Assembly (NCBI RefSeq): GCF_036327775.1
Contig: NZ_CP109598.1
Span: forward strand, 3,224,001-3,288,000
Direction: 5' to 3'
Source of the DNA: Streptomyces sp. NBC_01498
Lineage (GTDB): Bacteria; Actinomycetota; Actinomycetes; Streptomycetales; Streptomycetaceae
Length of the DNA: 64,000 nucleotides
The number at the start of each line of letters is the position of its first letter. Within the stretch, counting starts at the first letter, position 1. Shown here piece by piece: positions 1-64,000 of this stretch. Both the position numbers and the translations under genes were made by a program. The notes beneath the pieces were generated by a model that was given only the letters and a program-made list of their open reading frames with translations, searched no databases and had not been told where the DNA came from.

Positions 1-196
1 GCGAGTCCATCATGTCGGCGAGCCGGCGGCCCTCCTGGCCGTCCACACGTACGGCGTCGAAACACACCCCGGCCTTTCGGAGCTTGAATCCTCGGTCCGG
101 GACCCAGTCGATGTCGACTTCATCCTCGTCCTTGCGAAGCCTCAGCTGCGATGAACGCTCATTCTCTGTATTCACGCGGACATTCTGCGTAGTCAC
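1..196 (-). CDS. Partial hypothetical protein, N-terminal 65 residues visible
   Basis: A reading frame enters from the left edge on the minus strand and begins at a GTG at 194-196, preceded by a weak GGAAAA ribosome site. The visible product starts VTTQNVRVNTENERSSQ, then has an acidic stretch (KDEDEVDIDW) and a segment GFKLRKAGVCFDAVRVDGQ. The FDAVRV stretch faintly recalls regulatory or primase-polymerase-like proteins often found beside XRE/DUF397 pairs in Streptomyces, but I do not recognise the family. The gene is divergent from the XRE regulator and shares a 135-bp intergenic region with it. The C-terminus lies outside the window. Confidence 0.55.
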   Translation of the reverse strand, partial: MTTQNVRVNTENERSSQLRLRKDEDEVDIDWVPDRGFKLRKAGVCFDAVRVDGQEGRRLADMMDS

Positions 197-230
197 CGCT
201 AACGTTTTCCATGACGTGCGGAGAGTCGTC

Positions 231-272
231 GCGCAGTGGTTGACCTGCGTGAACTTCCTTACTGCGCAGTGG
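231..272. promoter_or_regulatory. Direct repeats in divergent intergenic region
   Basis: The nonamer GCGCAGTGG occurs at 231-239 and again at 264-272, 33 bp apart (about three helical turns), between the partial left gene and the XRE regulator. A TTGACC hexamer (240-245) lies directly after the first copy. A second direct repeat, GGTTGAGTC, lies at 298-316. The arrangement suits an operator for the divergent regulator; binding is inferred. Confidence 0.35.
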
Positions 273-331
273 AATTCACGGCAGATCAGTTGTGACCGGT
301 TGAGTCCGGTTGAGTCGAAACGGAGATCGCA

Positions 332-1168
332 ATGGCGCGAGCGGAGAACAAGGCAACGGCGGGCCCGGCGACGCGACTGGTGGCTCAGATCGCCCGCCTC
401 ATGCGGCTGAGGAAAGGGCTGACGCAGACGGAAGTGGGCGTCCGGATGGGCTTCTCGGCGGCGGCGGTGAGTGCGATGGAGACGTGTGCGCAACCGGCCA
501 GCGACGAGATGCTGGTGGCGATGGAGCACGCGATCGGCGACGAGATCGGCATCTTCCTGGCGGCGCGGGACTTCGTACGGCTGGACAAGTACCCGGAGCA
601 GTTCAAGAGCTATGCGCTGCTGGAGCAGGAGGCGGTGGGCCTGCGGCTCTACGCAGCGCTAGTGGTGCACGGCTTGTTCCAGACGAAGGCGTACGCGCGG
701 GCGCTGATCGGCGGAGGCTTTCCACCGCTGGCCGACGAACGGGTGGACGAGTTGGTCGAGGCTCGGATGACGCGGAACTCGCTGCTGGACCGCGAGCCGG
801 TGGCGCTGATCGAGGTGATCCTGGAGGAGTCGGTGCTGCGCCGCAAGATCGGCAGCGAGGAGGTCATGCGTGACCAGCTTCTGCACTTGGCGGAGTGCGC
901 GAAGCGCCGTAACGTGACACTTCAGGTACTCCCGTTGGGCTGCGGACTGCTGGGCGAGTACGCGGGTGGTCACGGCGAGCTGGATCTGATCGAAACCCCG
1001 GAACACGACCACCTGGTCTACCTGGAACCGCAGGAGGAGAGCCTGCTGATCTCCGACCCGGCAAAGGTGAGCACCTACGCCCAGCGCTATGCGAAGATCC
1101 GATCACAGGCCCTTGATCCTCGTGAATCGCTGGGCCTCATCGAACGGTTGGCAGGAGATCGGGAATGA
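332..1168 (+). CDS. XRE-family regulator with DUF5753
   Basis: This is a 278-residue helix-turn-helix DNA-binding protein. The Cro/C1-type domain spans roughly residues 15-70 (GLTQTEVGVRMGFSAAAVSAME), followed by a C-terminal DUF5753 ligand or effector domain. Such proteins typically pair with a small DUF397 protein, and here the next gene overlaps by ATGA, so the two are translationally coupled. In Streptomyces these pairs behave as developmental or toxin-antitoxin-like regulators (Scr1/BldB-type contexts). The ATG is preceded by GGAGAT at suitable spacing. The usual length of the family is about 270-290 residues, so the gene looks intact. Its target is unknown; autoregulation through the upstream direct repeats is inferred. 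Confidence 0.9.
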   Translation: MARAENKATAGPATRLVAQIARLMRLRKGLTQTEVGVRMGFSAAAVSAMETCAQPASDEMLVAMEHAIGDEIGIFLAARDFVRLDKYPEQFKSYALLEQEAVGLRLYAALVVHGLFQTKAYARALIGGGFPPLADERVDELVEARMTRNSLLDREPVALIEVILEESVLRRKIGSEEVMRDQLLHLAECAKRRNVTLQVLPLGCGLLGEYAGGHGELDLIETPEHDHLVYLEPQEESLLISDPAKVSTYAQRYAKIRSQALDPRESLGLIERLAGDRE

Positions 1169-1401
1169 CCAGCACCTTGCGGTGGTTCAAGTCGAGCTAC
1201 AGCAATGCCAGTGGCGGCAACTGCGTCGAAGTCGCCTTCGACTGGCACAAGTCCAGCTACAGCAGTTCCAGCGGTGGCGACTGCGTCGAGGTCGCCGCCT
1301 GCTCCCACGCGGTCCACGTCCGCGACTCCAAGTCCCTGGACGGTCCCACCTTCTCGGTCGCCGCTCCCGCCTGGACGACGTTCCTCGGCTGGGCCGAGTA
1401 A
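1165..1401 (+). CDS. DUF397 protein with duplicated core
   Basis: This 78-residue DUF397 protein overlaps the XRE gene by four bases (ATGA). DUF397 proteins are small partners of XRE/DUF5753 regulators. The signature W-x-K-S-S-Y-S-x-x-x-G-G-x-C-V-E-V occurs twice in tandem: WFKSSYSNASGGNCVEVA at about residues 7-24 and WHKSSYSSSSGGDCVEVA at about residues 27-44. The single usual C-terminal part (AVHVRDSK) follows. The first half of the domain has therefore been duplicated internally, which is uncommon. The stop codon lies 4 bp from the stop of the convergent methyltransferase gene. Confidence 0.9.
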   Translation: MTSTLRWFKSSYSNASGGNCVEVAFDWHKSSYSSSSGGDCVEVAACSHAVHVRDSKSLDGPTFSVAAPAWTTFLGWAE

Positions 1402-1405
1402 GTCG

Positions 1406-2575
1406 CTACGGTACGACCGGCCGCTCCCGGCCGCCGGTCGCCGTCACCCAGGTCGCGTGCTCTCCGCTGCGGTCAACGGTGACGCCGTACTGCCCAACTC
1501 CCGGGCGCCCCAGGCTCTCCCACCGCTCGTACGCGTCGGAGACCTCGTCCCACAACCGCCGGGGCCCCGCCTGCGCGACGGCGAACCGGTCGGCCCGGTG
1601 ACCGTCGTAGTCGACGGTGGCGCGTGACTCCCCTGCCTCGTCGGTCAGTTCAAGCCGTACGGGCGCGTGCTCCCCACCGCTGTCCCACGCGAAGGCGGCA
1701 CCGGGCACGCTGAGCCCGATGTGGAACTCGGCGTCCAGATCCCCACCGGCGACGGTCCACGGGGACAGCCCGCTGACGGACTCCGCCGCCGGACCCCCGG
1801 GGCTCTCGGCCCCGGTCCCGGTCCCGGCCGCATTGGCCCGCCGCATGGGCATGTACGACGCGAAGGCGTGAAACCGTCCTCGCGCGTCCCGCCCGTGCCC
1901 ACCGACGGCCAGCTCCAGCGTCCCGTACCGGCACCAGGCGGAGGCCCAGGGCGTGACGACGAGCCCGTCGGGCTCGGTCTGCTCCAGCCAGGCGCGCGGC
2001 ACGCGGTCGACGGAGAAGGTGGCGACGACCCGCGCGTACGGCCCCCCGGCCGGCCACCCCTGGGCGGCGTCCCCGACAACCAACTCGGGTGCGCAACCGG
2101 CGTCTCGCAGATTCCGCCCGGCCAACTCGGACAGCTCGGGGTCGAGTTCCACACTGCTCACCCGACGTTCTCCGACGAGAGCGCAGAGCAGCGCGGCGTT
2201 GAACCCGGTCCCCGTCCCCAGCTCAAGAACCCGACCTGATGTTCCGTCAAGATCGCCCAAACCGGCGAGATGCAGCGTACGGACCACCATCGACGGCATC
2301 GACGCCGAGGAGGTCGGCAGCCCGTCGGTGAACCGCGTGACGAGAGGCGCGTCGGAGTACGCGGCCTCCAGCCACCCCTCGGGGTCCGATGCCCGCTCAC
2401 AGACCCGGTAGCCGCCTTCCCCGTCCCTCAACCAGAACCGATCGGGCAGGAACAGATGCCGGGGCACGGCCTCCAGCGCCTGCCGAAGCGGCACCGGCAT
2501 CGGCATCCCCAGCAGCTGATCGACTTCGCCGATCAGCCCCTCCACCTGCCCAGCTTTCTCCGGGGCACCGCTCAC
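1406..2575 (-). CDS. Protein-L-isoaspartate O-methyltransferase-like SAM methyltransferase
   Basis: This 389-residue protein has an N-terminal PCMT-type Rossmann methyltransferase domain. The SAM-binding motif VLELGTGTGFN lies at about residues 116-126, with a preceding S/T-rich PCMT-like loop (TSSASMPSM) and an acidic motif SVELDPEL. The C-terminal 150 residues form a separate region of unknown role. This extended form is typical of actinobacterial peptide-maturation methyltransferases (graspetide or lanthipeptide associated), but no ATP-grasp or lanthionine synthetase gene is adjacent. A proline-rich micropeptide ORF ends 7 bp upstream. The gene converges on the DUF397 gene. It could be a general repair enzyme or a peptide-modifying enzyme; the family assignment is secure, the substrate is not. 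Confidence 0.85.
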   Translation of the reverse strand: MSGAPEKAGQVEGLIGEVDQLLGMPMPVPLRQALEAVPRHLFLPDRFWLRDGEGGYRVCERASDPEGWLEAAYSDAPLVTRFTDGLPTSSASMPSMVVRTLHLAGLGDLDGTSGRVLELGTGTGFNAALLCALVGERRVSSVELDPELSELAGRNLRDAGCAPELVVGDAAQGWPAGGPYARVVATFSVDRVPRAWLEQTEPDGLVVTPWASAWCRYGTLELAVGGHGRDARGRFHAFASYMPMRRANAAGTGTGAESPGGPAAESVSGLSPWTVAGGDLDAEFHIGLSVPGAAFAWDSGGEHAPVRLELTDEAGESRATVDYDGHRADRFAVAQAGPRRLWDEVSDAYERWESLGRPGVGQYGVTVDRSGEHATWVTATGGRERPVVP

Positions 2576-2582
2576 CGCCCGG

Positions 2583-2732
2583 CTACTTCTTGCCCGGAGC
2601 AGGCGCGGGCGGCGTCGGAGGCGGTGGTGGGGGAATGGGCCGATTGGGCTGGGCCCCGTCGTCCCCGATGGGTGAGCGATGTTTGGCCACTACGACGACG
2701 TCCACAAGCACCTCCAACTGCCGACACAGCAT
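2583..2732 (-). CDS. Proline-rich 49-residue peptide upstream of the PCMT-like gene
   Basis: This short frame begins at ATG 2730-2732 behind AGGTGAGG, although the spacing is short, and ends 7 bp before the methyltransferase start. The product starts MLCRQLEVLVDVVVVAKHRS, has a GDDGAQ core, a run of six prolines and an alternating Pro/Ala tail ending in GKK. Tight spacing suggests co-transcription and perhaps translational coupling. An Asp-Asp-Gly core next to an isoaspartyl-type methyltransferase makes it a possible modified-peptide precursor, but that is speculation. Low-complexity composition in a GC-rich genome makes a chance ORF possible. Confidence 0.35.
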   Translation of the reverse strand: MLCRQLEVLVDVVVVAKHRSPIGDDGAQPNRPIPPPPPPTPPAPAPGKK

Positions 2733-3093
2733 TCCTCACCTAGAGTCGCCGAACGGGTACGAAGCGTCAATACCGCGTCGTCAGAGCCCCACCGTTGGTA
2801 CCACCAGGGGCCGGCGGCGTTGCCCACCGGGAACGGGCATGCCGGAACAGGATGGCAAATCCGGACGGTTCGCGCCCGATCGTCCCTCGGGCGGACCGGC
2901 ACGGCCCGTGAACGGGGAAACACGTCAAGTCGCCCGGCGTGTACACCGTTTCGTGATCTTCGCAGGAGCCACACACAGGGTCCGCAACGCCTCCGGGAGA
3001 GCCCGTTAGGTTGTTGCGCGCTCGATCCTGAGTGCTAAACCCCACCGGTCGCCGGTTTTCCGGCGGCGCGCAGTCAGCACAGAAAGATCGCGG
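2733..3093. other. Divergent intergenic region, no gene seen
   Basis: This stretch lies between the micropeptide/methyltransferase unit and the divergent SCO2400-type gene. It is less GC-rich than its surroundings and presumably carries both promoters. A TAGGTT hexamer at about 3007-3012 could serve as a -10 for the rightward gene. No frame has credible coding content and no strong hairpin was seen. Confidence 0.4.
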
Positions 3094-3933
3094 ATGGACT
3101 ACTGCTCGACGTGCCGCCGGACGCTCAACGGGGTTTTCGTGTGCCCCGGTTGTGGTGCTTACGCGCCCGACATCGACCCCACGGACCCCCACGTCCACCA
3201 CACGCCGTCGACCGTCGCGGTCATGTCGGAGATCACGCACACGCGGGAGTTCGACGCGTTCCCGGGTTTCCAGCCGGAGCCCGACGTCGAGACGCCCGCG
3301 GGACCGGCCACCCCCTCCGCGACGGGGCGCGCCGCGCGCCGCCGGCGGCTGGCGGACTGGAAGAAGCAGCGGCGTCGGGCGGTCGTCGCGTCGACCGTCG
3401 CGCTCGTCGGCGGCGGACTGACACTCGCGTTCATGCCGTCGTCTCGGCCGTCCGCCGGACAGGCGCAGGCGTCCTCGACGCCGGACCCGACGGTCGCGCC
3501 GCCCACCTCGTCGGTGGACGGCACCGACACCACCACCGGCGCGCAGACCGAGCGGCCCCGCGTCCGCGTACCCGAGGACGCCAGGACCGGCTCCGGCCCG
3601 TCGAAGGCGGCCAGGGGCACGGCCAACTCGCCGGGCAGTGCCACGTCGATCGCCCCGGTGGACGCCCCCGCGAAGCGGGGCGCCGCGCAGGCCGGCGCGC
3701 CCTCGGAGGCCGGGTCGTCGTCCCCCGCGTCCCCCGCGTCACCTACGACGCCGACGACGCCTCCCGCGTCCGCGACGCCGGAGACGCCTCCCACCGCGCT
3801 CCAGCCCACCACCCCGCCACCGAGCGAGCCGGCCCAGCCGACCCCGACGGCGCCCCCCACGGCGGAACCCTCCACGCAGGACCCGGGGTTGTGCGTGCTG
3901 GTTCTGTGCGTGGACCTCGACGGGAAGAACTGA
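3094..3933 (+). CDS. SCO2400-family zinc-ribbon membrane protein
   Basis: The protein has 279 residues. The N-terminus MDYCSTCRRTLNGVFVCPGC holds a four-cysteine zinc ribbon (C4, C7, C17, C20) typical of the Streptomyces SCO2400 family. A basic stretch (ARRRRLADWKKQRRRA) precedes one membrane segment at about residues 96-114 (VVASTVALVGGGLTLAFM). The remainder is an extracellular Ser/Thr/Pro/Ala-rich low-complexity region ending in LCVLVLCVDLDGKN, whose paired cysteines are conserved-looking. The topology is cytoplasmic zinc ribbon, one helix, extracellular stalk. The function of the family is unknown. The gene stands alone, and the start is the natural one at the zinc ribbon. Confidence 0.8.
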   Translation: MDYCSTCRRTLNGVFVCPGCGAYAPDIDPTDPHVHHTPSTVAVMSEITHTREFDAFPGFQPEPDVETPAGPATPSATGRAARRRRLADWKKQRRRAVVASTVALVGGGLTLAFMPSSRPSAGQAQASSTPDPTVAPPTSSVDGTDTTTGAQTERPRVRVPEDARTGSGPSKAARGTANSPGSATSIAPVDAPAKRGAAQAGAPSEAGSSSPASPASPTTPTTPPASATPETPPTALQPTTPPPSEPAQPTPTAPPTAEPSTQDPGLCVLVLCVDLDGKN

Positions 3934-4061
3934 ACGACGGCGGTTGCCCGACGCGGGCCGGAGATGTTGTGGTCTGCGCGGCTTGAGTGGTCGGCGTGGC
4001 CGGGCGTGGGTGCGGGACCGTGTGCACCCGGCCCCGCACCCGTCCCGCTACCTTCTCGCGG

Positions 4062-4136
4062 CTACTTCTCCAACTGGATGGCGCGCACGCCGGTGCCCTT
4101 GTAACGGGACGGGTAGCCCGTCAGGACGGGGCGGCC
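4062..4136 (-). pseudogene. Decayed 3' end of a second PIN-like toxin gene
   Basis: The minus-strand frame ending at 4062 reads GRPVLTGYPSRYKGTGVRAI then QLEK and stop. It aligns over its whole length with the C-terminus of the intact neighbouring toxin (GRPVVTADPELYADMPLVRT then IRLPEQR). No start or body belongs to this copy; the sequence upstream (4137-4203) is not convincingly homologous. The simplest reading is the relic of a duplicated toxin end, or recombination between related toxin-antitoxin loci. Homology was judged by eye. Confidence 0.55.
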
Positions 4137-4203
4137 CCGTGGCGATCGTGGACGGGCGTCCGAAGTGCGGGGCCTGTAGTACGACCCCGCACCCGTGCCC
4201 CGT

Positions 4204-4605
4204 CTATCGCTGCTCGGGCAGCCGGATCGTGCGGACGAGCGGCATGTCCGCGTAGAGCTCCGGATCCGCCGTGACAACCGGACGGCCGTCAGGCCAGTCC
4301 ACCGTCGGGCGGGACAGATGGATCGCCTGGCCCAGACGCCATTCGACACCGTCGCGGAGCAACGCGCCCACCGCCGAGGCACCCGCGAAGTCCAGCTCCA
4401 CGATCTCGGCGGCCGGGAGCGCGCCGACATGGTCGGCCAGTCCCCTGCGTCGGCCGTCGGCGGCGGCAAGGCAGAGGGCCGGCACGTACACGTGCCGCGT
4501 GGGGCCGTGTTCGGTGTTGGAGATGAACTGCGAGGCGAGCCAGTTGCCCGCGCCGAGCGCGATGAGCGCGGTCTCGTCGTAGACGACTCCGGTGGACCCG
4601 TTCAC
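4204..4605 (-). CDS. Putative PIN-domain-like toxin
   Basis: This 133-residue protein begins at a GTG overlapping the stop of the antitoxin gene (GTGA), so the two are translationally coupled. The N-terminal VVYDETALIALGAGN and the C-terminal VTADPELYADMP resemble the acidic positions of PIN-like ribonucleases (an early Asp, then an Asp in a late VTAD segment), although the canonical set is not fully convincing. The length suits PIN toxins (about 130 residues). Order and coupling (antitoxin first) support a type II module. The substrate is presumably RNA. A decayed copy of its C-terminus lies 70 bp downstream. The pairing is solid; the PIN label is inferred. Confidence 0.65.
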   Translation of the reverse strand: MNGSTGVVYDETALIALGAGNWLASQFISNTEHGPTRHVYVPALCLAAADGRRRGLADHVGALPAAEIVELDFAGASAVGALLRDGVEWRLGQAIHLSRPTVDWPDGRPVVTADPELYADMPLVRTIRLPEQR

Positions 4606-4865
4606 AGGCTGTCCACGGGCCGACCGGCCTCCAAGTCCTGCCAGACCTTTTCGGCCCTGTCGTGGTCCTCGTCGGTCAGCGTCACGCCGAAGTGCGTCTC
4701 GCAGTACGCCTTCGTCGCCTCGTACCGCACTCGCAGCTCTTCCTTCGTGGGCGTCGCCCCCGCCAGTTCGGCGACCAGGTCGCGCATCGTCAGCCCGCGC
4801 TCGCGCGCGAGAACCATGAGGCGGTCACGGACTGCGGGGTCAACCTTGACGGTGGTGTCGGCCAT
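4602..4865 (-). CDS. Antitoxin, ribbon-helix-helix-like DNA-binding protein
   Basis: This is an 87-residue protein beginning MADTTVKVDPAVRDRLMVLA, an MetJ/Arc-like N-terminus (beta strand then helices) typical of type II antitoxins, followed by an acidic helical tail that would mask the toxin. The start at 4863-4865 is chosen over an in-frame ATG 66 bp upstream because a -10 hexamer lies exactly six bases before it and the upstream extension covers the operator. The toxin gene follows with GTGA overlap. Autorepression through the GTATAC repeats just upstream is likely. Confidence 0.75.
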   Translation of the reverse strand: MADTTVKVDPAVRDRLMVLARERGLTMRDLVAELAGATPTKEELRVRYEATKAYCETHFGVTLTDEDHDRAEKVWQDLEAGRPVDSL

Positions 4866-4889
4866 GAAGGCAGTATACGGGCGGTATAC
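4866..4889 (-). promoter_or_regulatory. Leaderless promoter with GTATAC operator repeats
   Basis: The hexamer GTATAC occurs at 4873-4878 and 4884-4889, separated by GGGCG, giving a symmetrical 17-bp element. Read on the minus strand, TATACT (4872-4877) ends six bases before the antitoxin ATG, the exact geometry of a Streptomyces leaderless promoter with transcription starting at the A of ATG. The operator therefore overlaps the -10, which suits antitoxin autorepression. Confidence 0.6.
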
Positions 4890-4970
4890 CGTCTCGGGCG
4901 GCCGTTCCGACTGGATGGTCATGGGATTCATTCTCTTGAGTGACCCGGCCCTCTCTCGGGGCCGGGAGTC

Positions 4971-6635
4971 TCAGATCGCCGGGCAGGCGTCGCCCGGCAC
5001 CGCCCCGGCCGCCAGCGCCTCGCGGGCCAGGGCGCGGCCCCTGCGGGCCGCCGCCCGGAAGCCGCGGGCCTCGGGCGTCGGGGGCGGAGGGACGCAGACG
5101 CGGCACCGGGACCCCGGCGCCAACGGGGCGCCACAGTCGGCGCATTCGGGGCGTGGGGGCCGGGGTTCGGGACTGGGCGCGCGTACCGGCAGCTTGCGGC
5201 GCAGGCGGTCCGCGAGGAGGCCCGGCTGCGAGAGGATGTGGGCGGGCAGGCCGCCGGTCAGCGCCTCCCGCAACTGCGCGTCGCTCGCGCCCGCCTCCCG
5301 CCACTGGCCGACCAGCGGCGCCAGGCGCATCGCCTCGGCCGTGCCGAGCGTGAGCCGGGGCTCACGGGTGCCGAGCGAGAGCAGCAACTCCGTTGCCGAG
5401 CGCAGCTGTTCGGGAACGCTCACCCTGGGCAGCCGCCTCCGCCGGGCCACAGGCCGCGCCTTCGTGGGAACGGGCACCTCGGCAGGCCGCGACGCGGGAC
5501 CAGGGTCCGGGTCCGGGTTCGCGTCCGGCACAGGGTTCGCCGCCTGGCCAAGGTCCGCCTCTCGGCCCGGGTTCGGGCCGGGAGCGGCGTTCAAGCCGGG
5601 CGCAGGACGCGAGTGCGCACCCGGGCCAGGGTCCGGGTTCGCGTCCGGCACAGGGTTCGCCGCCTGGCCAAGGTCCGCCTCTCGGCCCGGGTTCGGGCCG
5701 GGAGCGGCGTTCAAGCCGGGCGCAGGACGCGAGTCCGCACCCGGGCCAGGGTCCGGGTTCGCGTCCGGCACAGGGTTCGCCGCCTGGCCAAGGTCCGCCT
5801 CTCGGCCCGGGTTCGGGCCGGGAGCGGCGTTCAAGCCGGGCGCAGGAAGCGAGTGCGCCGCCAGGCCCGGCGCGGGGCCGGGCTTCGCCGCCAAGCCCAG
5901 GCCTGGATCAAGCCCGGGGTTCGCCCCCTGGCCCAAGTCCGCTCCCGGGCCCGGGAGCGGGCCCGACGCGAGGCCAGGCTCCGCCGCCAGGCCCAGGTCT
6001 GGCGCGGGGCCAGGCGCAAAGCCGGGCTCCGCCCCCGGGGCCGGGCCGGGCGCAGGACGCGAGTCCGCACCCGGGCCAGGGTCCGGGTCCGACGCAGGAC
6101 CCGGGCCCGCCGCCAGGCCCGGCGCGGGGCCGGGCTCCGCCCCCGGGGCCCGGCCAGGGCCCGGCTCACGCCCCCGGCGTCGCGTCGGTTTCGGGGCGCG
6201 GCTCAGGGAGGGAGGTTCTTGTAACCCAGTCTTTTCTCCCGAAGGGAGGAAGCCCGCCGTCCCGCCTGCCCGTTCACCGGAGGCCAGGTTTCGGCCATCT
6301 TCAAGGTGGTTGGCCGGCGCGTCGTCCGTCACCCGATCCGTGGACGGGCGGTCGAATACCTCGTACACCGTGGAGACCAGGCCGGAATCGGGATCCTTCA
6401 CCAGCACCCGGCGCAGATAGCCGGAACGCTCCAGGTCATGAAGGGCGTCGGCGATCCGTGCGCGGCCCTCCTTGCGCTGTTCGGCCAGCGACCGGATCGA
6501 GGCGCGGCTCCCGGAAGGGAGGCTCAGGAGGTACATCAGTACGCCCGCCGCGCACCACGAGATGTTCCGGTCGCGCAGCAGCGCGTTGCCGAACGTGGAG
6601 AAGGACCGCGTCTGCGTTGTACGGTAAATACGCAT
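4971..6635 (-). CDS. Winged-helix protein with long Pro/Gly/Ala repeat linker and C-terminal zinc ribbon
   Basis: This 554-residue protein starts at ATG 6633-6635 (MRIYRTTQTRSFSTFGNALL); the in-frame extension upstream is not coding-like. Residues about 1-95 form a helix-turn-helix unit (ASIRSLAEQRKEGRARIADAL, then SGYLRRV) common in Streptomyces replication- or regulation-associated proteins. The middle, roughly residues 130-400, is a Pro-Gly-Ala-Asp low-complexity linker including three copies of a 40-residue repeat. The C-terminal part is again ordered (VPEQLRSATELLLSLGTREP) and carries a CADC...CRVC zinc ribbon. It probably binds DNA; the target is unknown. The linker is much longer than in relatives I recall. 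Confidence 0.7.
   Translation of the reverse strand: MRIYRTTQTRSFSTFGNALLRDRNISWCAAGVLMYLLSLPSGSRASIRSLAEQRKEGRARIADALHDLERSGYLRRVLVKDPDSGLVSTVYEVFDRPSTDRVTDDAPANHLEDGRNLASGERAGGTAGFLPSGEKTGLQEPPSLSRAPKPTRRRGREPGPGRAPGAEPGPAPGLAAGPGPASDPDPGPGADSRPAPGPAPGAEPGFAPGPAPDLGLAAEPGLASGPLPGPGADLGQGANPGLDPGLGLAAKPGPAPGLAAHSLPAPGLNAAPGPNPGREADLGQAANPVPDANPDPGPGADSRPAPGLNAAPGPNPGREADLGQAANPVPDANPDPGPGAHSRPAPGLNAAPGPNPGREADLGQAANPVPDANPDPDPGPASRPAEVPVPTKARPVARRRRLPRVSVPEQLRSATELLLSLGTREPRLTLGTAEAMRLAPLVGQWREAGASDAQLREALTGGLPAHILSQPGLLADRLRRKLPVRAPSPEPRPPRPECADCGAPLAPGSRCRVCVPPPPTPEARGFRAAARRGRALAREALAAGAVPGDACPAI
5505..5860. repeat. Three tandem copies of a 120-bp repeat
   Basis: A 120-bp unit recurs almost perfectly with starts near 5521, 5641 and 5761; the only differences visible are single bases, for example gagtgcgc versus gagtccgc. 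Because 120 is a multiple of three, each unit adds 40 residues (containing LNAAPGPNPGREADLGQAAN) to the linker of the winged-helix protein without shifting frame. Near identity implies recent expansion and probable length variation between strains. Confidence 0.9.
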
Positions 6636-7123
6636 GGGAGTGCATGGCTCCTGAATGTCACGCCCCCGGGTGTTGTTGCACTGCGGGGGCTTCAACGTGT
6701 CCGCCGCCGGACCGGATTGGCGGCGACTCCGTGACCGTAGCGCCACACACCGTGACGAAGGCAAATGCCGACAGACCGCCCCCGCAGGGCGGTTCGGCAA
6801 CCGGAGCCCGTAAATCAGGCCGGGCGCGACCTGCCTCGATCGATCAAATGTCCCTTATAAGGGTTCATATGAGGGTCCGTCGGATCGATGGGGAATTCAC
6901 CCGAGGGGGTGAACCCGCCGGCCACCCCACCCACCACGCCGCATCCACCGCCGCATCCACCCCCGCATCCACCGCCACAGACGCCGTGACCTGCGCGGGC
7001 CGGTCCGCCCCGGGAAACGGCGCGTGAACATCCGTCATCGAAATCCTCGCCCGTACTGACGTCCCTTCCGGGGCCACTTACCGTCACCTCACGAGGTCGG
7101 AGTGTGCTGGGGGGCGACAGGTC
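6636..7123. other. Intergenic region with several short palindromes
   Basis: This is the divergent region between the winged-helix gene and the PstS-like gene. I see a hairpin ACCGCCC-ccgca-GGGCGGT (6775-6793), a perfect palindrome CCCTTATAAGGG (6852-6863), TCATATGA (6865-6872) and an inverted repeat TTCACCC-gagg-GGGTGAA (6896-6913). A run of ccgcatccacc repeats follows at about 6948-6975. The AT-rich palindrome cluster is likely the promoter-operator zone of one or both genes. No credible gene is present. Confidence 0.45.
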
Positions 7124-8650
7124 GTGGAGTGGTTCAGCGCCGAGAACGTCGTGGCCGTACTCACCGCCGTACTGGGCGTGTTCGCCTCCGTGGGGGTGCT
7201 CTGGTACGAGCGCCGGGTGCCGCGCCGGAAGCGGATCGGGTACCGCGTGCAGATGGACACGGCCATCGGCAGCGACGTACGGCCCGGCCGGGCGAACGTA
7301 CGGCTCGGGCTGTTCAACGAGACCCCCGACATGTCCGACGCCACCCTCGTGCTCCTGCGCATCGAGAACGACGGCTCGCAGTCCATCGCCGACAACGACT
7401 ACACCGCGCACGGAATCCACGGCCTGACCGCCGAGTTCACCGGCCGGGTCATCCGGGGTGTCGCCGTCACGCAACCGCCGGACGCCGAACACCTCATGGA
7501 GCACTTCGAGCCGACCGCCGGGCTCGAACACAGCGGCGGCACCCTCCAAGTCCCGCGCGTCCCGCTCAATCCGGGCCAGCACTACAAACTGCTCGTGCTG
7601 CTCACGGGCGGCAGCGTGGACAGCCCGGTCACCGTCAGCGGCGGGCTCCGGGACGGCGTGGTCGTGCCGAACCGTTCCGTGACGCCCGACGTCAAGCCGC
7701 CGGTCTTCAGCCGCCCGGCCCGGATCATCACCGTCCTGTTCACGGTCTGTGTCGTCACGCTCGCCTCGCTCATCCTCGTACGCGACGACCACCGGCCGCC
7801 GATGGGCTGCGCGAAGGGCGAGTTGACCCTGACGGGATCGACGGCGTTCGAGCCGGTGGTGGAGGAGCTGGCGAAGAAGTACGAGAAGGACTGCCCCGGT
7901 TCGGACATCGAGGTGGACGCCGACGGCAGCGCGGCCGGGGTGCTGGAACTGGCGACCAACGCCTCCCGGACCGTGGTCACCCTCTCCGACGGGCCGAAGA
8001 CCTCAGGCTTCCGCGAACTGGTCGAACACCAGGTCGCGATGTCCGTGTTCACGCTCGTCGTCAACGACGACGTGACGCTCGACGGGCTCAGCACCGCCGA
8101 CGTACGGAGGATCTACAGCGGCGCCGTACGCGACTGGGGCGAGGTCGGCGGACCCCGGGGCCTGCCGGTCAAACTCATCAGCCGCGACAAGGGATCGGGC
8201 ACCCGCTCCGTCTTCGAGAGCAAGGTGCTCGGGGGCGACGAGGAGGCCCAGAAGGTGGACACGGTCGGCGACTGCCGCCGGCCCGCCGATCCGGCGGGGC
8301 CCGTCTTCCGGTGCGAACTCGACACCACACAACAGGTGTTGAACACCGTCAGCGATGTGCCGGGCGCCATCGGCTACAGCGAACTGCGCTCAAGCAGCGG
8401 TGTGGACGGACTCCACCGGCTGAAGCTGGACGGCCACCCGCCCTCGATCGACACCGTCGCGGAGAGCGCCTACCCGTACCGCGAGATCGAGTACGCGTAC
8501 ACCTACGGCCGCCCCTCCCCCGACTCCCTCGCGTCGCACTTCCTCTCCTACATGATCAGGGGCGGCGGTGTGGACCTCGTCCGCGCGCAGGGGCACCTGC
8601 CGTGCGGGACGTCGGAGGGGCTGGAAATCTGCGCGGACACGGACCGGTAG
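7124..8650 (+). CDS. Membrane-anchored PstS-like substrate-binding protein
   Basis: This 508-residue protein starts at GTG 7124. A first membrane helix lies at about residues 8-27 (VVAVLTAVLGVFASVGVLWY), followed by a roughly 170-residue beta-rich domain of unknown type. A second helix lies near residues 203-223 (IITVLFTVCVVTLASLILV). The C-terminal half is a PstS/PBP-like domain opening with LTLTGSTAFEPVVEELAKKY and containing DKGSGTRSVFE, the phosphate-loop-like motif of PstS. Unlike classical PstS it has no lipobox and is not beside pstCAB, so it may sense rather than import an anion. Two helices put both N-terminus and solute domain on defined sides; the exact topology is uncertain. Confidence 0.75.
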   Translation: MEWFSAENVVAVLTAVLGVFASVGVLWYERRVPRRKRIGYRVQMDTAIGSDVRPGRANVRLGLFNETPDMSDATLVLLRIENDGSQSIADNDYTAHGIHGLTAEFTGRVIRGVAVTQPPDAEHLMEHFEPTAGLEHSGGTLQVPRVPLNPGQHYKLLVLLTGGSVDSPVTVSGGLRDGVVVPNRSVTPDVKPPVFSRPARIITVLFTVCVVTLASLILVRDDHRPPMGCAKGELTLTGSTAFEPVVEELAKKYEKDCPGSDIEVDADGSAAGVLELATNASRTVVTLSDGPKTSGFRELVEHQVAMSVFTLVVNDDVTLDGLSTADVRRIYSGAVRDWGEVGGPRGLPVKLISRDKGSGTRSVFESKVLGGDEEAQKVDTVGDCRRPADPAGPVFRCELDTTQQVLNTVSDVPGAIGYSELRSSSGVDGLHRLKLDGHPPSIDTVAESAYPYREIEYAYTYGRPSPDSLASHFLSYMIRGGGVDLVRAQGHLPCGTSEGLEICADTDR

Positions 8651-8730
8651 CCGGTGGCCGGTGGCCGGTGGCCGACAGCCGGTGGCCGACAGCGGGTGGC
8701 CAATGACCGGTGGCCGGTGGCCGGTGGGAC
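8651..8730. repeat. GGCCGGTG-type minisatellite
   Basis: Immediately after the PstS-like stop codon the sequence consists of imperfect tandem copies of a 7-14 bp unit, ccggtggcc and ccgacag variants (for example GTGGCCGGTGGCCGACAGCC repeated). It lies between convergent genes and has no coding appearance. Confidence 0.7.
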
Positions 8731-8784
8731 GACGCCGGACGGCGAGAACGAATGGCGCGAACGGGGCCGGGGCCGCGAACGGGG

Positions 8785-9792
8785 TCAGACGAACGCCCCC
8801 GCCACCGCCAGCACCAGACAGATCCCGAAGTTGACCGGCCGGTGGGCCAGGAAGACCGCCGCGAACTCCCGGATGGTGGCGCTCGGCCAGAAGTACGCCG
8901 CCGTGGGCGAGCCGATGACCTGGCCCCGGACGCCGGTCTCCCGGGCGACGAGCGCGGCCCGCAGGACATGGAAGTTGTTGGTCACGATCACACAGCGGTA
9001 GTCCGGCTTCTCCGCCGCCATGATCTCCATGCTCAGCCGGAGGTTCTCGTCCGTGGTGCGGGAGCGGTCCTCGCGCCGGATGTGCTCCTCGGGAAGTCCC
9101 CGGCCGATCAGGAAATTCGCCATCGCGTGTGATTCGGGGAGGAGTTCGTCGGGGCCCTGCCCGCCGGAGGTGACGACCACCGGCGGCTTCCCGCGCGCGG
9201 CCTGCTTCTCGTACACCGAACGCGCGCGGTGCAGCCGGCTCGCCAGCAGGGGCGGCACCTTGGCACCGGAGCGCAGGCCGGAGCCGAGGACGACGACGAA
9301 GTCGACGTGCCGGTTGATGCGCAACCGCCCGTAGAGAAAGGCGTATCCGACGAAGCAGAGGAAGAGGAACGACACATAGCCGGTCACGAGCAGGGTGCTC
9401 GCGGCGATCCAGGTGAGCGGACCCGTCCGCTCGAACGCCGCCGCGACCGCCAGGCCCATGACGCCGAAGATGCCCAACCCGGCGAGGAGCGACAGCAGAT
9501 TGGCCGGGCGGCGGCCCTCCTTCCGCACCATCTGCACGCCGTTGGAGACCAGGAAGCAGGCGAGCAGGACGACGCCCAGCGCCGGGATCAGCACCACCGC
9601 CAGCAGCACGGCGTCGAACCACGGCCCCGTGGTCATCACGGCGAGCTGGCTCATCAGGCCGAAGGACAGGGCGGACAGGGCGAGTCCGAGAATGACGGCG
9701 TGGCTGAACCGCCGTCGGTCACGTACCACGCCGACGAGGAAGACCAGGAAGAGCACGGCGGCAGCCGCGTAGGCGAAGGCGTAGACGTACAT
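8785..9792 (-). CDS. YdcF/SanA-family membrane protein (DUF218)
   Basis: This 335-residue protein has about five N-terminal membrane helices in the first 150 residues (for example AAAVLFLVFLVGVV), then a DUF218 domain beginning DFVVVLGSGLRSGAKVPPLL, with TSGGQGPDELLPESHAMANF and TDENLRLSMEIM motifs typical of YdcF/ElyC. A last hydrophobic helix (FGICLVLAVAGAFV) closes the protein. The family acts in envelope or lipid-linked sugar metabolism (ElyC) but the enzymatic role is unsettled. Length and topology match the larger actinobacterial subgroup. It converges on the PstS-like gene and stands alone. Confidence 0.85.
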   Translation of the reverse strand: MYVYAFAYAAAAVLFLVFLVGVVRDRRRFSHAVILGLALSALSFGLMSQLAVMTTGPWFDAVLLAVVLIPALGVVLLACFLVSNGVQMVRKEGRRPANLLSLLAGLGIFGVMGLAVAAAFERTGPLTWIAASTLLVTGYVSFLFLCFVGYAFLYGRLRINRHVDFVVVLGSGLRSGAKVPPLLASRLHRARSVYEKQAARGKPPVVVTSGGQGPDELLPESHAMANFLIGRGLPEEHIRREDRSRTTDENLRLSMEIMAAEKPDYRCVIVTNNFHVLRAALVARETGVRGQVIGSPTAAYFWPSATIREFAAVFLAHRPVNFGICLVLAVAGAFV

Positions 9793-9950
9793 GATCTCAG
9801 GATAGGCAGGCGGGGCGCGGCGGTTCGCAGCGCTGGTGACGGGGCGCTCGTGCAGGGGCGCCGGTGAAGGGTGGCTCCGCCCCGGCGGCCGTCCTGGCCA
9901 CCGGGGCGGAGCAACCGGCGAACTCGCCCGCCGTTCCTCCCCGTTTCCCG

Positions 9951-10026
9951 CTGCGCGTCACGCGTTACGCGTTGCTCGTCACCCGCTGCGCGTTACGCGT
10001 ACGCGTTGCTCGTCACCCGCTACTTG
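9951..10026. repeat. Direct repeats downstream of purA
   Basis: The segment gcgttgctcgtcacccgct occurs twice (starting about 9969 and 10004) embedded in cgcgttacgcgt copies. It forms a compact minisatellite directly behind the purA stop codon. No terminator hairpin of normal form is visible here. Confidence 0.6.
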
Positions 10027-11310
10027 TTACAGGAAGGAGTTGATCTGGATGGTCTCCGTACGGCCCGGTCCCACGCCGATCGCCGAGATCGGGGCGCCCG
10101 ACATCTCCTCCAGCGCCTTCACGTACGCCTGCGCGTTCTTCGGCAGTTCGTCGAAGGTCTTCGCCTCGCTGATGTCCTCCGACCAGCCCGGCAGGTACTC
10201 GTAGATCGGCTTGGCGTGGTGGAAGTCGCTCTGGCTGTAAGGGAGTTCCTCGACGCGCCGGCCGTCGATCTCGTACGCCACACAGACCGGGATGCGCTCC
10301 CAGCCGGTCAGCACGTCCAGCTTGGTGAGGAAGAAGTCCGTCAGACCGTTGACCCGCGTCGCGTAACGCGAGATCACCGCGTCGAACCAGCCGCAGCGGC
10401 GGTCGCGGCCCGTCGTCACGCCCCGCTCGCCGCCGATACGGCGCAGCGCCTCGCCGTCCGCGTCCAGCAGTTCGGTCGGGAACGGGCCCGCGCCGACGCG
10501 TGTCGTGTACGCCTTGAGGATGCCGATGACCCGGCTGATCTTCGTGGGGCCGACGCCGGAGCCCGTACAGGCGCCGCCCGCCGTCGGGTTGGACGACGTG
10601 ACGAAGGGGTACGTGCCGTGGTCGACGTCCAGGAGCGTGCCCTGACCGCCCTCGAAGAGGACGACCTTTCCGGCGTCGATGGCGTCGTTGAGGACGAGCG
10701 TGGTGTCGCTGACGTACGGGCGCAGCTTCTCCGCGTACTCCAGCAGCTCCTCGACGATCTTCCCGGCCTCTATGGCGCGCCGGTTGTAGAGCTTGGCGAG
10801 GAGCTGGTTCTTGAAGTCCAGCGCCGCGTCGACCTTCTGGGTCAGGATCGACTCGTCGTACAGGTCCTGGACACGGATACCGACCCGGTTGATCTTGTCG
10901 GCGTACGTCGGGCCGATGCCGCGGCCCGTCGTGCCGATCTTCCGGGAGCCGAGGAACCGTTCCGTCACCTTGTCCATCGTCGTGTGGTACGACGTGATCA
11001 GATGCGCGTTGCCGCTGATCAGGAGCTTCGACGTGTCGACACCGCGGTCGTTGAGCCCACTCAGCTCGGAGAGCAGGACGGCCGGGTCGACGACGACGCC
11101 GTTGCCGATGACGGGCGTGCAGTCGGGGGAGAGGATTCCGGAAGGGAGGAGATGCAGCGCGTATTTCTGGTCGCCGACGACGACCGTGTGGCCGGCGTTG
11201 TTGCCACCCTGGTAACGCACCACATAGTCCACGGAACCACCGAGCAGGTCGGTGGCCTTTCCCTTGCCTTCGTCACCCCACTGAGCACCGAGCAGCACAA
11301 GTGCGGGCAC
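10027..11310 (-). CDS. purA: Adenylosuccinate synthetase
   Basis: PurA condenses IMP and aspartate using GTP to make adenylosuccinate, the first committed step of AMP synthesis in the cytoplasm. The product has 427 residues, the normal length. The N-terminal GTP loop [11 protein letters not shown] and the GGNNAGHTV motif are intact, as are [13 protein letters not shown] and the C-terminal [10 protein letters not shown]. The start is the GTG at 11308-11310 ([10 protein letters not shown]); a long in-frame extension upstream has no homology to the family. It is divergent from the diacylglycerol-kinase-like gene, as in other Streptomyces. Confidence 0.97.
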
Positions 11311-11539
11311 AGGCGTACACCCCTTCCGGGCGGGGCATGTCCAAGGCCAGGGGACGCACGCACTTACGCACAAACGCAGGACGCACACGCGCGACACCTC
11401 GCACGAATCCGCACCACGCCGCACGAATCCGTACGACAAAACCCGAGCCGTCGAACCGGTTGCCCCGGAATAGACCAAGCCCCTGGCGCAATAGCGCAAG
11501 GGGCTCTTGCACAAAGATGCTACCCGAGGAAGGACCGAG

Positions 11540-12379
11540 GTGTCGGCTCCAGAGCCCGCCGAGAACGGTGCCCAGCAGCTTCTGGTGGTCGTCGACCCGA
11601 TCGCCCGCAGAACCGACGGCGAATCAGTACGTATCGCCAAGGACGTGCTGAACGCGGGCGCCACCGCGAAATTCTGCCTGCCCGACAGTCCCGCCGACTT
11701 CGCGAGGATGCTGGCGCGCAGAGGCACCCGGCGGCCGGTGGTGATCGGCGACGACCGGGCCCTGCTGCGGACCGTCGCCCTGCTGCACCGGGAACGGGAC
11801 CTGGCGGCGGGCGCGCTGTCGCTGGTGCCGGTCGGGGCCTCCGTCGACCTGGCGCGCTCGCTCGGGGTGCCCACGGGGGCGGTCGCGGCGGCGCGGGCGG
11901 TGCTGGACGGGGTCGTACGGCGGCTGGACCTGCTCGTGGACGACAGCGACGGGGTGGTGCTGGGCGGTCTGCGCATCCCGGCGCTGCCGCCGGGGGAGGA
12001 CGGGCGGGGCGGGGAGCACGCGGGCGGTCTTTCGGTGTGGGGCGCCTGCCGTTCGCTGGTCCGTACGCTGGTCAAGCCGGTGCCGCAGGTGCTCGCCGTA
12101 CACACGCACCGGCTGCGGGTGGAGGCGGACGGGGTCGTGCTGAGCGACCTGGACGACCCGGTGGACTCGGTGACGGTGCGCTCGCTCGGCGGGCGGGCGG
12201 AGGTCGTGGTCCGTACACGCTCCTCGGCCGAGCCGATCACCGCGAGCGCGCTGTCGGTGACGGTCTCGGGCGCGGACTTCCGCTACCGGGCGGACACGGC
12301 GGTGACGGGGCCGGTGCGGACCCGGACATGGACGCTGCGGGCGGGGGCGTGGGGGCTGACGCTTCCGGCGGAGGGGTGA
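11540..12379 (+). CDS. Diacylglycerol kinase-like protein with degenerate catalytic loop
   Basis: This 279-residue protein starts at GTG 11540, five bases after GAGGAAGGA; the in-frame ATG 33 bp upstream lacks a ribosome site. The opening [20 protein letters not shown] and the segment [17 protein letters not shown] match the N-terminal lobe of diacylglycerol/sphingosine kinases. The usual nucleotide-binding GGDGT is replaced by GDDRA, so activity is doubtful. The second lobe contains [13 protein letters not shown] and [13 protein letters not shown]. It may be a lipid kinase that has lost activity or changed substrate. It is divergent from purA. Confidence 0.7.
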
Positions 12380-12443
12380 GAGGGCGGGGCGGTCCGTCCG
12401 GAGCTCCGGTGGGTGGCGGCCGGCCGGTGGTGACGGGGCGGGC

Positions 12444-13136
12444 TCATTCGCCGCGCAGTTCCGCCCGGTGCTTCGTCCAGCGTTCCATCATCGATCCCAG
12501 CTCCTCCTCCAGGAAGAGGAAGAACTCCAGCGTCTCGTTGATCCGGCGGCCCTGCGGGCTGTCCAGACCGAAGTGGTCGACGCCCTCCTGCATCGTGGTC
12601 CGCCAGCGGCGCAGCATGACGTCCCTGTTGGTGAGGGCCTCGTACCACTGGTCGCCCTGCACGCGGTAGCGCTCCCGGCGCGAGCCCGGTTCCCGCTCCC
12701 GGACGACCATGTTGACCTGGGCGAGATAGCGGACCGCGCCCGATACGGCCGCCGGACTGACCTTCAGCCGCTCGCCCAGTTCCGCCGCGCTCATCACGCC
12801 GCGCTCGGAGGAGAGCAGCGCGGCGAAGACCCGGGCCGGCATACGGGTCATGCCCGCCTCGACGAGCTGGGCGGCGAAGCTTTCGACGAACTGCGAGACG
12901 GCGGCTTCGTCGTTCCGGCCGCGGACGGCCTCGGCGCCGACGGCCCGATCGTCTGTGTCCCGGCCGTGGGCGTCCTGGCCGTCTGTGTCCTGGCCTTTGT
13001 CGTTCCGACCGTCGGCGTTCCGACCGTCGGCGTTCCGACCGTCGGCGTTCCGACCGTCGGCGTTCCGGCCGTCGGCGTTCTGGCCGTTGACGTGGTCACG
13101 GCCACTGTCGTGCTGGGGGCGGTGGCCTTCACTCAT
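12444..13136 (-). CDS. GbsR/MarR-family transcriptional regulator
   Basis: This 230-residue protein starts at ATG 13134-13136 behind GAGGTCGGCGA. The first 75 residues are a hydrophilic tail with five RNADG repeats. The winged helix (about residues 85-170) contains MSAAELGERLKVSPAAVSGA and RYRVQGDQWYE, as in GbsR-type regulators of drug exporters. The C-terminus (LDSPQGRRINETLEFFLFLE) is helical and probably dimerises. It is divergent from an ABC exporter operon; repression through the inverted repeat that abuts the transporter start is the obvious model. Confidence 0.85.
   Translation of the reverse strand: MSEGHRPQHDSGRDHVNGQNADGRNADGRNADGRNADGRNADGRNDKGQDTDGQDAHGRDTDDRAVGAEAVRGRNDEAAVSQFVESFAAQLVEAGMTRMPARVFAALLSSERGVMSAAELGERLKVSPAAVSGAVRYLAQVNMVVREREPGSRRERYRVQGDQWYEALTNRDVMLRRWRTTMQEGVDHFGLDSPQGRRINETLEFFLFLEEELGSMMERWTKHRAELRGE
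13007..13085. repeat. 15-bp tandem repeat encoding RNADG
   Basis: About five copies of a 15-bp unit (cgttccgaccgtcgg) lie in frame near the 5' end of the GbsR-type gene and encode repeated Arg-Asn-Ala-Asp-Gly. The last copies differ by one base. The repeat keeps frame, so copy number can vary without loss of the protein. Confidence 0.85.
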
Positions 13137-13218
13137 TCGCCGACCTCGGTCTCTCGGGTGCTGATGGCTCTGTGTGACCAGTCTATCGATCGATTCATAC
13201 GCTTCCTTAACTTCACAA

Positions 13219-13247
13219 ATTTCTGAAAGAAGCGTACGTTCAGAAAT
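13219..13247. promoter_or_regulatory. Operator inverted repeat abutting the ABC transporter start
   Basis: A perfect 9-bp inverted repeat, ATTTCTGAA (13219-13227) and TTCAGAAAT (13239-13247), with an 11-bp spacer ends directly before the ATG of the ABC ATPase gene. TACGTT (13235-13240) in the spacer sits at leaderless -10 distance. The site is AT-rich against its surroundings and lies between the divergent GbsR gene and its probable target, so it is a good operator candidate. Confidence 0.6.
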
Positions 13248-14312
13248 ATGAAGAAGGCAATCACCGTCGCCGGACTGCACAAGTCGTTCGGCCGGACGCA
13301 CGCGCTCGACGGCCTCGACCTCACCGTCGAGGCCGGTGAGGTCCACGGATTCCTCGGCCCCAACGGCGCCGGAAAGTCCACCACCATCCGTGTGCTGCTC
13401 GGGCTCCTGCGCGCCGACTCGGGCGCCGCGCAGCTCCTCGGCCAGGACCCGTGGAACGACGCCGTCGCCCTGCACCGGCGGCTCGCCTACGTACCCGGTG
13501 ACGTCGAGCTGTGGCCCAACCTCACCGGCGGCGAGGCCATCGACCTGCTCTCCACCCTGCGCGGCGGGCTGGACCGGCGGCGCCGCGACGAACTGATCGA
13601 ACGGTTCGACCTCGACCCGACCAAGAAGGGCCGCGCCTACTCCAAGGGCAACCGGCAGAAGGTGGCCATCGTCGCCGCGCTCGCCTCCGACGCCGAACTG
13701 CTCCTGCTGGACGAGCCGACGGCCGGTCTCGACCCACTCATGGAGGTCGTCTTCCAGGACGTCATCCTCCAGGCGAAGACCGCCGGGCGGACCGTCCTGC
13801 TCTCCAGCCACATCCTCGCCCAGGTCGAGAAGCTCTGTGACCGGGTGAGCATCGTCCGGCAGGGCCGTACCGTCCAGTCCGGCACGCTCACCGAGATGCG
13901 CCACCTCACCCGTACGACCGTCGAGGCCGAGACGGCGCGCCCGGCCACCGGGCTCGACGCCCTGCCCGGCATCCACGGCGTCCGGGCCAACGGCCACCGG
14001 GTGCACTTCGCGGTCGACGGCGCGCACCTCGACACCGCGATCCGTACCCTCGGCGGCTTCGGCATCCGGAGCCTGATCAGCCACCCGCCGACCCTCGAAG
14101 AGCTGATGCTGCGGCACTACGGCGACGAACTCGCGGCGGGCGGGCACGCGGGCGGGGACGGGGACGCGTCGGCGGGCGGGCGCACGGACCGGGACCGGGA
14201 CCGGGACCGGGACCGGGACCGGGAAACGTACGGACAAGCCGCCGGGGCTGGCACCCACGACGAAGCGGCCGACGGCGCGCCCGCCACCACCGAGGGCGGG
14301 GCCGCGCGATGA
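13248..14312 (+). CDS. ABC exporter ATP-binding protein
   Basis: This 354-residue ATPase has Walker [10 protein letters not shown] at about residues 37-45, an atypical signature YSKGNRQKV and Walker [11 protein letters not shown]. The C-terminal domain after residue 230 is followed by a strange acidic-basic run ([15 protein letters not shown]) encoded by tandem gaccgg hexamers at about 14187-14224. It energises an exporter with the downstream permease, whose ATG overlaps this stop (ATGA). Homologues are described as drug or polyketide exporters. The start is fixed by the adjacent operator and possible leaderless promoter. Confidence 0.9.
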
Positions 14313-15967
14313 CCACCGTCACGGCACCCGCCGCCGACCGCGCGTCCGCGCCCGGCCGGACCGGCTCCGGCGCCCTCGCCGGGACCGGCACCCTGACGCG
14401 TTTCGGCCTGCGCCGGGACCGCGTCCGTATCCCCGTCTGGGTGATCGCCCTCACCCTCGGCACGCTGTCCACGGCGGCCGAGTACAAGACCCTGTACGCC
14501 ACCGCGGAGCAGCGGGCAGCGGCCGTCGGTTCCATGGACAGCCCGGCCGCGCTCGCCATGACCGGCCCGCGCCACTACCTGGACGACTCCACCATCGGCT
14601 CGATGATGAGCCACCAACTCCTCGGCTTCATGGCCGTCCTGGTCGGCCTCATGAGCGTCCTCATCGTCACCCGGCACACCCGCGACGAGGAGGAGACCGG
14701 GCGCGCCGAACTCGTACGCTCCACCGTCGTCGGCCACCACGCCCACCTCGCCGCCGCGCTGGCCGTCGCCACCGTCGCGAACCTCGCGCTCGCGGCCCTG
14801 CTGACACTGGGCCTCCTCGCCACGGGCCTCGGCGGGGTCGGTACGGGCTCGGCGCTGCTGTACGGGCTCGCGCACGCCGCCGTCGGTCTGGTCTTCGCGG
14901 GCGTGGCGGCCGTCACCGTACAGATCACCGCCCACACACGCGGCGCCTCCGGCATGGCCCTCGCCGTGATCGGCGTCGCGTACGCGCTGCGCGCCGCCGG
15001 TGACGTCGGGAACGACGCGCTGTCCTGGCTGTCCCCGATCGGCTGGGTCCAGCGCACGTACGTCTTCGTCGACGACCGCTGGTGGCCGCTGCTGCTCTGT
15101 CTGGTGCTCGCCGCGCTGACCGCCGCGTGCGGTTTCGTCCTGAGCACCCGGCGCGACGTGGGCGCGGGCCTGCGCGCGTCCCGGCTCGGCAGGCGTACGG
15201 CCTCCGGCGCGCTGACCCGGCCGCTCGGTTTCGCCCTGCGGCTGCACCGCGCGACCCTGCTGGGCTTCGTCGCGGGGCTGTTCGTGATGGGGCTGATGTA
15301 CGGCTCCATCCTCGGCGAGGCCGAGGACATGGTGGGGGACATCGATCAGGTGCGGGAGGCGCTGGCGAAGATCGGCGGCGCGTCACTGGCCGAGTCGTTC
15401 GCGTCGACGGTGATGGTCGTGATCGCCGTGGTGGCCGCCGTGTACGTGGTCATGGCCACGCTCCGGCCGCGCGCCGAGGAGAACGCGGGCCGCGCCGAAC
15501 CGCTCCTGGCCACCGGGCTCTCCCGTGACCGCTGGGTGGGCAGCCATGTGGCGGTGGCCCTCGCGGGCGGAACGGCGCTGCTGCTCGTGGCCGGGCTGGG
15601 CTTCGGCCTCGCGGGCGCGGCCTCGGCCGGGGACGGCGGGCTGGCGCCGCGACTGACCGGCGCCGCGCTGGCGTACGCGCCGGCGCTGTGGGTGACGGTG
15701 GGGGTGGCCGTCGCGCTCTACGGCTGGTACCCGCGCGCCGGGGCGGCGGCCTGGATCGTGCCGGTGTACGCGTTCGTGGTCGGATATCTCGGGTCGGTCC
15801 TCCAGTTCCCGGCCTGGATGAACAACCTGTCGCCCTTCGGGCACGTGCCCCGGCTTCCGGCCGCCTCGATGAGCTGGACGCCCCTGCTGATCCTCACGGC
15901 GGTCGCCGCCGGGCTGATCGCGCTGGGACTGGCGGGGTTCCGGCGGCGGGACCTGGAGACGAAGTAG
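14309..15967 (+). CDS. ABC-2-type exporter permease
   Basis: This 552-residue protein has about twelve hydrophobic segments, the doubled layout of actinobacterial polyketide-antibiotic-exporter permeases. Examples are [17 protein letters not shown] near the first third and [16 protein letters not shown] near the second half. The N-terminus before the first helix carries [20 protein letters not shown], typical of the family. It overlaps the ATPase gene by four bases and is the last gene of the operon. Substrate unknown; control by the divergent GbsR-type regulator is inferred. Confidence 0.88.
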
Positions 15968-16078
15968 CGTAGGGGGGAGGGGAGTTGGGTCACCGCTCAC
16001 CGCTCTGGCTCTGGCTCTACGAGGGGTTCCGTCATCCCCTGGATCACAGCTCCATGAGCCGTTCCCTGTCTCCCCGGG

Positions 16079-17470
16079 TCACAGCTCCACGAGGAGTTCC
16101 CGCACCCCCCGGATCACATATCCCGGCTTCCACTCCGGCTCGGCCACGAGCCGGAGTGTCGGTGCCCGGCGCAGCAACTCGCCGAACGACGCGGTCAGTT
16201 CGAGCCGCCCGAGGGGCGCGCCCAGGCAGTAGTGGATGCCCGCGCCGAACGTCACGTGCGGATTGTCCGCACGGGTCAGGTCCACGGTGTCCGGGCGGTC
16301 GAAGCGAGCCGGGTCGCGGTTGGCGGAGCCGAAGAGCAGGGCGAGTTCGGAGCCGCGCGGCACGACGGTGCCGTCGATCTCGATGTCGTCCAGGACCCAG
16401 CGCTCGAACATCTGGAGCGGGGTGTCGAAGCGCAGCAGTTCCTCCACAGCTGTGGACAACGACGCCTCGCCCGCGCGCAGGGCCGCGAGTTGCTCCGGGT
16501 GCCGGAACAGCGTCCACCAGCCGTTGACGGTCGTGTTGACCGTCGCCTCGTGACCCGCGTTGAGCAGCAGCGCGCAGGTGGAGATCGTCTCCTGCTCGCT
16601 CAGCCGGTCCCCCGCGTCCTGCGCGGCGATCAGTGCCGTGAGCAGGTCGGCGCCGGGGGCGGCCCGCCGGGCAGCGATCAACTCCCTTAGATAAGCGGTG
16701 AATTCGAGCGAGGACCGGACGGCCTGCCGGGCCACCTCCTCCGACGGGTTCAGCTCGTACATCGCGCACATGTCGGCCGACCAGGGGCGCAGCAGCGCCC
16801 GGTCCGACTCGGGGACGCCCAGCATCTCGGCGATGACGGCGACCGGCAGCGGCTCCGCCACCTCGGCGAGCAGGTCGCCGCCGCCCGCCGCGCACAGCTG
16901 GCCGACCAGTTCGGCGGCGAGCCGCCGTACGGTCGGGGCGAGCGCCTCGACGGTGCGCGGGGTGAACGCCTTCGACACGAGGCGGCGGATCCGGGTGTGG
17001 TCCGGTGCCTCCAGGTCGAGCAGGCCGTTGCCGTTGAGGATGTGGAACGGCTCGTGCGCCTCCGGTGTCGGCGCCCGGCCGAACTCCTCGTGCGTGAAGC
17101 GATGGAGGTACGTCCGCCCCAGCCGCCGGTCCCGCAGCAGGGCCGACACGTCGGCGTGGTGCGGGACGAGCCACTGCCGCGAGGGCTCGAAGTAGTGCAG
17201 CCGGCCGCGTTCGCGCAGTTCCGCGTAGACGGGGTACGGGTCGGCGACGAAGTCGGGCGACCACGGGTCGAAGGACCGGGCGGGCGACGTGGGCGGGGGT
17301 ACGGCCGAGGACGCCGGCCCGGACGCGACGTGGGACGACGCGTGCGAGGCCACGGGGGCGGGGGACGCGAGGTCGGCCACGGGGCCGGGACCGGGGGTCG
17401 AACCGGGTGCGGGCCGGGGCTCGGGTGCGGGTACGTCGGTTGCGTCGGGTGCGGGCCGGGACTCTGCCAT
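16079..17470 (-). CDS. Cytochrome P450 (CYP107-like)
   Basis: This 463-residue heme monooxygenase has the cysteine-ligand motif FGAGIHYCLGAPLGRLEL, an I-helix AGHEATVNT (the usual AGxDT site modified) and an ExxR-containing region (LLRFDTPLQMFERWV lies after it). The first 65 residues are a Pro/Ala/Ser-rich tail before the conserved SFDPWSPDFVADPYPVYAEL, longer than usual. From its place after purA it may be the counterpart of S. coelicolor CYP107P1, by recollection. No ferredoxin gene is adjacent. Substrate unknown. Downstream, a copy of the last codons region is repeated (16030-16060 resembles 16065-16100). Confidence 0.9.
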   Translation of the reverse strand: MAESRPAPDATDVPAPEPRPAPGSTPGPGPVADLASPAPVASHASSHVASGPASSAVPPPTSPARSFDPWSPDFVADPYPVYAELRERGRLHYFEPSRQWLVPHHADVSALLRDRRLGRTYLHRFTHEEFGRAPTPEAHEPFHILNGNGLLDLEAPDHTRIRRLVSKAFTPRTVEALAPTVRRLAAELVGQLCAAGGGDLLAEVAEPLPVAVIAEMLGVPESDRALLRPWSADMCAMYELNPSEEVARQAVRSSLEFTAYLRELIAARRAAPGADLLTALIAAQDAGDRLSEQETISTCALLLNAGHEATVNTTVNGWWTLFRHPEQLAALRAGEASLSTAVEELLRFDTPLQMFERWVLDDIEIDGTVVPRGSELALLFGSANRDPARFDRPDTVDLTRADNPHVTFGAGIHYCLGAPLGRLELTASFGELLRRAPTLRLVAEPEWKPGYVIRGVRELLVEL

Positions 17471-18063
17471 GGGCGCACGTTACGCGTACGGAGCCCGTGG
17501 CCGTCCCCCCGGGCGGTGTCAGACACATCACGCCTGGCGGGGGAGGCTGACCTGGGGGCGAGGGGGCAGCCGCCGCTCACCGGCGCGAAGGCCGGGCTCA
17601 CCCCGTACGAACGAACCGGCTCACCCCGGCACGCGCGGGAGGCCCGCCTCAGCGGGACGAACCGCCACTCCCCCGGCGCGAAAGCCGGGCCCGGCCCGCC
17701 CCGTGCGAACGAACCGGCTCGCCTCAGGCGCCGAAGGCCCGCCGCTCACCCGGCGCGAACACGCCCGGCTGACCCGGCGGGAGACCGCCGCTCGCCCCGG
17801 CACGCGGGGACCGCCCGGCGCAAAGGAACGCTCGCCCCCACCGCGGGACGCCGACTCCCCCGGCACGACCCCCGTACCAACGAGTCGGCTCACCCCCGCG
17901 CGAAGAGACTGCTCACCCCCAGGCGCGAGCGCACCAGCCCACCCCGGCGTGAAAAGCCCGCCGCTCATCCCGGCGCGGGAACCACCACTCATCCCGGCGC
18001 ACGGAGAACCACTGCTCACCCCGGCGCACGGAGAACCGAACCACCCCCGCGTAAAGAAACCGC
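17471..18063. repeat. Intergenic region of degenerate GCTCACCCCGGCGCG repeats
   Basis: Almost 600 bp between the P450 start and the response-regulator stop consist of imperfect repeats built on gctcaccccggcgcgaa, often followed by ccgggc or ggagaacc. The clearest adjacent pair is at about 17975-18045, where gcgcacggagaaccactgctcaccccg recurs. The long open frames here arise from repeat periodicity, and no credible gene is present. Confidence 0.6.
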
Positions 18064-18723
18064 TCACCCCGGTGTGACCAGTCTCGCCTCGTACGCGAAC
18101 ACCGCCGCCTGTGTGCGGTCCCGCAGCCCCAGCTTCACCAGGATCCGGCTCACGTGCGTCTTGATCGTGGACTCGGCCACCACCAGATGGCTGGCGATCT
18201 CCGCGTTCGACAGCCCCTGCGCGATCAGGACCAGGACCTCCGTCTCGCGCTCCGTCAGCTCGCCCATCTGTGCCAGCGCGGGCGGGCGCGGGGCCTCCGC
18301 GAGTTTGGAGAACTCGGTGATCAGCCGACGCGTCACCGTCGGCGCCAGCAGGGCCTCGCCGGACGCCACCACCCTTACCCCGTCGGCCAGTTGGCGTGCC
18401 GAGGCGTCCTTCAGAAGGAAGCCGGAGGCACCCGCGCGCAGCGCCTGGTACACGTACTCGTCGAGATCGAACGTCGTCAGGACCAGTACCTTCGCGTCCG
18501 CGTCCGCCGCCACGATCTCGCGAGTCGCGTCGATGCCGTTCAGCTCCGGCATGCGGATGTCCATCAGGACGACGTCCGGGGCGAGGGCCGCGACCTGGGT
18601 GACGGCCTCGCGGCCGTTCACCGCCTCGCCGACGACCTCGATGTCCGGCATCGCGTTCAGCAGCACCGAGAAACCCTCACGGACCATCACCTGGTCGTCG
18701 ACGATCAGGACGCGGATCGTCAT
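18064..18723 (-). CDS. NarL/LuxR-family response regulator
   Basis: This 219-residue protein has a receiver domain (IRVLIVDDQVMVREGFSVLL; phospho-acceptor Asp in DVVLMDIRMPEL near residue 54) and a C-terminal LuxR-type HTH (LTERETEVLVLIAQGLSNAE then IASHLVVAESTIKTHVSRIL). Its ATG overlaps the stop of the sensor kinase gene (ATGA), so the two form a coupled operon with the kinase first. The signal and regulon are unknown. Confidence 0.95.
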   Translation of the reverse strand: MTIRVLIVDDQVMVREGFSVLLNAMPDIEVVGEAVNGREAVTQVAALAPDVVLMDIRMPELNGIDATREIVAADADAKVLVLTTFDLDEYVYQALRAGASGFLLKDASARQLADGVRVVASGEALLAPTVTRRLITEFSKLAEAPRPPALAQMGELTERETEVLVLIAQGLSNAEIASHLVVAESTIKTHVSRILVKLGLRDRTQAAVFAYEARLVTPG

Positions 18724-20108
18724 GACCGCTCCCCGTCGGCGGCCGGGGCGGCGCCACCGTTCTCGTCGTCCTCGGGGGCGGCGACCGGGATGAACGCCGT
18801 CACCTCGTAACCGCCGTCCGCCTGGGCCCTCGCGGTCATATCACCGTTCAGCATGGTCACCCGCTCCCGCATCCCCGTGATGCCGTGCCCCGCGCCGGGC
18901 GAGGGTTTCACCAGCCCACGCGGCGGTGTGTTGACGATCCGCAGGCCGATCCCGCCGAGCACGTACGCGACCTCGACCTTGGCCGTGGCGCCCGGCGCGT
19001 GCCGAAGGGCGTTGCTGAGTGCTTCCTGGATGATCCGGTACGCCGACAGCTCGACGCCCTGCGGCAGCTCCCGTACCGCTCCGGTGACCGTCTTCTCCAC
19101 GGTCAGGCCCGCCTCCCGGACGTTGGACAGCAGCCCATCCAGCTCGGCGAGGGTCGGCTGGGGCGCGTCGGGGGCGTCGTAGTCGTCGGCCCGTACGACA
19201 CCGAGGACGCGGCGCAGCTCGGTCAGCGCGGCGACGGCGTTCTCCCGGATGGTGGCGAACGCCTGCTCCAGCTCGGGCGGCGGGTTCTCCACCCGGTAGG
19301 GCGCGGCCTCCGCCTGGATCGCGACGACCGACATGTGGTGCGCGACGACGTCGTGCAGCTCGCGGGCGATGGTGGTGCGCTCCTCCAGGAGCGTGCGGCG
19401 GCTGCGCTCGACGGCGTTGACGCTGAGCTGGACCGCCACCTCCTTCTTCGCGTCGCGGCGGATGTGGACGGCGGAGACCGTCAGCAGGAAGAGCGCGGAG
19501 ACGACGAGCAAGGGCCCGCTCGTCGAGCTGTACGCGTACATGCCGCCGAAGAGCGTCTCGGCGACCAGGGCGTACGCCAGTGTGACCAGCCACATCCAGC
19601 CCGCGGTGCGGGGGTTGGTGCGTATCGCGACGATGGTCATCACGGCGAGGTACGAGGCGAAGGCGCCGGGTGTCCAGGGCCAGTCGCTGTAGTAGGAGGT
19701 GCCGCCCATCGCGGTGACCGCGGTGATCGCGAGGGCCAGCCACCAGGCCGCGACGGGCCGGATGAGGACCAGCAGGACCGGGATCACGGGGAGCAGTTCC
19801 AGCAGCCCCGTGCCGTTGGACGTTCCGGTGAGCAGGGCGAACAGCGCGCAGAAGCCGATCACGGCGTGCGGAAGCCACGCCACTCCCTCGCGCAGCGGAC
19901 CGGGCAGCCGGCGCGTGATCGGGCCGTCCGTCGCCATGCGCGGCATCGGCCGGTAGGCGAAGGCGTCGTGGAAGAGGTCCTGGCGCAGGCTCCCGAGGAG
20001 GCCGGCTGCGGCCCGGAACTCGGGGCTCCGGGCTTTCCCGGTCGCGGTCTTCTGCTCTGTCGTGGTCACGTTTTCCAAGGTAGGGGAGGGACGGGCACCG
20101 GTCGTCAC
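18720..20108 (-). CDS. Sensor histidine kinase, HisKA_3 type
   Basis: This protein has about six membrane helices in residues 85-230, then a HisKA_3 dimerisation and phosphotransfer segment (TTIARELHDVVAHHMSVVAI, His in ELHD) and an HATPase_c domain near the C-terminus (SPGAGHGITGMRERV). It phosphorylates the downstream response regulator. Two starts are possible: GTG at 20106-20108 (462 residues) or GTG at 20067-20069 (449 residues, VTTTEQK), the second having a GGAA upstream; neither is strong. The conserved sequence begins well after both. Confidence 0.93.
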   Translation of the reverse strand: MTTGARPSPTLENVTTTEQKTATGKARSPEFRAAAGLLGSLRQDLFHDAFAYRPMPRMATDGPITRRLPGPLREGVAWLPHAVIGFCALFALLTGTSNGTGLLELLPVIPVLLVLIRPVAAWWLALAITAVTAMGGTSYYSDWPWTPGAFASYLAVMTIVAIRTNPRTAGWMWLVTLAYALVAETLFGGMYAYSSTSGPLLVVSALFLLTVSAVHIRRDAKKEVAVQLSVNAVERSRRTLLEERTTIARELHDVVAHHMSVVAIQAEAAPYRVENPPPELEQAFATIRENAVAALTELRRVLGVVRADDYDAPDAPQPTLAELDGLLSNVREAGLTVEKTVTGAVRELPQGVELSAYRIIQEALSNALRHAPGATAKVEVAYVLGGIGLRIVNTPPRGLVKPSPGAGHGITGMRERVTMLNGDMTARAQADGGYEVTAFIPVAAPEDDENGGAAPAADGERS

Positions 20109-20474
20109 CAGTGATATGGATACTTCTCCGTCCGTCCCAGGTACTACGTGGCGACTGGTGGGGGCCCGGAGGCGGCTCGCTACGCGGCGGGCGCGGGCTG
20201 CTCGGAGGTCGCGGGCTCCCGGAGGCGGCTCGTTGCGCGGCGGGCGCGGGCTCCCGTACGGGCGGGCTCCCGCACGGCGGCGCGGGCTGCTCCGAGGGCT
20301 CGGGCTCCCGCACGGCGGCGCGGGCTGCTCCGAGGGCTCGGGCTCCCAGAGGCGGCTCGTTACGCGGCGGGCGCGGGCTGCTCCGAGGGCTCGGGCTCCC
20401 GCACGGCGGGCTCGGGCTCCCGTACGGGCGGGCTCCCAGAGGCGGCTCGTTGCGCGGCGGGCTCCCGAAGGGAG
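20109..20474. repeat. Minisatellite between sensor kinase and SDR gene
   Basis: From about 20160 to 20470 the sequence is a patchwork of repeated blocks: gaggcggctcgttacgcggcg, cgcgggctgctccgagggctcgg and gctcccgcacggcggcg recur two to four times in changing order. This looks like a higher-order satellite grown from the end of the SDR gene region. No gene is credible; the beginning (20109-20159) presumably holds the kinase promoter. Confidence 0.75.
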
Positions 20475-21332
20475 CTACGTCGCGGGCACCCGCACCGAGG
20501 GCCGGAACGCGTCCGCGTGCTCGGCCGCCCATTCCGCGAACGTCCGCGCGGGGCACCCGGTGACCTCCTCCACCGTACGGAGCGGGGTCCGGCCCACCGG
20601 CGGGGTGTTCCCGTACACCTCCAGCAGGAAGCGGACGACCTCCTCCGGCTGCCCGGCGGCCCGCCACCGCGCGGCCGCCTGCTCCTCGGTCAGCTCGACC
20701 AGCCCGATCCTCCGGTCGCGGGCGGCGGCCAGCGTGGCGACCTTGTCGCGGACCGTCAGCGCCTCGGGCCCGGTGATCACGTACGTCCTGCCGCCGTGCC
20801 CGTCCTCACTGAGGGCGACGGCGCCGACCGCGCCGATGTCCCGCTCGTGGACCATCGCGCTCAGTCGCTCCACGAACGGCTCGCGGACCGTGTCCTCCGT
20901 ACGTACGGGCTCCGCCCAGGCGAGTGCGTTGGCCATGAACTCGACGGGCATGAGCACGGTCCACGGGATGCCGCCCGCCGTCACGGCGTCCTGGAGCGGG
21001 GTGTCGCCGCCGCCGTTGAGCACGGTGACCCGGCGCACCCCGGCCCCGGCGGCCAGCTTCAGGATGTCGGGGCCGGTCTCCAGCGGGGCGAAGAGGCCGC
21101 CGTCGAAGGTGATCAGATGCAGGCCGGTGACGCCGTCGAGGGCGGGGGCGAGGGACGCCGGGTCGGCGAGGTCACCGCGTACCACCTCGACGCCGTCGGG
21201 GAAGTCCGCAGCGGCCGGGTCACGGGTCAGGGCCCGTACCCGGTGGCCCCGGCTGCGCAGTTCGAGGACGATCTGCCGGCCGACCGTACCGGTGGCGCCG
21301 GACACGAGGTTCACGTTCGTGTGGTGGGTCAT
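20475..21332 (-). CDS. NmrA-like NAD(P)-binding oxidoreductase
   Basis: This 285-residue protein starts MTHHTNVNLVSGATGTVGRQ; the dinucleotide loop GATGTVGRQ lies at about residues 12-20. The body matches the atypical short-chain/NmrA family (RALTRDPAAADFPDGVEVVR, then HLITFDGGLF). These act as NAD(P)H-dependent quinone reductases or redox sensors. The ATG at 21330-21332 is chosen because the dinucleotide loop follows at the usual distance. It is followed by the satellite region and lies downstream of the alpha/beta hydrolase gene. Confidence 0.9.
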   Translation of the reverse strand: MTHHTNVNLVSGATGTVGRQIVLELRSRGHRVRALTRDPAAADFPDGVEVVRGDLADPASLAPALDGVTGLHLITFDGGLFAPLETGPDILKLAAGAGVRRVTVLNGGGDTPLQDAVTAGGIPWTVLMPVEFMANALAWAEPVRTEDTVREPFVERLSAMVHERDIGAVGAVALSEDGHGGRTYVITGPEALTVRDKVATLAAARDRRIGLVELTEEQAAARWRAAGQPEEVVRFLLEVYGNTPPVGRTPLRTVEEVTGCPARTFAEWAAEHADAFRPSVRVPAT

Positions 21333-21446
21333 GGGCCGACGGTAGGAGGGCTCGCGGTCAGTTTCCGTCCGCGACGTGACCACGCGTCCGCACCGTCCGG
21401 TCCGCCACGCCCGACCCGGCCCGACCCGACTGAACAAATGCCCCTG

Positions 21447-22328
21447 TCAGTAGGCGAGTTGGGCCAGTTCCTCGGCGACGACCGCGCACGCGTCGGCGCC
21501 GGGGTCGACCGGCGGGAAGTGCCCGACGTCCTCAAGGAGCGTGAGGCCGACCATCTCTCCCGCGCGGGCGGCGGCGTCGACGTACGCCTCGGAGACGGCC
21601 CCCGGGACGACGATGTCGTTCCGCCCGTGCACCACGGCGGTGGCGATCCCGGTGGGCAGCAGGGCGGACGGGTCGGCGTATTCCTCGCGCTCCTTCAACC
21701 GCTCGCTCCCACCGAGGAGTTGGGCGACGGCCCCGCCGCAGACGTCCAGTTCGACGGCGCTGGTGAAGTCCGCGATGGGGGCGATGGCGACGACGCCGCG
21801 CAGCGGCGGAGCCGCGTCCAGCCGCCAGGGCGACCCCTCGGGCAGTACGTGCCGCGCCGAGGCCCACAGCGCGAGATGGCCCCCGGCGGAGTGCCCGGTG
21901 ACCACGATCCGGTTCGGGTCGGCCGCCGGGAGCGCGTCGGCCACGAGCGCGGGCAGCGCGTCCATCGCGGCGGCGACGTCGTCGAAGGTCTCGGGCCACC
22001 GCCCGGCCTCGGCGTTGTCACTGCCCCCGCGCCGGTACTCCACGTTGGCGACGGCGAACCCGCGCCGGGCCAGGAACCCGGCGAACGGCGTCAGATGCCT
22101 CCGGTCGTACGGCGCCCGCCACGCCCCGCCGTGCAGCACCACCACCAACGGCACGCCTTCGAGCCCACCGCGCGGCGCGTAGAAATCGATCACCTGATCA
22201 GGGTGCTCCCCGTACGCGACGGTGACGTCGGGCTCCACCCTCGGACGCGAAAAGAGCGCCTCGGACTCGGCGAGGTCACGGGCGACCGCGGCGACATCCG
22301 CTGAATCGTGGGCGGCGGAATCCGACAC
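21447..22328 (-). CDS. Alpha/beta hydrolase, probable kynurenine formamidase
   Basis: This 293-residue hydrolase has an oxyanion-hole HGGAW motif (VVVLHGGAWRAPYDRRHL), a nucleophile elbow GHSAGGH, an acid in NDIVVPG and a late His in EDVGHFPP. The HGGxW plus GxSxGG pattern fits BNA7-type kynurenine formamidases, which hydrolyse N-formylkynurenine to kynurenine. Tryptophan 2,3-dioxygenase and kynureninase genes lie 3-5 kb upstream on the same strand, so it plausibly fills the missing middle step. The intervening AAA/RloB island separates it from them. A generic esterase role is possible. Confidence 0.75.
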   Translation of the reverse strand: MSDSAAHDSADVAAVARDLAESEALFSRPRVEPDVTVAYGEHPDQVIDFYAPRGGLEGVPLVVVLHGGAWRAPYDRRHLTPFAGFLARRGFAVANVEYRRGGSDNAEAGRWPETFDDVAAAMDALPALVADALPAADPNRIVVTGHSAGGHLALWASARHVLPEGSPWRLDAAPPLRGVVAIAPIADFTSAVELDVCGGAVAQLLGGSERLKEREEYADPSALLPTGIATAVVHGRNDIVVPGAVSEAYVDAAARAGEMVGLTLLEDVGHFPPVDPGADACAVVAEELAQLAY

Positions 22329-23224
22329 GCTGCTCCAACCTTTCGATGAGAGACCCGACTTGACCTGATCAGCGGGGACGGTATCAGCATCCCGCCCCCG
22401 GCTTCACGGCACTGCCTCACCCCCACCACCCCACCACCGTCGCGCTCAGGCCCCCGGTGCCGGGCGGGCCCCGTACGCCGCGAACCCCCAGTGGCGCGCC
22501 TCGACGCCGGGGAACCCCTCCGGGGACCCCACGGCCCGTCCTGTCTCCCGGTCCGGCACCCGCTCACGGCGCTTCATCACCGGGCGACGCTCCGGCGAAT
22601 GACGCGATCGCTCGTGCGTAGCGCGGCGGTGAGCCGGTCGCCCAGTTCGTCGGCTCGCGACAGGACATCGGTCCACTTGTGGCAACGAAGCCGTTGACTC
22701 CTTGCTTCGAAGACACGACGAGGGACTGGCGTGGTCGTTCTCCCAGCACATCGGTGATGAACGCACAGCCCACGGTCATACCGCGAACGCGGTCGATGCT
22801 CCCCTTATTACTGGCGACACTGATCTCACCGCGTTCTTCCTCGGCCGAACGGCCCAGTTCGCGGTTGACACCAGGCACGCTGCCGACGCCCTCGGACTCA
22901 CCGCCGACGCTCGGCGCGCCCGACGTCAGCAGGCGGCGGCCTTCGACACCGCCATCACCATGCTTCCTCCCTCATATCGTCGGAACCGTGGTGTCTGCCT
23001 TGCTCGCACTGCCTGTGCCCACGCGGGCACAGGCAGCATGACCCTGGCTGCCCGAATCGGTAGTCGGCGCCGATACCTCAGCGCCTGGAGCGAGCCCGAC
23101 ACCTTCGTTCCAGGCGCCGACGGCACCGAGCTCCTCGAAGATGCGAGTGGCACGGTCCTGACTCTGCCCAACTACGCGCCGCGCGGACCCCCAACCTGCA
23201 GGATGCTCTGTCTTAAAAATCGTG
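22329..23224. other. Degraded accessory region between formamidase-like gene and RloB
   Basis: About 900 bp without an intact gene. The left part is normal GC; the right part becomes AT-richer toward the RloB gene. A 43-codon minus-strand frame (22446-22577, MKRRERVPDRETGRAVGSPE...) may be a gene fragment. The remnant of a regulator-type TPR segment is listed separately. The mixture of broken frames suggests a hot spot of insertion and decay beside the defence-like island. Confidence 0.5.
22804..23040 (+). pseudogene. Remnant of a TPR-type regulator C-terminus
   Basis: In this frame the sequence DTAITMLPPSYRRNRGVCLA, preceded by FFLGRTAQFAVDTRHAADAL, resembles the repeat region of Streptomyces XRE/TPR regulators (the LPPSYRRxR segment is characteristic). 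No HTH domain or proper end is attached in frame. It is probably the wreck of a regulator gene that once belonged to an inserted segment. Confidence 0.4.
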
Positions 23225-23845
23225 TTAACCATTTTGACCATGCGCCTTCACTAACGCCGAAATCAGCCTCGGGACCGAACTGTGCGGATTTGGAGGCGCA
23301 TGCTTTACTTTAATCGATTCACACTTGGAGGATCTGGCGATGGCTTCTGGATAATTTCCATAAGGGAATCTGTCAGACATGTTCTTACCGGAGATTCCCC
23401 TTTTTTGCAGGAGTTTTGAGAGCGTGTTTGCATCCACCCATGATGTGCGGTTCTCAAAATGCCACAGCAGCCAGATTTCGAAGCACGGTGAGCTGATCGC
23501 TATTTCGATACTCAGACGGCCGGCTTCGATACATGCCCTCTCAAGGCTGGCGTGTTCGTCCACATCAACAACACACCAAACCGCATCATAAGGATCCCCA
23601 CTCCTTTTCTCAAGATCCCGAAGTCGTTTCGCTTCATTTACTACACTTAATGGGTCTCGACCGACTCCGACCGGCTTGACACTGACCACTCGGACGGCTT
23701 TTGCTCTTACCAATGCCGTGAACTTCTCGAAATACTGAGGTTCCGTGTTGACGCCTTCGGTGGCAATGAGAATCTTCGTGTGCTCGTATCGCGTGTTCTT
23801 CGACTTCGAGATCCTCTGGGTGCCACGCAATTGACGGCGGCTCAT
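23225..23845 (-). CDS. RloB/AbiLii-like predicted TOPRIM nuclease
   Basis: This 206-residue protein belongs to the RloB family. TOPRIM-like landmarks are visible: a glutamate motif ILIATEGVNTEPQYFEKF at about residues 25-42 and an acidic DVDEH motif (AVWCVVDVDEHASLE) near residue 90, followed by ISSPCFEIWLLWHFE, the RloB hallmark. In AbiL-type anti-phage systems an AAA ATPase is paired with such a protein, which is the predicted nuclease effector. The start is ATG 23843-23845, overlapping the ATPase stop by ATGA; an in-frame GTG 42 bp upstream is ignored. Codon use is much less GC-rich than in the flanking genes, indicating transfer. Confidence 0.85.
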   Translation of the reverse strand: MSRRQLRGTQRISKSKNTRYEHTKILIATEGVNTEPQYFEKFTALVRAKAVRVVSVKPVGVGRDPLSVVNEAKRLRDLEKRSGDPYDAVWCVVDVDEHASLERACIEAGRLSIEIAISSPCFEIWLLWHFENRTSWVDANTLSKLLQKRGISGKNMSDRFPYGNYPEAIARSSKCESIKVKHAPPNPHSSVPRLISALVKAHGQNG

Positions 23846-25158
23846 GTTTGCGCCTCCACTCGCAGAGACGCAAACAATTCCTCCCAAGCAAGCGTGGGAA
23901 CTGCCCCATACCTTCCGCCGAGATATCGACGTTCTACGCTATGATCCTTCTTGACGGGAAAATCTGTCAGCGGATAAATCTCCGTGACTCCATCGGAGGA
24001 TTTCTCAGAGAACCACATCTCCTCCTGATCCAGGCCATCGCCCGAGAGGTGGCCCATCAGGGAAGTGTCGTGCGAGGTGAAGACAAGCTGCGCCCCGCGT
24101 GGATTGATCTCCGGAGACTTGAACATGGCGATGAGTGCTGACGCCAGCCTCGGGTGCAGACTGGAATCGAGTTCATCAACGATCAGCACTCCGCCGTATT
24201 TAATCTCCCGCAATGCGGGCAACGCAAGGGAAAGCCAGGCAACCGTGCCGCTACTCTCGTTGCTCAGATCCAGATTGTGAGAATCCTCGACGGATGGCCC
24301 CGTGTGCCAAAAACTGATCACCTTCCTTTGCTCTTCCAAAAGTTCGGCGAAAAATGCCTCTTCGTCATCCCCCTCATTCGTTAGGGCCTTGATTGTCTTG
24401 CGCATGGTCGACTGAGTCTTCTCGTCGACTTCAACTTCCTCCAAGGAGAGGCGTTGAATCCCAAGGTCGGCGAAACGCAGCAAAGATTGAGCCTGCCCCA
24501 GAGTCTCCTCTTCTTCGATCCATTTCTTGACCGCCCTGATTCGACTCTGTTTATAGAATTCAGAAAATGCAGCGTAGCGCAAATGCTTGGTCAGGTAATG
24601 GTTGACACTCTGCAACTGAGCGTGATTTGCCATACTTGCCGTGGAGAGGTAAAGGTTGTAGCTCCCCATCAAGCGCGAAATTCGAACATTCTCTCCCTTG
24701 AGGTTCCTGCTGAATGTCATGCTTCCCGGCCCTGGCCCGCTTCTCTCAAACAGAGTACGACGGCGCCCTTCCGGGAACGAGTAGAGCCACTCAGAGGCAA
24801 CCCCCTTGGAGCTGCTCTCGAATCCGTACGCGTGACGCGTCCCGTTGACCGTAAAGTCAAACTCGTACGCGGAAGTTTCCGTTTTCGATTCCTTGTCGAG
24901 GAGAAATGGGGCGTGGGGAAAGAATTCTCGGTCACTCCACCTGGTGGAATTACTGATGGCCTTCACTGCGAAATCCATTGCGTCCAGGATGGTGGTTTTT
25001 CCGGATGCGTTGGGGCCGAAGATGCCGACCACACGGTTAGTCACCGAGTCCCAGCCGCCATCCGCAGGACGTACTCCTTCAAAGCTCGATTTGGTGAGCA
25101 CGAGTTCAGCGGTGTCACGGATGGACTTGTGGTTGGTGACACGGAACCTCAGAAGCAT
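23842..25158 (-). CDS. AAA ATPase (RloA/AbiLi-like) of a two-gene defence module
   Basis: This 438-residue ATPase opens MLLRFRVTNHKSIRDTAELV, the standard start of AAA_15/AAA_21 (OLD-like) proteins. Walker A GPNASGKTTIL lies near residue 50, Walker B VLIVDELDSSLHP near residue 360 and a histidine switch FTSHDTSL close by. A long helical insert spans the middle. ATG 25156-25158 is preceded by GTGAGG. The gene is coupled by ATGA to rloB downstream. It should sense infection and license the nuclease partner. It is AT-richer than the chromosome and lies between kynurenine-pathway genes. Confidence 0.87.
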   Translation of the reverse strand: MLLRFRVTNHKSIRDTAELVLTKSSFEGVRPADGGWDSVTNRVVGIFGPNASGKTTILDAMDFAVKAISNSTRWSDREFFPHAPFLLDKESKTETSAYEFDFTVNGTRHAYGFESSSKGVASEWLYSFPEGRRRTLFERSGPGPGSMTFSRNLKGENVRISRLMGSYNLYLSTASMANHAQLQSVNHYLTKHLRYAAFSEFYKQSRIRAVKKWIEEEETLGQAQSLLRFADLGIQRLSLEEVEVDEKTQSTMRKTIKALTNEGDDEEAFFAELLEEQRKVISFWHTGPSVEDSHNLDLSNESSGTVAWLSLALPALREIKYGGVLIVDELDSSLHPRLASALIAMFKSPEINPRGAQLVFTSHDTSLMGHLSGDGLDQEEMWFSEKSSDGVTEIYPLTDFPVKKDHSVERRYLGGRYGAVPTLAWEELFASLRVEAQT

Positions 25159-25189
25159 GGCTACCTCACTAGCTAGGTGCAGTTTCATC

Positions 25190-25203
25190 CCGTCCTAGGA
25201 CGG
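25190..25203. promoter_or_regulatory. 14-bp palindrome upstream of the AAA/RloB operon
   Basis: CCGTCCTAGGACGG is a perfect palindrome 31 bp upstream of the ATPase start codon. It lies where an operator for the two-gene module would be expected. It could equally mark the insertion boundary, because GC content changes here. Confidence 0.4.
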
Positions 25204-25554
25204 ATACCGCCCTGACCGCTCCTCAAACCGTACGCCTTGTGTAGGTACCCGACCAGCGGCGTCAACCCGCGGAGGGGCGGAGCGCGGCAGATCGGCACAT
25301 CGCGGCTCCGGACGATCCCCGTGCAGGTCCCGGTACGAGGGTGTTGTCCCCCCAACTGGACAGCGCTCACCGGCAACGCCTCCATCGCCGTCGCCAGCCG
25401 GAAAGGCGCCTACTTCACCGACATCCGTGCAGCACTCGCCACCCTCATCCGCGACACAGAAGCCGGCGAGCCGGCACCCTCCTGTAGACGAGCGTGCCGG
25501 GGCCGAGCGCGACCGCGCCCCCGCCCCGGCACCTTCCAGCCCGTGCGTCCCCGT
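25204..25554. other. Island right flank with a possible gene fragment
   Basis: This stretch separates the AAA gene from the kynureninase stop. In the plus strand, 25345-25480 has strongly coding-like codon use and reads NWTALTGNASIAVASRKGAY followed by FTDIRAALATLIRDTEAGEP, with no start or recognisable family. It may be the truncated 3' end of a gene lost when the island inserted. Nothing else is evident. Confidence 0.35.
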
Positions 25555-26811
25555 CTACGCCGAGGTCGGCGCCGGGGTCGTCGGCGGGATCTCCCGCAGT
25601 ACCTGCCCCAGCACCCGCGCCGCGCGTTCCGTGTCGCGGAAGCCTACGTACAGCGGGGTGAAGCCGAAGCGCAGGATGTCCGGGCGGCGGAGGTCGCCGA
25701 TGACGCCGCGGGTGATCAGGTCCGTCATCACCGCGGGGGCCTCCGCGCAGCGCAGGGCCACCTGGCTGCCGCGTTCCGCGTGGGGCTCCGGGGTCAGTGA
25801 GGCGACCCGGTCCGGCGGGGCGTACGCCGACACGCAGCGCAGGAAGAAGTCCGTCAGCGCCAGGCTCTTGGCGCGCAGGACGTCCAGCGAGACGCCGTCC
25901 CACACGTCGAGCGACGCCTCCAGTGCCAGCATGGAGAGGATGTCCGGTGTGCCGACCCGGCCGCGTGTCGCGCCCTGCGCCGCCGCGTAGCCGGGTGTCA
26001 TGCCGAACGGGTCGACGTGCGAGGTCCAGCCCGGGAGCGGGGAGTCGAAGGCCGCCTGGTGGCGTTCGGCGACGTACAGGAAGGCCGGTGAACCCGGTCC
26101 GCCGTTCAGGTACTTGTACGTGCAGCCCACCGCCAGGTCGACTCCGTGCGCGTCCAGCTCGACCGGCAGGGCGCCCGCGCTGTGGCACACGTCCCAGATC
26201 GCCAGCGCGCCCGCGCCGTGCAGCGCGGCCGTGATGCCGGGAAGGTCGTGCAGCCGGCCCGTACGGAAGTCGACGTGGTTGACGAGCGCGGCGGCCGTAC
26301 GCGGGCCGGCGGCGCGCGATACGTCCGCGGGGGACACCGGTACCACGCGCAGGGAGGTCATCCGCGCCGCCGACTCGGCGATGTAGCCGTCCGTGGGGAA
26401 CGTCTCGGCGTCCACGAGGAGTTCGTCGCGGCCCTCCCCCGCCAGCCGGGCCGCCGCCACAACCGCCTTGAAAACGTTGACACTTGTGGAGTCGCCGACC
26501 ACCACCCGGCCGGGTGCCGCGCCGAGGAGCGGGGCGATCCGGTCGCCGATCCGCTCCGGGGCCGTCCACCAGCCGCCCTCCGTCCAGGAACGGATGCGCA
26601 GTTGGCCCCACTGCCGGGTGACGACGTCCTGGACGCGCGCCGGTACGTGACGGGGCAGCGCGCCCAGCGAGTTGCCGTCCAGATAGACGGAGTCGTCGTC
26701 GAGCGCGAACAGCTCGCGGCAGGACGCCAGTTGGTCCGCCGCGTCCAACTCGGCGGCCCCTTTGATCAGTTCCTCGGACATGGCTGCCCCGGACATGGCT
26801 GTCTCAGACAT
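25555..26811 (-). CDS. kynU: Kynureninase
   Basis: Kynureninase is a PLP enzyme that cleaves kynurenine to anthranilate and alanine. The 418-residue product has family landmarks DSVYLDGNSLGALPRHVPAR, the substrate/PLP region DELLVDAETFPTDGYI, AIWDVCHSAGALPV and the Schiff-base segment VGCTYKYLNGGPGSPAFLYV with its lysine. The gene overlaps the tryptophan dioxygenase stop by 8 bp. The 5' end carries three in-frame ATGs at 15-bp spacing, each in a gcagccatgtc-like context (MSETAMSGAAMSEEL), so the true start is uncertain; the first is used here. It is coexpressed with kynA. Confidence 0.95.
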   Translation of the reverse strand: MSETAMSGAAMSEELIKGAAELDAADQLASCRELFALDDDSVYLDGNSLGALPRHVPARVQDVVTRQWGQLRIRSWTEGGWWTAPERIGDRIAPLLGAAPGRVVVGDSTSVNVFKAVVAAARLAGEGRDELLVDAETFPTDGYIAESAARMTSLRVVPVSPADVSRAAGPRTAAALVNHVDFRTGRLHDLPGITAALHGAGALAIWDVCHSAGALPVELDAHGVDLAVGCTYKYLNGGPGSPAFLYVAERHQAAFDSPLPGWTSHVDPFGMTPGYAAAQGATRGRVGTPDILSMLALEASLDVWDGVSLDVLRAKSLALTDFFLRCVSAYAPPDRVASLTPEPHAERGSQVALRCAEAPAVMTDLITRGVIGDLRRPDILRFGFTPLYVGFRDTERAARVLGQVLREIPPTTPAPTSA

Positions 26812-27649
26812 GGCTGCGCGCCGTCCACAGCTCCGGGAACACGTTCTTCTGCGCGCGCTTCTCCAGCCACGCAACCCCGGCGGACCCGCCCGTGCCGGTC
26901 TTGGACCCCATCGCCCGCCGCGTCGCCACCAGATGGTCGTTGCGCCATCGCCACACCAGCTCGGCTACGTCCGTCAGCGCCTCGCCCAGCCGGATGATCT
27001 CGCCGTTCTGGTCGGGCTCCGCGTACACGTCGGCCCAGAGCTTCTCGATCGCCGGCGACGGCTCGTACTTCTGGGTGAGATCCCGGTTCAGCACCGACGC
27101 CGGCACCGGCAGCCCGCGCCGGGCGAGCAGGCTCAGCACCTCGTCGTACAGGCTCGGTTCCTGGAGCGCCTTCTCCAGCTCGGCGTGGACGCGCGGCGCG
27201 CCCCGGTGCGGGACGAGCATGGACGCCGACTTGTCGCCGAGCAGGAACTCCAGCCGCCGGTACATCGCCGACTGGAAGCCGGAGCCCTCGCCGAGGGCGC
27301 TGCGGTACGAGTTGAACTGCACGGGCGTCAGCTGGCTCAGCGGGGTCCAGGACGCGTTCAGCGCCTCCAGTTCGCGCACCGACCGCTTGAGCGCGTCGAC
27401 CGCGACCGGCACCCGGTCCTCGCGCAGCGCGCGCGACGCGGTCTCCCACTCGTGGACGATGACGGTGAACCACAGCTCCATGACCTGGGTGGTCACCAGG
27501 AAGACCATCTCGCCCGGATCGTCGGACTTCAGATGCTGGAGATGGGTGAGGACGTCCGCCTGGACGTAGTCCTCGTACGGGGTCGTACCCGCGAAGTCGA
27601 GGTTCGGGGCTTCCGAACCGGCTCCGGAGGTATCGGGGTGCTGCGACAT
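26804..27649 (-). CDS. kynA: Tryptophan 2,3-dioxygenase
   Basis: This heme enzyme opens the indole ring of tryptophan to N-formylkynurenine. The 281-residue product carries YEDYVQADVLTHLQHLKSDD, the characteristic VFLVTTQVMELWFTVIVHEW (heme-side helices), MLVPHRGAPR and a C-terminal WRWRNDHLVATRRAMGSKTG with GTGGSAGV. The ATG at 27647-27649 (MSQHPDTSG) is chosen for the GAGGAG six bases upstream; an in-frame ATG 54 bp earlier lacks one. It is the first gene of the kynA-kynU operon. Anthranilate from this pathway feeds antibiotics or quorum signals in several Streptomyces. Confidence 0.97.
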   Translation of the reverse strand: MSQHPDTSGAGSEAPNLDFAGTTPYEDYVQADVLTHLQHLKSDDPGEMVFLVTTQVMELWFTVIVHEWETASRALREDRVPVAVDALKRSVRELEALNASWTPLSQLTPVQFNSYRSALGEGSGFQSAMYRRLEFLLGDKSASMLVPHRGAPRVHAELEKALQEPSLYDEVLSLLARRGLPVPASVLNRDLTQKYEPSPAIEKLWADVYAEPDQNGEIIRLGEALTDVAELVWRWRNDHLVATRRAMGSKTGTGGSAGVAWLEKRAQKNVFPELWTARSHV

Positions 27650-27667
27650 CTCTGTCTCCTCGATATT

Positions 27668-27680
27668 GCTACCGGGTAGC
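27668..27680. promoter_or_regulatory. 13-bp palindrome upstream of kynA
   Basis: GCTACCGGGTAGC (plus strand) is a near-perfect palindrome 18 bp upstream of the kynA ATG, just before GATATCG-like sequence and the ribosome site. Its position suggests an operator or transcription-start element of the kyn operon. Confidence 0.4.
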
Positions 27681-27741
27681 GGTCCGCCCCTTCCCATCGG
27701 CATCGGAGCTCCGGTCCCCTGTTCGCATCATAATCCCGTCC

Positions 27742-28590
27742 TCACGGGACGGCCGGGCCTGTGATGTACGTCCCGTTCGCCGCGTACGGCCAGGCATTCG
27801 CACGACAGCCGTGCAACCCCTTGATCTGCTGCATCATCGCCGGAGCCGGTCCGCCCTTCCGCCCGCAGGTGAGATGGGGCCTGCCGAGCCGGTGGCCCAC
27901 CTCGTGGTTGACGATCAGCGCGCGGTACTCGGTCACCGGCCCGTCGAACTGCTCGGAGCCCAGCACCCACCGCTTGAGGTTCACGACGACGCTGCGGCCG
28001 ACCGTGCAGTTCACCTCGCCACGGGTACGCAGACCGGCAGCGCCGCAGATCCGGTCCACCGTGCCGGGCGTCGCGATCTTGACGTCGAAGTCGGCGGGGC
28101 CGGAGGCGACCAGCTGGAAGGACGTACGGCCGTCGGCGGTCCAGCCGCGCGGGTGCGCCAGAATTGTCTCGATCTCGACGGCGGCCTCCGGCGCGGGGAG
28201 TGCGATGCCCTTCTCGACCTGCACCCGGTAACGGCGTACGGCGTCGCCGGAGCCGACCGGGGAACCGGCGGCGCGGGCGGTGTGGAAGTCACCGGGGCCG
28301 TGGGAGGGCACGGGGATACGGCGGGCCGGCTCGGCGGACCGGGTGGGACCGGGACTTGAATCCGGACCTGGACCTGGACCTGGACCTGGACCTTTGATCG
28401 ACGGGGGTAAGGAGGCCGGGGGCGCGGGGGCCTTACGCGCCTCCGGGTCCGGCGCCGGACCGCTCCCGGGCCACCCGGCGAGGGCCGCGCCGCCACCGAC
28501 GACCACGGTCAGGACCACGCCGAGGAGCCCGGCGCGGGCGTACGGACGGCGACGACGGGGCCCGTGACGGGCCAGGGCACGCTTGCCCAC
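27742..28590 (-). CDS. DUF3152 secreted metalloprotease-like protein
   Basis: This 282-residue protein starts at GTG 28588-28590 (VGKRALARHG), six bases after GGGGAGAGG; the frame upstream is not coding. A basic N-terminus and membrane anchor (AGLLGVVLTVVVGGGAALAGW) is followed by a Pro/Gly linker with [10 protein letters not shown] repeats (tandem ggacct hexamers at about 28362-28391). The DUF3152 domain occupies the last 190 residues, with HEVGHRLGRPH, a zincin-like metal site, and paired cysteines (ICGAAG, EVNCTVG, LTCGRKG, HGCRAN). It is probably an extracellular enzyme tethered to the membrane. Substrate unknown. Confidence 0.88.
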   Translation of the reverse strand: MGKRALARHGPRRRRPYARAGLLGVVLTVVVGGGAALAGWPGSGPAPDPEARKAPAPPASLPPSIKGPGPGPGPGPDSSPGPTRSAEPARRIPVPSHGPGDFHTARAAGSPVGSGDAVRRYRVQVEKGIALPAPEAAVEIETILAHPRGWTADGRTSFQLVASGPADFDVKIATPGTVDRICGAAGLRTRGEVNCTVGRSVVVNLKRWVLGSEQFDGPVTEYRALIVNHEVGHRLGRPHLTCGRKGGPAPAMMQQIKGLHGCRANAWPYAANGTYITGPAVP

Positions 28591-28844
28591 GAAAGACCTC
28601 TCCCCTGCTACGACCGGCGTCGGGGGAGAGGGTGCCGGGACCTCGTACCGGATTCGATGGCGTGTGCGAGCGTAACGACCGTGTGCGGGCGGTCCGCAGT
28701 CTTTCGGACGCACACGCGCCGCAGGTCGGAGGCCGTTCGGACGGCCGGGGACCTGCGGCGCGGGGTGACGCGAGGTGACGCTAGGCGGTACGGGGGGCGC
28801 GGGGCCGGCGTGGCGGCCCGGCGGACAGGGGCTCCGCGAACGGC

Positions 28845-29258
28845 TCAGCCGAGGGTGTCGGCCGCCGTCTGGGACGAGTCCCGCAGAAAGCCCGAGCAGC
28901 GCTCGTACTCGTCCTGCTCGCCGATCGACTGCGCGGCGCGCGCGAGTGCGTGCAGGGCGCGCAGGAAGCCCCGGTTCGGCTCGTGCTCCCACGGCACCGG
29001 GCCGTGGCCCTTCCAGCCGCTGCGGCGCAGGGAGTCGAGACCGCGGTGGTAGCCCGTACGGGCGTACGCGTACGACTCCACGACCCGGCCGCTCTCGAAC
29101 GCCTCGTCGGCGAGCTGTGCCCAGGCGAGCGACGAGGTCGGGTACTTCGCCGCGACGTCGGCGGGCGCCGTCCCGTTCGCGAGGAGCTCGCGAGGTTCCG
29201 GGTCGTCGGGCAGGTGCGTGGGGGGCGGTCCCCCGAGGAGGTCTTTGTGGATGGCCAT
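28845..29258 (-). CDS. DUF3151 protein
   Basis: This 137-residue actinobacterial protein is recognised by LLGGPPPTHLPDDPEPRELL, the Trp/Ala-rich TSSLAWAQLADEAFESGRVV and VESYAYARTGYHRGLDSLRR segments and WKGHGPVPWEHEPNRGFLRA. The family is conserved next to fructose-bisphosphate aldolase in Streptomyces; its helical, TPR-like repeat suggests a binding rather than catalytic role, but the function is unknown. It is separated from fbaA here by the MFS and lyase genes and the satellite region. Confidence 0.9.
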   Translation of the reverse strand: MAIHKDLLGGPPPTHLPDDPEPRELLANGTAPADVAAKYPTSSLAWAQLADEAFESGRVVESYAYARTGYHRGLDSLRRSGWKGHGPVPWEHEPNRGFLRALHALARAAQSIGEQDEYERCSGFLRDSSQTAADTLG

Positions 29259-30039
29259 GGTTCCGAGTGTCCCAGGTCGCGCCGGAATCCGTGGCGGCGG
29301 TGCGGGTTTGCCACCGGCAATCGCGGGGCGGCGAGGAGGGCGGGTGGGGTGCGCGGGAGGGTGGGCGGGCTGGCGGGCGAGGAGGGACGGGGAACCGCGG
29401 GCCGGGGGGCGGGGGCTGACGTGGGGCGTCAGGAGGCGGGGGCAGGGCCCGGGGGCAGACGTCCGGCATCAGGGGCCAGGCGTCAGGGCTGGGCGTCGGG
29501 CGTCAGCGTCGGAGGCCGGGGCCGGGCGTCGGGCTCACGCGCCGGGCGTCAGAGGCCGGGGGCAGACGTGGGGCCTCAAGAGGCGGGGGCAGGGCCAGGC
29601 ATCAGGGCTGGGCGTCAGCGTCGGAGGCCAGGGCCGGGCGTCAGGCTCGCGCGCCAGGCGTCAGAGGCCGGGGCCAGGCGTCAGGGGCCAGGGGTCAGCG
29701 TCGGAGGCCGGGGCCGGGCGTCGGGCTCACGCGCCGGGCGTCAGAGGCCGGGGCCGGGCGTCAGGCGTCAGGGGCCAGGGGCCAGGGGCCAGCGTCGGAG
29801 GCCGGGCGTCGGGCTCGCCCGCCTGTCCGTCCCATACGCACCGCCCGCCCAGTACGCACCGCCCGCACCGCCCGCGCCGCCCGCGCCGCACACGGGCACC
29901 ACCCCTCCCGCCCGTCCCGCACCCACCACCAGGCTCACGCCCCCACCCGTCCCGCACCCACCACCAGGCTCACGCCCCCACCCGTCCCGCACCCACCACC
30001 AGGCTCACGCCCCCACCCGTCCCGCACCCACCACCAGGC
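29259..30039. repeat. GGCGTCAGGGGCCGGGG satellite and 35-bp tandem array
   Basis: The interval divides in two. From about 29420 to 29815 there are more than ten imperfect copies of gggcgtcaggggccagg-type units, some in larger blocks (ggctcgcgcgccaggcgtcagaggccggggc recurs). From about 29906 to 30045 a 35-bp unit ending aggctcacgcc occurs four times at exact 35-bp spacing (ends at 29931, 29966, 30001, 30036). The last copy contains the MFS stop codon, so the array grew from the 3' end of that gene. The units touch each other, which excludes CRISPR. Confidence 0.85.
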
Positions 30040-31548
30040 TCACGCCTCCGCCCGGTACGCGCCGTCCGCGTCACCCGGCTCCGCCCGTACCGTCGGCTCC
30101 AGCGGGGGCGCCGACAGGCCGCAGTTCACCTTGCACTGCGGCAGGCTCGGGGCCGCCGCGCCCGCCTTCGCACTCGCGTCGGCCTTGCCCGGCGCCCGTA
30201 CCCTCGCCCAGGCGATCAGCGCCCCCAGCACCAGCACCCCCGCGAGCATCGGCATAGCCCGGTCGAACGCCGCGTCGAACTGCGTCGCCGACCGGTACAC
30301 CTCCGGCCCCATGCCCGCCAGCAGCGGCAGCGCCGCCACCGCGAGGAGGCCCGCGGCCCGCGCGGCGGCGTTGTTGATGCCGCTGGCCAGCCCCGCCCGC
30401 GCGTTGTCGACGGACGCCAGGACGGTCGCGGTCAGCGGCGCGACCAGCGTCACCATCCCGAGGCCCATCACCACCAGCGCGGGCAGGACGTCCCTGACGT
30501 ACGACGCGTCCGCCCCACCGCCCACCCGCAGCATCAGCAGCAGCCCGGCGGCGCACAGCAACGGCCCCAGCGTCAGCGGGATGCGTGGTCCGATCCGCGA
30601 GGCCAGCTCCCCCGATCTGGCGGAGAACAGCAGCATCAGCACGGTCGTCGGCAGCAGCGCCGTACCGGCGGCGAGCGCCGAGTAACCCGCCACGACCTGG
30701 AGCTGCAACGCCGCCAGGAAGAAGAACCCGCCGAACGCCGCGTACACGCACAGCGTCACCAGGTTGACCGACGTGAACAGGCGCGAGGAGAAGATCGACG
30801 GCGGCAGCATCGGATCCGGCCGCCGCCGCTCCAGCAGCACGAACGCCACCGCCACCAGCACCCCCGCCGCCCCCGACCACCACACCTTCGCGATCAGCGC
30901 GTACGTCACCAGCCCCAGCGCCAGGGCGCCCAGCGCCGCGCCCAGCACGTCGAAACTCCCGTGCTTCGCCGGGTCCCGCGACTCCGGTACGTGCCGCAGC
31001 GCCACCGGCACACAGATCGCGGCCAGCGGCACGTTCAGCAGGAAGACCCACCGCCAGCCGGGCCCGTCCACCAGGAATCCGCCCAGGAACGGCCCGACCG
31101 CCGCCCCCACGCCCCCGAACCCCGACCACAGCCCCACCGCCCGCGCCCGGTCGTCCGGATGGAAACTGCCCTGGATCAGCGCCAGCGACCCGGGCACCAG
31201 CAGCGCCCCGCCGACCCCCTGGAGGGCGCGCGCGAGGATCAGCACCTCGGCGGTGGGCGCGATCCCGCACAGCAGCGACCCGATCGCGAACCACACGATT
31301 CCCAGCACGAAGATCCGCCGCCGCCCGTAACGGTCCCCGAGCGACCCGCCGAGCAGGATCAGCGCGGCGAGCGTGAGCATGTACGCGTTGACCGTCCACT
31401 GGAGGTCCGCCAGATTCGCGTGCAGATCGTCACCGATGTGCGGCAGTGCGACATTGACGACGGTCGAGTCGAGCAGCGCCATGGTGGAGCCGAGCACCGT
31501 CGTCAGCACGATCCAGCGGCCGGAGGCCGTGCCCAGCCTGATGTCCAT
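30040..31548 (-). CDS. DHA2-family MFS drug exporter
   Basis: This 502-residue protein has about 14 hydrophobic segments. The opening WIVLTTVLGSTMALLDSTVV and motif A GSLGDRYGRRRIFVLG between helices 2 and 3 mark the EmrB/QacA (DHA2) proton antiporters, with motif C-like GVGAAVGPFLGGFLVDG in helix 5. The C-terminal tail is Ala/Pro-rich and carries a CKVNC pair. It probably exports a toxic or secondary compound. Its stop codon sits inside the 35-bp repeat array, so its own 3' end was the seed. Confidence 0.93.
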   Translation of the reverse strand: MDIRLGTASGRWIVLTTVLGSTMALLDSTVVNVALPHIGDDLHANLADLQWTVNAYMLTLAALILLGGSLGDRYGRRRIFVLGIVWFAIGSLLCGIAPTAEVLILARALQGVGGALLVPGSLALIQGSFHPDDRARAVGLWSGFGGVGAAVGPFLGGFLVDGPGWRWVFLLNVPLAAICVPVALRHVPESRDPAKHGSFDVLGAALGALALGLVTYALIAKVWWSGAAGVLVAVAFVLLERRRPDPMLPPSIFSSRLFTSVNLVTLCVYAAFGGFFFLAALQLQVVAGYSALAAGTALLPTTVLMLLFSARSGELASRIGPRIPLTLGPLLCAAGLLLMLRVGGGADASYVRDVLPALVVMGLGMVTLVAPLTATVLASVDNARAGLASGINNAAARAAGLLAVAALPLLAGMGPEVYRSATQFDAAFDRAMPMLAGVLVLGALIAWARVRAPGKADASAKAGAAAPSLPQCKVNCGLSAPPLEPTVRAEPGDADGAYRAEA

Positions 31549-31572
31549 GGGGGCATCATCCCCGCACGGGGG

Positions 31573-32907
31573 CTACGTGGCGAGCCGGCCCAGCGCGCGG
31601 ATCAACGCGTCCGTGCCCCGTTCGGCCTTGGCACGCGGACAGCCCACGTTGAGCCGTACGAAACCGTCGAGGCCGTACGTCGTCCCGGGCATGATCGCCA
31701 CCTTCTCGCGCTCGATCAGCTCGCGCTGGAGCGCGGCGTCGTCCACACCGAGCGGCCGGAGGTCGATCCAGGCGAGGTAACCCGCCTCGGGCGGACGCCA
31801 GCCCAGCCGGGGGAAGGCCGCGTCGAGACGGGCGGCGACCATGCGGAGGTTGCCCCGGACGTACGCGTTGAGCGCGTCCAGCCAGGGCCCGCCCTCGCGG
31901 TACGCGGCGATGTGGGCCGTCAGCGCGAGGACGGCCGGGGAGGCGAGCCCTTCGGCCGTCTCCATCCGGCGGACGAACTCGGCGTGGTCGGCGGGGTCGC
32001 CGATGACACCGTACGAACCGCTCAGCGCCGGGAAGTTGAACGACTTCGTCGCCGAGGTGACCAGCGCCCAGCGGCCGGTGGCGACATGGGTCCACGGCAG
32101 ATGGCGGCGGCCCGGCGGGGCGAACTCGGGGTGCACGAAGTCGGCGTGTATCTCGTCGCTGATGACCGCGACGCCGTACGCCTCCGCGAGCCGGGCGAAC
32201 TCCGTCAGCTCACCCTCCGACCACACCCGGCCCGTCGGATTGTGCGGCGAGCAGAGGATCAGCACCGTACTGTCGGCGCGCGCCAGCTCCCGCTCCAGGG
32301 CGGCCATGTCACCCACCGGCGCCCCGCGCAGTTCACGGCCGAGCCCGGTGACCGCCTTGCGGAAACCGTCGTACGTGGGGGTGTGGACGACCACGGCCTC
32401 ACCGGGCGCGCTCCACATGCGCAGCAGTTGCGACACCTGGTTGAGCACGGACGGCCCGTACACGACACGGTCGGTGTCGAGGTCGGTGGCGTGGCGGGTG
32501 GCGAACCAGTGGCGCAGCGCGGACAGGAAGTCCTTGTGCCGCCAGTCCGTGTAGCCCAGGACACCGTGCGCGAGGCGCGCGTGGAGCGCGGCCAGCACCT
32601 CGGGCGGGGAAGCGAAGTCCATGTCGGAGATGGTGAAGGGCAGCAGCCCGGCCACGCCGAACCGGTCGGCGACACCGTCCCACTGGACGCTCCACGTGCC
32701 GAGGCGGTCGACGGGGGTGTCGAAGTCGTAGGCCGGGGTTCCGGGGGGTGGCGTTCCGGGGGGTGGGGCGGCGGCGTGGGCCGGGGTTCCGGGGGGTGGG
32801 GCGGCATGGGGTGGGGCGGCGTGCGGCGGCGGGCTTCCGGCGCGCGCGGTCCCGTCGTCCACGGTCCCGTCGTCCATCGTCTGGTCCTCCACAGCGCGGT
32901 CGTCCAC
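31573..32907 (-). CDS. MalY/PatB-family PLP C-S lyase or aminotransferase
   Basis: This 444-residue type I PLP enzyme has SDMDFASPPEVLAAL, LCSPHNPTGRVWSEGEL, ISDEIHADFVH and the Schiff-base motif TSATKSFNFPALSGSYG. These are the MalY/PatB (cystathionine beta-lyase) markers. The start is GTG 32905-32907, nine bases after GGAGGAGGA; an in-frame ATG lies 30 bp further in. About 65 N-terminal residues before DFDTPVDRLGTWSVQWD are a His/Pro/Ala-rich tail made of pptp-like repeats (33-bp gcgttccgggg units at about 32735-32830), absent from usual family members. Confidence 0.9.
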   Translation of the reverse strand: MDDRAVEDQTMDDGTVDDGTARAGSPPPHAAPPHAAPPPGTPAHAAAPPPGTPPPGTPAYDFDTPVDRLGTWSVQWDGVADRFGVAGLLPFTISDMDFASPPEVLAALHARLAHGVLGYTDWRHKDFLSALRHWFATRHATDLDTDRVVYGPSVLNQVSQLLRMWSAPGEAVVVHTPTYDGFRKAVTGLGRELRGAPVGDMAALERELARADSTVLILCSPHNPTGRVWSEGELTEFARLAEAYGVAVISDEIHADFVHPEFAPPGRRHLPWTHVATGRWALVTSATKSFNFPALSGSYGVIGDPADHAEFVRRMETAEGLASPAVLALTAHIAAYREGGPWLDALNAYVRGNLRMVAARLDAAFPRLGWRPPEAGYLAWIDLRPLGVDDAALQRELIEREKVAIMPGTTYGLDGFVRLNVGCPRAKAERGTDALIRALGRLAT

Positions 32908-33112
32908 GGTGAACGGTCCTCCTCCGGGCCCGGTGCCCGCGTGCGGCGTGCACCCGCGCGGTCCTGGTCCCGGCTCTGGTCCTCGTCCTCGTCCTCGTAC
33001 TCGTCCTTGTACGGGTCCTGATCCCCGGTCCTGATCCCCGGTCCTGGTCCCGGGACAGCCCACGGGCCCGGCATCGCGAACGACACCGGGCCCGCGAGGT
33101 GGAAACGGTCGG

Positions 33113-34144
33113 CTACTTGAGCCGGGTGCCCTTCGACCGCAGCGCGGCGCACGCCTCGGTCACGCGCGCGGCCATGCCCGCCTCGGCCAGCTTGCCCCAG
33201 GTGCGCGGGTCGTACGTCTTCTTGGAGCCGACCTCGCCGTCGACCTTCAGCACACCGTCGTAGTTGCGGAACACGTGGTCCACGACCGGCCGCGTGAAGG
33301 CGTACTGGGTGTCGGTGTCCAGGTTCATCTTCACGACGCCGTTCTCCAGCGCCGTCGCGATCTCCTCGGCCGAGGAACCGGAACCGCCGTGGAAGACGAA
33401 GTCGAACGGCTGGCTGCCGGCGGGCTTGCCGTACTTGTTGGCGACACCCTCCTGGAGGTCCTTCAGCAGCTCGGGACGGAGCACCACGTTGCCCGGCTTG
33501 TAGACGCCGTGCACGTTGCCGAAGGACGCGGCCAGCAGGTAGCGGCCCTTCTCGCCCAGGCCCAGGGCCTCGGCGGTGCGCAGCGCGTCGTCGACGGTCG
33601 TGTAGAGGGAGTCGTTGATCTCGTGCGAGACGCCGTCCTCCTCACCGCCGGTCGGGGTGATCTCGACCTCAAGGACGATCTTCGCGGCGGCGGCCTGCGC
33701 GAGCAGCGTCTCGCCGATGTCGAGGTTGTCGGCGAGGGTCTCGGCGGAGCCGTCCCACATGTGCGACTGGAAGAGCGGGTTACGGCCGGCCTTGACGCGC
33801 TCGGCCGACACGGCGAGCAGCGGACGGACGTACGTGTCCAGCTTGTCCTTGGGGCAGTGGTCGGTGTGCAGCGCGACGGTGATGTCGTACTTGGCGGCCA
33901 CGATGTGCGCGAACTCCGCGAGCGCGACCGCGCCCGTCACCATGTCCTTGTTGTACTGGCCGCCGAGGAACTCCGCACCACCGGTGGACATCTGGATGAT
34001 GCCGTCGCTCTCGGCCTCCGCGAAACCGCGCAGCGCGGCGTGCAGGGTCTGCGACGAGGTCACGTTGATGGCCGGGTAGGCGAACTTGCCTGCCTTCGCC
34101 CGGTCGAGCATCTCGGCGTAGACCTCGGGGGTTGCGATGGGCAT
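33113..34144 (-). CDS. fbaA: Fructose-bisphosphate aldolase class II
   Basis: This zinc aldolase of glycolysis and gluconeogenesis cleaves fructose 1,6-bisphosphate into glyceraldehyde 3-phosphate and DHAP. The 343-residue product starts MPIATPEVYAEMLDRAKAGK and contains FAYPAINVTSSQTLHAALRG, the zinc/substrate segment VALHTDHCPKDKLD, LEVEITPTGGEEDGV and VFHGGSGSSAEEI. All metal-binding histidines expected are present. The length is normal. It is a single-gene unit in the usual actinobacterial order next to pyrE. Confidence 0.98.
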   Translation of the reverse strand: MPIATPEVYAEMLDRAKAGKFAYPAINVTSSQTLHAALRGFAEAESDGIIQMSTGGAEFLGGQYNKDMVTGAVALAEFAHIVAAKYDITVALHTDHCPKDKLDTYVRPLLAVSAERVKAGRNPLFQSHMWDGSAETLADNLDIGETLLAQAAAAKIVLEVEITPTGGEEDGVSHEINDSLYTTVDDALRTAEALGLGEKGRYLLAASFGNVHGVYKPGNVVLRPELLKDLQEGVANKYGKPAGSQPFDFVFHGGSGSSAEEIATALENGVVKMNLDTDTQYAFTRPVVDHVFRNYDGVLKVDGEVGSKKTYDPRTWGKLAEAGMAARVTEACAALRSKGTRLK

Positions 34145-34279
34145 CGGGCCGCTCCTTGTGATGTGCGGGGTGTGAGGTGCTTTGTCCCTGACCTGGGGGC
34201 GACGTCATTGTCGCCCTCATCTTTCCAGACTCTCGTGCCTGCGCCATGGGTCAGGCCCCGTGGGGCCTCGGCGGGGCCG

Positions 34280-34400
34280 TACGTCAGTACGTCTCGCTAC
34301 GTCGGTACATCGGTACATCGGTACATCGGTACATCGGTACGTCGCTACGTCGCTACGTCGGCTCGTAGTTGCGTCGGTACGTCGGACCACGCCGTGCGTC
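34280..34400. repeat. 10-bp tandem repeats TCGGTACA upstream of fbaA
   Basis: About ten copies of a unit based on cggtacat and cgctacgt fill the gap between pyrE stop and the fbaA promoter region (clearest at 34300-34360, with an exact gtacatcg period of 10 bp). GTAC at fixed spacing along the array gives an unusual phased dyad pattern. Confidence 0.75.
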
Positions 34401-34434
34401 GGACCCTCGGCCGTGCGTCAGGTCGGCCCGTGCG

Positions 34435-34980
34435 TCAGGCCAGGCCGAGGTCGCCCAGCGTGTACGCGCCGACGTAACGAAGCCCCGCGGCCTCGACGGC
34501 CGAGGCCGCCCCCCGGTCCACGATCACCGCGACGGCGACGACCTCACCGCCCGCCTCACGCACCGCCTCGACGGCCGTCAGCGGGGACCCGCCGGTCGTC
34601 GACACGTCCTCCACGACCAGACAGCGGCGGCCCTTGACGTCGGTGCCCTCGATACGCCGCTGCATCCCGTGGGCCTTGCCCTGCTTGCGTACGACGAACG
34701 CGTCCAGCGATCCGCCCCGTGCAGCCGACGCGTGCAGCATCGACGTCGCCACCGGGTCCGCGCCCAGCGTCAGGCCGCCCACGCAGTCGTAGTCGAGACC
34801 GGCCGCGGCGGCGGTGTCGAGCATGACCCGGCCGACGAGCGGCGCGGCCTTCCCGTCGAGCGTGATGCGGCGCAGATCGATGTACCAGTCGGCCTCGATG
34901 CCCGACGAGAGGGTCACTTTGCCGTGCACGACGGCCTTGTCCTTGATCTGCTGGAGCAGCTCAGCGCGTACGTCAGTCAT
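34435..34980 (-). CDS. pyrE: Orotate phosphoribosyltransferase
   Basis: PyrE transfers ribose 5-phosphate from PRPP to orotate, the fifth step of UMP synthesis. The 181-residue product has LSSGIEADWYIDLRRITLDG, YDCVGGLTLGADPVATSML and the PRPP loop RCLVVEDVSTTGGSPLTAVE. It is intact and of normal length. The gene lies apart from the main pyr operon, adjacent to fbaA as in other Streptomyces. Confidence 0.97.
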   Translation of the reverse strand: MTDVRAELLQQIKDKAVVHGKVTLSSGIEADWYIDLRRITLDGKAAPLVGRVMLDTAAAAGLDYDCVGGLTLGADPVATSMLHASAARGGSLDAFVVRKQGKAHGMQRRIEGTDVKGRRCLVVEDVSTTGGSPLTAVEAVREAGGEVVAVAVIVDRGAASAVEAAGLRYVGAYTLGDLGLA

Positions 34981-35034
34981 GGCCCTGAGCTTACGGGCCG
35001 GGTTCCGGGGGCTCCCCGGGGCCGCTGCGCGCCG

Positions 35035-35170
35035 CCCTCCGAGACCGCGCCGGGGTCGAAGACCGCGCCGGGGTCGAAGACCGCGCCGCCCTTCGAGACC
35101 GGGCCGCCCTTCGAGACCGGGCCACTCTTCGAGACCACGCCGCCCTTCGAGACCGCGCCGCCCCCAACCG
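35035..35170. repeat. Tandem repeats (tcgagaccg/gccgcc) before pyrE
   Basis: Between the epimerase stop and the pyrE start region there are six or more copies of an 18-21 bp unit, cgaagaccgcgccggggt followed by gccgcccttcgagaccggg, in tandem. They border on and include the C-terminal region of no gene, since the epimerase stop lies at 35180. Confidence 0.75.
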
Positions 35171-35179
35171 GTGCCGCTG

Positions 35180-35998
35180 TCAGAGGTGGCGCCAGCTCCA
35201 GGTCGTACGGATCTCCAGCGGGTCGATGGGGGTGACCAGCCGGGGTTCGGTGTTGAGCCCGTTCGGCGGGCCGGTCTGCGGCTCCACGCAGACAGCTTCG
35301 GCCTGTTCGTCGTAGACGACGGCCCACTCGGCGGTGCTGGTCACCTTCAGTTCCAGCCGCCCCGGCCAGGTCAGGGTCGCCTCGACGCCGTCGGGCATGC
35401 CGAAGCAGTCGTCCCACGGGCCGGGCTTCGGGTCGATCCGGCGGCCGGTGGGCAGATGGTCGGCGCCGCGCTCCTCCTGCCACTGCGGGGAGAAGTCGAG
35501 CCGTACGGCGTCCGCGTCGGCCGTGGAGCCGTCGAGATGGCGCAGGAACCACGGGTGCCAGCCCGCCTGCGCGGGAAAGGAGTCGTCGTACGTCTCGACG
35601 CCGAGCGACAGCGTCAGCGAGTCGGCGGTGAGCTCGAAGAGCTGCGTGACGCGGCCGGTGTACGGCCACGGGTCGGCCAGCTCGTACGTGAACGCCGCCT
35701 CGCTCTCGCCCTTGCGGGCCGTGCGCCACGCGACGTCGCGGCCGGTGCCGTGGATGGCGTGCGGCGGGGAGTTGAGCGGCAGTTGATGGGCCGTGTCGCC
35801 GTTGCGGAACCGCCCCCGGTCTACGCGCCCGCACCAGGGCACCATCGGGAAGCAGCCGTAACGGTCGCCCTGCCGCAGCAGTTCGGTACCGCCGACGCGC
35901 AGGCCGGCGATCCGGCAGCCGACCGCCGGATGGATGGTCAACTCGGCGTCGCCGGCCGCCAGTCGGATCTCGCGCTTCTGGTCCGTGTCCGTACTCAC
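35180..35998 (-). CDS. Aldose 1-epimerase family protein
   Basis: This 272-residue member of the galactose-mutarotase superfamily has the catalytic-site segment PHAIHGTGRDVAW, a pattern AGWHPWFLRHLDG with the second catalytic His, and the late acid TAEWAVVYDEQAEAVCVEPQ. The enzyme interconverts alpha and beta anomers of hexoses or hexose phosphates. The N-terminus starts MSTDTDQKREIRLAAGDAEL. Its specific sugar is unknown. Single gene between pyrE and the SRPBCC protein. Confidence 0.9.
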   Translation of the reverse strand: MSTDTDQKREIRLAAGDAELTIHPAVGCRIAGLRVGGTELLRQGDRYGCFPMVPWCGRVDRGRFRNGDTAHQLPLNSPPHAIHGTGRDVAWRTARKGESEAAFTYELADPWPYTGRVTQLFELTADSLTLSLGVETYDDSFPAQAGWHPWFLRHLDGSTADADAVRLDFSPQWQEERGADHLPTGRRIDPKPGPWDDCFGMPDGVEATLTWPGRLELKVTSTAEWAVVYDEQAEAVCVEPQTGPPNGLNTEPRLVTPIDPLEIRTTWSWRHL

Positions 35999-36033
35999 GC
36001 CATGACCCTAACCGCCGGGACCCGCCGTACGGT

Positions 36034-37389
36034 TCAACGCCTGCGCCGCAGCGCGCGCCCCACCACGACGGCCCCGGCGATGGCGAGCGCGGCGGCGGGC
36101 GCGACCCAGCGGAGCGCGACGCCGGGGCCACTGGCGTCCGGGGCCTGCTCGGGGGCGTAACGCCCGCGCGGCGGCGCGTGATCGACCTCCTCGGCGCTGC
36201 GCCCGATCATGGTCCGCCGGGCGTGGGCGGCCTCGGCGGGCGGATCGAGCGGCACGAGGAAGTCCCCTTCCCCGGAGGCCGTGGCCCCGAAGCCGACGGA
36301 CGGATCAAGCTCGGAGGGCGAAAGGGGTACGTCGAACTCGCCCCCGCCGAAGTCCCCATCCGGACCCGCCAGATCGGCGTCGCCGGAGGAGTCCTCGCCG
36401 GTCGCGGAGCCACCGGCCCCGCCATCCGCACCCGCTTCGGCCTCTCCGGCACCGCCGGAGCCGTCTGTCTCGTCCGGGTCTGCGGAACCGCCGTCGGCGG
36501 ACCGGCCGGGACCGGGCCGGCCGGACTCACCCGGGGAATCGGAACCGGGAACACGCGAAGACTCGACGGGCCCCCCCGACCCACCCGAAGCGGCACCGCC
36601 GGACGCACCCGCTTCGGCCCCTCCGGGACCACCGGCGCCCCCGGCCTCATCCGGGGCCCCGGTGGCCTCCGCGCCGGTCGGTGCCCCGTCGGCGTCACCG
36701 CCGGGCACACCGGCCCCGGCGCCCGGGGCGCGGCCGGAGGTGCCCCCGCCCGCCGGATTCACGTCACCGTCGCCCCCGCCACGGGAAGCACCGGACCCGG
36801 TGTCCGAGGCGCCCCCGCCCCCCGGGCCCGGCGGCGGCCCCTCACCGGAGGCCGCGCCGGAACCGCCGTCCGCACCCGTCACATCCGTCGCGCCCGTCGC
36901 ACCCTGGTCCGTCCCCGCAGCCGTTCCGGTCCCCGCGACCGCATCCGCGCGGCTCGTGCCGGTGTCGCCGCCCGCCCCCAGCGCCGACGCGAAACGGTCC
37001 AGCAGTCTCCGGCCCGCCGACTCCGACAGCTCCGGGGCGATGTCCGCCAGGCGGCCGTCCGCCGTGGACGTCGCCGTGAAGGTGAGCGTCGTGCCCCCGG
37101 CGGTCTCCGCGAGGACGACGCGGACGCGCGCCGTCGCGGAGCCCGTACCGCGTACCTCCGCGCCCTGGCCCTCCGCCGTGAAACCGCCCGCCCGCTCCGT
37201 GAGCGTCAGCGCGCCGCGATAGGTGATCGCGTGGCCGCCCACGCGGACCTTCAGGCGACCCGACAGCGGACGCGCCGACTCCTCCGCGTCCTGCTGGAGT
37301 CCGGGGACGCAGCGCGCCACGCGGGCATGGTCCCGCAGCGCCTCGCGGAGGGTCTCAGCCGGAACCGGAATGAACACCTCATGCTCCAT
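36034..37389 (-). CDS. SRPBCC/CoxG-like protein with low-complexity linker and C-terminal anchor
   Basis: This 451-residue protein has an N-terminal SRPBCC/CoxG domain (MEHEVFIPVPAETLREALRD ... PGLQQD ... LKVRVGGHAITYRGALTLTE) of about 140 residues. A roughly 230-residue linker rich in Gly, Ala, Asp, Ser and Thr follows. The C-terminus has a membrane helix RWVAPAAALAIAGAVVVGRA and a basic end RRRR. CoxG-type domains bind hydrophobic ligands. Anchored topology with the domain in the cytoplasm is inferred from the basic C-terminus. The linker is longer than I expect for the family. Confidence 0.8.
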   Translation of the reverse strand: MEHEVFIPVPAETLREALRDHARVARCVPGLQQDAEESARPLSGRLKVRVGGHAITYRGALTLTERAGGFTAEGQGAEVRGTGSATARVRVVLAETAGGTTLTFTATSTADGRLADIAPELSESAGRRLLDRFASALGAGGDTGTSRADAVAGTGTAAGTDQGATGATDVTGADGGSGAASGEGPPPGPGGGGASDTGSGASRGGGDGDVNPAGGGTSGRAPGAGAGVPGGDADGAPTGAEATGAPDEAGGAGGPGGAEAGASGGAASGGSGGPVESSRVPGSDSPGESGRPGPGRSADGGSADPDETDGSGGAGEAEAGADGGAGGSATGEDSSGDADLAGPDGDFGGGEFDVPLSPSELDPSVGFGATASGEGDFLVPLDPPAEAAHARRTMIGRSAEEVDHAPPRGRYAPEQAPDASGPGVALRWVAPAAALAIAGAVVVGRALRRRR

Positions 37390-37470
37390 GGGATCCGAGC
37401 CTACTCAGCCCCGCCGCATCAGGCGTCCCCCCGCGCACAACGGCTGCCGGGGCCGGGTCGGCGGCACCGC

Positions 37471-39168
37471 TCACCCCGCGTACCTCGGATGCACCAGCGT
37501 CGACGGGGGCAGATCCGGTATCCGGGTGCGTTCCGCCCCGCGTACCCCCGCTTCCAGGACGGGCGGCGCCAGTGACCGCAGCGCAGGCGCGTCCCGGGGG
37601 AGCCCGACCTCCGGCGGCCGGCCGACGGCGGCCAGCAGGAACCCCCAGTCCGGCCGTGCGCCCACCCCCGCGCCGCCGGCCCCGCGCTGGGCGTCGCGCA
37701 CCCGGTCCGGCCCCGCCCGGAAGCCGGAGACCCGCCCCGTGGCGCTGTACGGGCTCGTACGGAACCCCGCCGCCCGCAGGGTGGCGTCGACCGTCCAGTA
37801 CGTACGCGGCCTGGCCGACGGCGGCCCCGCGTGCACGGCCAGCCGCCCACCCTCGGCCAGCACCCGGGACGCGAGCCCGTAGAACTCCTCCGAGTAGAGC
37901 TTGGTGCTCGGGGTGATCCCCGGGTTCGGCAGGTCGGAGACCACCACGTCGTACGGCTGCGCCCCGGGCCCCGCCCGACCGCCCGGCCCGTCCTTCGTCC
38001 GCTCTCCCGTCCCGCCGGGCGTCCCCGGCCCGGCCGCCCCGCGCTCCCGCAGCCACGCGAACGCGTCCGCGTACTCCACCCGGAGGCGGGGGTCGTCGTA
38101 CACATGCCGGTTCAGCTCCGCCAGCGCCGGGTCCGTACGCGCCAGACGGGCCACGCCGGGGTCGAGCTCCACGAGGGTGACCGAACGGACGTCCGGATAC
38201 CGCAGCACCTCCCGCGCCGCCAGCCCGTCCCCGCCGCCGAGGATCAGCACGCGCGCGTGGCGCCCGCGCATCGCCGGATGCACCAGAGCCTCGTGATACC
38301 GGAACTCGTCCCGCTCGCTGACCCGCAGCCGCCCGTCCAGATACAGGTCCACCGGCCCGTCGCGCCCGCCGATGAGGACCACCTCCTGGACCTCCGTCTG
38401 GACGGCGACCCGCACCCCGTCCCCGTACACCGCCCGCCGCGCGGCCCGCTCGAAGTCGTCCACCAGGACGGCGGCCGTGCCCAGCACCGCGAGCACCAGC
38501 GCGTTCACGAGCAGCAGCAGTCCGCGCTCACGGCCCGTCAGATCCCGGCCGAAGACCCAGAGCACCAGCGCGCCGCCGGCGACCACATTGACCGCGCCGG
38601 TCAGCAGCGCGCCCGTGAGCTGGCCGAACCACGGCAGCAGCAGGAACGGGAACGCCAGCCCGCCGACCAGCGCGCCCACGTAGTCCGCCGCGAAGAGATC
38701 GGCGACCGTCCCGCCCGCGTCCTGCCGCGAGACCCGCTGGATGAGGGTCATGAGCAGCGGGATCTCCGCGCCGATGAGCACCCCGATGGCGAGCGAGAAC
38801 CCGATCAGCGCGGGCCGCGACTCGCCCATCCAGGCGAATGTCGCGTACAGCACCAGCGCCGAGCAGCCGCCCAGCAGCGCGAGCGCCGCCTCCACCAGGC
38901 CGAAACCGACCGCCGCCCGGCAGCGCAGCCGCTTCGCGAGCAGCGAGCCGAGGCCCATCGCGAAGACCATCAGGGACAGGACGACCGACGCCTGGGTGAC
39001 CGAGTCCCCGATCAGATACGACGCGAGGGCGACCAGCTCCAGCTCGTACACCAGCCCGCACGCGGCGCACACGAAAACGACGGCGAGGATCAGGAAGCGA
39101 CCCGCGCTCGGTCGGACGGGCAGCCGGACCGCGTTCTCGGGCGGGCCGACCACGGACTGGTCGATCAT
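37471..39168 (-). CDS. speE: Membrane-bound spermidine synthase-like aminopropyltransferase
   Basis: The 565-residue protein has seven or eight hydrophobic segments in residues 25-220 (for example [20 protein letters not shown]) and a C-terminal spermidine-synthase fold with [32 protein letters not shown] and [13 protein letters not shown]. The fold transfers an aminopropyl group from decarboxylated SAM to a polyamine. Membrane-fused versions are common in Streptomyces and their activity is unproven, hence the tentative symbol. A Gly/Thr/Pro insertion of about 20 residues ([20 protein letters not shown]) precedes the active-site loop. Confidence 0.8.
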
Positions 39169-39377
39169 TTCAGTAACGCTACGTCACGACGTCCGTGCGG
39201 CCGGTCACCCACAAGAGTGGTAACCGGCGTTCACACCCGCCCAGTTGACCCGCACGCCCCCACGTCACCCCGCACGCCCCCGACCACCCCACCCGCACCC
39301 CCGCCACCCCCGCCCCGGCCACCCTCACCGCCTCACCGCCTCACCGCCTCACCGCCTCACCGACCGGACCCCACCCC
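39169..39377. repeat. 8-bp tandem repeat GCCTCACC between speE and DUF2617
   Basis: Five perfect copies of gcctcacc lie at about 39326-39365, next to looser cacccgcaccc and cacgccccc runs. No gene is apparent. The array directly follows the DUF2617 stop codon on the minus strand. Confidence 0.7.
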
Positions 39378-39896
39378 CTACAACGCGACCGGCACCCGCA
39401 CCCCCACCCGCGTCCGCGTCACCACCAGCGCCCCCTCCTGCGGATACGCGTGCCAGGTACGCCACGACACCTGCCCCTCGTGCCGCTGCACGAGCATCGC
39501 GGTGAACGCGTAGGGCTCACCGGGAAACGTCCCCGCGAGTCCGTTCGGATGGTCCGCGACCAGCGCGAGCAACTCCTGCGCGCGCCCCGCGAACGAGCCC
39601 TGCGACAACGTCTCGACCCGGGCTGCGAATTCGTACTCCCAGTCCCCCACGCGCTCGGCGACACCCAGCGGCAGCGGCGTACTGCTGCCCGGGATGCAGG
39701 CCACCGTTTCGGAGCAACTCCCCTGTGCCTCCTCGACAAGCACCTGATGGGAGGCGCCGAGAAGCCTCAACTGAACCTTCGCGCCGGTGAGTTCGAGATC
39801 AAGGACGGCGAGGGCGGGCAGCGGTTCGCGCCCCAGGGCCCAGGCCAGGTCGGCGGCACGGGTGTCGGTGTAGGCGGTAAGGAGAGTTCTGAGCAT
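39378..39896 (-). CDS. DUF2617 family protein
   Basis: This 172-residue actinobacterial protein starts MLRTLLTAYTDTRAADLAWA. DUF2617 is recognised by ALAVLDLELTGAKVQLRLLG, CIPGSSTPLPLGVAERVGDW and LSQGSFAGRAQELLALVADH. The closing WRTWHAYPQEGALVVTRTRV fits the conserved end. The ATG at 39894-39896 is chosen because the upstream frame is low-complexity. The function is unknown; conservation across Streptomyces in this neighbourhood suggests a housekeeping role. Confidence 0.85.
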   Translation of the reverse strand: MLRTLLTAYTDTRAADLAWALGREPLPALAVLDLELTGAKVQLRLLGASHQVLVEEAQGSCSETVACIPGSSTPLPLGVAERVGDWEYEFAARVETLSQGSFAGRAQELLALVADHPNGLAGTFPGEPYAFTAMLVQRHEGQVSWRTWHAYPQEGALVVTRTRVGVRVPVAL

Positions 39897-40241
39897 GGGT
39901 CGGCTCCGCAAACACGCTTGGCAAAGTGGACCGGGTGGCGTCCCGGAGGATGAAAGGGAGAGGTGGCAGCGGTGAACTGGGGTGTGGGAGAGAAGAGTTG
40001 AGAGGGCTGAGAGCTGAGGAGTGACGGCGGTGGAGATCGTCTGCTCGGCTCCGCACGAAGGTCCGAGGTTCGAGGCCCGAGGTCCGGGGGCTGGAAATCT
40101 CAACAGCGAGAGAATCACGAAGTAAGGGGCGCCCACCGCGTTTTTACCCAACTTGACGGGGTTTCCATCCCCTCGGGGGCACCACAGTTCACCTGTTCAA
40201 CGAACAACCGCCCCACGGCTCGCCACGAGCCCCAACACGAC
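39897..40241. other. Intergenic, promoter region of DUF2617 gene
   Basis: About 345 bp without a gene. The AT-rich patch at 40138-40155 (gcgtttttacccaacttg) gives TAAAAACG on the minus strand and is the best promoter candidate for the DUF2617 gene, although distant. No repeats or hairpins of note apart from the terminator listed next to it. Confidence 0.35.
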
Positions 40242-40274
40242 GGTGCCCGGCGGAAGTTCACTCCGCCGGGCACC
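40242..40274. terminator. Strong bidirectional hairpin
   Basis: A perfect 13-bp stem, GGTGCCCGGCGGA and its complement TCCGCCGGGCACC, with a 7-base loop (agttcac) lies 30 bp after the stop of the Gly/Ser/Cys-rich membrane protein. There is no long T-run. It should stop transcription of that gene. Confidence 0.8.
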
Positions 40275-40303
40275 CTCGTCGACTACGGACCAGCTGCCCC
40301 GTG

Positions 40304-40606
40304 TCAGCTGCCTCCGCCGCCACACCCCCCGCCCCCGCCGCAGGAGGACGAACCTCCTCCGCACGACGACGAGCCGCCTCCGTCCGATGACGAACCACCG
40401 CCACCGCTGTCTCCCCCGGCCCACCAGCTCGTGTGCTCACCGCCCCCGCCGTCGCCGCCCGACCGCCGGCCGCTCGCACGGAACCCGCGGTTCTGGTTCC
40501 GCGCCAGCCGCTTCGCGAAGCTCCCCAGCGCGAACAGGAACCCGACAACCAACAGGACGAAAAACCCGAAGGCCAGTCCCACTACTCCCATCGACCCCAC
40601 CGTCAT
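40304..40606 (-). CDS. Small membrane protein with Gly/Ser/Cys-rich tail
   Basis: This 100-residue protein starts at ATG 40604-40606 behind GGGGGAAGA. One membrane helix (VVGLAFGFFVLLVVGFLFAL) precedes a basic patch (FAKRLARNQNRGFRASGRRS). The tail is SWWAGGDSGGGGSSSDGGGS then repeats of SSSCGGG ending CGGGGS, with three cysteines in a glycine bed. The combination suggests a membrane-anchored metal-binding or disulfide-forming tail; the function is unknown. It is divergent from the PLP aminotransferase and followed by a strong terminator. Confidence 0.75.
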   Translation of the reverse strand: MTVGSMGVVGLAFGFFVLLVVGFLFALGSFAKRLARNQNRGFRASGRRSGGDGGGGEHTSWWAGGDSGGGGSSSDGGGSSSCGGGSSSCGGGGGCGGGGS

Positions 40607-40762
40607 TTCTTCCCCCGAGACGAGGCCCCCCGCGCCCTCGCGGACCGGCTTCGCCAGTGATCGGCTTCGTGCCGTCTTCTGTTGTGACTGGGGGATGCCC
40701 CCGCCCCCACCGGGCCAAAGCAGACTTGAGCAAGTCCAGAGCTTCGGCGCAGGATGGCCGCC

Positions 40763-41992
40763 ATGACCGCCACGAATCCCCCGACACCCGCCGCGAGCGA
40801 CACCCCGGCGGCGCCCGGCCGCGCCCGGCCCCTGCTCAACCGCCGCCTCGCGGAGTTCGGGACGACGATCTTCGCCGAGATGTCGGCACTGGCCGTCCGC
40901 ACCGGCGCGATCAACCTGGGCCAGGGGTTTCCCGACACCGACGGGCCCGAGGAGGTCCGGGAGGCGGCGGTACGGGCGCTGCGCGACGGCCGCGGCAACC
41001 AGTACCCGCCGGGCCCCGGCGTCCCCGAGCTGCGCACCGCGATCGCCGGCCACCAGCGGCACTGGTACGGCCTGACGTACGACCCCGACACCGAGGTCCT
41101 GGTCACGGCGGGCGCCACCGAGGCGATCGCAGCGTCCCTGCTGGCCCTGGTCGAGCCCGGCGACGAGGTGATCGCCCTGGAGCCGTACTACGACTCGTAC
41201 GCCGCCTCCGTCGCCCTCGCGGGCGGCACCCGCGTGCCCGTGACCCTGCGGCCCCGCGACGGGGCGTACCACCTGGACCTGGACGAGCTGCGCGACGCGG
41301 TCACCCCGCGTACCCGGCTGATCCTCCTCAACACCCCGCACAACCCGACCGGCACGGTCCTCACCCGCGAGGAGCTGGCGGCCGTGGCGGCGCTGGCCGT
41401 CGAGCGGGATCTGCTGGTCGTCACCGACGAGGTGTACGAACACCTGGTCTTCGACGGCGAGCACCTGCCGATCGCGTCGTTCCCGGGAATGCGCGAACGG
41501 ACGGTCACCATCGGGAGCGCGGGCAAGACGTTCTCGTTCACGGGGTGGAAGGTCGGCTGGGTGACGGCCACCCCGGAGCTGGTGACGGCGGTCCGGTCGG
41601 CGAAGCAGTTCCTGACGTACGTCTCGGCGGGCCCGTTCCAGTACGCCGTGGCCGAGGCGCTCCGCCTCCCCGACAGCTACTTCCACGAGCTCCGCGACGG
41701 CCTGCGGGCCAAGCGCGACCTGCTGTCGGCGGGCCTCACGGCGGCGGGTTTCGCGGTCTACCGCCCGGCGGGCACGTACTTCGTCACGACGGACATCCGC
41801 CCCCTCGGCGAGAGCGACGGCTTCGCCTTCTGCCGGGCGCTGCCGGAACGGTGCGGCGTGGTGGCCGTACCGAACGCCGTCTTCTACGACCACCGGTCCG
41901 AGGGCGCGCCCTTCGTACGGTTCGCGTTCTGCAAGCGGAAGGGTGTGATAGAAGCAGCAATCGAAAGGTTGTCTGTGCTGCGGAAACGCTGA
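40763..41992 (+). CDS. PLP aminotransferase (DapC/KAT-type), 3' end probably replaced by prophage DNA
   Basis: This 409-residue class I/II aminotransferase has INLGQGFPDTDGPEEVREAA, TAGATEAIAASLLALV, NTPHNPTG, VTDEVYEHLVFDG and the Schiff-base motif SAGKTFSFTGWKVGW. Relatives act as N-succinyldiaminopimelate, methionine or glutamine-type aminotransferases. ATG 40763 is chosen over 40754 because AGGA lies eight bases upstream. After FVRFAFCKRKG the last 17 codons (VIEAAIERLSVLRKR) are strikingly AT-richer, consistent with phage-supplied sequence after a site-specific junction. The gene stays open, so function is probably retained. Confidence 0.9.
   Translation: MTATNPPTPAASDTPAAPGRARPLLNRRLAEFGTTIFAEMSALAVRTGAINLGQGFPDTDGPEEVREAAVRALRDGRGNQYPPGPGVPELRTAIAGHQRHWYGLTYDPDTEVLVTAGATEAIAASLLALVEPGDEVIALEPYYDSYAASVALAGGTRVPVTLRPRDGAYHLDLDELRDAVTPRTRLILLNTPHNPTGTVLTREELAAVAALAVERDLLVVTDEVYEHLVFDGEHLPIASFPGMRERTVTIGSAGKTFSFTGWKVGWVTATPELVTAVRSAKQFLTYVSAGPFQYAVAEALRLPDSYFHELRDGLRAKRDLLSAGLTAAGFAVYRPAGTYFVTTDIRPLGESDGFAFCRALPERCGVVAVPNAVFYDHRSEGAPFVRFAFCKRKGVIEAAIERLSVLRKR
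41925..41960. other. Candidate left attachment junction (attL) of the prophage
   Basis: Within the aminotransferase 3' end, GC-rich chromosomal sequence (ttcgcgttctgcaagcgg) changes abruptly at about 41937-41945 to AT-richer DNA (gtgatagaagcagcaatcg) that continues into the prophage genes. The placement predicts a crossover in or near ttctgcaagcggaag. The matching right junction is not in the window. Confidence 0.45.
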
Positions 41993-42015
41993 TTCAGCGT
42001 CCGGAGCTGGGCAAA

Positions 42016-42345
42016 TCAGGCCGAGGGCGCCCCGTGGAGACGCACCCCGGGGTAGTCCATGCCCATGGCGGCCCAGAAGAGTTCCCGCTGACGTTTGCGC
42101 GCCGTCCGGAGGTTCAGCGTCTCGGCTTCCTGGTTCCGCAAGTACGCGGCGTAGTACGGCCGGATGAGTTCCACCTCTTCCCCGTCCAACCGCTCGTTGC
42201 GCTCCTGGACGTGGGGCGGAAGGGGCTCCGCTGGGGCCGGGGTGGGTGCTGCCGGGGCGTTCAGGTGAGCGGCGGAGTGGCGTCCGGGCTTGCTGCCGAA
42301 CAGAGTGCCGATGAGTTCCAGGGCGCGCACGATAAGGTCTCGCAT
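42016..42345 (-). CDS. Hypothetical prophage protein, 109 aa
   Basis: The product starts MRDLIVRALELIGTLFGSKP from ATG 42343-42345, preceded by AAGGAG. A Pro/Ala-rich middle leads to an acidic and helical end (QERNERLDGEEVELIRPYYA then AYLRNQEAETLNLRTARKRQ). It is the leftmost prophage gene and is divergent from the GntR regulator, sharing its operator region. Similar small proteins occur beside GntR regulators in actinobacterial integrative elements; the function is unknown. Confidence 0.7.
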   Translation of the reverse strand: MRDLIVRALELIGTLFGSKPGRHSAAHLNAPAAPTPAPAEPLPPHVQERNERLDGEEVELIRPYYAAYLRNQEAETLNLRTARKRQRELFWAAMGMDYPGVRLHGAPSA

Positions 42346-42439
42346 GTCACAGCTCCTTGGGCTGTTGGCCATGCCCCGGGACGGATTAGCGGATACCAGC
42401 CGCCTCCGTCGCCGGGGTTCTGTCTGGGCTGACACTACC

Positions 42440-42521
42440 TAGACTTGTCTATCTTCGTCTATTGACGTACAGCGACGTACAGACGTCTGACCGGATGTTC
42501 GCCCTTGTCTAGGCTGGTGGG
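42440..42521. promoter_or_regulatory. GntR promoter and operator repeats
   Basis: The perfect inverted repeat TAGAC-tt-GTCTA (42440-42451) and direct repeats GACGTACAG (42464-42472 and 42474-42482) lie between divergent genes. For the GntR gene, CTGACC (42487-42492), 17 bp, then TAGGCT (42510-42515) ends six bases before the ATG, giving a leaderless promoter. The repeats are natural binding sites for the GntR product, so this looks like a self-controlled switch. Confidence 0.55.
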
Positions 42522-42794
42522 ATGCCTGAGATCGACCACGAGTCGCCCACGCCGGTGTACCGGCAGATTGCCGCCTTGATCGTTCAGGAGATCGAGAGTG
42601 GCGCCCTTCCGGTGAACCGGAAAATCCCTTCTGAGTCCGCCTTGACTCAACGCTTCGGCGTGGCCCGGGAGACCGCCCGAAACGCGGTAAAGCACCTGCG
42701 GGAAGCGGGCTGGGTTTTCACCGTGCCTCAGCGCGGAACGTACGTTGCGGAACCGGGCGGGCCAGCCGGCGAGGACGAGCACCAGGGCGACTAG
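42522..42794 (+). CDS. GntR-family regulator
   Basis: This 90-residue winged-helix protein contains TPVYRQIAALIVQEIESGAL, RFGVARETARNAVKHLREAG and VFTVPQRGTYVAEPGGP, the full DNA-binding domain with no effector domain. Such minimal GntR proteins (KorSA-like) repress excision or transfer genes in actinobacterial integrative elements. It is one of few rightward genes of the prophage. Its promoter is probably leaderless and autoregulated. Its targets may include the divergent 109-aa gene. Confidence 0.85.
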   Translation: MPEIDHESPTPVYRQIAALIVQEIESGALPVNRKIPSESALTQRFGVARETARNAVKHLREAGWVFTVPQRGTYVAEPGGPAGEDEHQGD

Positions 42795-42820
42795 GGGCAC
42801 TCCGGAGCGTCGGAGTCGTC

Positions 42821-43186
42821 TCACGGCGGCAGGGGCTTGTCATCCGGCAGGAACACGTACGGGACCTTCCCCGCGATGAGGTCCGCCAGGGCCTTTAGGG
42901 TCGGGTCCACGACATCCCAGGAGTGCCCGGCGGGATGACCCTTGAAGAGTCCGCACGCCTCATCACGTCCCTTGTGGTAGAAGCCGCACCACACCATAAA
43001 TTCAACGCCCCCGCCGCGCGCGCCGTCCCAACGTGCCCAGACTGCACCGTCGCGTTCGTCTTCGTCCCAGAGCATTTGCGCGTGCTCGGTGTCGCCGTGC
43101 TCGCCAAGCTCGCAGATGACGTGAGGCGGTTCCTTTGCGGCGTTCGGGATGGGGGGCAGTTGCTTTACGGCGGTGCACTTGAGCAT
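42821..43186 (-). CDS. Hypothetical prophage protein, 121 aa
   Basis: The product begins MLKCTAVKQLPPIPNAAKEP from ATG 43184-43186, with AAGGAGATC upstream. It has several Cys and His residues (VICELGEHGDTEHA, VWCGFYHKGRDEACGLFKGH) consistent with metal binding, and a C-terminal hydrophobic patch (LKALADLIAGKVPYVFLPDD). No family is recognised. It is followed by the divergent-end GntR gene. Confidence 0.65.
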   Translation of the reverse strand: MLKCTAVKQLPPIPNAAKEPPHVICELGEHGDTEHAQMLWDEDERDGAVWARWDGARGGGVEFMVWCGFYHKGRDEACGLFKGHPAGHSWDVVDPTLKALADLIAGKVPYVFLPDDKPLPP

Positions 43187-43264
43187 CAGTGATCTCCTTG
43201 GGATCTGAGAATGAGCGGGCCCCGTCCGTGCGTGGGTCGACGCGCGAACGGGGCCGGTGAAGGC

Positions 43265-43519
43265 TTATCCGTATGGTTGGGTATCACGCTCGAACGGCAG
43301 CTTGGCCAGGGGGCCGCGCACGACGGACGCGGCGGAGGGGTCGCGTCGTGGCACTTCCCACTCGTCCAGCCGCTCGGCGAACCATGTCGCGTGAACGCCG
43401 AATTCAGCGGCGAGCGCGGCGGCGGATTCACCGTCGTTGTAGCGGGCGACCACGTCCGCTCGCGCTTCGATGAACCGCTCCTTTGCGGCCTGTACTTCCT
43501 CTTTGGTTCTGCGTGGCAA
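43265..43519 (-). CDS. HTH-like small protein, paralogue of the Nudix-fusion domain
   Basis: The 84-residue product is best started at TTG 43517-43519 (MPRRTKEEVQAAKERFIEAR), five bases after AGGAGG; a longer frame upstream lacks a site. The core RADVVARYNDGESAAALAAE then FGVHATWFAERLDEWEVPRR D matches the HTH-like segment of the HTH-Nudix protein (ISRYRAGESMNKLASAFGVY then PMWLAARFDAWREPRRD). It is therefore a stand-alone version of the same DNA-binding unit. The role is unknown. Confidence 0.7.
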   Translation of the reverse strand: MPRRTKEEVQAAKERFIEARADVVARYNDGESAAALAAEFGVHATWFAERLDEWEVPRRDPSAASVVRGPLAKLPFERDTQPYG

Positions 43520-43587
43520 CGGGCCTCCTACGGCCGGTGATTGAGGGAGGGTCCGGGGCAGAGGGATGCTGGGAGCGGCGGGATACC

Positions 43588-43842
43588 TCATTCGCTGTCG
43601 GCGGCGAGGTCCGTCGTCCGGTGCTGCGCCTTCTTGTGGCGATGGAGCAAGACGCGCTTGTCGACGGCCGCACTCCGGTCGCCCTCTTCGTTGGCGGCTG
43701 CCTCAGCCCGTTTCAGCTCTGCGCACTCGGCACACTCGGGCGGCTGTTCCGGGTTCTCAGCCGTTGTCGGCGCCGTATCGCCCGTCCGCGTCGTCTCGCT
43801 CCCGGCAGGCGCCACGGTCGAGACTGATTCCTCGCGTATCAC
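43588..43842 (-). CDS. Hypothetical prophage protein with Cys pair, 84 aa
   Basis: The protein starts at GTG 43840-43842 (VIREESVSTVAP). A variable Pro/Thr-rich start precedes PECAECAELKRAEAAANEEG and DRSAAVDKRVLLHRHKKAQH, a conserved small actinobacterial-element signature as I recall. The CxxC and C-terminal histidines suggest metal binding. It lies directly upstream of the HTH-like gene on the same strand. Confidence 0.65.
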   Translation of the reverse strand: MIREESVSTVAPAGSETTRTGDTAPTTAENPEQPPECAECAELKRAEAAANEEGDRSAAVDKRVLLHRHKKAQHRTTDLAADSE

Positions 43843-43872
43843 TGATCCCCAATGTCTTTCTCAGTCTGGTGA

Positions 43873-43918
43873 CCGTTCCGGCGGGGGCCGGTCTCCCGCT
43901 CTCTCCCCGCCGGAACGG
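43873..43918. terminator. Long hairpin terminator
   Basis: A perfect 14-bp inverted repeat, CCGTTCCGGCGGGG (43873-43886) and CCCCGCCGGAACGG (43905-43918), lies just after the stop of the 43-residue gene on the minus strand, 30 bp upstream of the GTG of the next gene. It should separate two transcription units. Confidence 0.75.
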
Positions 43919-43940
43919 CGTTGATGGAACTAACCGCGAC

Positions 43941-44072
43941 CTACGCGGCGAGCAGCGCGCCCACCAGATCGAGCGGTTCGGCGTCGTCCGTGCCCTGGTT
44001 GCCCCCGGTCGGTTCCCCGCTCGGCTCGATGGTCTCGGGCTCGTCGGTCTCGGGCGTGATGGTCTCGGCCAT
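43941..44072 (-). CDS. Acidic 43-residue prophage peptide
   Basis: ATG 44070-44072 follows GGGGGGACTG. The product, MAETITPETDEPETIEPSGE then PTGGNQGTDDAEPLDLVGAL LAA, is very acidic and ends in a hydrophobic tail. Similar tiny acidic proteins are common in actinophage and integrative-element operons. No function is known. It is a separate gene from the overlapping longer frames, which are antisense or shifted. Confidence 0.55.
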   Translation of the reverse strand: MAETITPETDEPETIEPSGEPTGGNQGTDDAEPLDLVGALLAA

Positions 44073-44221
44073 CAGTCCCCCCCTTCTCTCGTTGGTCCCG
44101 GCCCGGTTGGGCTCGGGGGTGGTCCGTCCGTCGCCACGGATGGACCCCGCTACCGGGTGGGCAACCGGTGGATGGAAGAACCGGCGCCCAGGGAAGTCCC
44201 CACCGGGAGCGGAAGTCTGGA

Positions 44222-45343
44222 CTAGTCGCCGGCCGGTTCGCCCACGAACAGCAACGGCAGTTGAAGCCCCTGTTCGATGGCGGCCACGGCCTGACGGATA
44301 CGCCGTTCCTGGTAGGGCAGGGCGTGCGAGTCGAGTTCGGCGAGCGGAACCCACCGGAGCGAGGACAGTTCCTTCGCGGCGTCCTCGGGGACGGCAACGT
44401 TCGCGGCATCTTGGGCCGTCAAAGTCCCGCCGTTGCAGACGACGTTGAAGCCCTCGGGCGAGCCGGTCTCCTCGTTGGCGGGCACGTGATCCAGCGCAAC
44501 AAAGTGCGTGACATCGATGTTGAGCCCGGTCTCTTCCTTCAATTCGCGGGCCGCCGCGTCGCTCACCTTCTCGCCCTGGTGGGCAGCCCCACCGGGAAGC
44601 TGCCACCCCTCCTTGTAGGTGGGCTTGACCAACAGCACGTCTCCCGCGTTGTTGCGGACGAGGACCACGGCCCCGATGCGTCGCCGGGGCTGTTCTGCGC
44701 GGTGGATGTCGCCGTGTGCCATGGGTGGAATCTCTCTCGTCGGTGCGGGTGTTGACCCCGCCGGGCCGTTGGTGGCCAACGGGGCGTCTGGTGGGGCAGG
44801 GGCTACCGGCGGTCGTTCACTCACGCGGCGGAGCCTCTGCGCGGCGGACATGTCCCGCCGGGGTTCCCTCCACGCGTCGAACCGGGCAGCGAGCCACATG
44901 GGGTACACACCGAATGCGGACGCGAGCTTGTTCATGGACTCGCCGGCGCGGTACCGCGAGATGATCTCGGCCTTGTTGAGCCGGACGCGCTCCATCCCTG
45001 CCTGACGTCGCAGTGCCGCGCGGTTGATGTCCGCGTCCCGGAACGGATGAGCCCCGGTGTGGTCGGCGAACAGCGGACAGGCATCGGACTGGTTCCGCGC
45101 CGGGCACGGGTCCATGACTTCTACGTCGAACGTGTGCTGGCCCCGCCAGAGCACCCACGCCGCGCGGCCGGACGCGTCGGGTACGAACACAACGAGAACC
45201 GCGTGGTCTCCGCTGCGGTGCCTTTGCATCTCGCAGCGCACCAAAAGCAGCGCATCACTGGTGCCCACGCCCCAACCAACCCGTTTGGAAGCGGAGTCGA
45301 TCAGGTTCGGGGGTATGCGGAATGGCGTGTTACATCTGACCAT
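44222..45343 (-). CDS. HTH-Nudix fusion protein
   Basis: This 373-residue protein starts at ATG 45341-45343 behind GAGGAC (MVRCNTPFRIPPNLI). Its N-terminal 120 residues are unknown; residues about 122-170 form the HTH-like segment ISRYRAGESMNKLASAFGVY. A Pro/Ala linker leads to a C-terminal Nudix hydrolase (about residues 217-330) with an intact Nudix box: Gly, then Glu, then RELKEETGL. An internal ATG (44720-44722, MAHGDIHRAEQP) could express the Nudix domain alone. In pSAM2 the Nudix-containing Pif prevents entry of a second copy, so an exclusion role is conceivable here. The fusion itself is unusual. Confidence 0.75.
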   Translation of the reverse strand: MVRCNTPFRIPPNLIDSASKRVGWGVGTSDALLLVRCEMQRHRSGDHAVLVVFVPDASGRAAWVLWRGQHTFDVEVMDPCPARNQSDACPLFADHTGAHPFRDADINRAALRRQAGMERVRLNKAEIISRYRAGESMNKLASAFGVYPMWLAARFDAWREPRRDMSAAQRLRRVSERPPVAPAPPDAPLATNGPAGSTPAPTREIPPMAHGDIHRAEQPRRRIGAVVLVRNNAGDVLLVKPTYKEGWQLPGGAAHQGEKVSDAAARELKEETGLNIDVTHFVALDHVPANEETGSPEGFNVVCNGGTLTAQDAANVAVPEDAAKELSSLRWVPLAELDSHALPYQERRIRQAVAAIEQGLQLPLLFVGEPAGD

Positions 45344-45383
45344 CGGGCGGTCCTCGCTCGGGGGGTGGGAAGCCCCGCTCCGG

Positions 45384-45887
45384 TCACAGAAAGGGGATGA
45401 GCCAGCCCGACCGACGGGCCTTCCTGTGGCTCGTGTGACCGGAGCGGGTGTGTATGGGCCCGCCAGACGCGGGCAGTTCGGCAAGGGGGTCAGGCGTCCG
45501 GACGACGATGGGCCAGACGGTCAGGGTGTAGCGACACCCGCTGTCCGACATGACCACCGACAGCGGAGCACCCTCCGCGAGTTGGTCTCGCGCGGCCCGG
45601 TGCTCTGCGGGATCGTCCGTCCAGTCCCGCAACGCCGTAGGGCAGTCGGGCATAGGCGCGGGGTCCACGCGCATCCACGATTCAACCCACGCCGAGTGCG
45701 CGGGGTCGGGGTCGAGCCCGTCCGCGATTCGTTCGGCCTGTCCCCGGAGCCACCGGAGCGCGAGTTTCGGCGAGATGGTGCCGAAGGTGCCGAGCACGAA
45801 CGCGGCGGTTTCCCCCGTCCCGTACACCTCGCCTTCCGCACGCACTTCGCACCAGTAGGACCGGGTCAGCCCGTCACTGCCGCTCAT
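45384..45887 (-). CDS. Hypothetical prophage protein, 167 aa
   Basis: The product begins MSGSDGLTRSYWCEVRAEGE from ATG 45885-45887, which overlaps the stop of the next-upstream gene by ATGA. It contains VYGTGETAAFVLGTFGTISP and LRWLRGQAERIADGLDPDPA, and ends with a basic tail (SGHTSHRKARRSG). No family is recognised. It is the last gene of a four-gene coupled operon starting at 46838. Confidence 0.7.
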   Translation of the reverse strand: MSGSDGLTRSYWCEVRAEGEVYGTGETAAFVLGTFGTISPKLALRWLRGQAERIADGLDPDPAHSAWVESWMRVDPAPMPDCPTALRDWTDDPAEHRAARDQLAEGAPLSVVMSDSGCRYTLTVWPIVVRTPDPLAELPASGGPIHTRSGHTSHRKARRSGWLIPFL

Positions 45888-46426
45888 ACCGGGTCTCCGC
45901 GCACCATGCCCCACGGTCGCCGTAACACCTGTTCGTATCCGGTGTGCTCGGGCACTTCCTTCATGTGCTCGAACGGCCACTTCTGCGCCACCTCGAACAT
46001 TTCGGATTCGGGAGACTCGGCACCACACGGGTTGCCTTGCTCGTCTTCCGTGGTGCACCGAAACAGATGCAGAGTCGGGGGCGCGTCGGGCTCGGTATTG
46101 GGCGTAATCGTCCAGCCGAAGAACCGGTGTCGCGAGCGCATCACGTCACTCCCACTGCGTGCGAAGTAGTCAACCAGTTCCCCAATGAGCCGTTCCAGGG
46201 CTTCCGCAGGGGGGTGGTCGGGCGAGGGATCTTCCACGGGCGACGGGGCTTCCTCGCAGTGGACCGGACCGTGAACCGTGCCAGCACGGTCAACGGGCCG
46301 TCCCTTGGGGCGAGCGGGCGCAAGCAGCCACATGGTGTACGGGAAGCGTTCGCGTAATCGGATCTCGGCAGCCCCGAGGGCGAGAACCAACCGGGTGCCC
46401 ACGGACGGGGGGCGGGAAGCAGTCAC
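45884..46426 (-). CDS. Hypothetical prophage protein, 180 aa
   Basis: The product starts at GTG 46424-46426 (VTASRPPSVGTRLVLALGAA) in GTGA overlap with the preceding gene. Its N-terminal part looks like a short folded domain (IRLRERFPYTMWLLAPARPK). The C-terminal half has LHLFRCTTEDEQGNPCGAES and WPFEHMKEVPEHTGYEQVLR, with two cysteines. No family is recognised. Middle gene of the coupled operon. Confidence 0.7.
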   Translation of the reverse strand: MTASRPPSVGTRLVLALGAAEIRLRERFPYTMWLLAPARPKGRPVDRAGTVHGPVHCEEAPSPVEDPSPDHPPAEALERLIGELVDYFARSGSDVMRSRHRFFGWTITPNTEPDAPPTLHLFRCTTEDEQGNPCGAESPESEMFEVAQKWPFEHMKEVPEHTGYEQVLRRPWGMVRGDPV

Positions 46427-46659
46427 AACCGGTACGCCCGTCGCGTGGCGTTGTCCTCGGCGGTCGCCGCTCGCAGCAGCTCGTACGGACCAGCCGGCAT
46501 GACGTTCCGGGGCGCTACTTCCCATTCCTTCCCGCCGCCGGGCGGGCGGAGATGCCAGACGCCACCGACAGCGCCGCGAAACTCGCCCACCTTGTCCCGC
46601 TCGGTGTCGTGCAACAGCGTGCCCACGGCGGGTGGTTCGCGGTTCTCGGTCGCGTTCAC
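46423..46659 (-). CDS. Small prophage protein, 78 aa
   Basis: The product starts at GTG 46657-46659 (MNATENREPPAVGTLLHDTE), overlapping the previous stop by GTGA. The sequence KVGEFRGAVGGVWHLRPPGG GKEWEVAPRNVMPAG is a short beta-rich pattern seen in many Streptomyces hypothetical proteins. The function is unknown. It is the second gene of the coupled four-gene operon. Confidence 0.7.
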   Translation of the reverse strand: MNATENREPPAVGTLLHDTERDKVGEFRGAVGGVWHLRPPGGGKEWEVAPRNVMPAGPYELLRAATAEDNATRRAYRL

Positions 46660-46838
46660 GCGGTTTCACCTCCCCAAGCACGGAAGGTCTCGGGAAACGC
46701 GTCCCACTCGAAAGGTGCGCCGAACTCGATCAGGGCGAGCGTCAGCGCGAGGTCATCGAGCGGGCAGACGACTCCGGTTGCGGTGTCGTGCAGCTCTCGG
46801 CGGCGTAGGCGGTCGGCGTCGCTGCGTCGGTCGGTCAT
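46656..46838 (-). CDS. Small prophage protein, 60 aa
   Basis: ATG 46836-46838 (MTDRRSDADRLRRRELHDTA) follows GGGGGC. The C-terminal LIEFGAPFEWDAFPETFRAW is acidic and aromatic. It is the first gene of the operon 46838-45384, whose four genes are coupled by GTGA, GTGA and ATGA overlaps. No family is recognised. Confidence 0.65.
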   Translation of the reverse strand: MTDRRSDADRLRRRELHDTATGVVCPLDDLALTLALIEFGAPFEWDAFPETFRAWGGETA

Positions 46839-46853
46839 CGTCGTGCCCCCGAA

Positions 46854-46953
46854 TTTGGTAGCTCGGTTGGGACACGTCGACCGTATGAAGGTGACGAACA
46901 CTCAGGCCACGCGCAGAGCGCGGGAGTTTGAAGCTCTCAGCTACCAAACTCCC
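46854..46953. promoter_or_regulatory. Inverted repeats between XRE gene and the four-gene operon
   Basis: GGGAGTTTG (46922-46930) pairs with CAAACTCCC (46945-46953) in a hairpin located after the XRE stop, which may act as a terminator. The second arm overlaps AGCTACCAAA (46939-46948), whose inverted copy TTTGGTAGCT lies at 46854-46863, 16 bp from the operon start. The arrangement suggests a shared regulator site in the promoter of the four-gene operon. Confidence 0.4.
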
Positions 46954-46990
46954 ACGCTCCGTGGGACTTGCTCTGTTCCTCTGTGGTGTC

Positions 46991-48247
46991 CTACGCGACA
47001 ACCCCAAGGAATGACGCCATCTCGCGCATCTCGTCAGTCAGCGTCCGCTTTCGGGACTTGAGCACGTCGGACATGACTCGTCGTGCCATCGGCTGATGCC
47101 TCATCCACTCGGCTCGGTCGTTCTTGATGTCCACCAATTCGTTCATGGCGTCTTGATGTGCCCCGAGGATCGTGTGGGCTCGGGACACGTCGAGCCGGTG
47201 ACGCGCCCAGTTGGCACCCTGTGGCTTGCCGACCCGCTTAAGGCCCTCGGGCGCCAACACACCTTCTTCGGAGCGTGCGATCACTGCGCGAGCGTCGGCG
47301 GCACTGTCGCCACTGACGAGACAGTCTTCAACGGCCTTGATCGCAGCGGTAACAGGCCCGAAACCGCCCCACGTAGAGGGGAACGCCTGGTCTTCCCTGG
47401 TCATCCCTCCGGCTGCCCGCGCCACCATGCGCCGAGCTTCCTTCGCGTCGTTCGGTTGGTTGTCCCGGATCGACGCGGCAGCCGCTCGCATCCACAGTTC
47501 ACCCCAGAGCCCAACGCGCCCGCTGTCGGCTTCCGTCATGCGCGGTTCCATCAGTTCGGCCGTCGTGGTGGCGAGCTGGTGGCACTCGCTGAAACGATCT
47601 TGCCTGAGCAACAACCAGCACATGCCGACCACGCCCGTTGCGGCGGTTTGCCGTTCTTCCGCCTGCCGAGCGAGCCGGATACCTTCGGCAAGCGCGTGGT
47701 ACGCCATGTCGTACTGACGAACTTGCGTCAGGTACTTTCCGGCAACCAGTAGCGCGAGTGAGTGCGTAACGGTGGCGTGGCGCTTCTCGTTGCCCTCCGT
47801 CAACTGGACTGCCGCATCTGCGTTGGACAGCAGCGAGGGTAGATCCTTTGCGACCGAATCGAACTTGTCGGCCCTGTAGAGCGCATGTGTGTCAAGGATC
47901 TTGCGGCGTAGTCCCGTCAACTCCTCCCCGGTAGGGACCGACTTGTTCAAGACCCCCTCAAGACCCATCGGTGGCATGAGCGCCATCCGGAGGGGGACAA
48001 GGCTCTGTCGTGTGGTCTCGTCACCGACCACAGGGGCCGGCGAACCAGCGGTGAAGAGAGTGGATGTTGGCACGCCGAGCCCCCGCGCAATTGCGTGCAG
48101 AGTCTCGGTCAGGACGTGTCCGCCCTGCTCCACCTTTTGCACGGTGCTCACGGACAACCCGGAAGCGGCGGCCAAGCCCTCTTGGCTCATTCCACCCGTG
48201 CGCCTCAACTTTTTGACGTTCTCTCGGATGTCGGTTTCGGCTGTCAT
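46991..48247 (-). CDS. XRE-family regulator with long C-terminal helical repeat region
   Basis: This 418-residue protein starts at ATG 48245-48247 behind GGAGGTATCC (MTAETDIRENVKKLRRTGGM). The HTH (SQEGLAAASGLSVSTVQKVE) is at about residues 20-60. The remaining 330 residues are TPR-like helical hairpins (for example YHALAEGIRLARQAEERQTA). Such architecture is used by quorum- or ligand-responsive regulators. As the largest regulator in the prophage, it is a candidate lysogeny or element-level repressor. It ends near the operator repeats at 46.9 kb. Confidence 0.85.
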   Translation of the reverse strand: MTAETDIRENVKKLRRTGGMSQEGLAAASGLSVSTVQKVEQGGHVLTETLHAIARGLGVPTSTLFTAGSPAPVVGDETTRQSLVPLRMALMPPMGLEGVLNKSVPTGEELTGLRRKILDTHALYRADKFDSVAKDLPSLLSNADAAVQLTEGNEKRHATVTHSLALLVAGKYLTQVRQYDMAYHALAEGIRLARQAEERQTAATGVVGMCWLLLRQDRFSECHQLATTTAELMEPRMTEADSGRVGLWGELWMRAAAASIRDNQPNDAKEARRMVARAAGGMTREDQAFPSTWGGFGPVTAAIKAVEDCLVSGDSAADARAVIARSEEGVLAPEGLKRVGKPQGANWARHRLDVSRAHTILGAHQDAMNELVDIKNDRAEWMRHQPMARRVMSDVLKSRKRTLTDEMREMASFLGVVA

Positions 48248-48413
48248 GCGGATACCTCCCTCAACCACGTTACGCCGGACGGAGTGGGCGCGCGTTCAAC
48301 GGTGACTTACCCACCCATTGGGGGTCCAGCACCCCACGTCTCACCTGTCAAGACCCCGCTTAACCGGATGACCGGACGTGGCGGTCTCGGGTGGCCCGGC
48401 ACGTGGAGCGACG

Positions 48414-48457
48414 AAGGCCCCGCCACACCTCCGGATCGGGAGGCGCAGCGGGGCTTT
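48414..48457. terminator. Hairpin after the secreted prophage protein gene
   Basis: AAGGCCCCGC (48414-48423) pairs with GCGGGGCTTT (48448-48457), with an inner stem CCTCC/GGAGG. It lies 34 bp after the stop of the 181-residue gene on the minus strand and ends in AAAG on that strand. Confidence 0.7.
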
Positions 48458-48490
48458 GATGTGGTTGAACCGTGGCCCACTATCGGGCAT

Positions 48491-49036
48491 TCACTCCTCC
48501 GGCGGCGGGGCGTCAGCCAGCTCGCCAGGCACGGCGCCCGCGTCGACGGCCGGAAGAGGGTCAACGGCCGGCTCGTTGCCCACGGTGTCCGGGCCGCCGG
48601 GCAGGCCCCCGCCTTCCGCCCCGGGGAACGGAAGGTAGACGTCCGGGATGCCGGGTGAGTCGGGGAACAGGACGCTCCCCACGTCGTCCAGCAACTTGCC
48701 GTCTTCCTCCGCGTCCTTGAGCGGGCCGCCGTCTCCCGCCTCGACGGGCGCGCTAGCGGTGGGTCTCGGCTCAGGCCGCGCGGGCTCCTTGCCGTTTCCT
48801 CGTGGCGCGGACTTCTTGCTGTCCGGTACTGCCATGACTTCGTTCGGCGGCAGCGGAAGGAAGACAAGCGGTACGTCCAGCTCGGGGCCGATGGCGGGCG
48901 CGGGGGCGCCGGACTGCTGGACGAGCGGCATGGGGAGGGGTGGGGCTTCAGGGCTGCCGAAGGTCAGCCAGCCCAGCCCTATCGCTGCCAGCGCCGCACC
49001 GAGTGCGGCGAGGGAGAGTGAAACCGTGTGGTTCAT
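48491..49036 (-). CDS. Membrane-anchored or secreted Pro-rich prophage protein
   Basis: The 181-residue product starts at ATG 49034-49036 (MNHTVSLSLAALGAALAAIG). A hydrophobic helix at residues 6-25 is a signal anchor or signal peptide. The rest is Pro/Ala/Asp-rich (for example PPLPMPLVQQSGAPAPAIGP and GELADAPPPEE) with an LFPDSPGIPDVYLPFPGAEG core. It resembles lysogeny-expressed envelope proteins but no family is recognised. Confidence 0.65.
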   Translation of the reverse strand: MNHTVSLSLAALGAALAAIGLGWLTFGSPEAPPLPMPLVQQSGAPAPAIGPELDVPLVFLPLPPNEVMAVPDSKKSAPRGNGKEPARPEPRPTASAPVEAGDGGPLKDAEEDGKLLDDVGSVLFPDSPGIPDVYLPFPGAEGGGLPGGPDTVGNEPAVDPLPAVDAGAVPGELADAPPPEE

Positions 49037-49116
49037 GGTGGTGCCTCGTGCTCTGTCGTTTCTGCGCTGATATTCACACGCGTCACAGGGATGCGGAATG
49101 GAACCTTCCGTAACAG

Positions 49117-49476
49117 CTACGCCACAAGTGGACGATCTTGCTTGTGCAACCAGTCGCATGCGAGCCACACACCGGCGGTCGCGGGAACCAGCTGCCGCGT
49201 CTCCTTGCTGCGCACCCATTCGGCAGTGGCCACGAGCTGTCCCGTGCCCTTGTGCCGACCGAGGACACGCAAGCCGGGATACGCGGGTGCAACCGGCGAA
49301 CTCAACAGCCTTGCCACTAGGCGACCTTGGGCCGCCATCACAGCGCGAGTCTCTGCGCATACCCGAATTGGCTCTTCACCCAGCAGTGGACGCAGAAATT
49401 CACACGGCAGCCACGCGCGGGCGGCGCCGGACGGGACCCAGACCGTCAGTGCGAGTGTGAACGGGTCGTCGTGCAT
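49117..49476 (-). CDS. Hypothetical prophage protein, 119 aa
   Basis: The product starts MHDDPFTLALTVWVPSGAAR with a GAAGGGC upstream. It contains WLPCEFLRPLLGEEPIRVCA and a C-terminal TAGVWLACDWLHKQDRPLVA. Three cysteines are spread over the chain. No family is recognised. It sits between the secreted-protein gene and the terminator at 49.65 kb. Confidence 0.6.
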   Translation of the reverse strand: MHDDPFTLALTVWVPSGAARAWLPCEFLRPLLGEEPIRVCAETRAVMAAQGRLVARLLSSPVAPAYPGLRVLGRHKGTGQLVATAEWVRSKETRQLVPATAGVWLACDWLHKQDRPLVA

Positions 49477-49636
49477 GGCGTTTGCCCTTCGGTGCGACGC
49501 TGGGGGGCTGGAATCGGACTCTTATGTTCATCGCTTTTCAGCCACCACTTCGTCCTTCCGGCGGCTTGTCCTGGCTCATCCTTGAGGTGTACAACGCAGC
49601 GCGGCAATGTGCGCTTGTGAACTGAAGATCCAAAAA

Positions 49637-49676
49637 AGGGGGGCCGGCGCACCCTTGCGAGTGAGCCGGCTCCCCT
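49637..49676 (-). terminator. Intrinsic terminator with T-run
   Basis: GC-rich arms AGGGGGGCCGGC (49637-49648) and GCCGGCTCCCCT (49665-49676) form a stem. On the minus strand the stem is followed by six T residues (plus-strand aaaaaa at 49632-49637). This is the clearest intrinsic terminator in the window, ending the operon that contains the 83- and 54-residue genes. Confidence 0.85.
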
Positions 49677-49687
49677 GAGCCTGCGGA

Positions 49688-49939
49688 CTACCAGCGTGCT
49701 ACATGGTCCGTGCGAAGCATGGCCGTACGGAGCGGCGGGCGGTTGGGCCTCATCACGGCTTCGCTCGCCTCGATGAGCCACAGCCCCAGTTCCCGGGCCT
49801 GGGTCGCGCTGAGCTTGGCCCGGTCTCCCGGTACGGCCAGTGAGACCGCGCGGGCTTCCTTGTCGTTGTGCCAGGCGAGTACGCGGCCGGTGCCCGCGTT
49901 CAAGGTGGCCTTCGTCTCGCGAACCGTGTTGGGGGGCAT
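49688..49939 (-). CDS. Small prophage protein, 83 aa
   Basis: The product starts at ATG 49937-49939 (MPPNTVRETKATLNAGTGRV) behind AGGAGAACC. A beta-rich N-terminal half (VLAWHNDKEARAVSLAVPGD) is followed by a helical segment (KLSATQARELGLWLIEASEA). The function is unknown. It follows the 54-residue gene and ends at the intrinsic terminator. Confidence 0.7.
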   Translation of the reverse strand: MPPNTVRETKATLNAGTGRVLAWHNDKEARAVSLAVPGDRAKLSATQARELGLWLIEASEAVMRPNRPPLRTAMLRTDHVARW

Positions 49940-49992
49940 GGGGTTCTCCTGGTGGTGCTGGGTGAATGGGTCTCGTCCGGTCAGGCCGGGCA

Positions 49993-50157
49993 TCAGGCGT
50001 CCGCGAGGCAGGCCAGGAGCGCGGAGGCGTCGCCACTCGCGAGTTCGACCGTCGCGACCGTCCGGCCCGTCTTGTCCTTCAGGTGGATGTCGACTTCTGC
50101 GTCACGGCGGGTCACGTCGATGGTTCCGCCGTCGGCCGTGGTGAAGGTGGTAGTCAT
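49993..50157 (-). CDS. Small prophage protein, 54 aa
   Basis: ATG 50155-50157 follows GGGGAGAGCC, and an 18-bp conserved prophage motif lies 30 bp upstream, directly after the sigma-factor stop codon. The product reads MTTTFTTADGGTIDVTRRDA, EVDIHLKDKTGRTVATVELA and SGDASALLACLADA: a small beta-rich protein. It was too short to stand out but has a good ribosome site and operon position. The function is unknown. Confidence 0.65.
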   Translation of the reverse strand: MTTTFTTADGGTIDVTRRDAEVDIHLKDKTGRTVATVELASGDASALLACLADA

Positions 50158-50187
50158 GGGCTCTCCCCTGGGTGGTCTCGCCCCAGG

Positions 50188-50205
50188 TCTGGGGAGTCGA
50201 TTGCC
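50188..50205 (-). promoter_or_regulatory. Conserved 18-bp prophage motif, copy 1
   Basis: GGCAATCGACTCCCCAGA on the minus strand. It begins within the TAG stop codon of the sigma-factor gene and ends 30 bp before the ATG of the 54-residue gene. It is identical to copy 6. Confidence 0.8.
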
Positions 50206-51080
50206 TACGTCATGGCGCCCTTGCGAGTCAGGTTTCTAGCCATGGCTGCGGTGAGTTCGGCCGCATGCTCCGGGCTCTTCGCGGCCACCTTCACGTAGCG
50301 CCTGCCGAAGGACTTGAGACCCTTGCTCCGGGCTTCGCGTACGGCCTTCGCCGTCGTTCCCAGGTCGGCGGCAAGCTCTTCTTCGTTGGTGTTGCCGTAG
50401 AACGGGACGGGGTCGATCCCGTACGTGGCCCGGAGTACGTGCGCCTGCCCGTCGCCCATCGTGTCCAAGATCCCTTGGACGACCGCGCACTTGATCCGCC
50501 GCTCTTCGCGGGCCACATCATCGGAGGTGATCAGTTCATCCGGCACTCCGAAGGCGGGTGCGGCCGGCTCCCATGCCTCGTCGGTTCCCGCGCCGGGCAG
50601 GGGCGCGTCAAGGCTCTCGGCGCCCTGGTAGGCGAGGCGCGCCGCGTGGGCCCGGTCCGCGCTGAGACGACGTCCGGCGGGCGGGACGGTCTGGGCCAGC
50701 CTTTCGGCGAGATAGGGATCGTCCCCGGCCATTCTCAGCATGGAGAGGAACGTTTTTGCCGCGTCGGGGTCGGCACCCCGGTTCCGTTCCGCACGGGTCG
50801 AATTGAGAAGGGTGGCTTCGACGGTCGTGTACGCGAACCCGAGGAAGTCACCGGTCACCGACTCGTCAAACCTGCCGAGGGCTTCCCAGACCGCTATCCG
50901 GCCGATCTGTTCGAACTCTTCGCGGTATTCCTCGTGACGCGGACCGCTCTCCGCCATGCGTCGTGCCGCCTTCCGGGCGAGCACTGATACGCGTCCTTCT
51001 GTCGCTGCGATGACCTGGGCTATGGCCTCAAGGTCCTGGTTCTGGGCAGCTCGAACTACGGAAATTGCAAGCTCTGACAC
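50205..51080 (-). CDS. Phage sigma-70-like factor
   Basis: The 291-residue product starts at GTG 51078-51080, behind AAGGAGAG. An N-terminal sigma2-like segment (EEFEQIGRIAVWEALGRFDE then SVTGDFLGFAYTTVEATLLN) and a C-terminal sigma4-like HTH (EEELAADLGTTAKAVREARS KG) are visible. Between them lies a long middle not typical of ECF factors. It is likely a phage-encoded initiation factor for a prophage gene class. The conserved 18-bp motif sits upstream of it and of several other genes, so motif recognition by this factor is an attractive hypothesis, not shown. Confidence 0.75.
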   Translation of the reverse strand: MSELAISVVRAAQNQDLEAIAQVIAATEGRVSVLARKAARRMAESGPRHEEYREEFEQIGRIAVWEALGRFDESVTGDFLGFAYTTVEATLLNSTRAERNRGADPDAAKTFLSMLRMAGDDPYLAERLAQTVPPAGRRLSADRAHAARLAYQGAESLDAPLPGAGTDEAWEPAAPAFGVPDELITSDDVAREERRIKCAVVQGILDTMGDGQAHVLRATYGIDPVPFYGNTNEEELAADLGTTAKAVREARSKGLKSFGRRYVKVAAKSPEHAAELTAAMARNLTRKGAMT

Positions 51081-51108
51081 GGGTGGCTCTCCTTCGGCTC
51101 ACCCGCTT

Positions 51109-51126
51109 TCTGGGGAGCCGATTGCC
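51109..51126 (-). promoter_or_regulatory. Conserved 18-bp prophage motif, copy 2
   Basis: GGCAATCGGCTCCCCAGA on the minus strand, 28 bp upstream of the sigma-factor GTG. It can fold with the following sequence (GGCTC with GAGCC). Confidence 0.8.
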
Positions 51127-51221
51127 CGAAAAGGGCGGGAGCCGAGAGCGCGCAAAGTGGCCGGGGCCACACCTGTTTCAGGGCGCACGAATCCCGTGAA
51201 TGGCTAAGTGAAGGCGCGTCA

Positions 51222-51260
51222 GATCAAGCCCCGTTCCGGGGTGCTTGACGGGGCTTGATC
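51222..51260. terminator. Strong 13-bp hairpin
   Basis: GATCAAGCCCCGT (51222-51234) pairs perfectly with ACGGGGCTTGATC (51248-51260). It lies between the CACGTG palindrome unit and the sigma-factor gene, so it should end the short transcript that starts near 51.47 kb. Confidence 0.8.
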
Positions 51261-51320
51261 AGGGCCTACGTCGTCGCGTTGGTCGGTGTCCGTGCGAACA
51301 CCGCTGGTGTTTTCACAGAC

Positions 51321-51452
51321 TTAGATCCCGTGCGACGGGCGGTAGTTGTTGAGAATTCCGATGCGTGACCGCACCTCATCCGGGGTGCTCAGACCGGGCT
51401 CATTCGCTGGAATGACACGGGGCCCCCAATGCCGCCGGGCGTTATACCGCCG
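51321..51452 (-). other. Short orphan frame between palindromic promoter region and terminator
   Basis: On the minus strand 51321-51323 is a TAA stop. The frame is open back to 51453 and reads RRYNARRHWGPRVIPANEPG then LSTPDEVRSRIGILNNYRPS HGI. Codon use is coding-like, but no ATG, GTG or TTG in a reasonable position starts it. It could be a fragment of a lost gene or a genuine small gene with a rare start, or the segment could be a small RNA bounded by the palindrome and terminator. Confidence 0.35.
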
Positions 51453-51470
51453 TTACGAGGGGGCGCGGGC

Positions 51471-51496
51471 CCGACCTACTCACGTGAGTAGGTCGG
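51471..51496. promoter_or_regulatory. CACGTG-centred palindrome, copy 1 (perfect, 26 bp)
   Basis: A perfect 26-bp palindrome with core CCTACTCACGTGAGTAGG begins 7 bp after the polA stop codon on the minus strand and precedes a new small transcription unit. It matches two other palindromes at 57.69 and 62.35 kb. Confidence 0.85.
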
Positions 51497-51502
51497 TTCT
51501 CG

Positions 51503-53350
51503 TCAGAAGTCGGCGCCGTAGAGGCTGCCCCAGCTCCTTCCTCCGATTTCGGCTTCGGCCGTGATCGGGACGCCGTACAGGTCGAAGGTCATTGCCTGTT
51601 CCACCGCGCGGGCCACATCCGCCGCGTCTTCGCGCGGAGCCGAGAGGAGCGCTTCGTCATGGATCGGGAGCTTGAGCATGTCGAGAAGCCCCGCTTCCTC
51701 GATGTTCAAGAGGGCTTGGCCCAGGCAGTCCCGCGCCACGGACTGGCACGCGTAGTTGACCACCGCGTACGTCCTGTCCCTGTCCAGCGGCAGCCGGCGG
51801 CCTGCCGCGCTGACGAAGACCATGCCGGACTCGTACGCTTCCCGCTGCCACCGGCGGGACGCACGTTTGATCTCCGGATACAGCCGGTCGTACTCCGCGA
51901 AGGCGCGGGCCATGGCCTCTTCGCTCGCTCCGGTCTGGCGGGCAGCCGTGGCCACGCCTCCGCCGTACACCTTCGAGAACCCGGCGCCCTTCATTACCTT
52001 CCGGTCCGACTCCGTTGCCCCGGCGCCCCGGACGAGCCGGGCCGTGAACCAGTGGATATCTTCCCCGGCAAGGAATCCTTCCCGCATCCGGCGCACACCC
52101 GCCAGGGCGGCAAGGACACGCATCTCCACGGCGGAGAAGTCGCACGAGACCATGACGTGCCCCGGGTCCGCCAGAAGGGCCCGGCGGATCATCTGGTCCG
52201 AGCTGGGCAGCGTCTGAAGCGCTGGCCGGGTCACACTCATTCGGCCCGTCCGCGCGGCCATGGAGTGCACGAAGGGGTGGACGCGGCCCCCGGCGTCCAC
52301 GACCTCAAGGAAGGTGTCCGCGTACGACGCACGCCACTTCCCGGCCCGCTTCGAGCGGATCACCGCTTCCGCCAGGGGGTTGGGAGTGCGGGAGTTCACG
52401 CGCTCGCCCTGAAGGCTCAGGTCCGCCAGGGCGGAGAGGACGGCCTTGTCCACCTTCAGGGCGCCGCCCCCGGTGCGCTCCGTCAGGCGCTCGCCCATCC
52501 CAAGGAGCGCTTCCGCCAGAGTGCGGGTGGAGTTGACGTTCTCGACGCCGTACCGGCGAGCCACGTCCGCGAAGCGGTGTTGCTCCTCGGTGAGGGTGGC
52601 GCGCAGCTCGTGAACGTAGGTCTCGTCCAGCACCATCCCGGCGCGCTGCATGTGGGTGCAGATCCGGGCAAGCTCGTGTTCGTACTGGACGAGTTCGGGG
52701 CGCACCCCCAGGCGGTCCAGCTCCCGCGTGAGCACGGGGTCAAGGCGGGCCGTGTAGATGCAGTCCAACCCGGCGTACAGGTTGAAGACGGGGTGGTCCA
52801 GGGGGATGCCGGCCCAGCCGGTGGCCTTCGTCAGGCCCAAGCCCCTGAAGACCTGGGTCAGGTCCCCTTGCGTGTCGGGGGCGGAGGGGTCCACCCAGTA
52901 CGCGGACAAGGACTTGAGGGCGGTCCCGATGCCGCCTTCCTGGGGCTGCCGGGGGTCGAGAAGACCGGCCTTGAGCCGGGTGTCAGTGGTGCGCGGTGCG
53001 AGTGATTCGAGCGGCGCCCCGGCGTGCTCGTCCAACACGGCCCAGTCGAAGGGGGCGTTGTGGATCAGGAAGCGGTCTATGCGGCGGAGGGCTGCACGGG
53101 CGGCGGACTGGAAGACGGGTCCGCGTTCCCAGTGGACGACCCAGGCGTCCCGCTCGTCTCCGAACTGCACCGTACGGAGGCGGTAACCGGGGCTGTAGAT
53201 GCCCAGCCCGCTCGTCTCCGTGTCGAGCGCGACGGCGCCCCGGCGGTTGGCGCGGGCAAGCCAGGAGCTGAAGCGGGTGAGGTCTTCTCGGGTCTGCGGA
53301 ACGTGGACGGTGACGATGTCCCCGGCCACCGCGTGGCGGTGGGTCTGCAA
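51503..53350 (-). CDS. Phage family A DNA polymerase
   Basis: This 615-residue PolA-type replicase has an N-terminal 3'-5' exonuclease domain (ALDTETSGLG with the DxE pair; later FLIHNAPFDWAVL) and a polymerase domain with motif A VSCDFSAVEMRVLA, motif B DRKVMKGAGFSKVYGGG and motif C LPIHDEALL. It replicates phage DNA together with the primase-helicase. The start is a TTG at 53348-53350, seven bases after GGGGAG, unusual but best supported. The 5'-3' exonuclease domain of cellular PolI is absent, as in phage enzymes. Confidence 0.92.
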   Translation of the reverse strand: MQTHRHAVAGDIVTVHVPQTREDLTRFSSWLARANRRGAVALDTETSGLGIYSPGYRLRTVQFGDERDAWVVHWERGPVFQSAARAALRRIDRFLIHNAPFDWAVLDEHAGAPLESLAPRTTDTRLKAGLLDPRQPQEGGIGTALKSLSAYWVDPSAPDTQGDLTQVFRGLGLTKATGWAGIPLDHPVFNLYAGLDCIYTARLDPVLTRELDRLGVRPELVQYEHELARICTHMQRAGMVLDETYVHELRATLTEEQHRFADVARRYGVENVNSTRTLAEALLGMGERLTERTGGGALKVDKAVLSALADLSLQGERVNSRTPNPLAEAVIRSKRAGKWRASYADTFLEVVDAGGRVHPFVHSMAARTGRMSVTRPALQTLPSSDQMIRRALLADPGHVMVSCDFSAVEMRVLAALAGVRRMREGFLAGEDIHWFTARLVRGAGATESDRKVMKGAGFSKVYGGGVATAARQTGASEEAMARAFAEYDRLYPEIKRASRRWQREAYESGMVFVSAAGRRLPLDRDRTYAVVNYACQSVARDCLGQALLNIEEAGLLDMLKLPIHDEALLSAPREDAADVARAVEQAMTFDLYGVPITAEAEIGGRSWGSLYGADF

Positions 53351-53458
53351 GGTATGTCTCCCCGTGAACGGGGGCAGAGCACACCCAACGCGCGCACGGA
53401 CAGGGACCCACCCGGTCGTTCTGGGCGGGCCTCTGCCCGTGCTACTGCGGTTGGCCGG

Positions 53459-54434
53459 TCAGCTCATGAGCCGCCGGAAGGCTTCGAACGCCTGGGCGGG
53501 AACAACTCCGTTGCCCAGGGCCCTGAGTTGGTGCTTGCGGGTCAGCCCGGGTATCCCGGTGACCCAGCCGGCGCGGAGGCCCATCAGCCACTCGCACCAC
53601 TGGGGAGTGAGCCGGAGGCCACCGCGCGGCCCGCGCTCCGTGGGCGGAGGCGAGGCGCGTCCGGTCAGCTCCTCCCAGCGCCTCACGGCGGGGAGGTATT
53701 CGCCCCACCATGCGGAAGGAGAACGATGACAGTCCGGAGATTCGAAGAACCCTGACGGGTCTTCGACTGGCCCGGCCCGCCCAAACCGTCGGAGGCGGTC
53801 GGAGTGGGGAAGAAGAAAACAGGCTTCGTCGGCAAGAGTTGCCGCGTGAGGCTGGCTACTGCCCCCCCCCCCCCCCGCAGAACTGATCTTCTTCAGGCGT
53901 TTGAGGGGGTGTTGGGGTCCACCGTTGGAACCGAGATTCGCCGTGGGCGTCCGCAGGAACGGCGAGGCAGAACCAACGGTCTCTGTGGTGGGGCGCTCCG
54001 ACTGCGGAAGCTCGAAGGCTGATCCATTTAGCGTCATACCCGCTCGTGGCCAGCCCCGCGAGGATTTCCGGGAGCCCGCGCGTCCGGATCGCGGCGACAT
54101 TTTCCAGGAACACGAGTTCCGGTCGAAGAACGCGAACGGCGTCAAGGACGTTGAACCAGATTGCTGACCTTGCATCACTCAAGCCCCCTCTTCGTCCGGC
54201 GTTGCTGATTCCCTGGCACGGGAAGCCCGCCGTGACGATGTTGATTTCTCCGATGAGGGCGGCCCAGTCGATGGTCTGGACGTCCCCGAGGTTCGGGGCG
54301 TCCGGGTACCGGGCCGCCAGGATCTGGGAGGCGTGCGGATCGTTCTCCGCGACGTAGCGCACGCGCTCCCCGGTCAGGCTCTCCACCGCGATTCCCAAGC
54401 CCCCGTAACCGGAGCACAATTCCAAAATGGGCAT
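53459..54434 (-). pseudogene. Cytosine-C5 DNA methyltransferase split by a 15-base homopolymer
   Basis: Two frames together form a complete C5 methyltransferase. The first (54434-53856) has motif I ELCSGYGGLG, the catalytic motif IV GFPCQGIS, motif VI ENV and motif VIII HHRDRWF. It reads into a run of 15 G on the coding strand (53862-53876) and stops two codons later. The target-recognition and motif X end (LRALGNGVVPAQAFEAF) lies in the next frame, ending at 53459. Losing one G (or gaining two) restores a 324-residue protein. The gene may be phase variable, or the tract length may be a sequencing artefact. Modification of phage or host DNA is the expected role. Confidence 0.85.
53862..53876. 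repeat. 15-base homopolymer in methyltransferase gene
   Basis: A pure run of 15 C on the plus strand (15 G in the gene). It lies between the catalytic and the recognition halves, exactly where the reading frame shifts. Homopolymers of this length are prone to slippage in replication and sequencing. Confidence 0.9.
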
Positions 54435-54464
54435 GGCAAGCCCACCCCCTTTGCGTGTGTGGGC

Positions 54465-56939
54465 CTACTTGGCGAAGATCCCGGGACCGGCCGGCGTCGC
54501 TTCGTCCACGGCCAGGCGGACGCCTACGAGCGCGATGCCCTTGTTGGTCTTCTTGCGGACAACTCCGCGCTCTTCCATCGCGCCGAAGAACGCCCGTCTC
54601 GTCCATATCTCCTTGGCGGGCAGGTTCTCCGCCGTGCACCAGTCGAGATAGGCGTTGAACGCGTCACCGCCCGGCATCGCGGCATCTTCGTGCCGCTCAA
54701 GAACGCCGGGAAAGAAGCCGCTGAGCGCGTCGGAGGTCTCCCGGTACTCCCGCGTGGCGTCCGCGATGACCGGCGGGTCCTGAAGCCCGCCCGCGTACCA
54801 CTCCACGGCGCCCCGGACCGCCCAAGCGGCAATACCGGCCGCCTCCGCCATGAGCGTCCGGTCAAGGTAGGGATCACGCTCCTCCGGGGAGAACCACCGC
54901 GTGAAAGGCAGCATCTTGACCCGGCGCCACAAACCCTCATCCTGCCCCCGGAACCGGGGCTTGTGATTCGTGGAAAGGACAATGAGGAAGCTGGGCTTGA
55001 ATTCGAAGAATTCCTGCCTCATGAATCGCGCGGACATCATGTCCTTGCCGGACGCGCGCTTGAGAATCGCTTCCGACATCGGCTTGCCGCTCTCACCCTC
55101 GCTCGCCATCACGAGCCGGCTGCCCCTCAGTGCCGCGATGTCGTTGGGAATACCACCGCTGGGCCGGTCCTCGAAGGTGGCGAACGCGGTTGTCTTCGTG
55201 ACCGCCCGGAACACGGCGGTCAGGGTGTCGGTCGCCACACTTTTACCGTTGGCGCCCTTGCCCCAGCAGATGACGAAGCACTGTTCCGCCACGCTGCCGG
55301 TGATGCCGTACCCCACGAGCCGCCGGAAGTAGTCGCCCAACTCCGGCCTGCCTGGGAAGACTTCGGCAAGGAAGGTAAGCCACCGGGGGCACTGAGCTTC
55401 CGGCCGGTAGTCGATGTCCAGCGCGTACGTGAGCATGTCGCGCTTGTCGTGCTTCCGCAGCTCCCCGGAGCGGAGATCCACCGTGCCGTTGGCGAAGGTC
55501 AGAAGCTCCGGGTGGGCGTCGAACTCCGACGCGTCCACGTGCACGGACGGGACCGCCCGCAGCTCCCGTATCAGGGAGTCGATGTTCCGCGTCAGCGTGA
55601 AGCCCCGGGCAGTCTTCTGAAGCCGGGCCCCGGGGTCGCTCTTCGCATCCCCACCCTTCTCGGCGTGCTCCCTGCTCAGCTCAGCGGCTGCCACCGTCAG
55701 TGCCGCGCCCATGTAGTGGATGGCCTGACGGACGCGGGTGTCACTGCGCTCCCAGACCGTGCCCGACCACATGTAGAAGCCCAGCCCGGGGGCGTGCTTG
55801 ATCGTGCCCCGGGTAAACGCCACGAGCGCGTGAGCGTTGAGCACGTCCGACGATCCATATTGCTCAGCGAATTCCGTCATGAGCCGGACGGCGCGGGCGG
55901 CTTCGTCCGCGTCGGGGACCAGAGCCCCGGTCGCCCCGTCCACGAGTACGTCACCCACGGGCGTGACGGGCCGGGCCGCCTTGACCGCACGGTGGAGAGC
56001 GGACGGGAAGGCGGAGGGGTCATCCTCACGCCACCGCGTCAGATCGTGACCGGCGGTGGGGATGTCCAGCTCGAACACGGAAACCCCGTGGGCGGCAAGG
56101 CCCTCCGCCAGACGCTGGGTGAACCGTGTCCCCGCGTCGTCGTGGTCACCGGCAACCAGAACGTGGGAGCCCTTGAGCCCTTCGGCCAACTCCTCTATCA
56201 GGTCCGGGCTCCCCGCCAGACTCGCGCCCCGCACAGCAACGGAGTCGTACCCCACCCCCGTGGCGGTGAGCGCGTCCCCCGGCCCCTCCGTGACGATCGT
56301 GACCCCGTAGCCACCACCACCGCGAAACACCCCGTACCCCGTCCACCGCATCCCCGGCGGGTTCATCAGGCTCAGCCACCGCCCCGGACACTGCCCCGTG
56401 AGATCCCGACCCTGAAGCCCCCGAACCGTGCCGGAGAAGTCCCTCAGCGGCACCGTCAGACGCGGGTACGCCAGAAACGAGCGGGACCGGTAGGGGAAGT
56501 GGCCGATGGCCTCCCCGTCGTCCACGCCCAGCCCGTGGTCAGCGGCCCCGTCCATGTCGATGCCGAAGCGGCCCGCTGCGTACTGGGCGGCCCGCCCGGC
56601 GGCTTCACCGTCCAGCCTCCGCAACAAGGCGGATGACTCGTCCACGTAACGGGCGAGTGCTGCCGACTCCCCGACGCCCACGAGCTGGGGCCGCACGGAC
56701 GAGACGGTCAGCCCCTCCCCGCCGGAGTTGAACAGGTCCGGGAAGCTGAGCCCCACGGCACCGATCACGTCTTCGGTCAGGCAGCCGGCCCGGCACGTGA
56801 CGCGGACCTTGTGATCGTCGCCGCGCCAGATCCGCAGGGACGGGCGGGAGTCGCCGTGCGCGGGGCACAGGGCGAGATAACCCCCGTCCGCCTCTTCGGT
56901 GACCTGGGAGAACCGGGCGAGTAGGTGAGTGAACAACAT
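54465..56939 (-). CDS. P4-type phage primase-helicase
   Basis: This 824-residue protein starts at ATG 56937-56939 after AAGGAGGCGCCGAAC; the upstream GTG is not used. A zinc-finger-like N-terminus (LCPAHGDSRPSL, then TCRAGC), a TOPRIM-like primase core (VTEGPGDALTATG; VLVAGDHDDAG) and a D5/P4-type SF3 helicase with Walker A WGKGANGKSVA are seen in order. It opens the DNA and primes it for the family A polymerase. The gene follows the 18-bp motif at 56.97 kb, which lies between it and the upstream nuclease-like gene. Confidence 0.9.
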   Translation of the reverse strand: MLFTHLLARFSQVTEEADGGYLALCPAHGDSRPSLRIWRGDDHKVRVTCRAGCLTEDVIGAVGLSFPDLFNSGGEGLTVSSVRPQLVGVGESAALARYVDESSALLRRLDGEAAGRAAQYAAGRFGIDMDGAADHGLGVDDGEAIGHFPYRSRSFLAYPRLTVPLRDFSGTVRGLQGRDLTGQCPGRWLSLMNPPGMRWTGYGVFRGGGGYGVTIVTEGPGDALTATGVGYDSVAVRGASLAGSPDLIEELAEGLKGSHVLVAGDHDDAGTRFTQRLAEGLAAHGVSVFELDIPTAGHDLTRWREDDPSAFPSALHRAVKAARPVTPVGDVLVDGATGALVPDADEAARAVRLMTEFAEQYGSSDVLNAHALVAFTRGTIKHAPGLGFYMWSGTVWERSDTRVRQAIHYMGAALTVAAAELSREHAEKGGDAKSDPGARLQKTARGFTLTRNIDSLIRELRAVPSVHVDASEFDAHPELLTFANGTVDLRSGELRKHDKRDMLTYALDIDYRPEAQCPRWLTFLAEVFPGRPELGDYFRRLVGYGITGSVAEQCFVICWGKGANGKSVATDTLTAVFRAVTKTTAFATFEDRPSGGIPNDIAALRGSRLVMASEGESGKPMSEAILKRASGKDMMSARFMRQEFFEFKPSFLIVLSTNHKPRFRGQDEGLWRRVKMLPFTRWFSPEERDPYLDRTLMAEAAGIAAWAVRGAVEWYAGGLQDPPVIADATREYRETSDALSGFFPGVLERHEDAAMPGGDAFNAYLDWCTAENLPAKEIWTRRAFFGAMEERGVVRKKTNKGIALVGVRLAVDEATPAGPGIFAK

Positions 56940-56963
56940 GTTCGGCGCCTCCTTCACCCGGTC

Positions 56964-56981
56964 TCTGGGGCGCCGATTGCC
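56964..56981 (-). promoter_or_regulatory. Conserved 18-bp prophage motif, copy 3
   Basis: GGCAATCGGCGCCCCAGA on the minus strand. It begins 5 bp after the TAG of the preceding gene and ends 24 bp before the primase ATG. Confidence 0.8.
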
Positions 56982-56985
56982 AGCC

Positions 56986-57489
56986 CTACCGAGCCGCGCG
57001 GAGGTCCGCCACGAGCTGGGCGAAGCGGGCCAGATCGGTGGTCAGGTACCAGCGGGCGGAGTCAAGACCGCGCACCGCCGGGGTGAACGCGTACCGCTCC
57101 CGCATCTCCCGTGCGGACACCCCCAGTGCCGTGCGCACCCGCGTCCACGTCCGTACGCCGAAGTGCACCCGGCCCAGCCGGACGTTGGCCCGCCGGACCT
57201 TATGGACCACCACGCCGTACGGGTAGCCCGCGTGGAACGCCTCAACGTGCGCCTGGCGGAGCCACATAGGAACCGCCGGGGACTTCACGTCCTTGCACTC
57301 AAGGACGAACGGGGCACAGTGCACGTCGCCCACGTCCCTGGCGCCCTCCTGGGCCGCCCGCCGGACGTTGAGGGCAGAGAAGACGTCCTTCACCCTGCCC
57401 GACCCGTCCACGAGCCCCAGCGCTTCGTTGAGGTAGTCCCTCACGGCGGACTCCCACGCGGTCCCGCGCGCCTTCGACGGGTTAGCCAC
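56986..57489 (-). CDS. PD-(D/E)XK nuclease-like protein (resolvase-like)
   Basis: The 167-residue product starts at GTG 57487-57489 (VANPSKARGTAWESAVRDYL), overlapping the stop of the previous gene by 8 bp. Glu in GTAWESAV, Asp in ARDVGDVHCAPF and the ExK in FVLECKDVKSPAVP give the catalytic pattern of PD-(D/E)XK nucleases, as in Holliday junction resolvases. The remainder includes RVHFGVRTWTRVRTALGVSA. A role in recombination or replication of the phage is likely; a specific name is not justified. Confidence 0.7.
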   Translation of the reverse strand: MANPSKARGTAWESAVRDYLNEALGLVDGSGRVKDVFSALNVRRAAQEGARDVGDVHCAPFVLECKDVKSPAVPMWLRQAHVEAFHAGYPYGVVVHKVRRANVRLGRVHFGVRTWTRVRTALGVSAREMRERYAFTPAVRGLDSARWYLTTDLARFAQLVADLRAAR

Positions 57490-57661
57490 GTGCCCACCGC
57501 GCGTCCGCGCCACGGTGCACCGCCTGGGCGACCGCGTCCACGTACCGGCCCCAGTCCCGGCGGTCTCGCGCCCCGGCCTCAAGCCACAGGGTGTCCCCCC
57601 GCCCCAGGCCGCGTACGTCCCCCAGTGCCGGAGCCGTCGCCCCGGTGATCCGAATGTCCAT
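57482..57661 (-). CDS. Small prophage protein, 59 aa
   Basis: ATG 57659-57661 (MDIRITGATAPALGDVRGLG) follows GGGGGAGAGG. The product continues RGDTLWLEAGARDRRDWGRY then VDAVAQAVHRGADARWARG. It is the first gene after the second CACGTG palindrome and is coupled to the nuclease-like gene by an 8-bp overlap. The function is unknown. Confidence 0.65.
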   Translation of the reverse strand: MDIRITGATAPALGDVRGLGRGDTLWLEAGARDRRDWGRYVDAVAQAVHRGADARWARG

Positions 57662-57677
57662 CCCTCTCCCCCTCATC

Positions 57678-57699
57678 AACCCACTCACGTGAGCAGGTT
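57678..57699. promoter_or_regulatory. CACGTG-centred palindrome, copy 2 (imperfect)
   Basis: The half-sites around CACGTG (57686-57691) match over 22 bp except for two positions: core CCACTCACGTGAGCAGG. It lies just after the hairpin terminator and 17 bp upstream of the ATG of the 59-residue gene, so it occupies the promoter of a new transcription unit. Confidence 0.8.
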
Positions 57700-57708
57700 G
57701 GAAATGCC

Positions 57709-57750
57709 GAAGGGCCGGACAGCACCCAGTGGGGTTCCGTCCGGCCCTTC
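57709..57750. terminator. 12-bp hairpin terminator
   Basis: GAAGGGCCGGAC (57709-57720) pairs with GTCCGGCCCTTC (57739-57750), 9 bp after the stop of the 94-residue gene on the minus strand. It separates the gene to the right from the operon that starts at 57.66 kb. Confidence 0.8.
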
Positions 57751-57758
57751 CCTGTGTT

Positions 57759-58043
57759 CTACGCGTCGCGCTCGCCCGTCACGTCCGGCAGGCACAACCG
57801 CGCGTGCTCGGTCGAAATCCACTCCCGCCGCAGACGCTTTCGCGGCACGAAGCCCGATTCAGTCCCTGTTGGCTGGACGAGAAGCATCGGGCGAAGGATG
57901 CCGTCCACCTTGCGGACGGTGACCTTCTCAACGATGGCGTCAGCCAGGCGGACCCTGTTCCCCTGCCGGGCCCCGTACGTGATCAGGTCACCCCGGTACA
58001 GCTCGTTGCCCGCGTAGTCGGAGACCGTCCCTCGCTTACCCAT
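57759..58043 (-). CDS. Hypothetical prophage protein, 94 aa
   Basis: ATG 58041-58043 (MGKRGTVSDYAGNELYRGDL) follows GAGGAGTTC. It overlaps the previous stop by 8 bp. The product has a beta-rich pattern ITYGARQGNRVRLADAIVEK with a C-terminal Arg-rich helix. The function is unknown. It is followed by the terminator at 57.71 kb. Confidence 0.65.
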   Translation of the reverse strand: MGKRGTVSDYAGNELYRGDLITYGARQGNRVRLADAIVEKVTVRKVDGILRPMLLVQPTGTESGFVPRKRLRREWISTEHARLCLPDVTGERDA

Positions 58044-58173
58044 AGACGAACTCCTCTTCATCCACCCCGAAGCGCCGCCGGCGTTCATGGATCACGTGCG
58101 GGATCTCGCCCGGCTTCCACTCCCAGAGAGGCGCCTTGAGCGCCGTATCAGGCAGAGACCGAAGGAGCGTCAT
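58036..58173 (-). CDS. Small prophage protein, 45 aa or longer
   Basis: The frame ends at 58036. ATG 58171-58173 gives MTLLRSLPDTALKAPLWEWK; a TTG at 58231-58233 with GAGGAG upstream would add 20 residues (GGGYLPGSFLTAKAG). The C-terminal RRRRFGVDEEEFVYG is fixed. The latter start overlaps the RDF stop. No family is recognised. Confidence 0.5.
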   Translation of the reverse strand: MTLLRSLPDTALKAPLWEWKPGEIPHVIHERRRRFGVDEEEFVYG

Positions 58174-58234
58174 GAACTCACCGCTCCCCGCCTTCGCGGT
58201 CAGGAACGAGCCGGGAAGGTACCCGCCCCCCAAC

Positions 58235-58939
58235 TCAACGCTCCTCAGCGATGGCGTCGTTGTACGCGCCCAGCACCTCAATCACCGGCTTCCGGAAGTC
58301 CACCTTGATCCCCGCGTTGTTCGTGTAGCTGACGTGTTCCAGGGTCAGGCGGCACAGCGCCTCTCCCTCGATGTCGTCAAGCGCGTCCTTCACCTCGTGG
58401 ATGACCTCCGCCAGGGTCCACGCGGAAGCGATGAGCCGCCCCTTGCCCAGCTCGTAGTCATGGGCCAGACGGAAGGTGACCTTGATCGACGGGGCCGGGC
58501 CGATGCCCTGGCGGGCCGCTTCCTTGCGTTCGCTCATGAGCTTCGGACAGCCGCACGGCTCCCCCTTGCGTTCCGGCGGGGACAGGTAGCTCACTCCGTC
58601 GCACTCGTGGACCGGACCTGTGCGGCCCCAGAGGATGAGCTTGTCCTCGATGGCCTTGCTGCCCGCAAGGACGATCTCCACGGACGGTGTGTCCGTCAGG
58701 ATCTGAAGATTCATCTCCCGTGCCGGGTCGTACTCCTCGACGCTCCCGCCCAGGAGCTGGGCGACCGCGTCGGCAACGGCCGGGTCGCCGGTCAGCACCC
58801 GCCAGTTGGCCAGACTGACAGGCTTTTTCTTGACCACCATGCCCGACCGGAACTGAAACACGTAGTCGTTGCTGAACTCGTGCTCCGGCTTCGGCTTCGG
58901 CCGCGCGTCCGGGTCGGTGGCGAATATCTGAAGCGCCAT
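58235..58939 (-). CDS. Gp3-like recombination directionality factor
   Basis: The 234-residue product (MALQIFATDPDARPKPKPEH) resembles phiC31/phiBT1 Gp3, the factor that turns a serine integrase toward excision. Landmarks are ANWRVLTGDPAVADAVAQLL, VEIVLAGSKAIEDKLILWGR, LSPPERKGEPCGCPKLMSERKE split by the loop, VTFRLAHDYELGKGRLIASA and LTLEHVSYTNNAGIKVDFRK. By family knowledge it binds the integrase on DNA and enables attL x attR recombination. The identity of fold order was judged from memory. It follows an 18-bp motif at 59.03 kb. Confidence 0.8.
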   Translation of the reverse strand: MALQIFATDPDARPKPKPEHEFSNDYVFQFRSGMVVKKKPVSLANWRVLTGDPAVADAVAQLLGGSVEEYDPAREMNLQILTDTPSVEIVLAGSKAIEDKLILWGRTGPVHECDGVSYLSPPERKGEPCGCPKLMSERKEAARQGIGPAPSIKVTFRLAHDYELGKGRLIASAWTLAEVIHEVKDALDDIEGEALCRLTLEHVSYTNNAGIKVDFRKPVIEVLGAYNDAIAEER

Positions 58940-59022
58940 AAGCGCTCTCCCCCTGGGGTGTTGAGTGATCAGGGGAAAGGGCGGGGCTCTGAGCCGGCCG
59001 CACCTTCCCCCTTCACCCGTGG

Positions 59023-59040
59023 TCTAGGGGGCCGATTGCC
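59023..59040 (-). promoter_or_regulatory. Conserved 18-bp prophage motif, copy 4
   Basis: GGCAATCGGCCCCCTAGA on the minus strand, 24 bp after the exonuclease stop and 83 bp upstream of the RDF start. One substitution (C to T in the CCCCAGA block) marks it as the most divergent downstream half. Confidence 0.75.
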
Positions 59041-59064
59041 CACGGCATGGGAAAGTGGGCACCG

Positions 59065-59907
59065 CTACTTCGCACGTCGCTGTGTGCCCGTCACGAGCTG
59101 GGCGGCAGCCTGGGCGATGGCCCGGCCGATGACCGTCTTGGACGTCTCCCGGTCCCAGACGAATATCTGACGGAGCCGCAGGAAGGTCGCGAACACGTCG
59201 GCGGAGTCGATCCGGACCGGCTTGAACGCCCACGTCTCATCCGTGATGTGGAGCACGCACGCCCCGTCGAACTCCGGCATGGGCTCGCTCACCCCCTGGG
59301 CGTCGATGATCCGGTCAGCGTGCGCGTACGCGGACATCTGAAGCGCCACGTCCGGATAGGTCGCCTTCGACGTCTTCCAGTCGGCAATCACCGTGTGCCG
59401 CTCCCCGGAACGGTCCGGGGTCGGCCTGCCGTCCGCGTCCAGCCACACGTTGAGGATGGCGTCGAAGCTCCCCGCGTACCCGTGCTGATCACTCCACGCC
59501 ACGTCTTCGGCACGGACCAACTCCGGGTTCACCGCCTCAAGGAACTCCGCGAAATTGTCGCGGTACGGGATCAGGTCCGGGTGCACGCGGCCCGGGATCT
59601 CGCCCCGGATCATGCGCTCGAACAGGTCGTGCGCGTCGGAGCCCACATCCGCGCGGCGCTTCGTGTACCGCCTGGCGGCGCCCTTGAGGTAGTCAACGGC
59701 ACCCTGCCGGTCCCGCTCCGCCATCTGCTGAACAAACGGCAGCGAGTCAACGGCCAGCTCCGCCACCATCTTGGCGTTCCAGAACGCGAGAAATGGTTTG
59801 GGCAACATGCTGATGACGGACGTCACCCCGGGGACCTTGACGTCAGGCTTCTCCGGATCGAAGTAGAAGCGGCTGCCGCTTCGGGTAAGGGTTCGGATCT
59901 GGCCCAT
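59065..59907 (-). CDS. RecB/Cas4-like PD-(D/E)XK exonuclease
   Basis: The 280-residue product starts at ATG 59905-59907 (MGQIRTLTRSGSRFYFDPEK). A helical N-terminus with GVTSVISMLPKPFLAFWNAK and a catalytic core VGSDAHDLFERMIRGEI, YAGSFDAILNVWLDADGRPT, IADWKTSKATYPDVALQMSA (D-x(n)-DxK pattern) mark the PD-(D/E)XK exonuclease superfamily of phages. It should degrade or process DNA ends for recombination. The gene is divergent from the plus-strand moron; the 18-bp motif sits 42 bp upstream of its ATG. Confidence 0.8.
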   Translation of the reverse strand: MGQIRTLTRSGSRFYFDPEKPDVKVPGVTSVISMLPKPFLAFWNAKMVAELAVDSLPFVQQMAERDRQGAVDYLKGAARRYTKRRADVGSDAHDLFERMIRGEIPGRVHPDLIPYRDNFAEFLEAVNPELVRAEDVAWSDQHGYAGSFDAILNVWLDADGRPTPDRSGERHTVIADWKTSKATYPDVALQMSAYAHADRIIDAQGVSEPMPEFDGACVLHITDETWAFKPVRIDSADVFATFLRLRQIFVWDRETSKTVIGRAIAQAAAQLVTGTQRRAK

Positions 59908-59949
59908 GGGCCGACCCCCTTCAGGCTCGTGGTGGGTGGTCACCACGGG

Positions 59950-59967
59950 TCTGGGGTGCGCATTGCC
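59950..59967 (-). promoter_or_regulatory. Conserved 18-bp prophage motif, copy 5
   Basis: GGCAATGCGCACCCCAGA on the minus strand. It stands in a true divergent promoter region (exonuclease gene left, moron gene right), not between co-directional genes, which favours a promoter or operator role over a purely translational one. Confidence 0.75.
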
Positions 59968-60023
59968 CCGCTCACACAAGACGGGCTCACTGTCCGGTCA
60001 AGGCCGATGTCAGAGCGGCCGGT

Positions 60024-60064
60024 TAGACTGCTCAGCAACACGCCTAGGTCGGAGTGGAGGTGAA
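60024..60064 (+). promoter_or_regulatory. Promoter region of the plus-strand moron
   Basis: TAGACT (60024-60029) is a good -10 hexamer, followed by a 35-bp leader that ends in GGAGTGGAGGTGAA before ATG 60065. No clear -35 is seen. An independent rightward promoter in a leftward prophage is the usual sign of a moron. Confidence 0.45.
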
Positions 60065-60709
60065 ATGGACGAGCCTGTGCAAATCTTTGAGCGGGACAAC
60101 TACTACACTGCTGATTCTCTCGCTGCCGAGACGCTGAAAACCGTCTTGGAAGACTTCGAACTCGACACCACCCCAAGGCTGATTTACGCCACTACGGGGT
60201 CAGGGAAGTCTGAAGCGGCTTTCGCCTGGGCGACGTTCGAGCTGAGGCGGATTGAGGCAAACCGTAGGGCTCTTACCGAAGTCTGGGGCAAAGAGAGTGC
60301 CCGTGCGCGCAGAAAGCGGAATAAGTCTTTCCAGCGGTTGCTTTATGAAATCACAGTCGAAGACTCAGAAGAAGAAAAAGGAAGTGCTTATGAGCGCTTG
60401 AAGGGCGCGGCAGAGCGAATGCGATCAGCGCCAACCTCTGCTGAACGCCGTCTGGCCGCACGGGACTTCCTCTCCGCGCTGGCCGAAGTTGTCGCGTCCG
60501 TACTCCGCTTCCTTACGCGCCTTCTCATGGTCCTGTTGTCGCGGCTGATGGGTAGGTCCAGCGCTATTGACCTCCCGATTTGGAAGCCCGACCCCATCGA
60601 CACGTTGCCGCAGGTCACACCGCGCGGCCCCAACTCTGCCCTTCCCGTGATGACTTACCGGGGCGGGCACCGCCGCAGCACGCTGGGGAGCGTCGTACTA
60701 GCTGCCTGA
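60065..60709 (+). CDS. Plus-strand moron protein with P-loop and hydrophobic C-terminal half
   Basis: This 214-residue protein (MDEPVQIFERDNYYTADSLA) carries the nucleotide loop IYATTGSGKSEAAFAWATF at about residues 40-58, as found at the start of DEAD/Cas3-type ATPases, but no later helicase motifs. A charged helical middle (LYEITVEDSEEEKGSAYERL) leads to a hydrophobic or amphipathic stretch VVASVLRFLTRLLMVLLSRL. It is read opposite to all neighbours from its own promoter, is less GC-rich than them, and is followed by a second membrane protein. The function is unknown; exclusion or anti-phage activity is plausible from context only. Confidence 0.7.
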   Translation: MDEPVQIFERDNYYTADSLAAETLKTVLEDFELDTTPRLIYATTGSGKSEAAFAWATFELRRIEANRRALTEVWGKESARARRKRNKSFQRLLYEITVEDSEEEKGSAYERLKGAAERMRSAPTSAERRLAARDFLSALAEVVASVLRFLTRLLMVLLSRLMGRSSAIDLPIWKPDPIDTLPQVTPRGPNSALPVMTYRGGHRRSTLGSVVLAA

Positions 60710-60747
60710 GTGACCCGCCGACCATTCAAGGTCGGAAGGTTCAGATC

Positions 60748-60993
60748 ATGTTTTCCCTGCCGGATACGGTCCCTTGGTGGGCTGTTTTGATCATCTCCAT
60801 TTTCGTGGGCTTCATCGTGCTTGTCCGGGGCATGTGGCCGCAGAACTCCAATCACCGCAAAGAACTGTTGCAGGGGTGGCAGCGGGAACGCGCCCGCAGG
60901 CGGAAGGAGCGGCAACTAGAACGTACCCGTAGACGTCAGGAGCGGCAGCGGGAACGCGCCCGGCAACGGCGGGCACTCGATAGGCCGAAGTAG
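60748..60993 (+). CDS. Small membrane protein with basic coiled tail
   Basis: The 81-residue product begins at ATG 60748 (MFSLPDTVPWWAVLIISIFV) after GGAAGG. One membrane helix (WAVLIISIFVGFIVLVRGMW) is followed by a positively charged helical tail (RRRKERQLERTRRRQERQRE). A basic cytoplasmic tail like this can bind nucleic acid or an acidic partner. It forms a two-gene rightward unit with the P-loop protein, ending at a bidirectional hairpin. Confidence 0.7.
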   Translation: MFSLPDTVPWWAVLIISIFVGFIVLVRGMWPQNSNHRKELLQGWQRERARRRKERQLERTRRRQERQRERARQRRALDRPK

Positions 60994-61014
60994 CTGAGCC
61001 AGCCCCGAGTACGA

Positions 61015-61053
61015 CGAAGCCCCGCCGGTCCACAGAGGACTGACGGGGCTTCG
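61015..61053. terminator. Bidirectional hairpin between convergent units
   Basis: CGAAGCCCCG (61015-61024) pairs with CGGGGCTTCG (61044-61053), with an inner GTCC/GGAC stem. It lies between the moron and the 393-residue gene and probably stops transcription from both sides. Confidence 0.8.
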
Positions 61054-61065
61054 GGCCGGGGTGGG

Positions 61066-62247
61066 TCAGATGCTGTCGGCCAGTTCCTGGGCACGTGCGG
61101 CAAGCGCCGTCAGGCGATTCCGGACCTTCCGCTTCTGGGTGCCGTTGAGCTTGGCCGCGTTCTTCTGCGCCTTGTCGAGTTCGCCCATGATCGTGGTGAA
61201 GTAGTTCTCAAGGCGGACTTCGGGGGTCAGCTTCGAGTCGTCATCCTTCGTGCTGCTTTCCAGCTCCTTGCCCTGGGCACGGCGTTCACGCTCAAGCTCG
61301 GTCCGGCCCTTGCGGGGCAGTTCCATTCCGTTCGTCGCGTACAGCGCGTAGACCGCTTCGGTCAGACTTGCCGGCTTCTTGCCCGTCTCCTTCTCCTTGG
61401 CCTTCAGGTACTTGGCGGCAGCATCCGGGAAGTACCGCCGCGCCTCTTCGAGTCCCGCGCCCTTGTCGGCGTCCAGCCCTCGAAGGTAGGAGACGAGTAC
61501 GTCACTGTTCTTGTTCTGGACGCTTCGCTGAAGGGACTTGAGGGCATCCGCGCGGTCGACGTCGTCCGGGTTGAGCTGGGCCGCCACCCGCCGGTAGATG
61601 TCCCCGGCACGGTCCCGGGTCTTCTTGCCACCGGCCAGGAGGTCAGGGAGCCCGCTCTTGTGGACGGACTCTTTCCGCATGGCCAACTGGATCTGGGAGA
61701 CCGCTTCGGCGACCTCTGCCATCTTGGCGCCCAGGGTGATGGCCTCAAGGGCGGTCTCCGCGCCCTTGTCGATCAGCGCCGCGACGTGGCTGGGGATGAC
61801 GTCGCCCTCGATCGCTCCGGCGGGCTCCTCCGCCCCCTCAGCCTCCGGCGTCGCCTTGAGCGCGTCCGTCAGTTCCTCACGGAGCGCGTTCCGGAGCTTC
61901 ACCGACCCGGCACCCTTGAGCCCCTTGAGGAGTCCTTCGGTCTCCGCGACCAGATCCGCGATGACCCCCGCCTCAGCCCCGTTCACCGCGTACGAGCGGG
62001 CCCGCTCAACGTTCGCCTTGATCTCTGCCGTCAGCGCGTCGTTCGTGGCCATGTGGATCTTCTCCCCTGTGTCCCGGTTCTCAATGGTGATCTCAAGCTC
62101 CGACTCGCGCAGTCGCGCGGTGCGGAACATGTCCAACGCGGCCTTCGTCGCGTCCTCTTCGGAATCGTGAGCGTTGGCGCCCTTGATCCCGCTCCCGACC
62201 CAGACGAACAACAGCCGCCACGGCAGGCGTTGACCCTTCTTCGGCAT
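61066..62247 (-). CDS. Hypothetical phage protein, 393 aa
   Basis: The product (MPKKGQRLPWRLLFVWVGSG) is largely helical and charged: LTAEIKANVERARSYAVNGA, LREELTDALKATPEAEGAEE, LERERRAQGKELESSTKDDD. A short N-terminal domain with ITIENRDTGEKIHMATND precedes the helices. No enzyme motif is visible. It is the first gene behind the third CACGTG palindrome and ends at the bidirectional hairpin. It could be a structural accessory or regulatory protein; I do not recognise it. Confidence 0.7.
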   Translation of the reverse strand: MPKKGQRLPWRLLFVWVGSGIKGANAHDSEEDATKAALDMFRTARLRESELEITIENRDTGEKIHMATNDALTAEIKANVERARSYAVNGAEAGVIADLVAETEGLLKGLKGAGSVKLRNALREELTDALKATPEAEGAEEPAGAIEGDVIPSHVAALIDKGAETALEAITLGAKMAEVAEAVSQIQLAMRKESVHKSGLPDLLAGGKKTRDRAGDIYRRVAAQLNPDDVDRADALKSLQRSVQNKNSDVLVSYLRGLDADKGAGLEEARRYFPDAAAKYLKAKEKETGKKPASLTEAVYALYATNGMELPRKGRTELERERRAQGKELESSTKDDDSKLTPEVRLENYFTTIMGELDKAQKNAAKLNGTQKRKVRNRLTALAARAQELADSI

Positions 62248-62316
62248 GGTTGCCCTTCTCAGGTTTCACCGCGCCCGGCGTTCCCCCCGGCCCGCGTTTT
62301 CAGAAAAACCGTAGCA

Positions 62317-62346
62317 CCGAATCCAGATTCTTGTTACCGGATTCGG
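62317..62346. promoter_or_regulatory. 8-bp inverted repeat next to palindrome 3
   Basis: CCGAATCC (62317-62324) pairs with GGATTCGG (62339-62346) with a 14-bp AT-rich centre. It directly adjoins the third CACGTG palindrome and lies in the 5' region of the 393-residue gene, so the promoter region carries two stacked dyads. Confidence 0.6.
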
Positions 62347-62347
62347 C

Positions 62348-62363
62348 CTACTCACGTGAGTAG
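62348..62363. promoter_or_regulatory. CACGTG-centred palindrome, copy 3 (16 bp perfect)
   Basis: CTACTCACGTGAGTAG lies about 100 bp upstream of the 393-residue gene and directly after the hairpin that ends the dNMP kinase unit. It shares its core with copies 1 and 2. Confidence 0.85.
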
Positions 62364-62380
62364 CTTGGGACATGACGAAG

Positions 62381-62407
62381 GCCCCCCACCCGGTCGGGGT
62401 GAGGGGC
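62381..62407. terminator. Hairpin after the dNMP kinase gene
   Basis: GCCCCCCACCC and GGGGTGAGGGGC form an imperfect GC stem with a short loop, 7 bp after the kinase stop on the minus strand. Confidence 0.65.
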
Positions 62408-62413
62408 GTTCCG

Positions 62414-62992
62414 CTACTCGCGCCTGAGAAGCCGGTCTGTGGCTTCGCGCAGCTCGGAGAAGGTGCCGTTGTTCGTGATGGTCAGGTCCGCCGGATACCC
62501 GTCAAGGTCGGTCTCACTCACGTGGTCGCCGTTGGTTCCCAGGTTCCGGACGCTGGCCCGGTTCACCCGTACGAGGGTGAACCCCCGGTTCTTCAGGGCT
62601 TCGTACTCGTTGGCGTGGCGGACGTCGGTGACGACCACCGGCATGGTCAGCACGTCGGCGGCGGCCACCTTGTCCATGGCGAGCGTCAGCCAGTAGTCGG
62701 GGTCCTGGTTACGTACCGCCTGCCCCATGCGCTGAAGGGTGCGGCGGATCTCCGGGCTCCGGACCTTGGCCTCTTCCCAGCCCCACCGGTTGACGATGTC
62801 GGCCAGGCGGACGGGGACGGGGCCGTACCCGGCGGGCTCGTACTTGACGACCGGATCGATACGGAGGGCCATCTCCTTGAGCGGGTCCGCGAAGGCCACG
62901 CGCGTGAACCCCCATGAGTGCACGAGTCGGCTGCCGACGGTGTCCTTGCCGGCCCCGGCCCGGCCCATGAGTGCGATGTTTCGGTACGGCAT
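62414..62992 (-). CDS. Phage deoxynucleoside monophosphate kinase
   Basis: This 192-residue P-loop kinase (MPYRNIALMGRAGAGKDTVG) has a GRAGAGKDT nucleotide loop, ADPLKEMALRIDPVVKYEPA, and TDVRHANEYEALKNRGFTLV, matching phage dNMP kinases. It phosphorylates dNMPs to supply phage DNA synthesis. The start follows GAAGGG, and an 18-bp motif lies 34 bp upstream, directly after the holin stop codon. Some Streptomyces phages carry such kinases beside replication genes. Confidence 0.85.
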   Translation of the reverse strand: MPYRNIALMGRAGAGKDTVGSRLVHSWGFTRVAFADPLKEMALRIDPVVKYEPAGYGPVPVRLADIVNRWGWEEAKVRSPEIRRTLQRMGQAVRNQDPDYWLTLAMDKVAAADVLTMPVVVTDVRHANEYEALKNRGFTLVRVNRASVRNLGTNGDHVSETDLDGYPADLTITNNGTFSELREATDRLLRRE

Positions 62993-63026
62993 CCCGGTCC
63001 CTTCGGTGAGTGGTTCTCACCGGGGC

Positions 63027-63044
63027 TCTGGGGAGTCGATTGCC
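63027..63044 (-). promoter_or_regulatory. Conserved 18-bp prophage motif, copy 6
   Basis: GGCAATCGACTCCCCAGA on the minus strand, identical to copy 1. It begins within the TAG of the holin gene and ends 34 bp before the dNMP kinase ATG. A further stem (GGTGAG and CTCACC) follows it. Confidence 0.8.
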
Positions 63045-63250
63045 TACGGCCGGTACTGCCCGGAGTACGCGGCCCGGGTCTTGTGGTCCTCAAGGCGCTG
63101 GACTGCTTCACCAGTGCCCAGCACCGCAGCGACCACGCCCAGGATGAGCGCGGACGGCAGTTCCGGGGCGTAGTGGGCCACGAGTGCCAGGAGCGCCACG
63201 GCCACGGTGTAGATCCGGGCAGCGTGCTTCTGTACGAACTCCACGATCAT
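63044..63250 (-). CDS. Holin
   Basis: This 68-residue protein starts at ATG 63248-63250 (MIVEFVQKHAARIYTVAVAL) behind GGGGAATCC. Two hydrophobic segments (YTVAVALLALVAHYAPELP; ALILGVVAAVLGTGEAV) and a charged C-terminus (RLEDHKTRAAYSGQYRP) fit a small actinophage holin. It should form membrane lesions that time lysis, and lies directly downstream of the endolysin gene. A longer in-frame start exists but lacks support. Confidence 0.85.
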   Translation of the reverse strand: MIVEFVQKHAARIYTVAVALLALVAHYAPELPSALILGVVAAVLGTGEAVQRLEDHKTRAAYSGQYRP

Positions 63251-63358
63251 GCGGATTCCCCTTGCTAGTTGCTGTGCGTGATGATGTGCGGCGCGGCGTG
63301 GGCCAGCTCGTCCACGCGGGCGTGGGTTCGCCGCTTCCGGCGGCACGCCGGGTGACGG

Positions 63359-64000
63359 TCAGACGTTCGGGACGCGGAGCTTGGCCCAGCTCGTGGCACC
63401 CGGCCACCCGTCCGCGTCGGCCCCGGTGTAGCCCAACTTGCTCTGCCACTTCTGGTAGGACTTCCGGTCCGCTTCCGTCCAGCGCGGTCCCGGGCCGTCC
63501 GCGTACGCGGAACACCCCTCCGCCACGAGCCGGCGACCCATGGCCGTGACGATGGGACTGTTCGGGCTCTTCCTGAAGAAGTCCGCGCCGGGGAAGGGCT
63601 CCAGAGCCTGGGAGGAGCTGCCCGCAATCTTCTTCGCGCGCTTCAGGATCTCCGGGAGCTGAGCGACCACGCGGGACCCGGGACACGACGGGTGTCCACC
63701 CCAGGCGCTTCCGCCCATGGCGTGATAGCCCAGGCCGCGCCCGTTCGGGTCGGTGGTGAGCTGAAGCGGGACGCCGTGGATCTTGTGGGCCCAGGCGAGC
63801 ACTTCGGCGCACCGGGTGAGCTGGGCGTCCGTGAGCGAATCGCCCCCGCGTCCTTCGTTCTCGACGCTGAGCCATGTCCTGTTGCCGCCGGACTGGGCCC
63901 AGGCTCTGTTTGCCGTGTCCACCCACTGGCAGAGCTGACCGGCGCGGCTCGTGCCGAAGTGGGACGACGCCTGTGCGGCAGGGTTGCGGAACCAGGAATC
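63359..64000 (-). CDS. Endolysin, N-acetylmuramoyl-L-alanine amidase (5' end outside window)
   Basis: The visible 213 residues run from SHFGTSRAGQLCQWVDTANR through RTWLSVENEGRGGDSLTDAQ, LGYHAMGGSAWGGHPSCPGSR (late zinc-site His and Cys) to a C-terminal peptidoglycan-binding-like segment YQKWQSKLGYTGADADGWPG. The frame stays open to the right edge, so the internal GTG at 63922 is not the start. It cleaves the amide bond between muramic acid and the stem peptide. Together with the holin it forms the lysis module. The C-terminus ends just before a short non-coding gap. Confidence 0.88.
   Translation of the reverse strand, partial: DSWFRNPAAQASSHFGTSRAGQLCQWVDTANRAWAQSGGNRTWLSVENEGRGGDSLTDAQLTRCAEVLAWAHKIHGVPLQLTTDPNGRGLGYHAMGGSAWGGHPSCPGSRVVAQLPEILKRAKKIAGSSSQALEPFPGADFFRKSPNSPIVTAMGRRLVAEGCSAYADGPGPRWTEADRKSYQKWQSKLGYTGADADGWPGATSWAKLRVPNV

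Follow-up and report, generated by a model that had tools for sequence, protein, structure and literature searches.

A repeated motif in a phiC31-like Streptomyces prophage as a candidate class of sigma-read lytic promoters

Phages of the phiC31 type are known to carry early promoters, and phiC31 and its relatives provide main integration tools for Streptomyces. The early promoters of phiC31 and its late promoter (lp1) were reportedly described by Ingham, Wilson, Smith and co-workers in the 1990s; to our knowledge, the switch for the early promoters of this family has not been established. In phage sigma cascades, SPO1 gp28 and T4 gp55 redirect the host core polymerase to promoters found only in the phage. 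In T4, the leaders of gene e and gene 49 can fold into a hairpin whose left arm harbours a promoter; when transcription reads through, this hairpin conceals the ribosome site. The SAS of mycobacteriophages is a short repeat that lies directly at the start codon and includes the ribosome site. Here, we analyse a motif repeated in a prophage of Streptomyces sp. NBC_01498 and conclude, from comparisons of sequence, that it is probably the recognition block of lytic promoters, read by a phage sigma factor with the host core RNA polymerase. Promoters of the phiC31 type are as such a known kind; what appears to be new is the link to a sigma factor, the divergence of the two as lock and key, the occurrence in Arthrobacter phages too, and the pairing with the ribosome site. 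No sigma factor was named as the reader of phiC31 promoters in the titles and abstract openings searched, a scope outside which the original phiC31 promoter papers fall.

The window analysed, a stretch of 64,000 nt, corresponds to positions 3224001–3288000 of the 7.27-Mb chromosome. The element lies in a phiC31-like prophage with genes for the repressor c, a primase, DNA polymerase A, a dNMP kinase and a sigma-like protein; beyond the window, the same prophage encodes an integrase, a terminase, a major head protein, a tape measure protein and tail proteins. An earlier note on this DNA had listed six copies of one 18-bp motif on the minus strand, 24–83 bp before start codons, and we find all six, with distances of 30, 28, 24, 83, 42 and 34 bp for copies 1–6. 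The element reads GGCAATCGRCNCCCCAGA, followed by a weak GGGTGA, and is not palindromic here; copies 1, 2, 3 and 6 match exactly, whereas one position differs in copy 4 and two differ in copy 5. Allowing up to three mismatches, the window contains six matches, compared with a mean of 0.84 and a maximum of three in shuffled sequence (none of 100 shuffles reached six).

All genes behind the copies are on the minus strand. Copy 1 (50188..50205) precedes a small open reading frame of 54 codons (ATG 50157) at the position of phiC31 gene 13, and copy 2 (51109..51126) precedes the phage sigma factor gene (50205..51080, GTG 51080), which encodes a 291-residue protein of the phiC31 gp12 family, the proposed reader of the element. 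Copy 3 (56964..56981) stands before the phiC31 gp9a-like DNA primase gene (54465..56939, ATG 56939, with GTG 56957 also possible), copy 4 (59023..59040) before a gene similar to those for recombination directionality factors (RDFs) at the gp3 position (58235..58939, ATG 58939), copy 5 (59950..59967) before the gp1-like exonuclease gene (59065..59907, ATG 59907) and copy 6 (63027..63044) before the gp52-like dNMP kinase gene (62414..62992, ATG 62992). The phiC31 gp11-like DNA polymerase A gene (51503..53350, minus strand) has no copy in front, such that the element precedes five of the six anchor genes compared below. As the note had it, copies 1 and 6 begin inside the preceding stop codon, on its last base. 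Its placing of copy 5 in a divergent region is probably right, and holds if the plus-strand frame at 59906–60709 (start taken at 60065) is a gene. That frame has no family match; of the two plus-strand frames at 60065–60993, neither matched a PADLOC model, the first has no PHROGs family and the second no Pfam family.

The motif is specific to the prophage. A relaxed pattern with up to two mismatches occurs at 15 places in the whole 7.27-Mb genome. The nine with zero or one mismatch are all on the minus strand, the coding strand of the prophage, and all fall within the prophage (3274188–3305365); the other six carry two mismatches each and are scattered. Because a reversed control pattern gives 12 places, the motif is not above background elsewhere in the genome. 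A position matrix run over the full prophage, as the note had proposed, finds ten copies on one strand and none on the other. Among them are a copy at the late-promoter position immediately downstream of int, a copy in front of an amidase endolysin gene and a weak copy in front of int. The distance of 24–83 bp and a ribosome site that lies outside the element set it apart from the mycobacteriophage SAS and, together with its presence in the late region, argue against the simple form of the start-associated sequence that the note had offered as one of three readings; a second, the repressor stoperator, is not supported either (see below), and the third, a phage promoter class, is the one favoured.

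We then compared the leaders of six anchor genes (dNMP kinase, exonuclease, RDF, primase, polymerase and sigma). From the 130 bp upstream of these genes in 17 named Streptomyces phages and this prophage, a motif finder returned one phage-specific block per phage; this anchored discovery took the place of plain 16-mer counting, in which repeats within coding sequence drowned the signal in some of the phages. After a genome scan, a block lies within 120 bp of 93 of the 108 anchor starts, the exceptions being polymerase in 11 genomes, RDF in two (Shady and Attoomi) and sigma in two (SASD1 and Dubu). The distance from the end of the block to the start codon is 18–79 nt, with a median of 32 (RDF left out). 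Block scores are higher than those of each of 12 random-window sets in all 20 phages scored, two Arthrobacter phages among them, with a slim margin in SASD1 (102.3 versus 101.8). Random windows, including those used below for Arthrobacter, Microbacterium and Curtobacterium phages, are unmatched for intergenic sequence; the late-gene leaders of eight phages are a closer control, and block scores exceed these in 8/8. The late-gene leaders of phiC31, BT1 and Heather yield the palindromes described below. A sigma match was found at 54 further loci, of which 38 were retained and 16 dropped as duplicates or pieces with few anchors; a clear block is present in 27 of the 38 and none is clear in 11, as judged by eye and without a null. 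By eye, there are at least eight naturally diverged classes of block.

The arrangement in phiC31 itself is alike. There, 11 GGGTTGCCGACTYCCTTAC-like blocks occupy comparable places, including the lp1 position, and the lytic promoters of phiC31 and the prophage element share the same genes, the same orientation and similar spacing. In contrast, the sequences have only a core like CGACTCCC in common: the phiC31 sequence GTTGCCGACTYCCTTAC is in no window copy, and the prophage motif has no match in phiC31 under four mismatches. Like phiC31-type lytic promoters, the element is a conserved, unidirectional block before orthologous early genes and in the late region. With GTTGCCGACTYCCTTAC missing from the window, the block is most likely a divergent class of these promoters that would work like them with a different sequence.

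The predicted protein encoded at 50205–51080 contains sigma2 and sigma4 domains, as indicated by the family profile and by the fold. The Pfam model for region 2 matches 50 of the 55 family members (E ≤ 0.001). Taken alone, the protein falls short of the Pfam gathering scores (region 2, 23.4 versus 24; region 4, 22.6 versus 24.1), and its region 4 match sits at an implausible place, residues 15–42. With the single-protein scores below gathering, its predicted membership of the sigma-70 family is based on the family profile and the fold.

Across the 18 phages, the divergence of the block follows that of sigma (r = 0.77) most closely, ahead of primase (0.68), polymerase (0.60), exonuclease (0.60), RDF (0.52), dNMP kinase (0.47), repressor (0.31, n = 16) and integrase (0.14, n = 13). 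The sigma correlation is 0.54–0.80 given any one other gene; the other genes retain 0.13–0.26 given sigma, with p < 0.05 for primase only. Of the 27 further loci with a clear block, 22 were added and near-duplicates left out; the resulting set of 40 gave 0.79 for sigma, 0.70 for primase, 0.59 for polymerase, 0.51 for exonuclease and 0.46 for RDF. One added locus (L104) separates these genes: compared with this prophage, its primase, polymerase, exonuclease and RDF are 91–95% identical and its sigma 72%, and the block has shifted with sigma. Some results count against the sigma reading. Among the 40 loci, primase (0.28, p = 0.001) and RDF (0.23, p = 0.005) keep a correlation given sigma. The sigma of Shaeky is no farther from that of this prophage (0.52) than the sigma of Rowa is (0.53), but the Shaeky block ranks with those that differ most (0.79). 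The 11 loci that have a sigma match and no clear block, and the missing block before sigma in SASD1 and Dubu, also count against it. The fast evolution of sigma also by itself widens the scope for correlation.

Another reader is conceivable: a phage activator or RNA-polymerase-modifying protein could act with a host sigma at these promoters, the phage sigma serving some of them only. Early promoters require a factor before any phage sigma exists, and the element precedes the sigma gene itself; the residual primase correlation would also fit. Weighing against this, sigma has the highest correlation of the eight genes compared, a comparison outside which the small early genes, possible sources of such a factor, fall, and that correlation persists given any one other gene. 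We regard this explanation as unlikely. For the promoter class tied to the sigma-like gene that the note had suggested, the orthologous positions, the sigma2 and sigma4 protein and the co-divergence all speak in favour, and from them we infer promoter activity and a reader consisting of the host core RNA polymerase with the phage-encoded sigma (the gp12-family gene behind copy 2). This proposal resembles SPO1 gp28 and T4 gp55 in that a phage sigma would redirect the host core polymerase; it differs in that the phage is temperate, the sigma gene has palindromes of the repressor type beside it, and each phage has its own promoter sequence, which varies in step with its sigma.

How sigma would contact the block is less clear-cut. 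In partial tests, the correlation with the block is 0.50 for the N-terminal half of sigma and 0.13 for the C-terminal half. This is a poor fit to the idea that sigma4 simply reads the block as a −35 box, and we dropped the C-terminal half as sole determinant of specificity. The nearest ribosome sites start 5–6 nt after the block, so that it is not a −35 box at the usual spacing in every copy; a fixed −35/−10 assignment was dropped for this reason. The block may cover the −10 element together with the spacer. A scan of 50000–63500 with the sigma70 consensus found no promoter-like site (shuffle mean 0.8). A promoter for a T7-type single-subunit RNA polymerase might be considered, as the Rowa-class core CGACTCACTA resembles the T7 promoter core, with 14 matches between the T7 promoter and the Rowa-class consensus (p = 0.0019 versus shuffles). 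This is one of 11 classes, the rest of which give p ≥ 0.03 before correction, and a search for the polymerase family (PF00940) matched none of eight genomes or records (this genome and seven phages), nor any of 14 control genomes, while finding T7 itself (E 9.9e-110). We consider such a promoter extremely improbable.

A separate palindrome, CCTACTCACGTGAGTAGG, better suits a repressor operator. With up to three mismatches, it occurs at three places in the window, compared with 0.01 expected: at 51475..51492, at the start of the gap between the polymerase and sigma genes, where it is a proposed operator for the sigma gene; at 57680..57697 (two mismatches), upstream of a RusA-like gene; and at 62347..62364 (one mismatch), between the dNMP kinase gene and the phiC31-type repressor gene c (61066..62247, minus strand; 393 residues, PF25746, E 8.3e-58). 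In the genome, the palindrome core has five exact occurrences, all of them in the prophage. There are 15–16 copies of the palindrome in each of phiC31, BT1, Shawty, Lilbooboo and Samora, and in every one of these phages two copies fall within the long gap upstream of sigma; the four other phages counted contain 0–5. In SASD1, Dubu and Nesbitt, the gap before sigma contains a −35-like and a −10-like hexamer, and the 18 bp that separate them are taken up by a palindrome; this position within a promoter-like spacer suggests that the repressor may control the sigma gene directly.

Dispersed repressor sites of this kind go by the names CIR operators in phiC31 and stoperators in L5. PMC4557955 describes phiC31 and L5 as having 18–30 dispersed repressor sites. 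The numerous dispersed copies of our motif in a single orientation would agree with such sites, with the c repressor occupying the motif and blocking transcription in the lysogen. The palindrome competes for this role: it is the dispersed palindromic site and is common to this prophage and phiC31, as expected of a CIR-like site, whereas the six-copy motif is distinct from it, is not palindromic and is not shared with phiC31. Nor does the sequence of the block follow the repressor, as that of an operator should: its correlation with repressor distance (r = 0.31, p = 0.03, n = 16) is weak and becomes 0.18 (p = 0.12) given sigma. On these grounds, the sigma-read promoter class is favoured, the stoperator reading is highly unlikely and the palindrome is likely the repressor operator, as a candidate.

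These features can be arranged into a possible sequence of events. In the lysogen, the c repressor would hold the sigma gene off from the separate palindrome. On induction, the first sigma would be made from a host-type promoter, and sigma would next drive its own gene through copy 2, the recombination and replication genes through copies 3–5 and the dNMP kinase gene through copy 6, as well as the endolysin gene and late regions outside the window. In the region before the sigma gene of this prophage, no consensus host-type promoter was found, which counts against this explanation. With one candidate gene, its expected DNA block and the diverged block classes, the question of the early-promoter switch becomes testable. 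RNA-seq data have been published for Samy, a prophage related to phiC31 (PMC11302927). If the private pairing of sigma and promoter is true, the phages would offer a ready set of orthogonal sigma–promoter parts for Streptomyces.

According to folding and swap tests, the block, if transcribed, would pair with the ribosome site, though the evidence for this layer is weaker. The 79 leaders tested are those of the 93 block-bearing leaders with a near start codon; as they come from related phages, they do not count as independent. Duplex energy gave p < 0.05 in 5/37 sets downstream and 1/37 upstream, and the stem score did so in 8/18 sets; for this prophage, the duplex-energy test gave z = 0.6. One explanation would place the motif at the RNA level only, as a leader hairpin or processing site controlling translation in long transcripts with no role as a promoter. 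The primary sequence is conserved beyond the needs of pairing and follows sigma divergence, a copy of the block stands in the late region beyond int as well, and the duplex-energy results are those just given, which makes this explanation very unlikely. The leader hairpin is retained as a secondary layer on the sigma-read promoter. Here, the complementarity points to a possible further role once RNA reads through the element: the block would pair with the ribosome site and lower translation, and genes would be translated mainly from their own promoters, a suggestion we hold tentatively, as somewhat short of even. The note had called the motif 'not simply translational', a statement that is correct and perhaps incomplete, since the complementarity hints at this second role. 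The likeness to the T4 hairpins is that a promoter would form the left arm of the structure masking the ribosome site; in contrast to T4, the pairing here would be widespread and built into the promoter consensus, as predicted from the folding and swap tests. If such nested pairing is real, what has been a curiosity of T4 would become a rule that applies widely.

Outside Streptomyces, a block is present in three of five Arthrobacter, Microbacterium and Curtobacterium phages: Nitro and Liebe exceed all 20 null sets, SuMoo is barely above the null (104.8 versus 102.6), and Halsey and Quenya have no block above it. The sigma-like protein of Halsey matches the sigma profile (E 2.8e-15) and those of Quenya and SuMoo do not. 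The pairing test gave p = 0.042 for Nitro, 0.008 for Liebe and 0.55 for SuMoo. It is possible, though we think it doubtful, that a large group of actinophages, from Streptomyces, Arthrobacter and probably Microbacterium, follows one scheme, in which a single fast-diverging sigma and phage-private promoters co-evolve as lock and key, and the block doubles as an arm against the ribosome site, leaving read-through mRNA translationally dead and each gene answering only to its own sigma promoter. The Arthrobacter phages had been chosen as a sigma-less control and proved to carry a sigma-like gene; the Nitro-type gene matched 199 phage records, 198 of them from phages of Microbacterium, Arthrobacter and Curtobacterium.

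The gap between the genes for DNA polymerase A and the phage sigma factor, both on the minus strand, measures 422 bp in the prophage of the window (51080–51503). Across 18 phages (17 named phages and this prophage), its length lies between 422 and 533 bp in 16, the outliers being Attoomi (693 bp) and SASD1 (234 bp). The gap contains palindromes, together with a host-type promoter in some of the 18 phages, and may hold further regulation. Between the repressor c and exonuclease genes, two frames lie on the plus strand (60065–60993), the first encoding 214 amino acids with a GSGKS stretch and the second 81 amino acids of membrane-like character. Neither matched a PADLOC model; they are possibly genes expressed in the lysogen.

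The 18-bp element, a proposed promoter block read by the phage sigma factor, differs in sequence from phage to phage. The block GGCATTCGACTCACTAGA of Rowa and of loci L038, L047 and L048 resembles the T7 promoter core, and a search of Rowa for a T7-type polymerase gene found none. Three prophages with a sigma relative (L106, L109 and L111) yielded no clear element. Their dNMP kinase and exonuclease genes are only about 140 bp apart, a space too small for a repressor gene, and a genome search revealed in-frame stops inside the sigma match in L106 and L109.

In Shaeky, Shady and Sycamore there are 21–24 copies of different palindrome-like repeats centred on ACGTT, and ACCTAGGAACGTTCCT is present 16 times in another locus, L056; both are probably the repressor operators of those phages.

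Behind the late-region copy of the element after int, which lies outside the window, the first large gene is phosphoadenosine phosphosulfate reductase-like (L020:4341–5369). Within the window, G+C falls to 0.54 near 23–25 kb (segment 22001–26000), far below the remainder.
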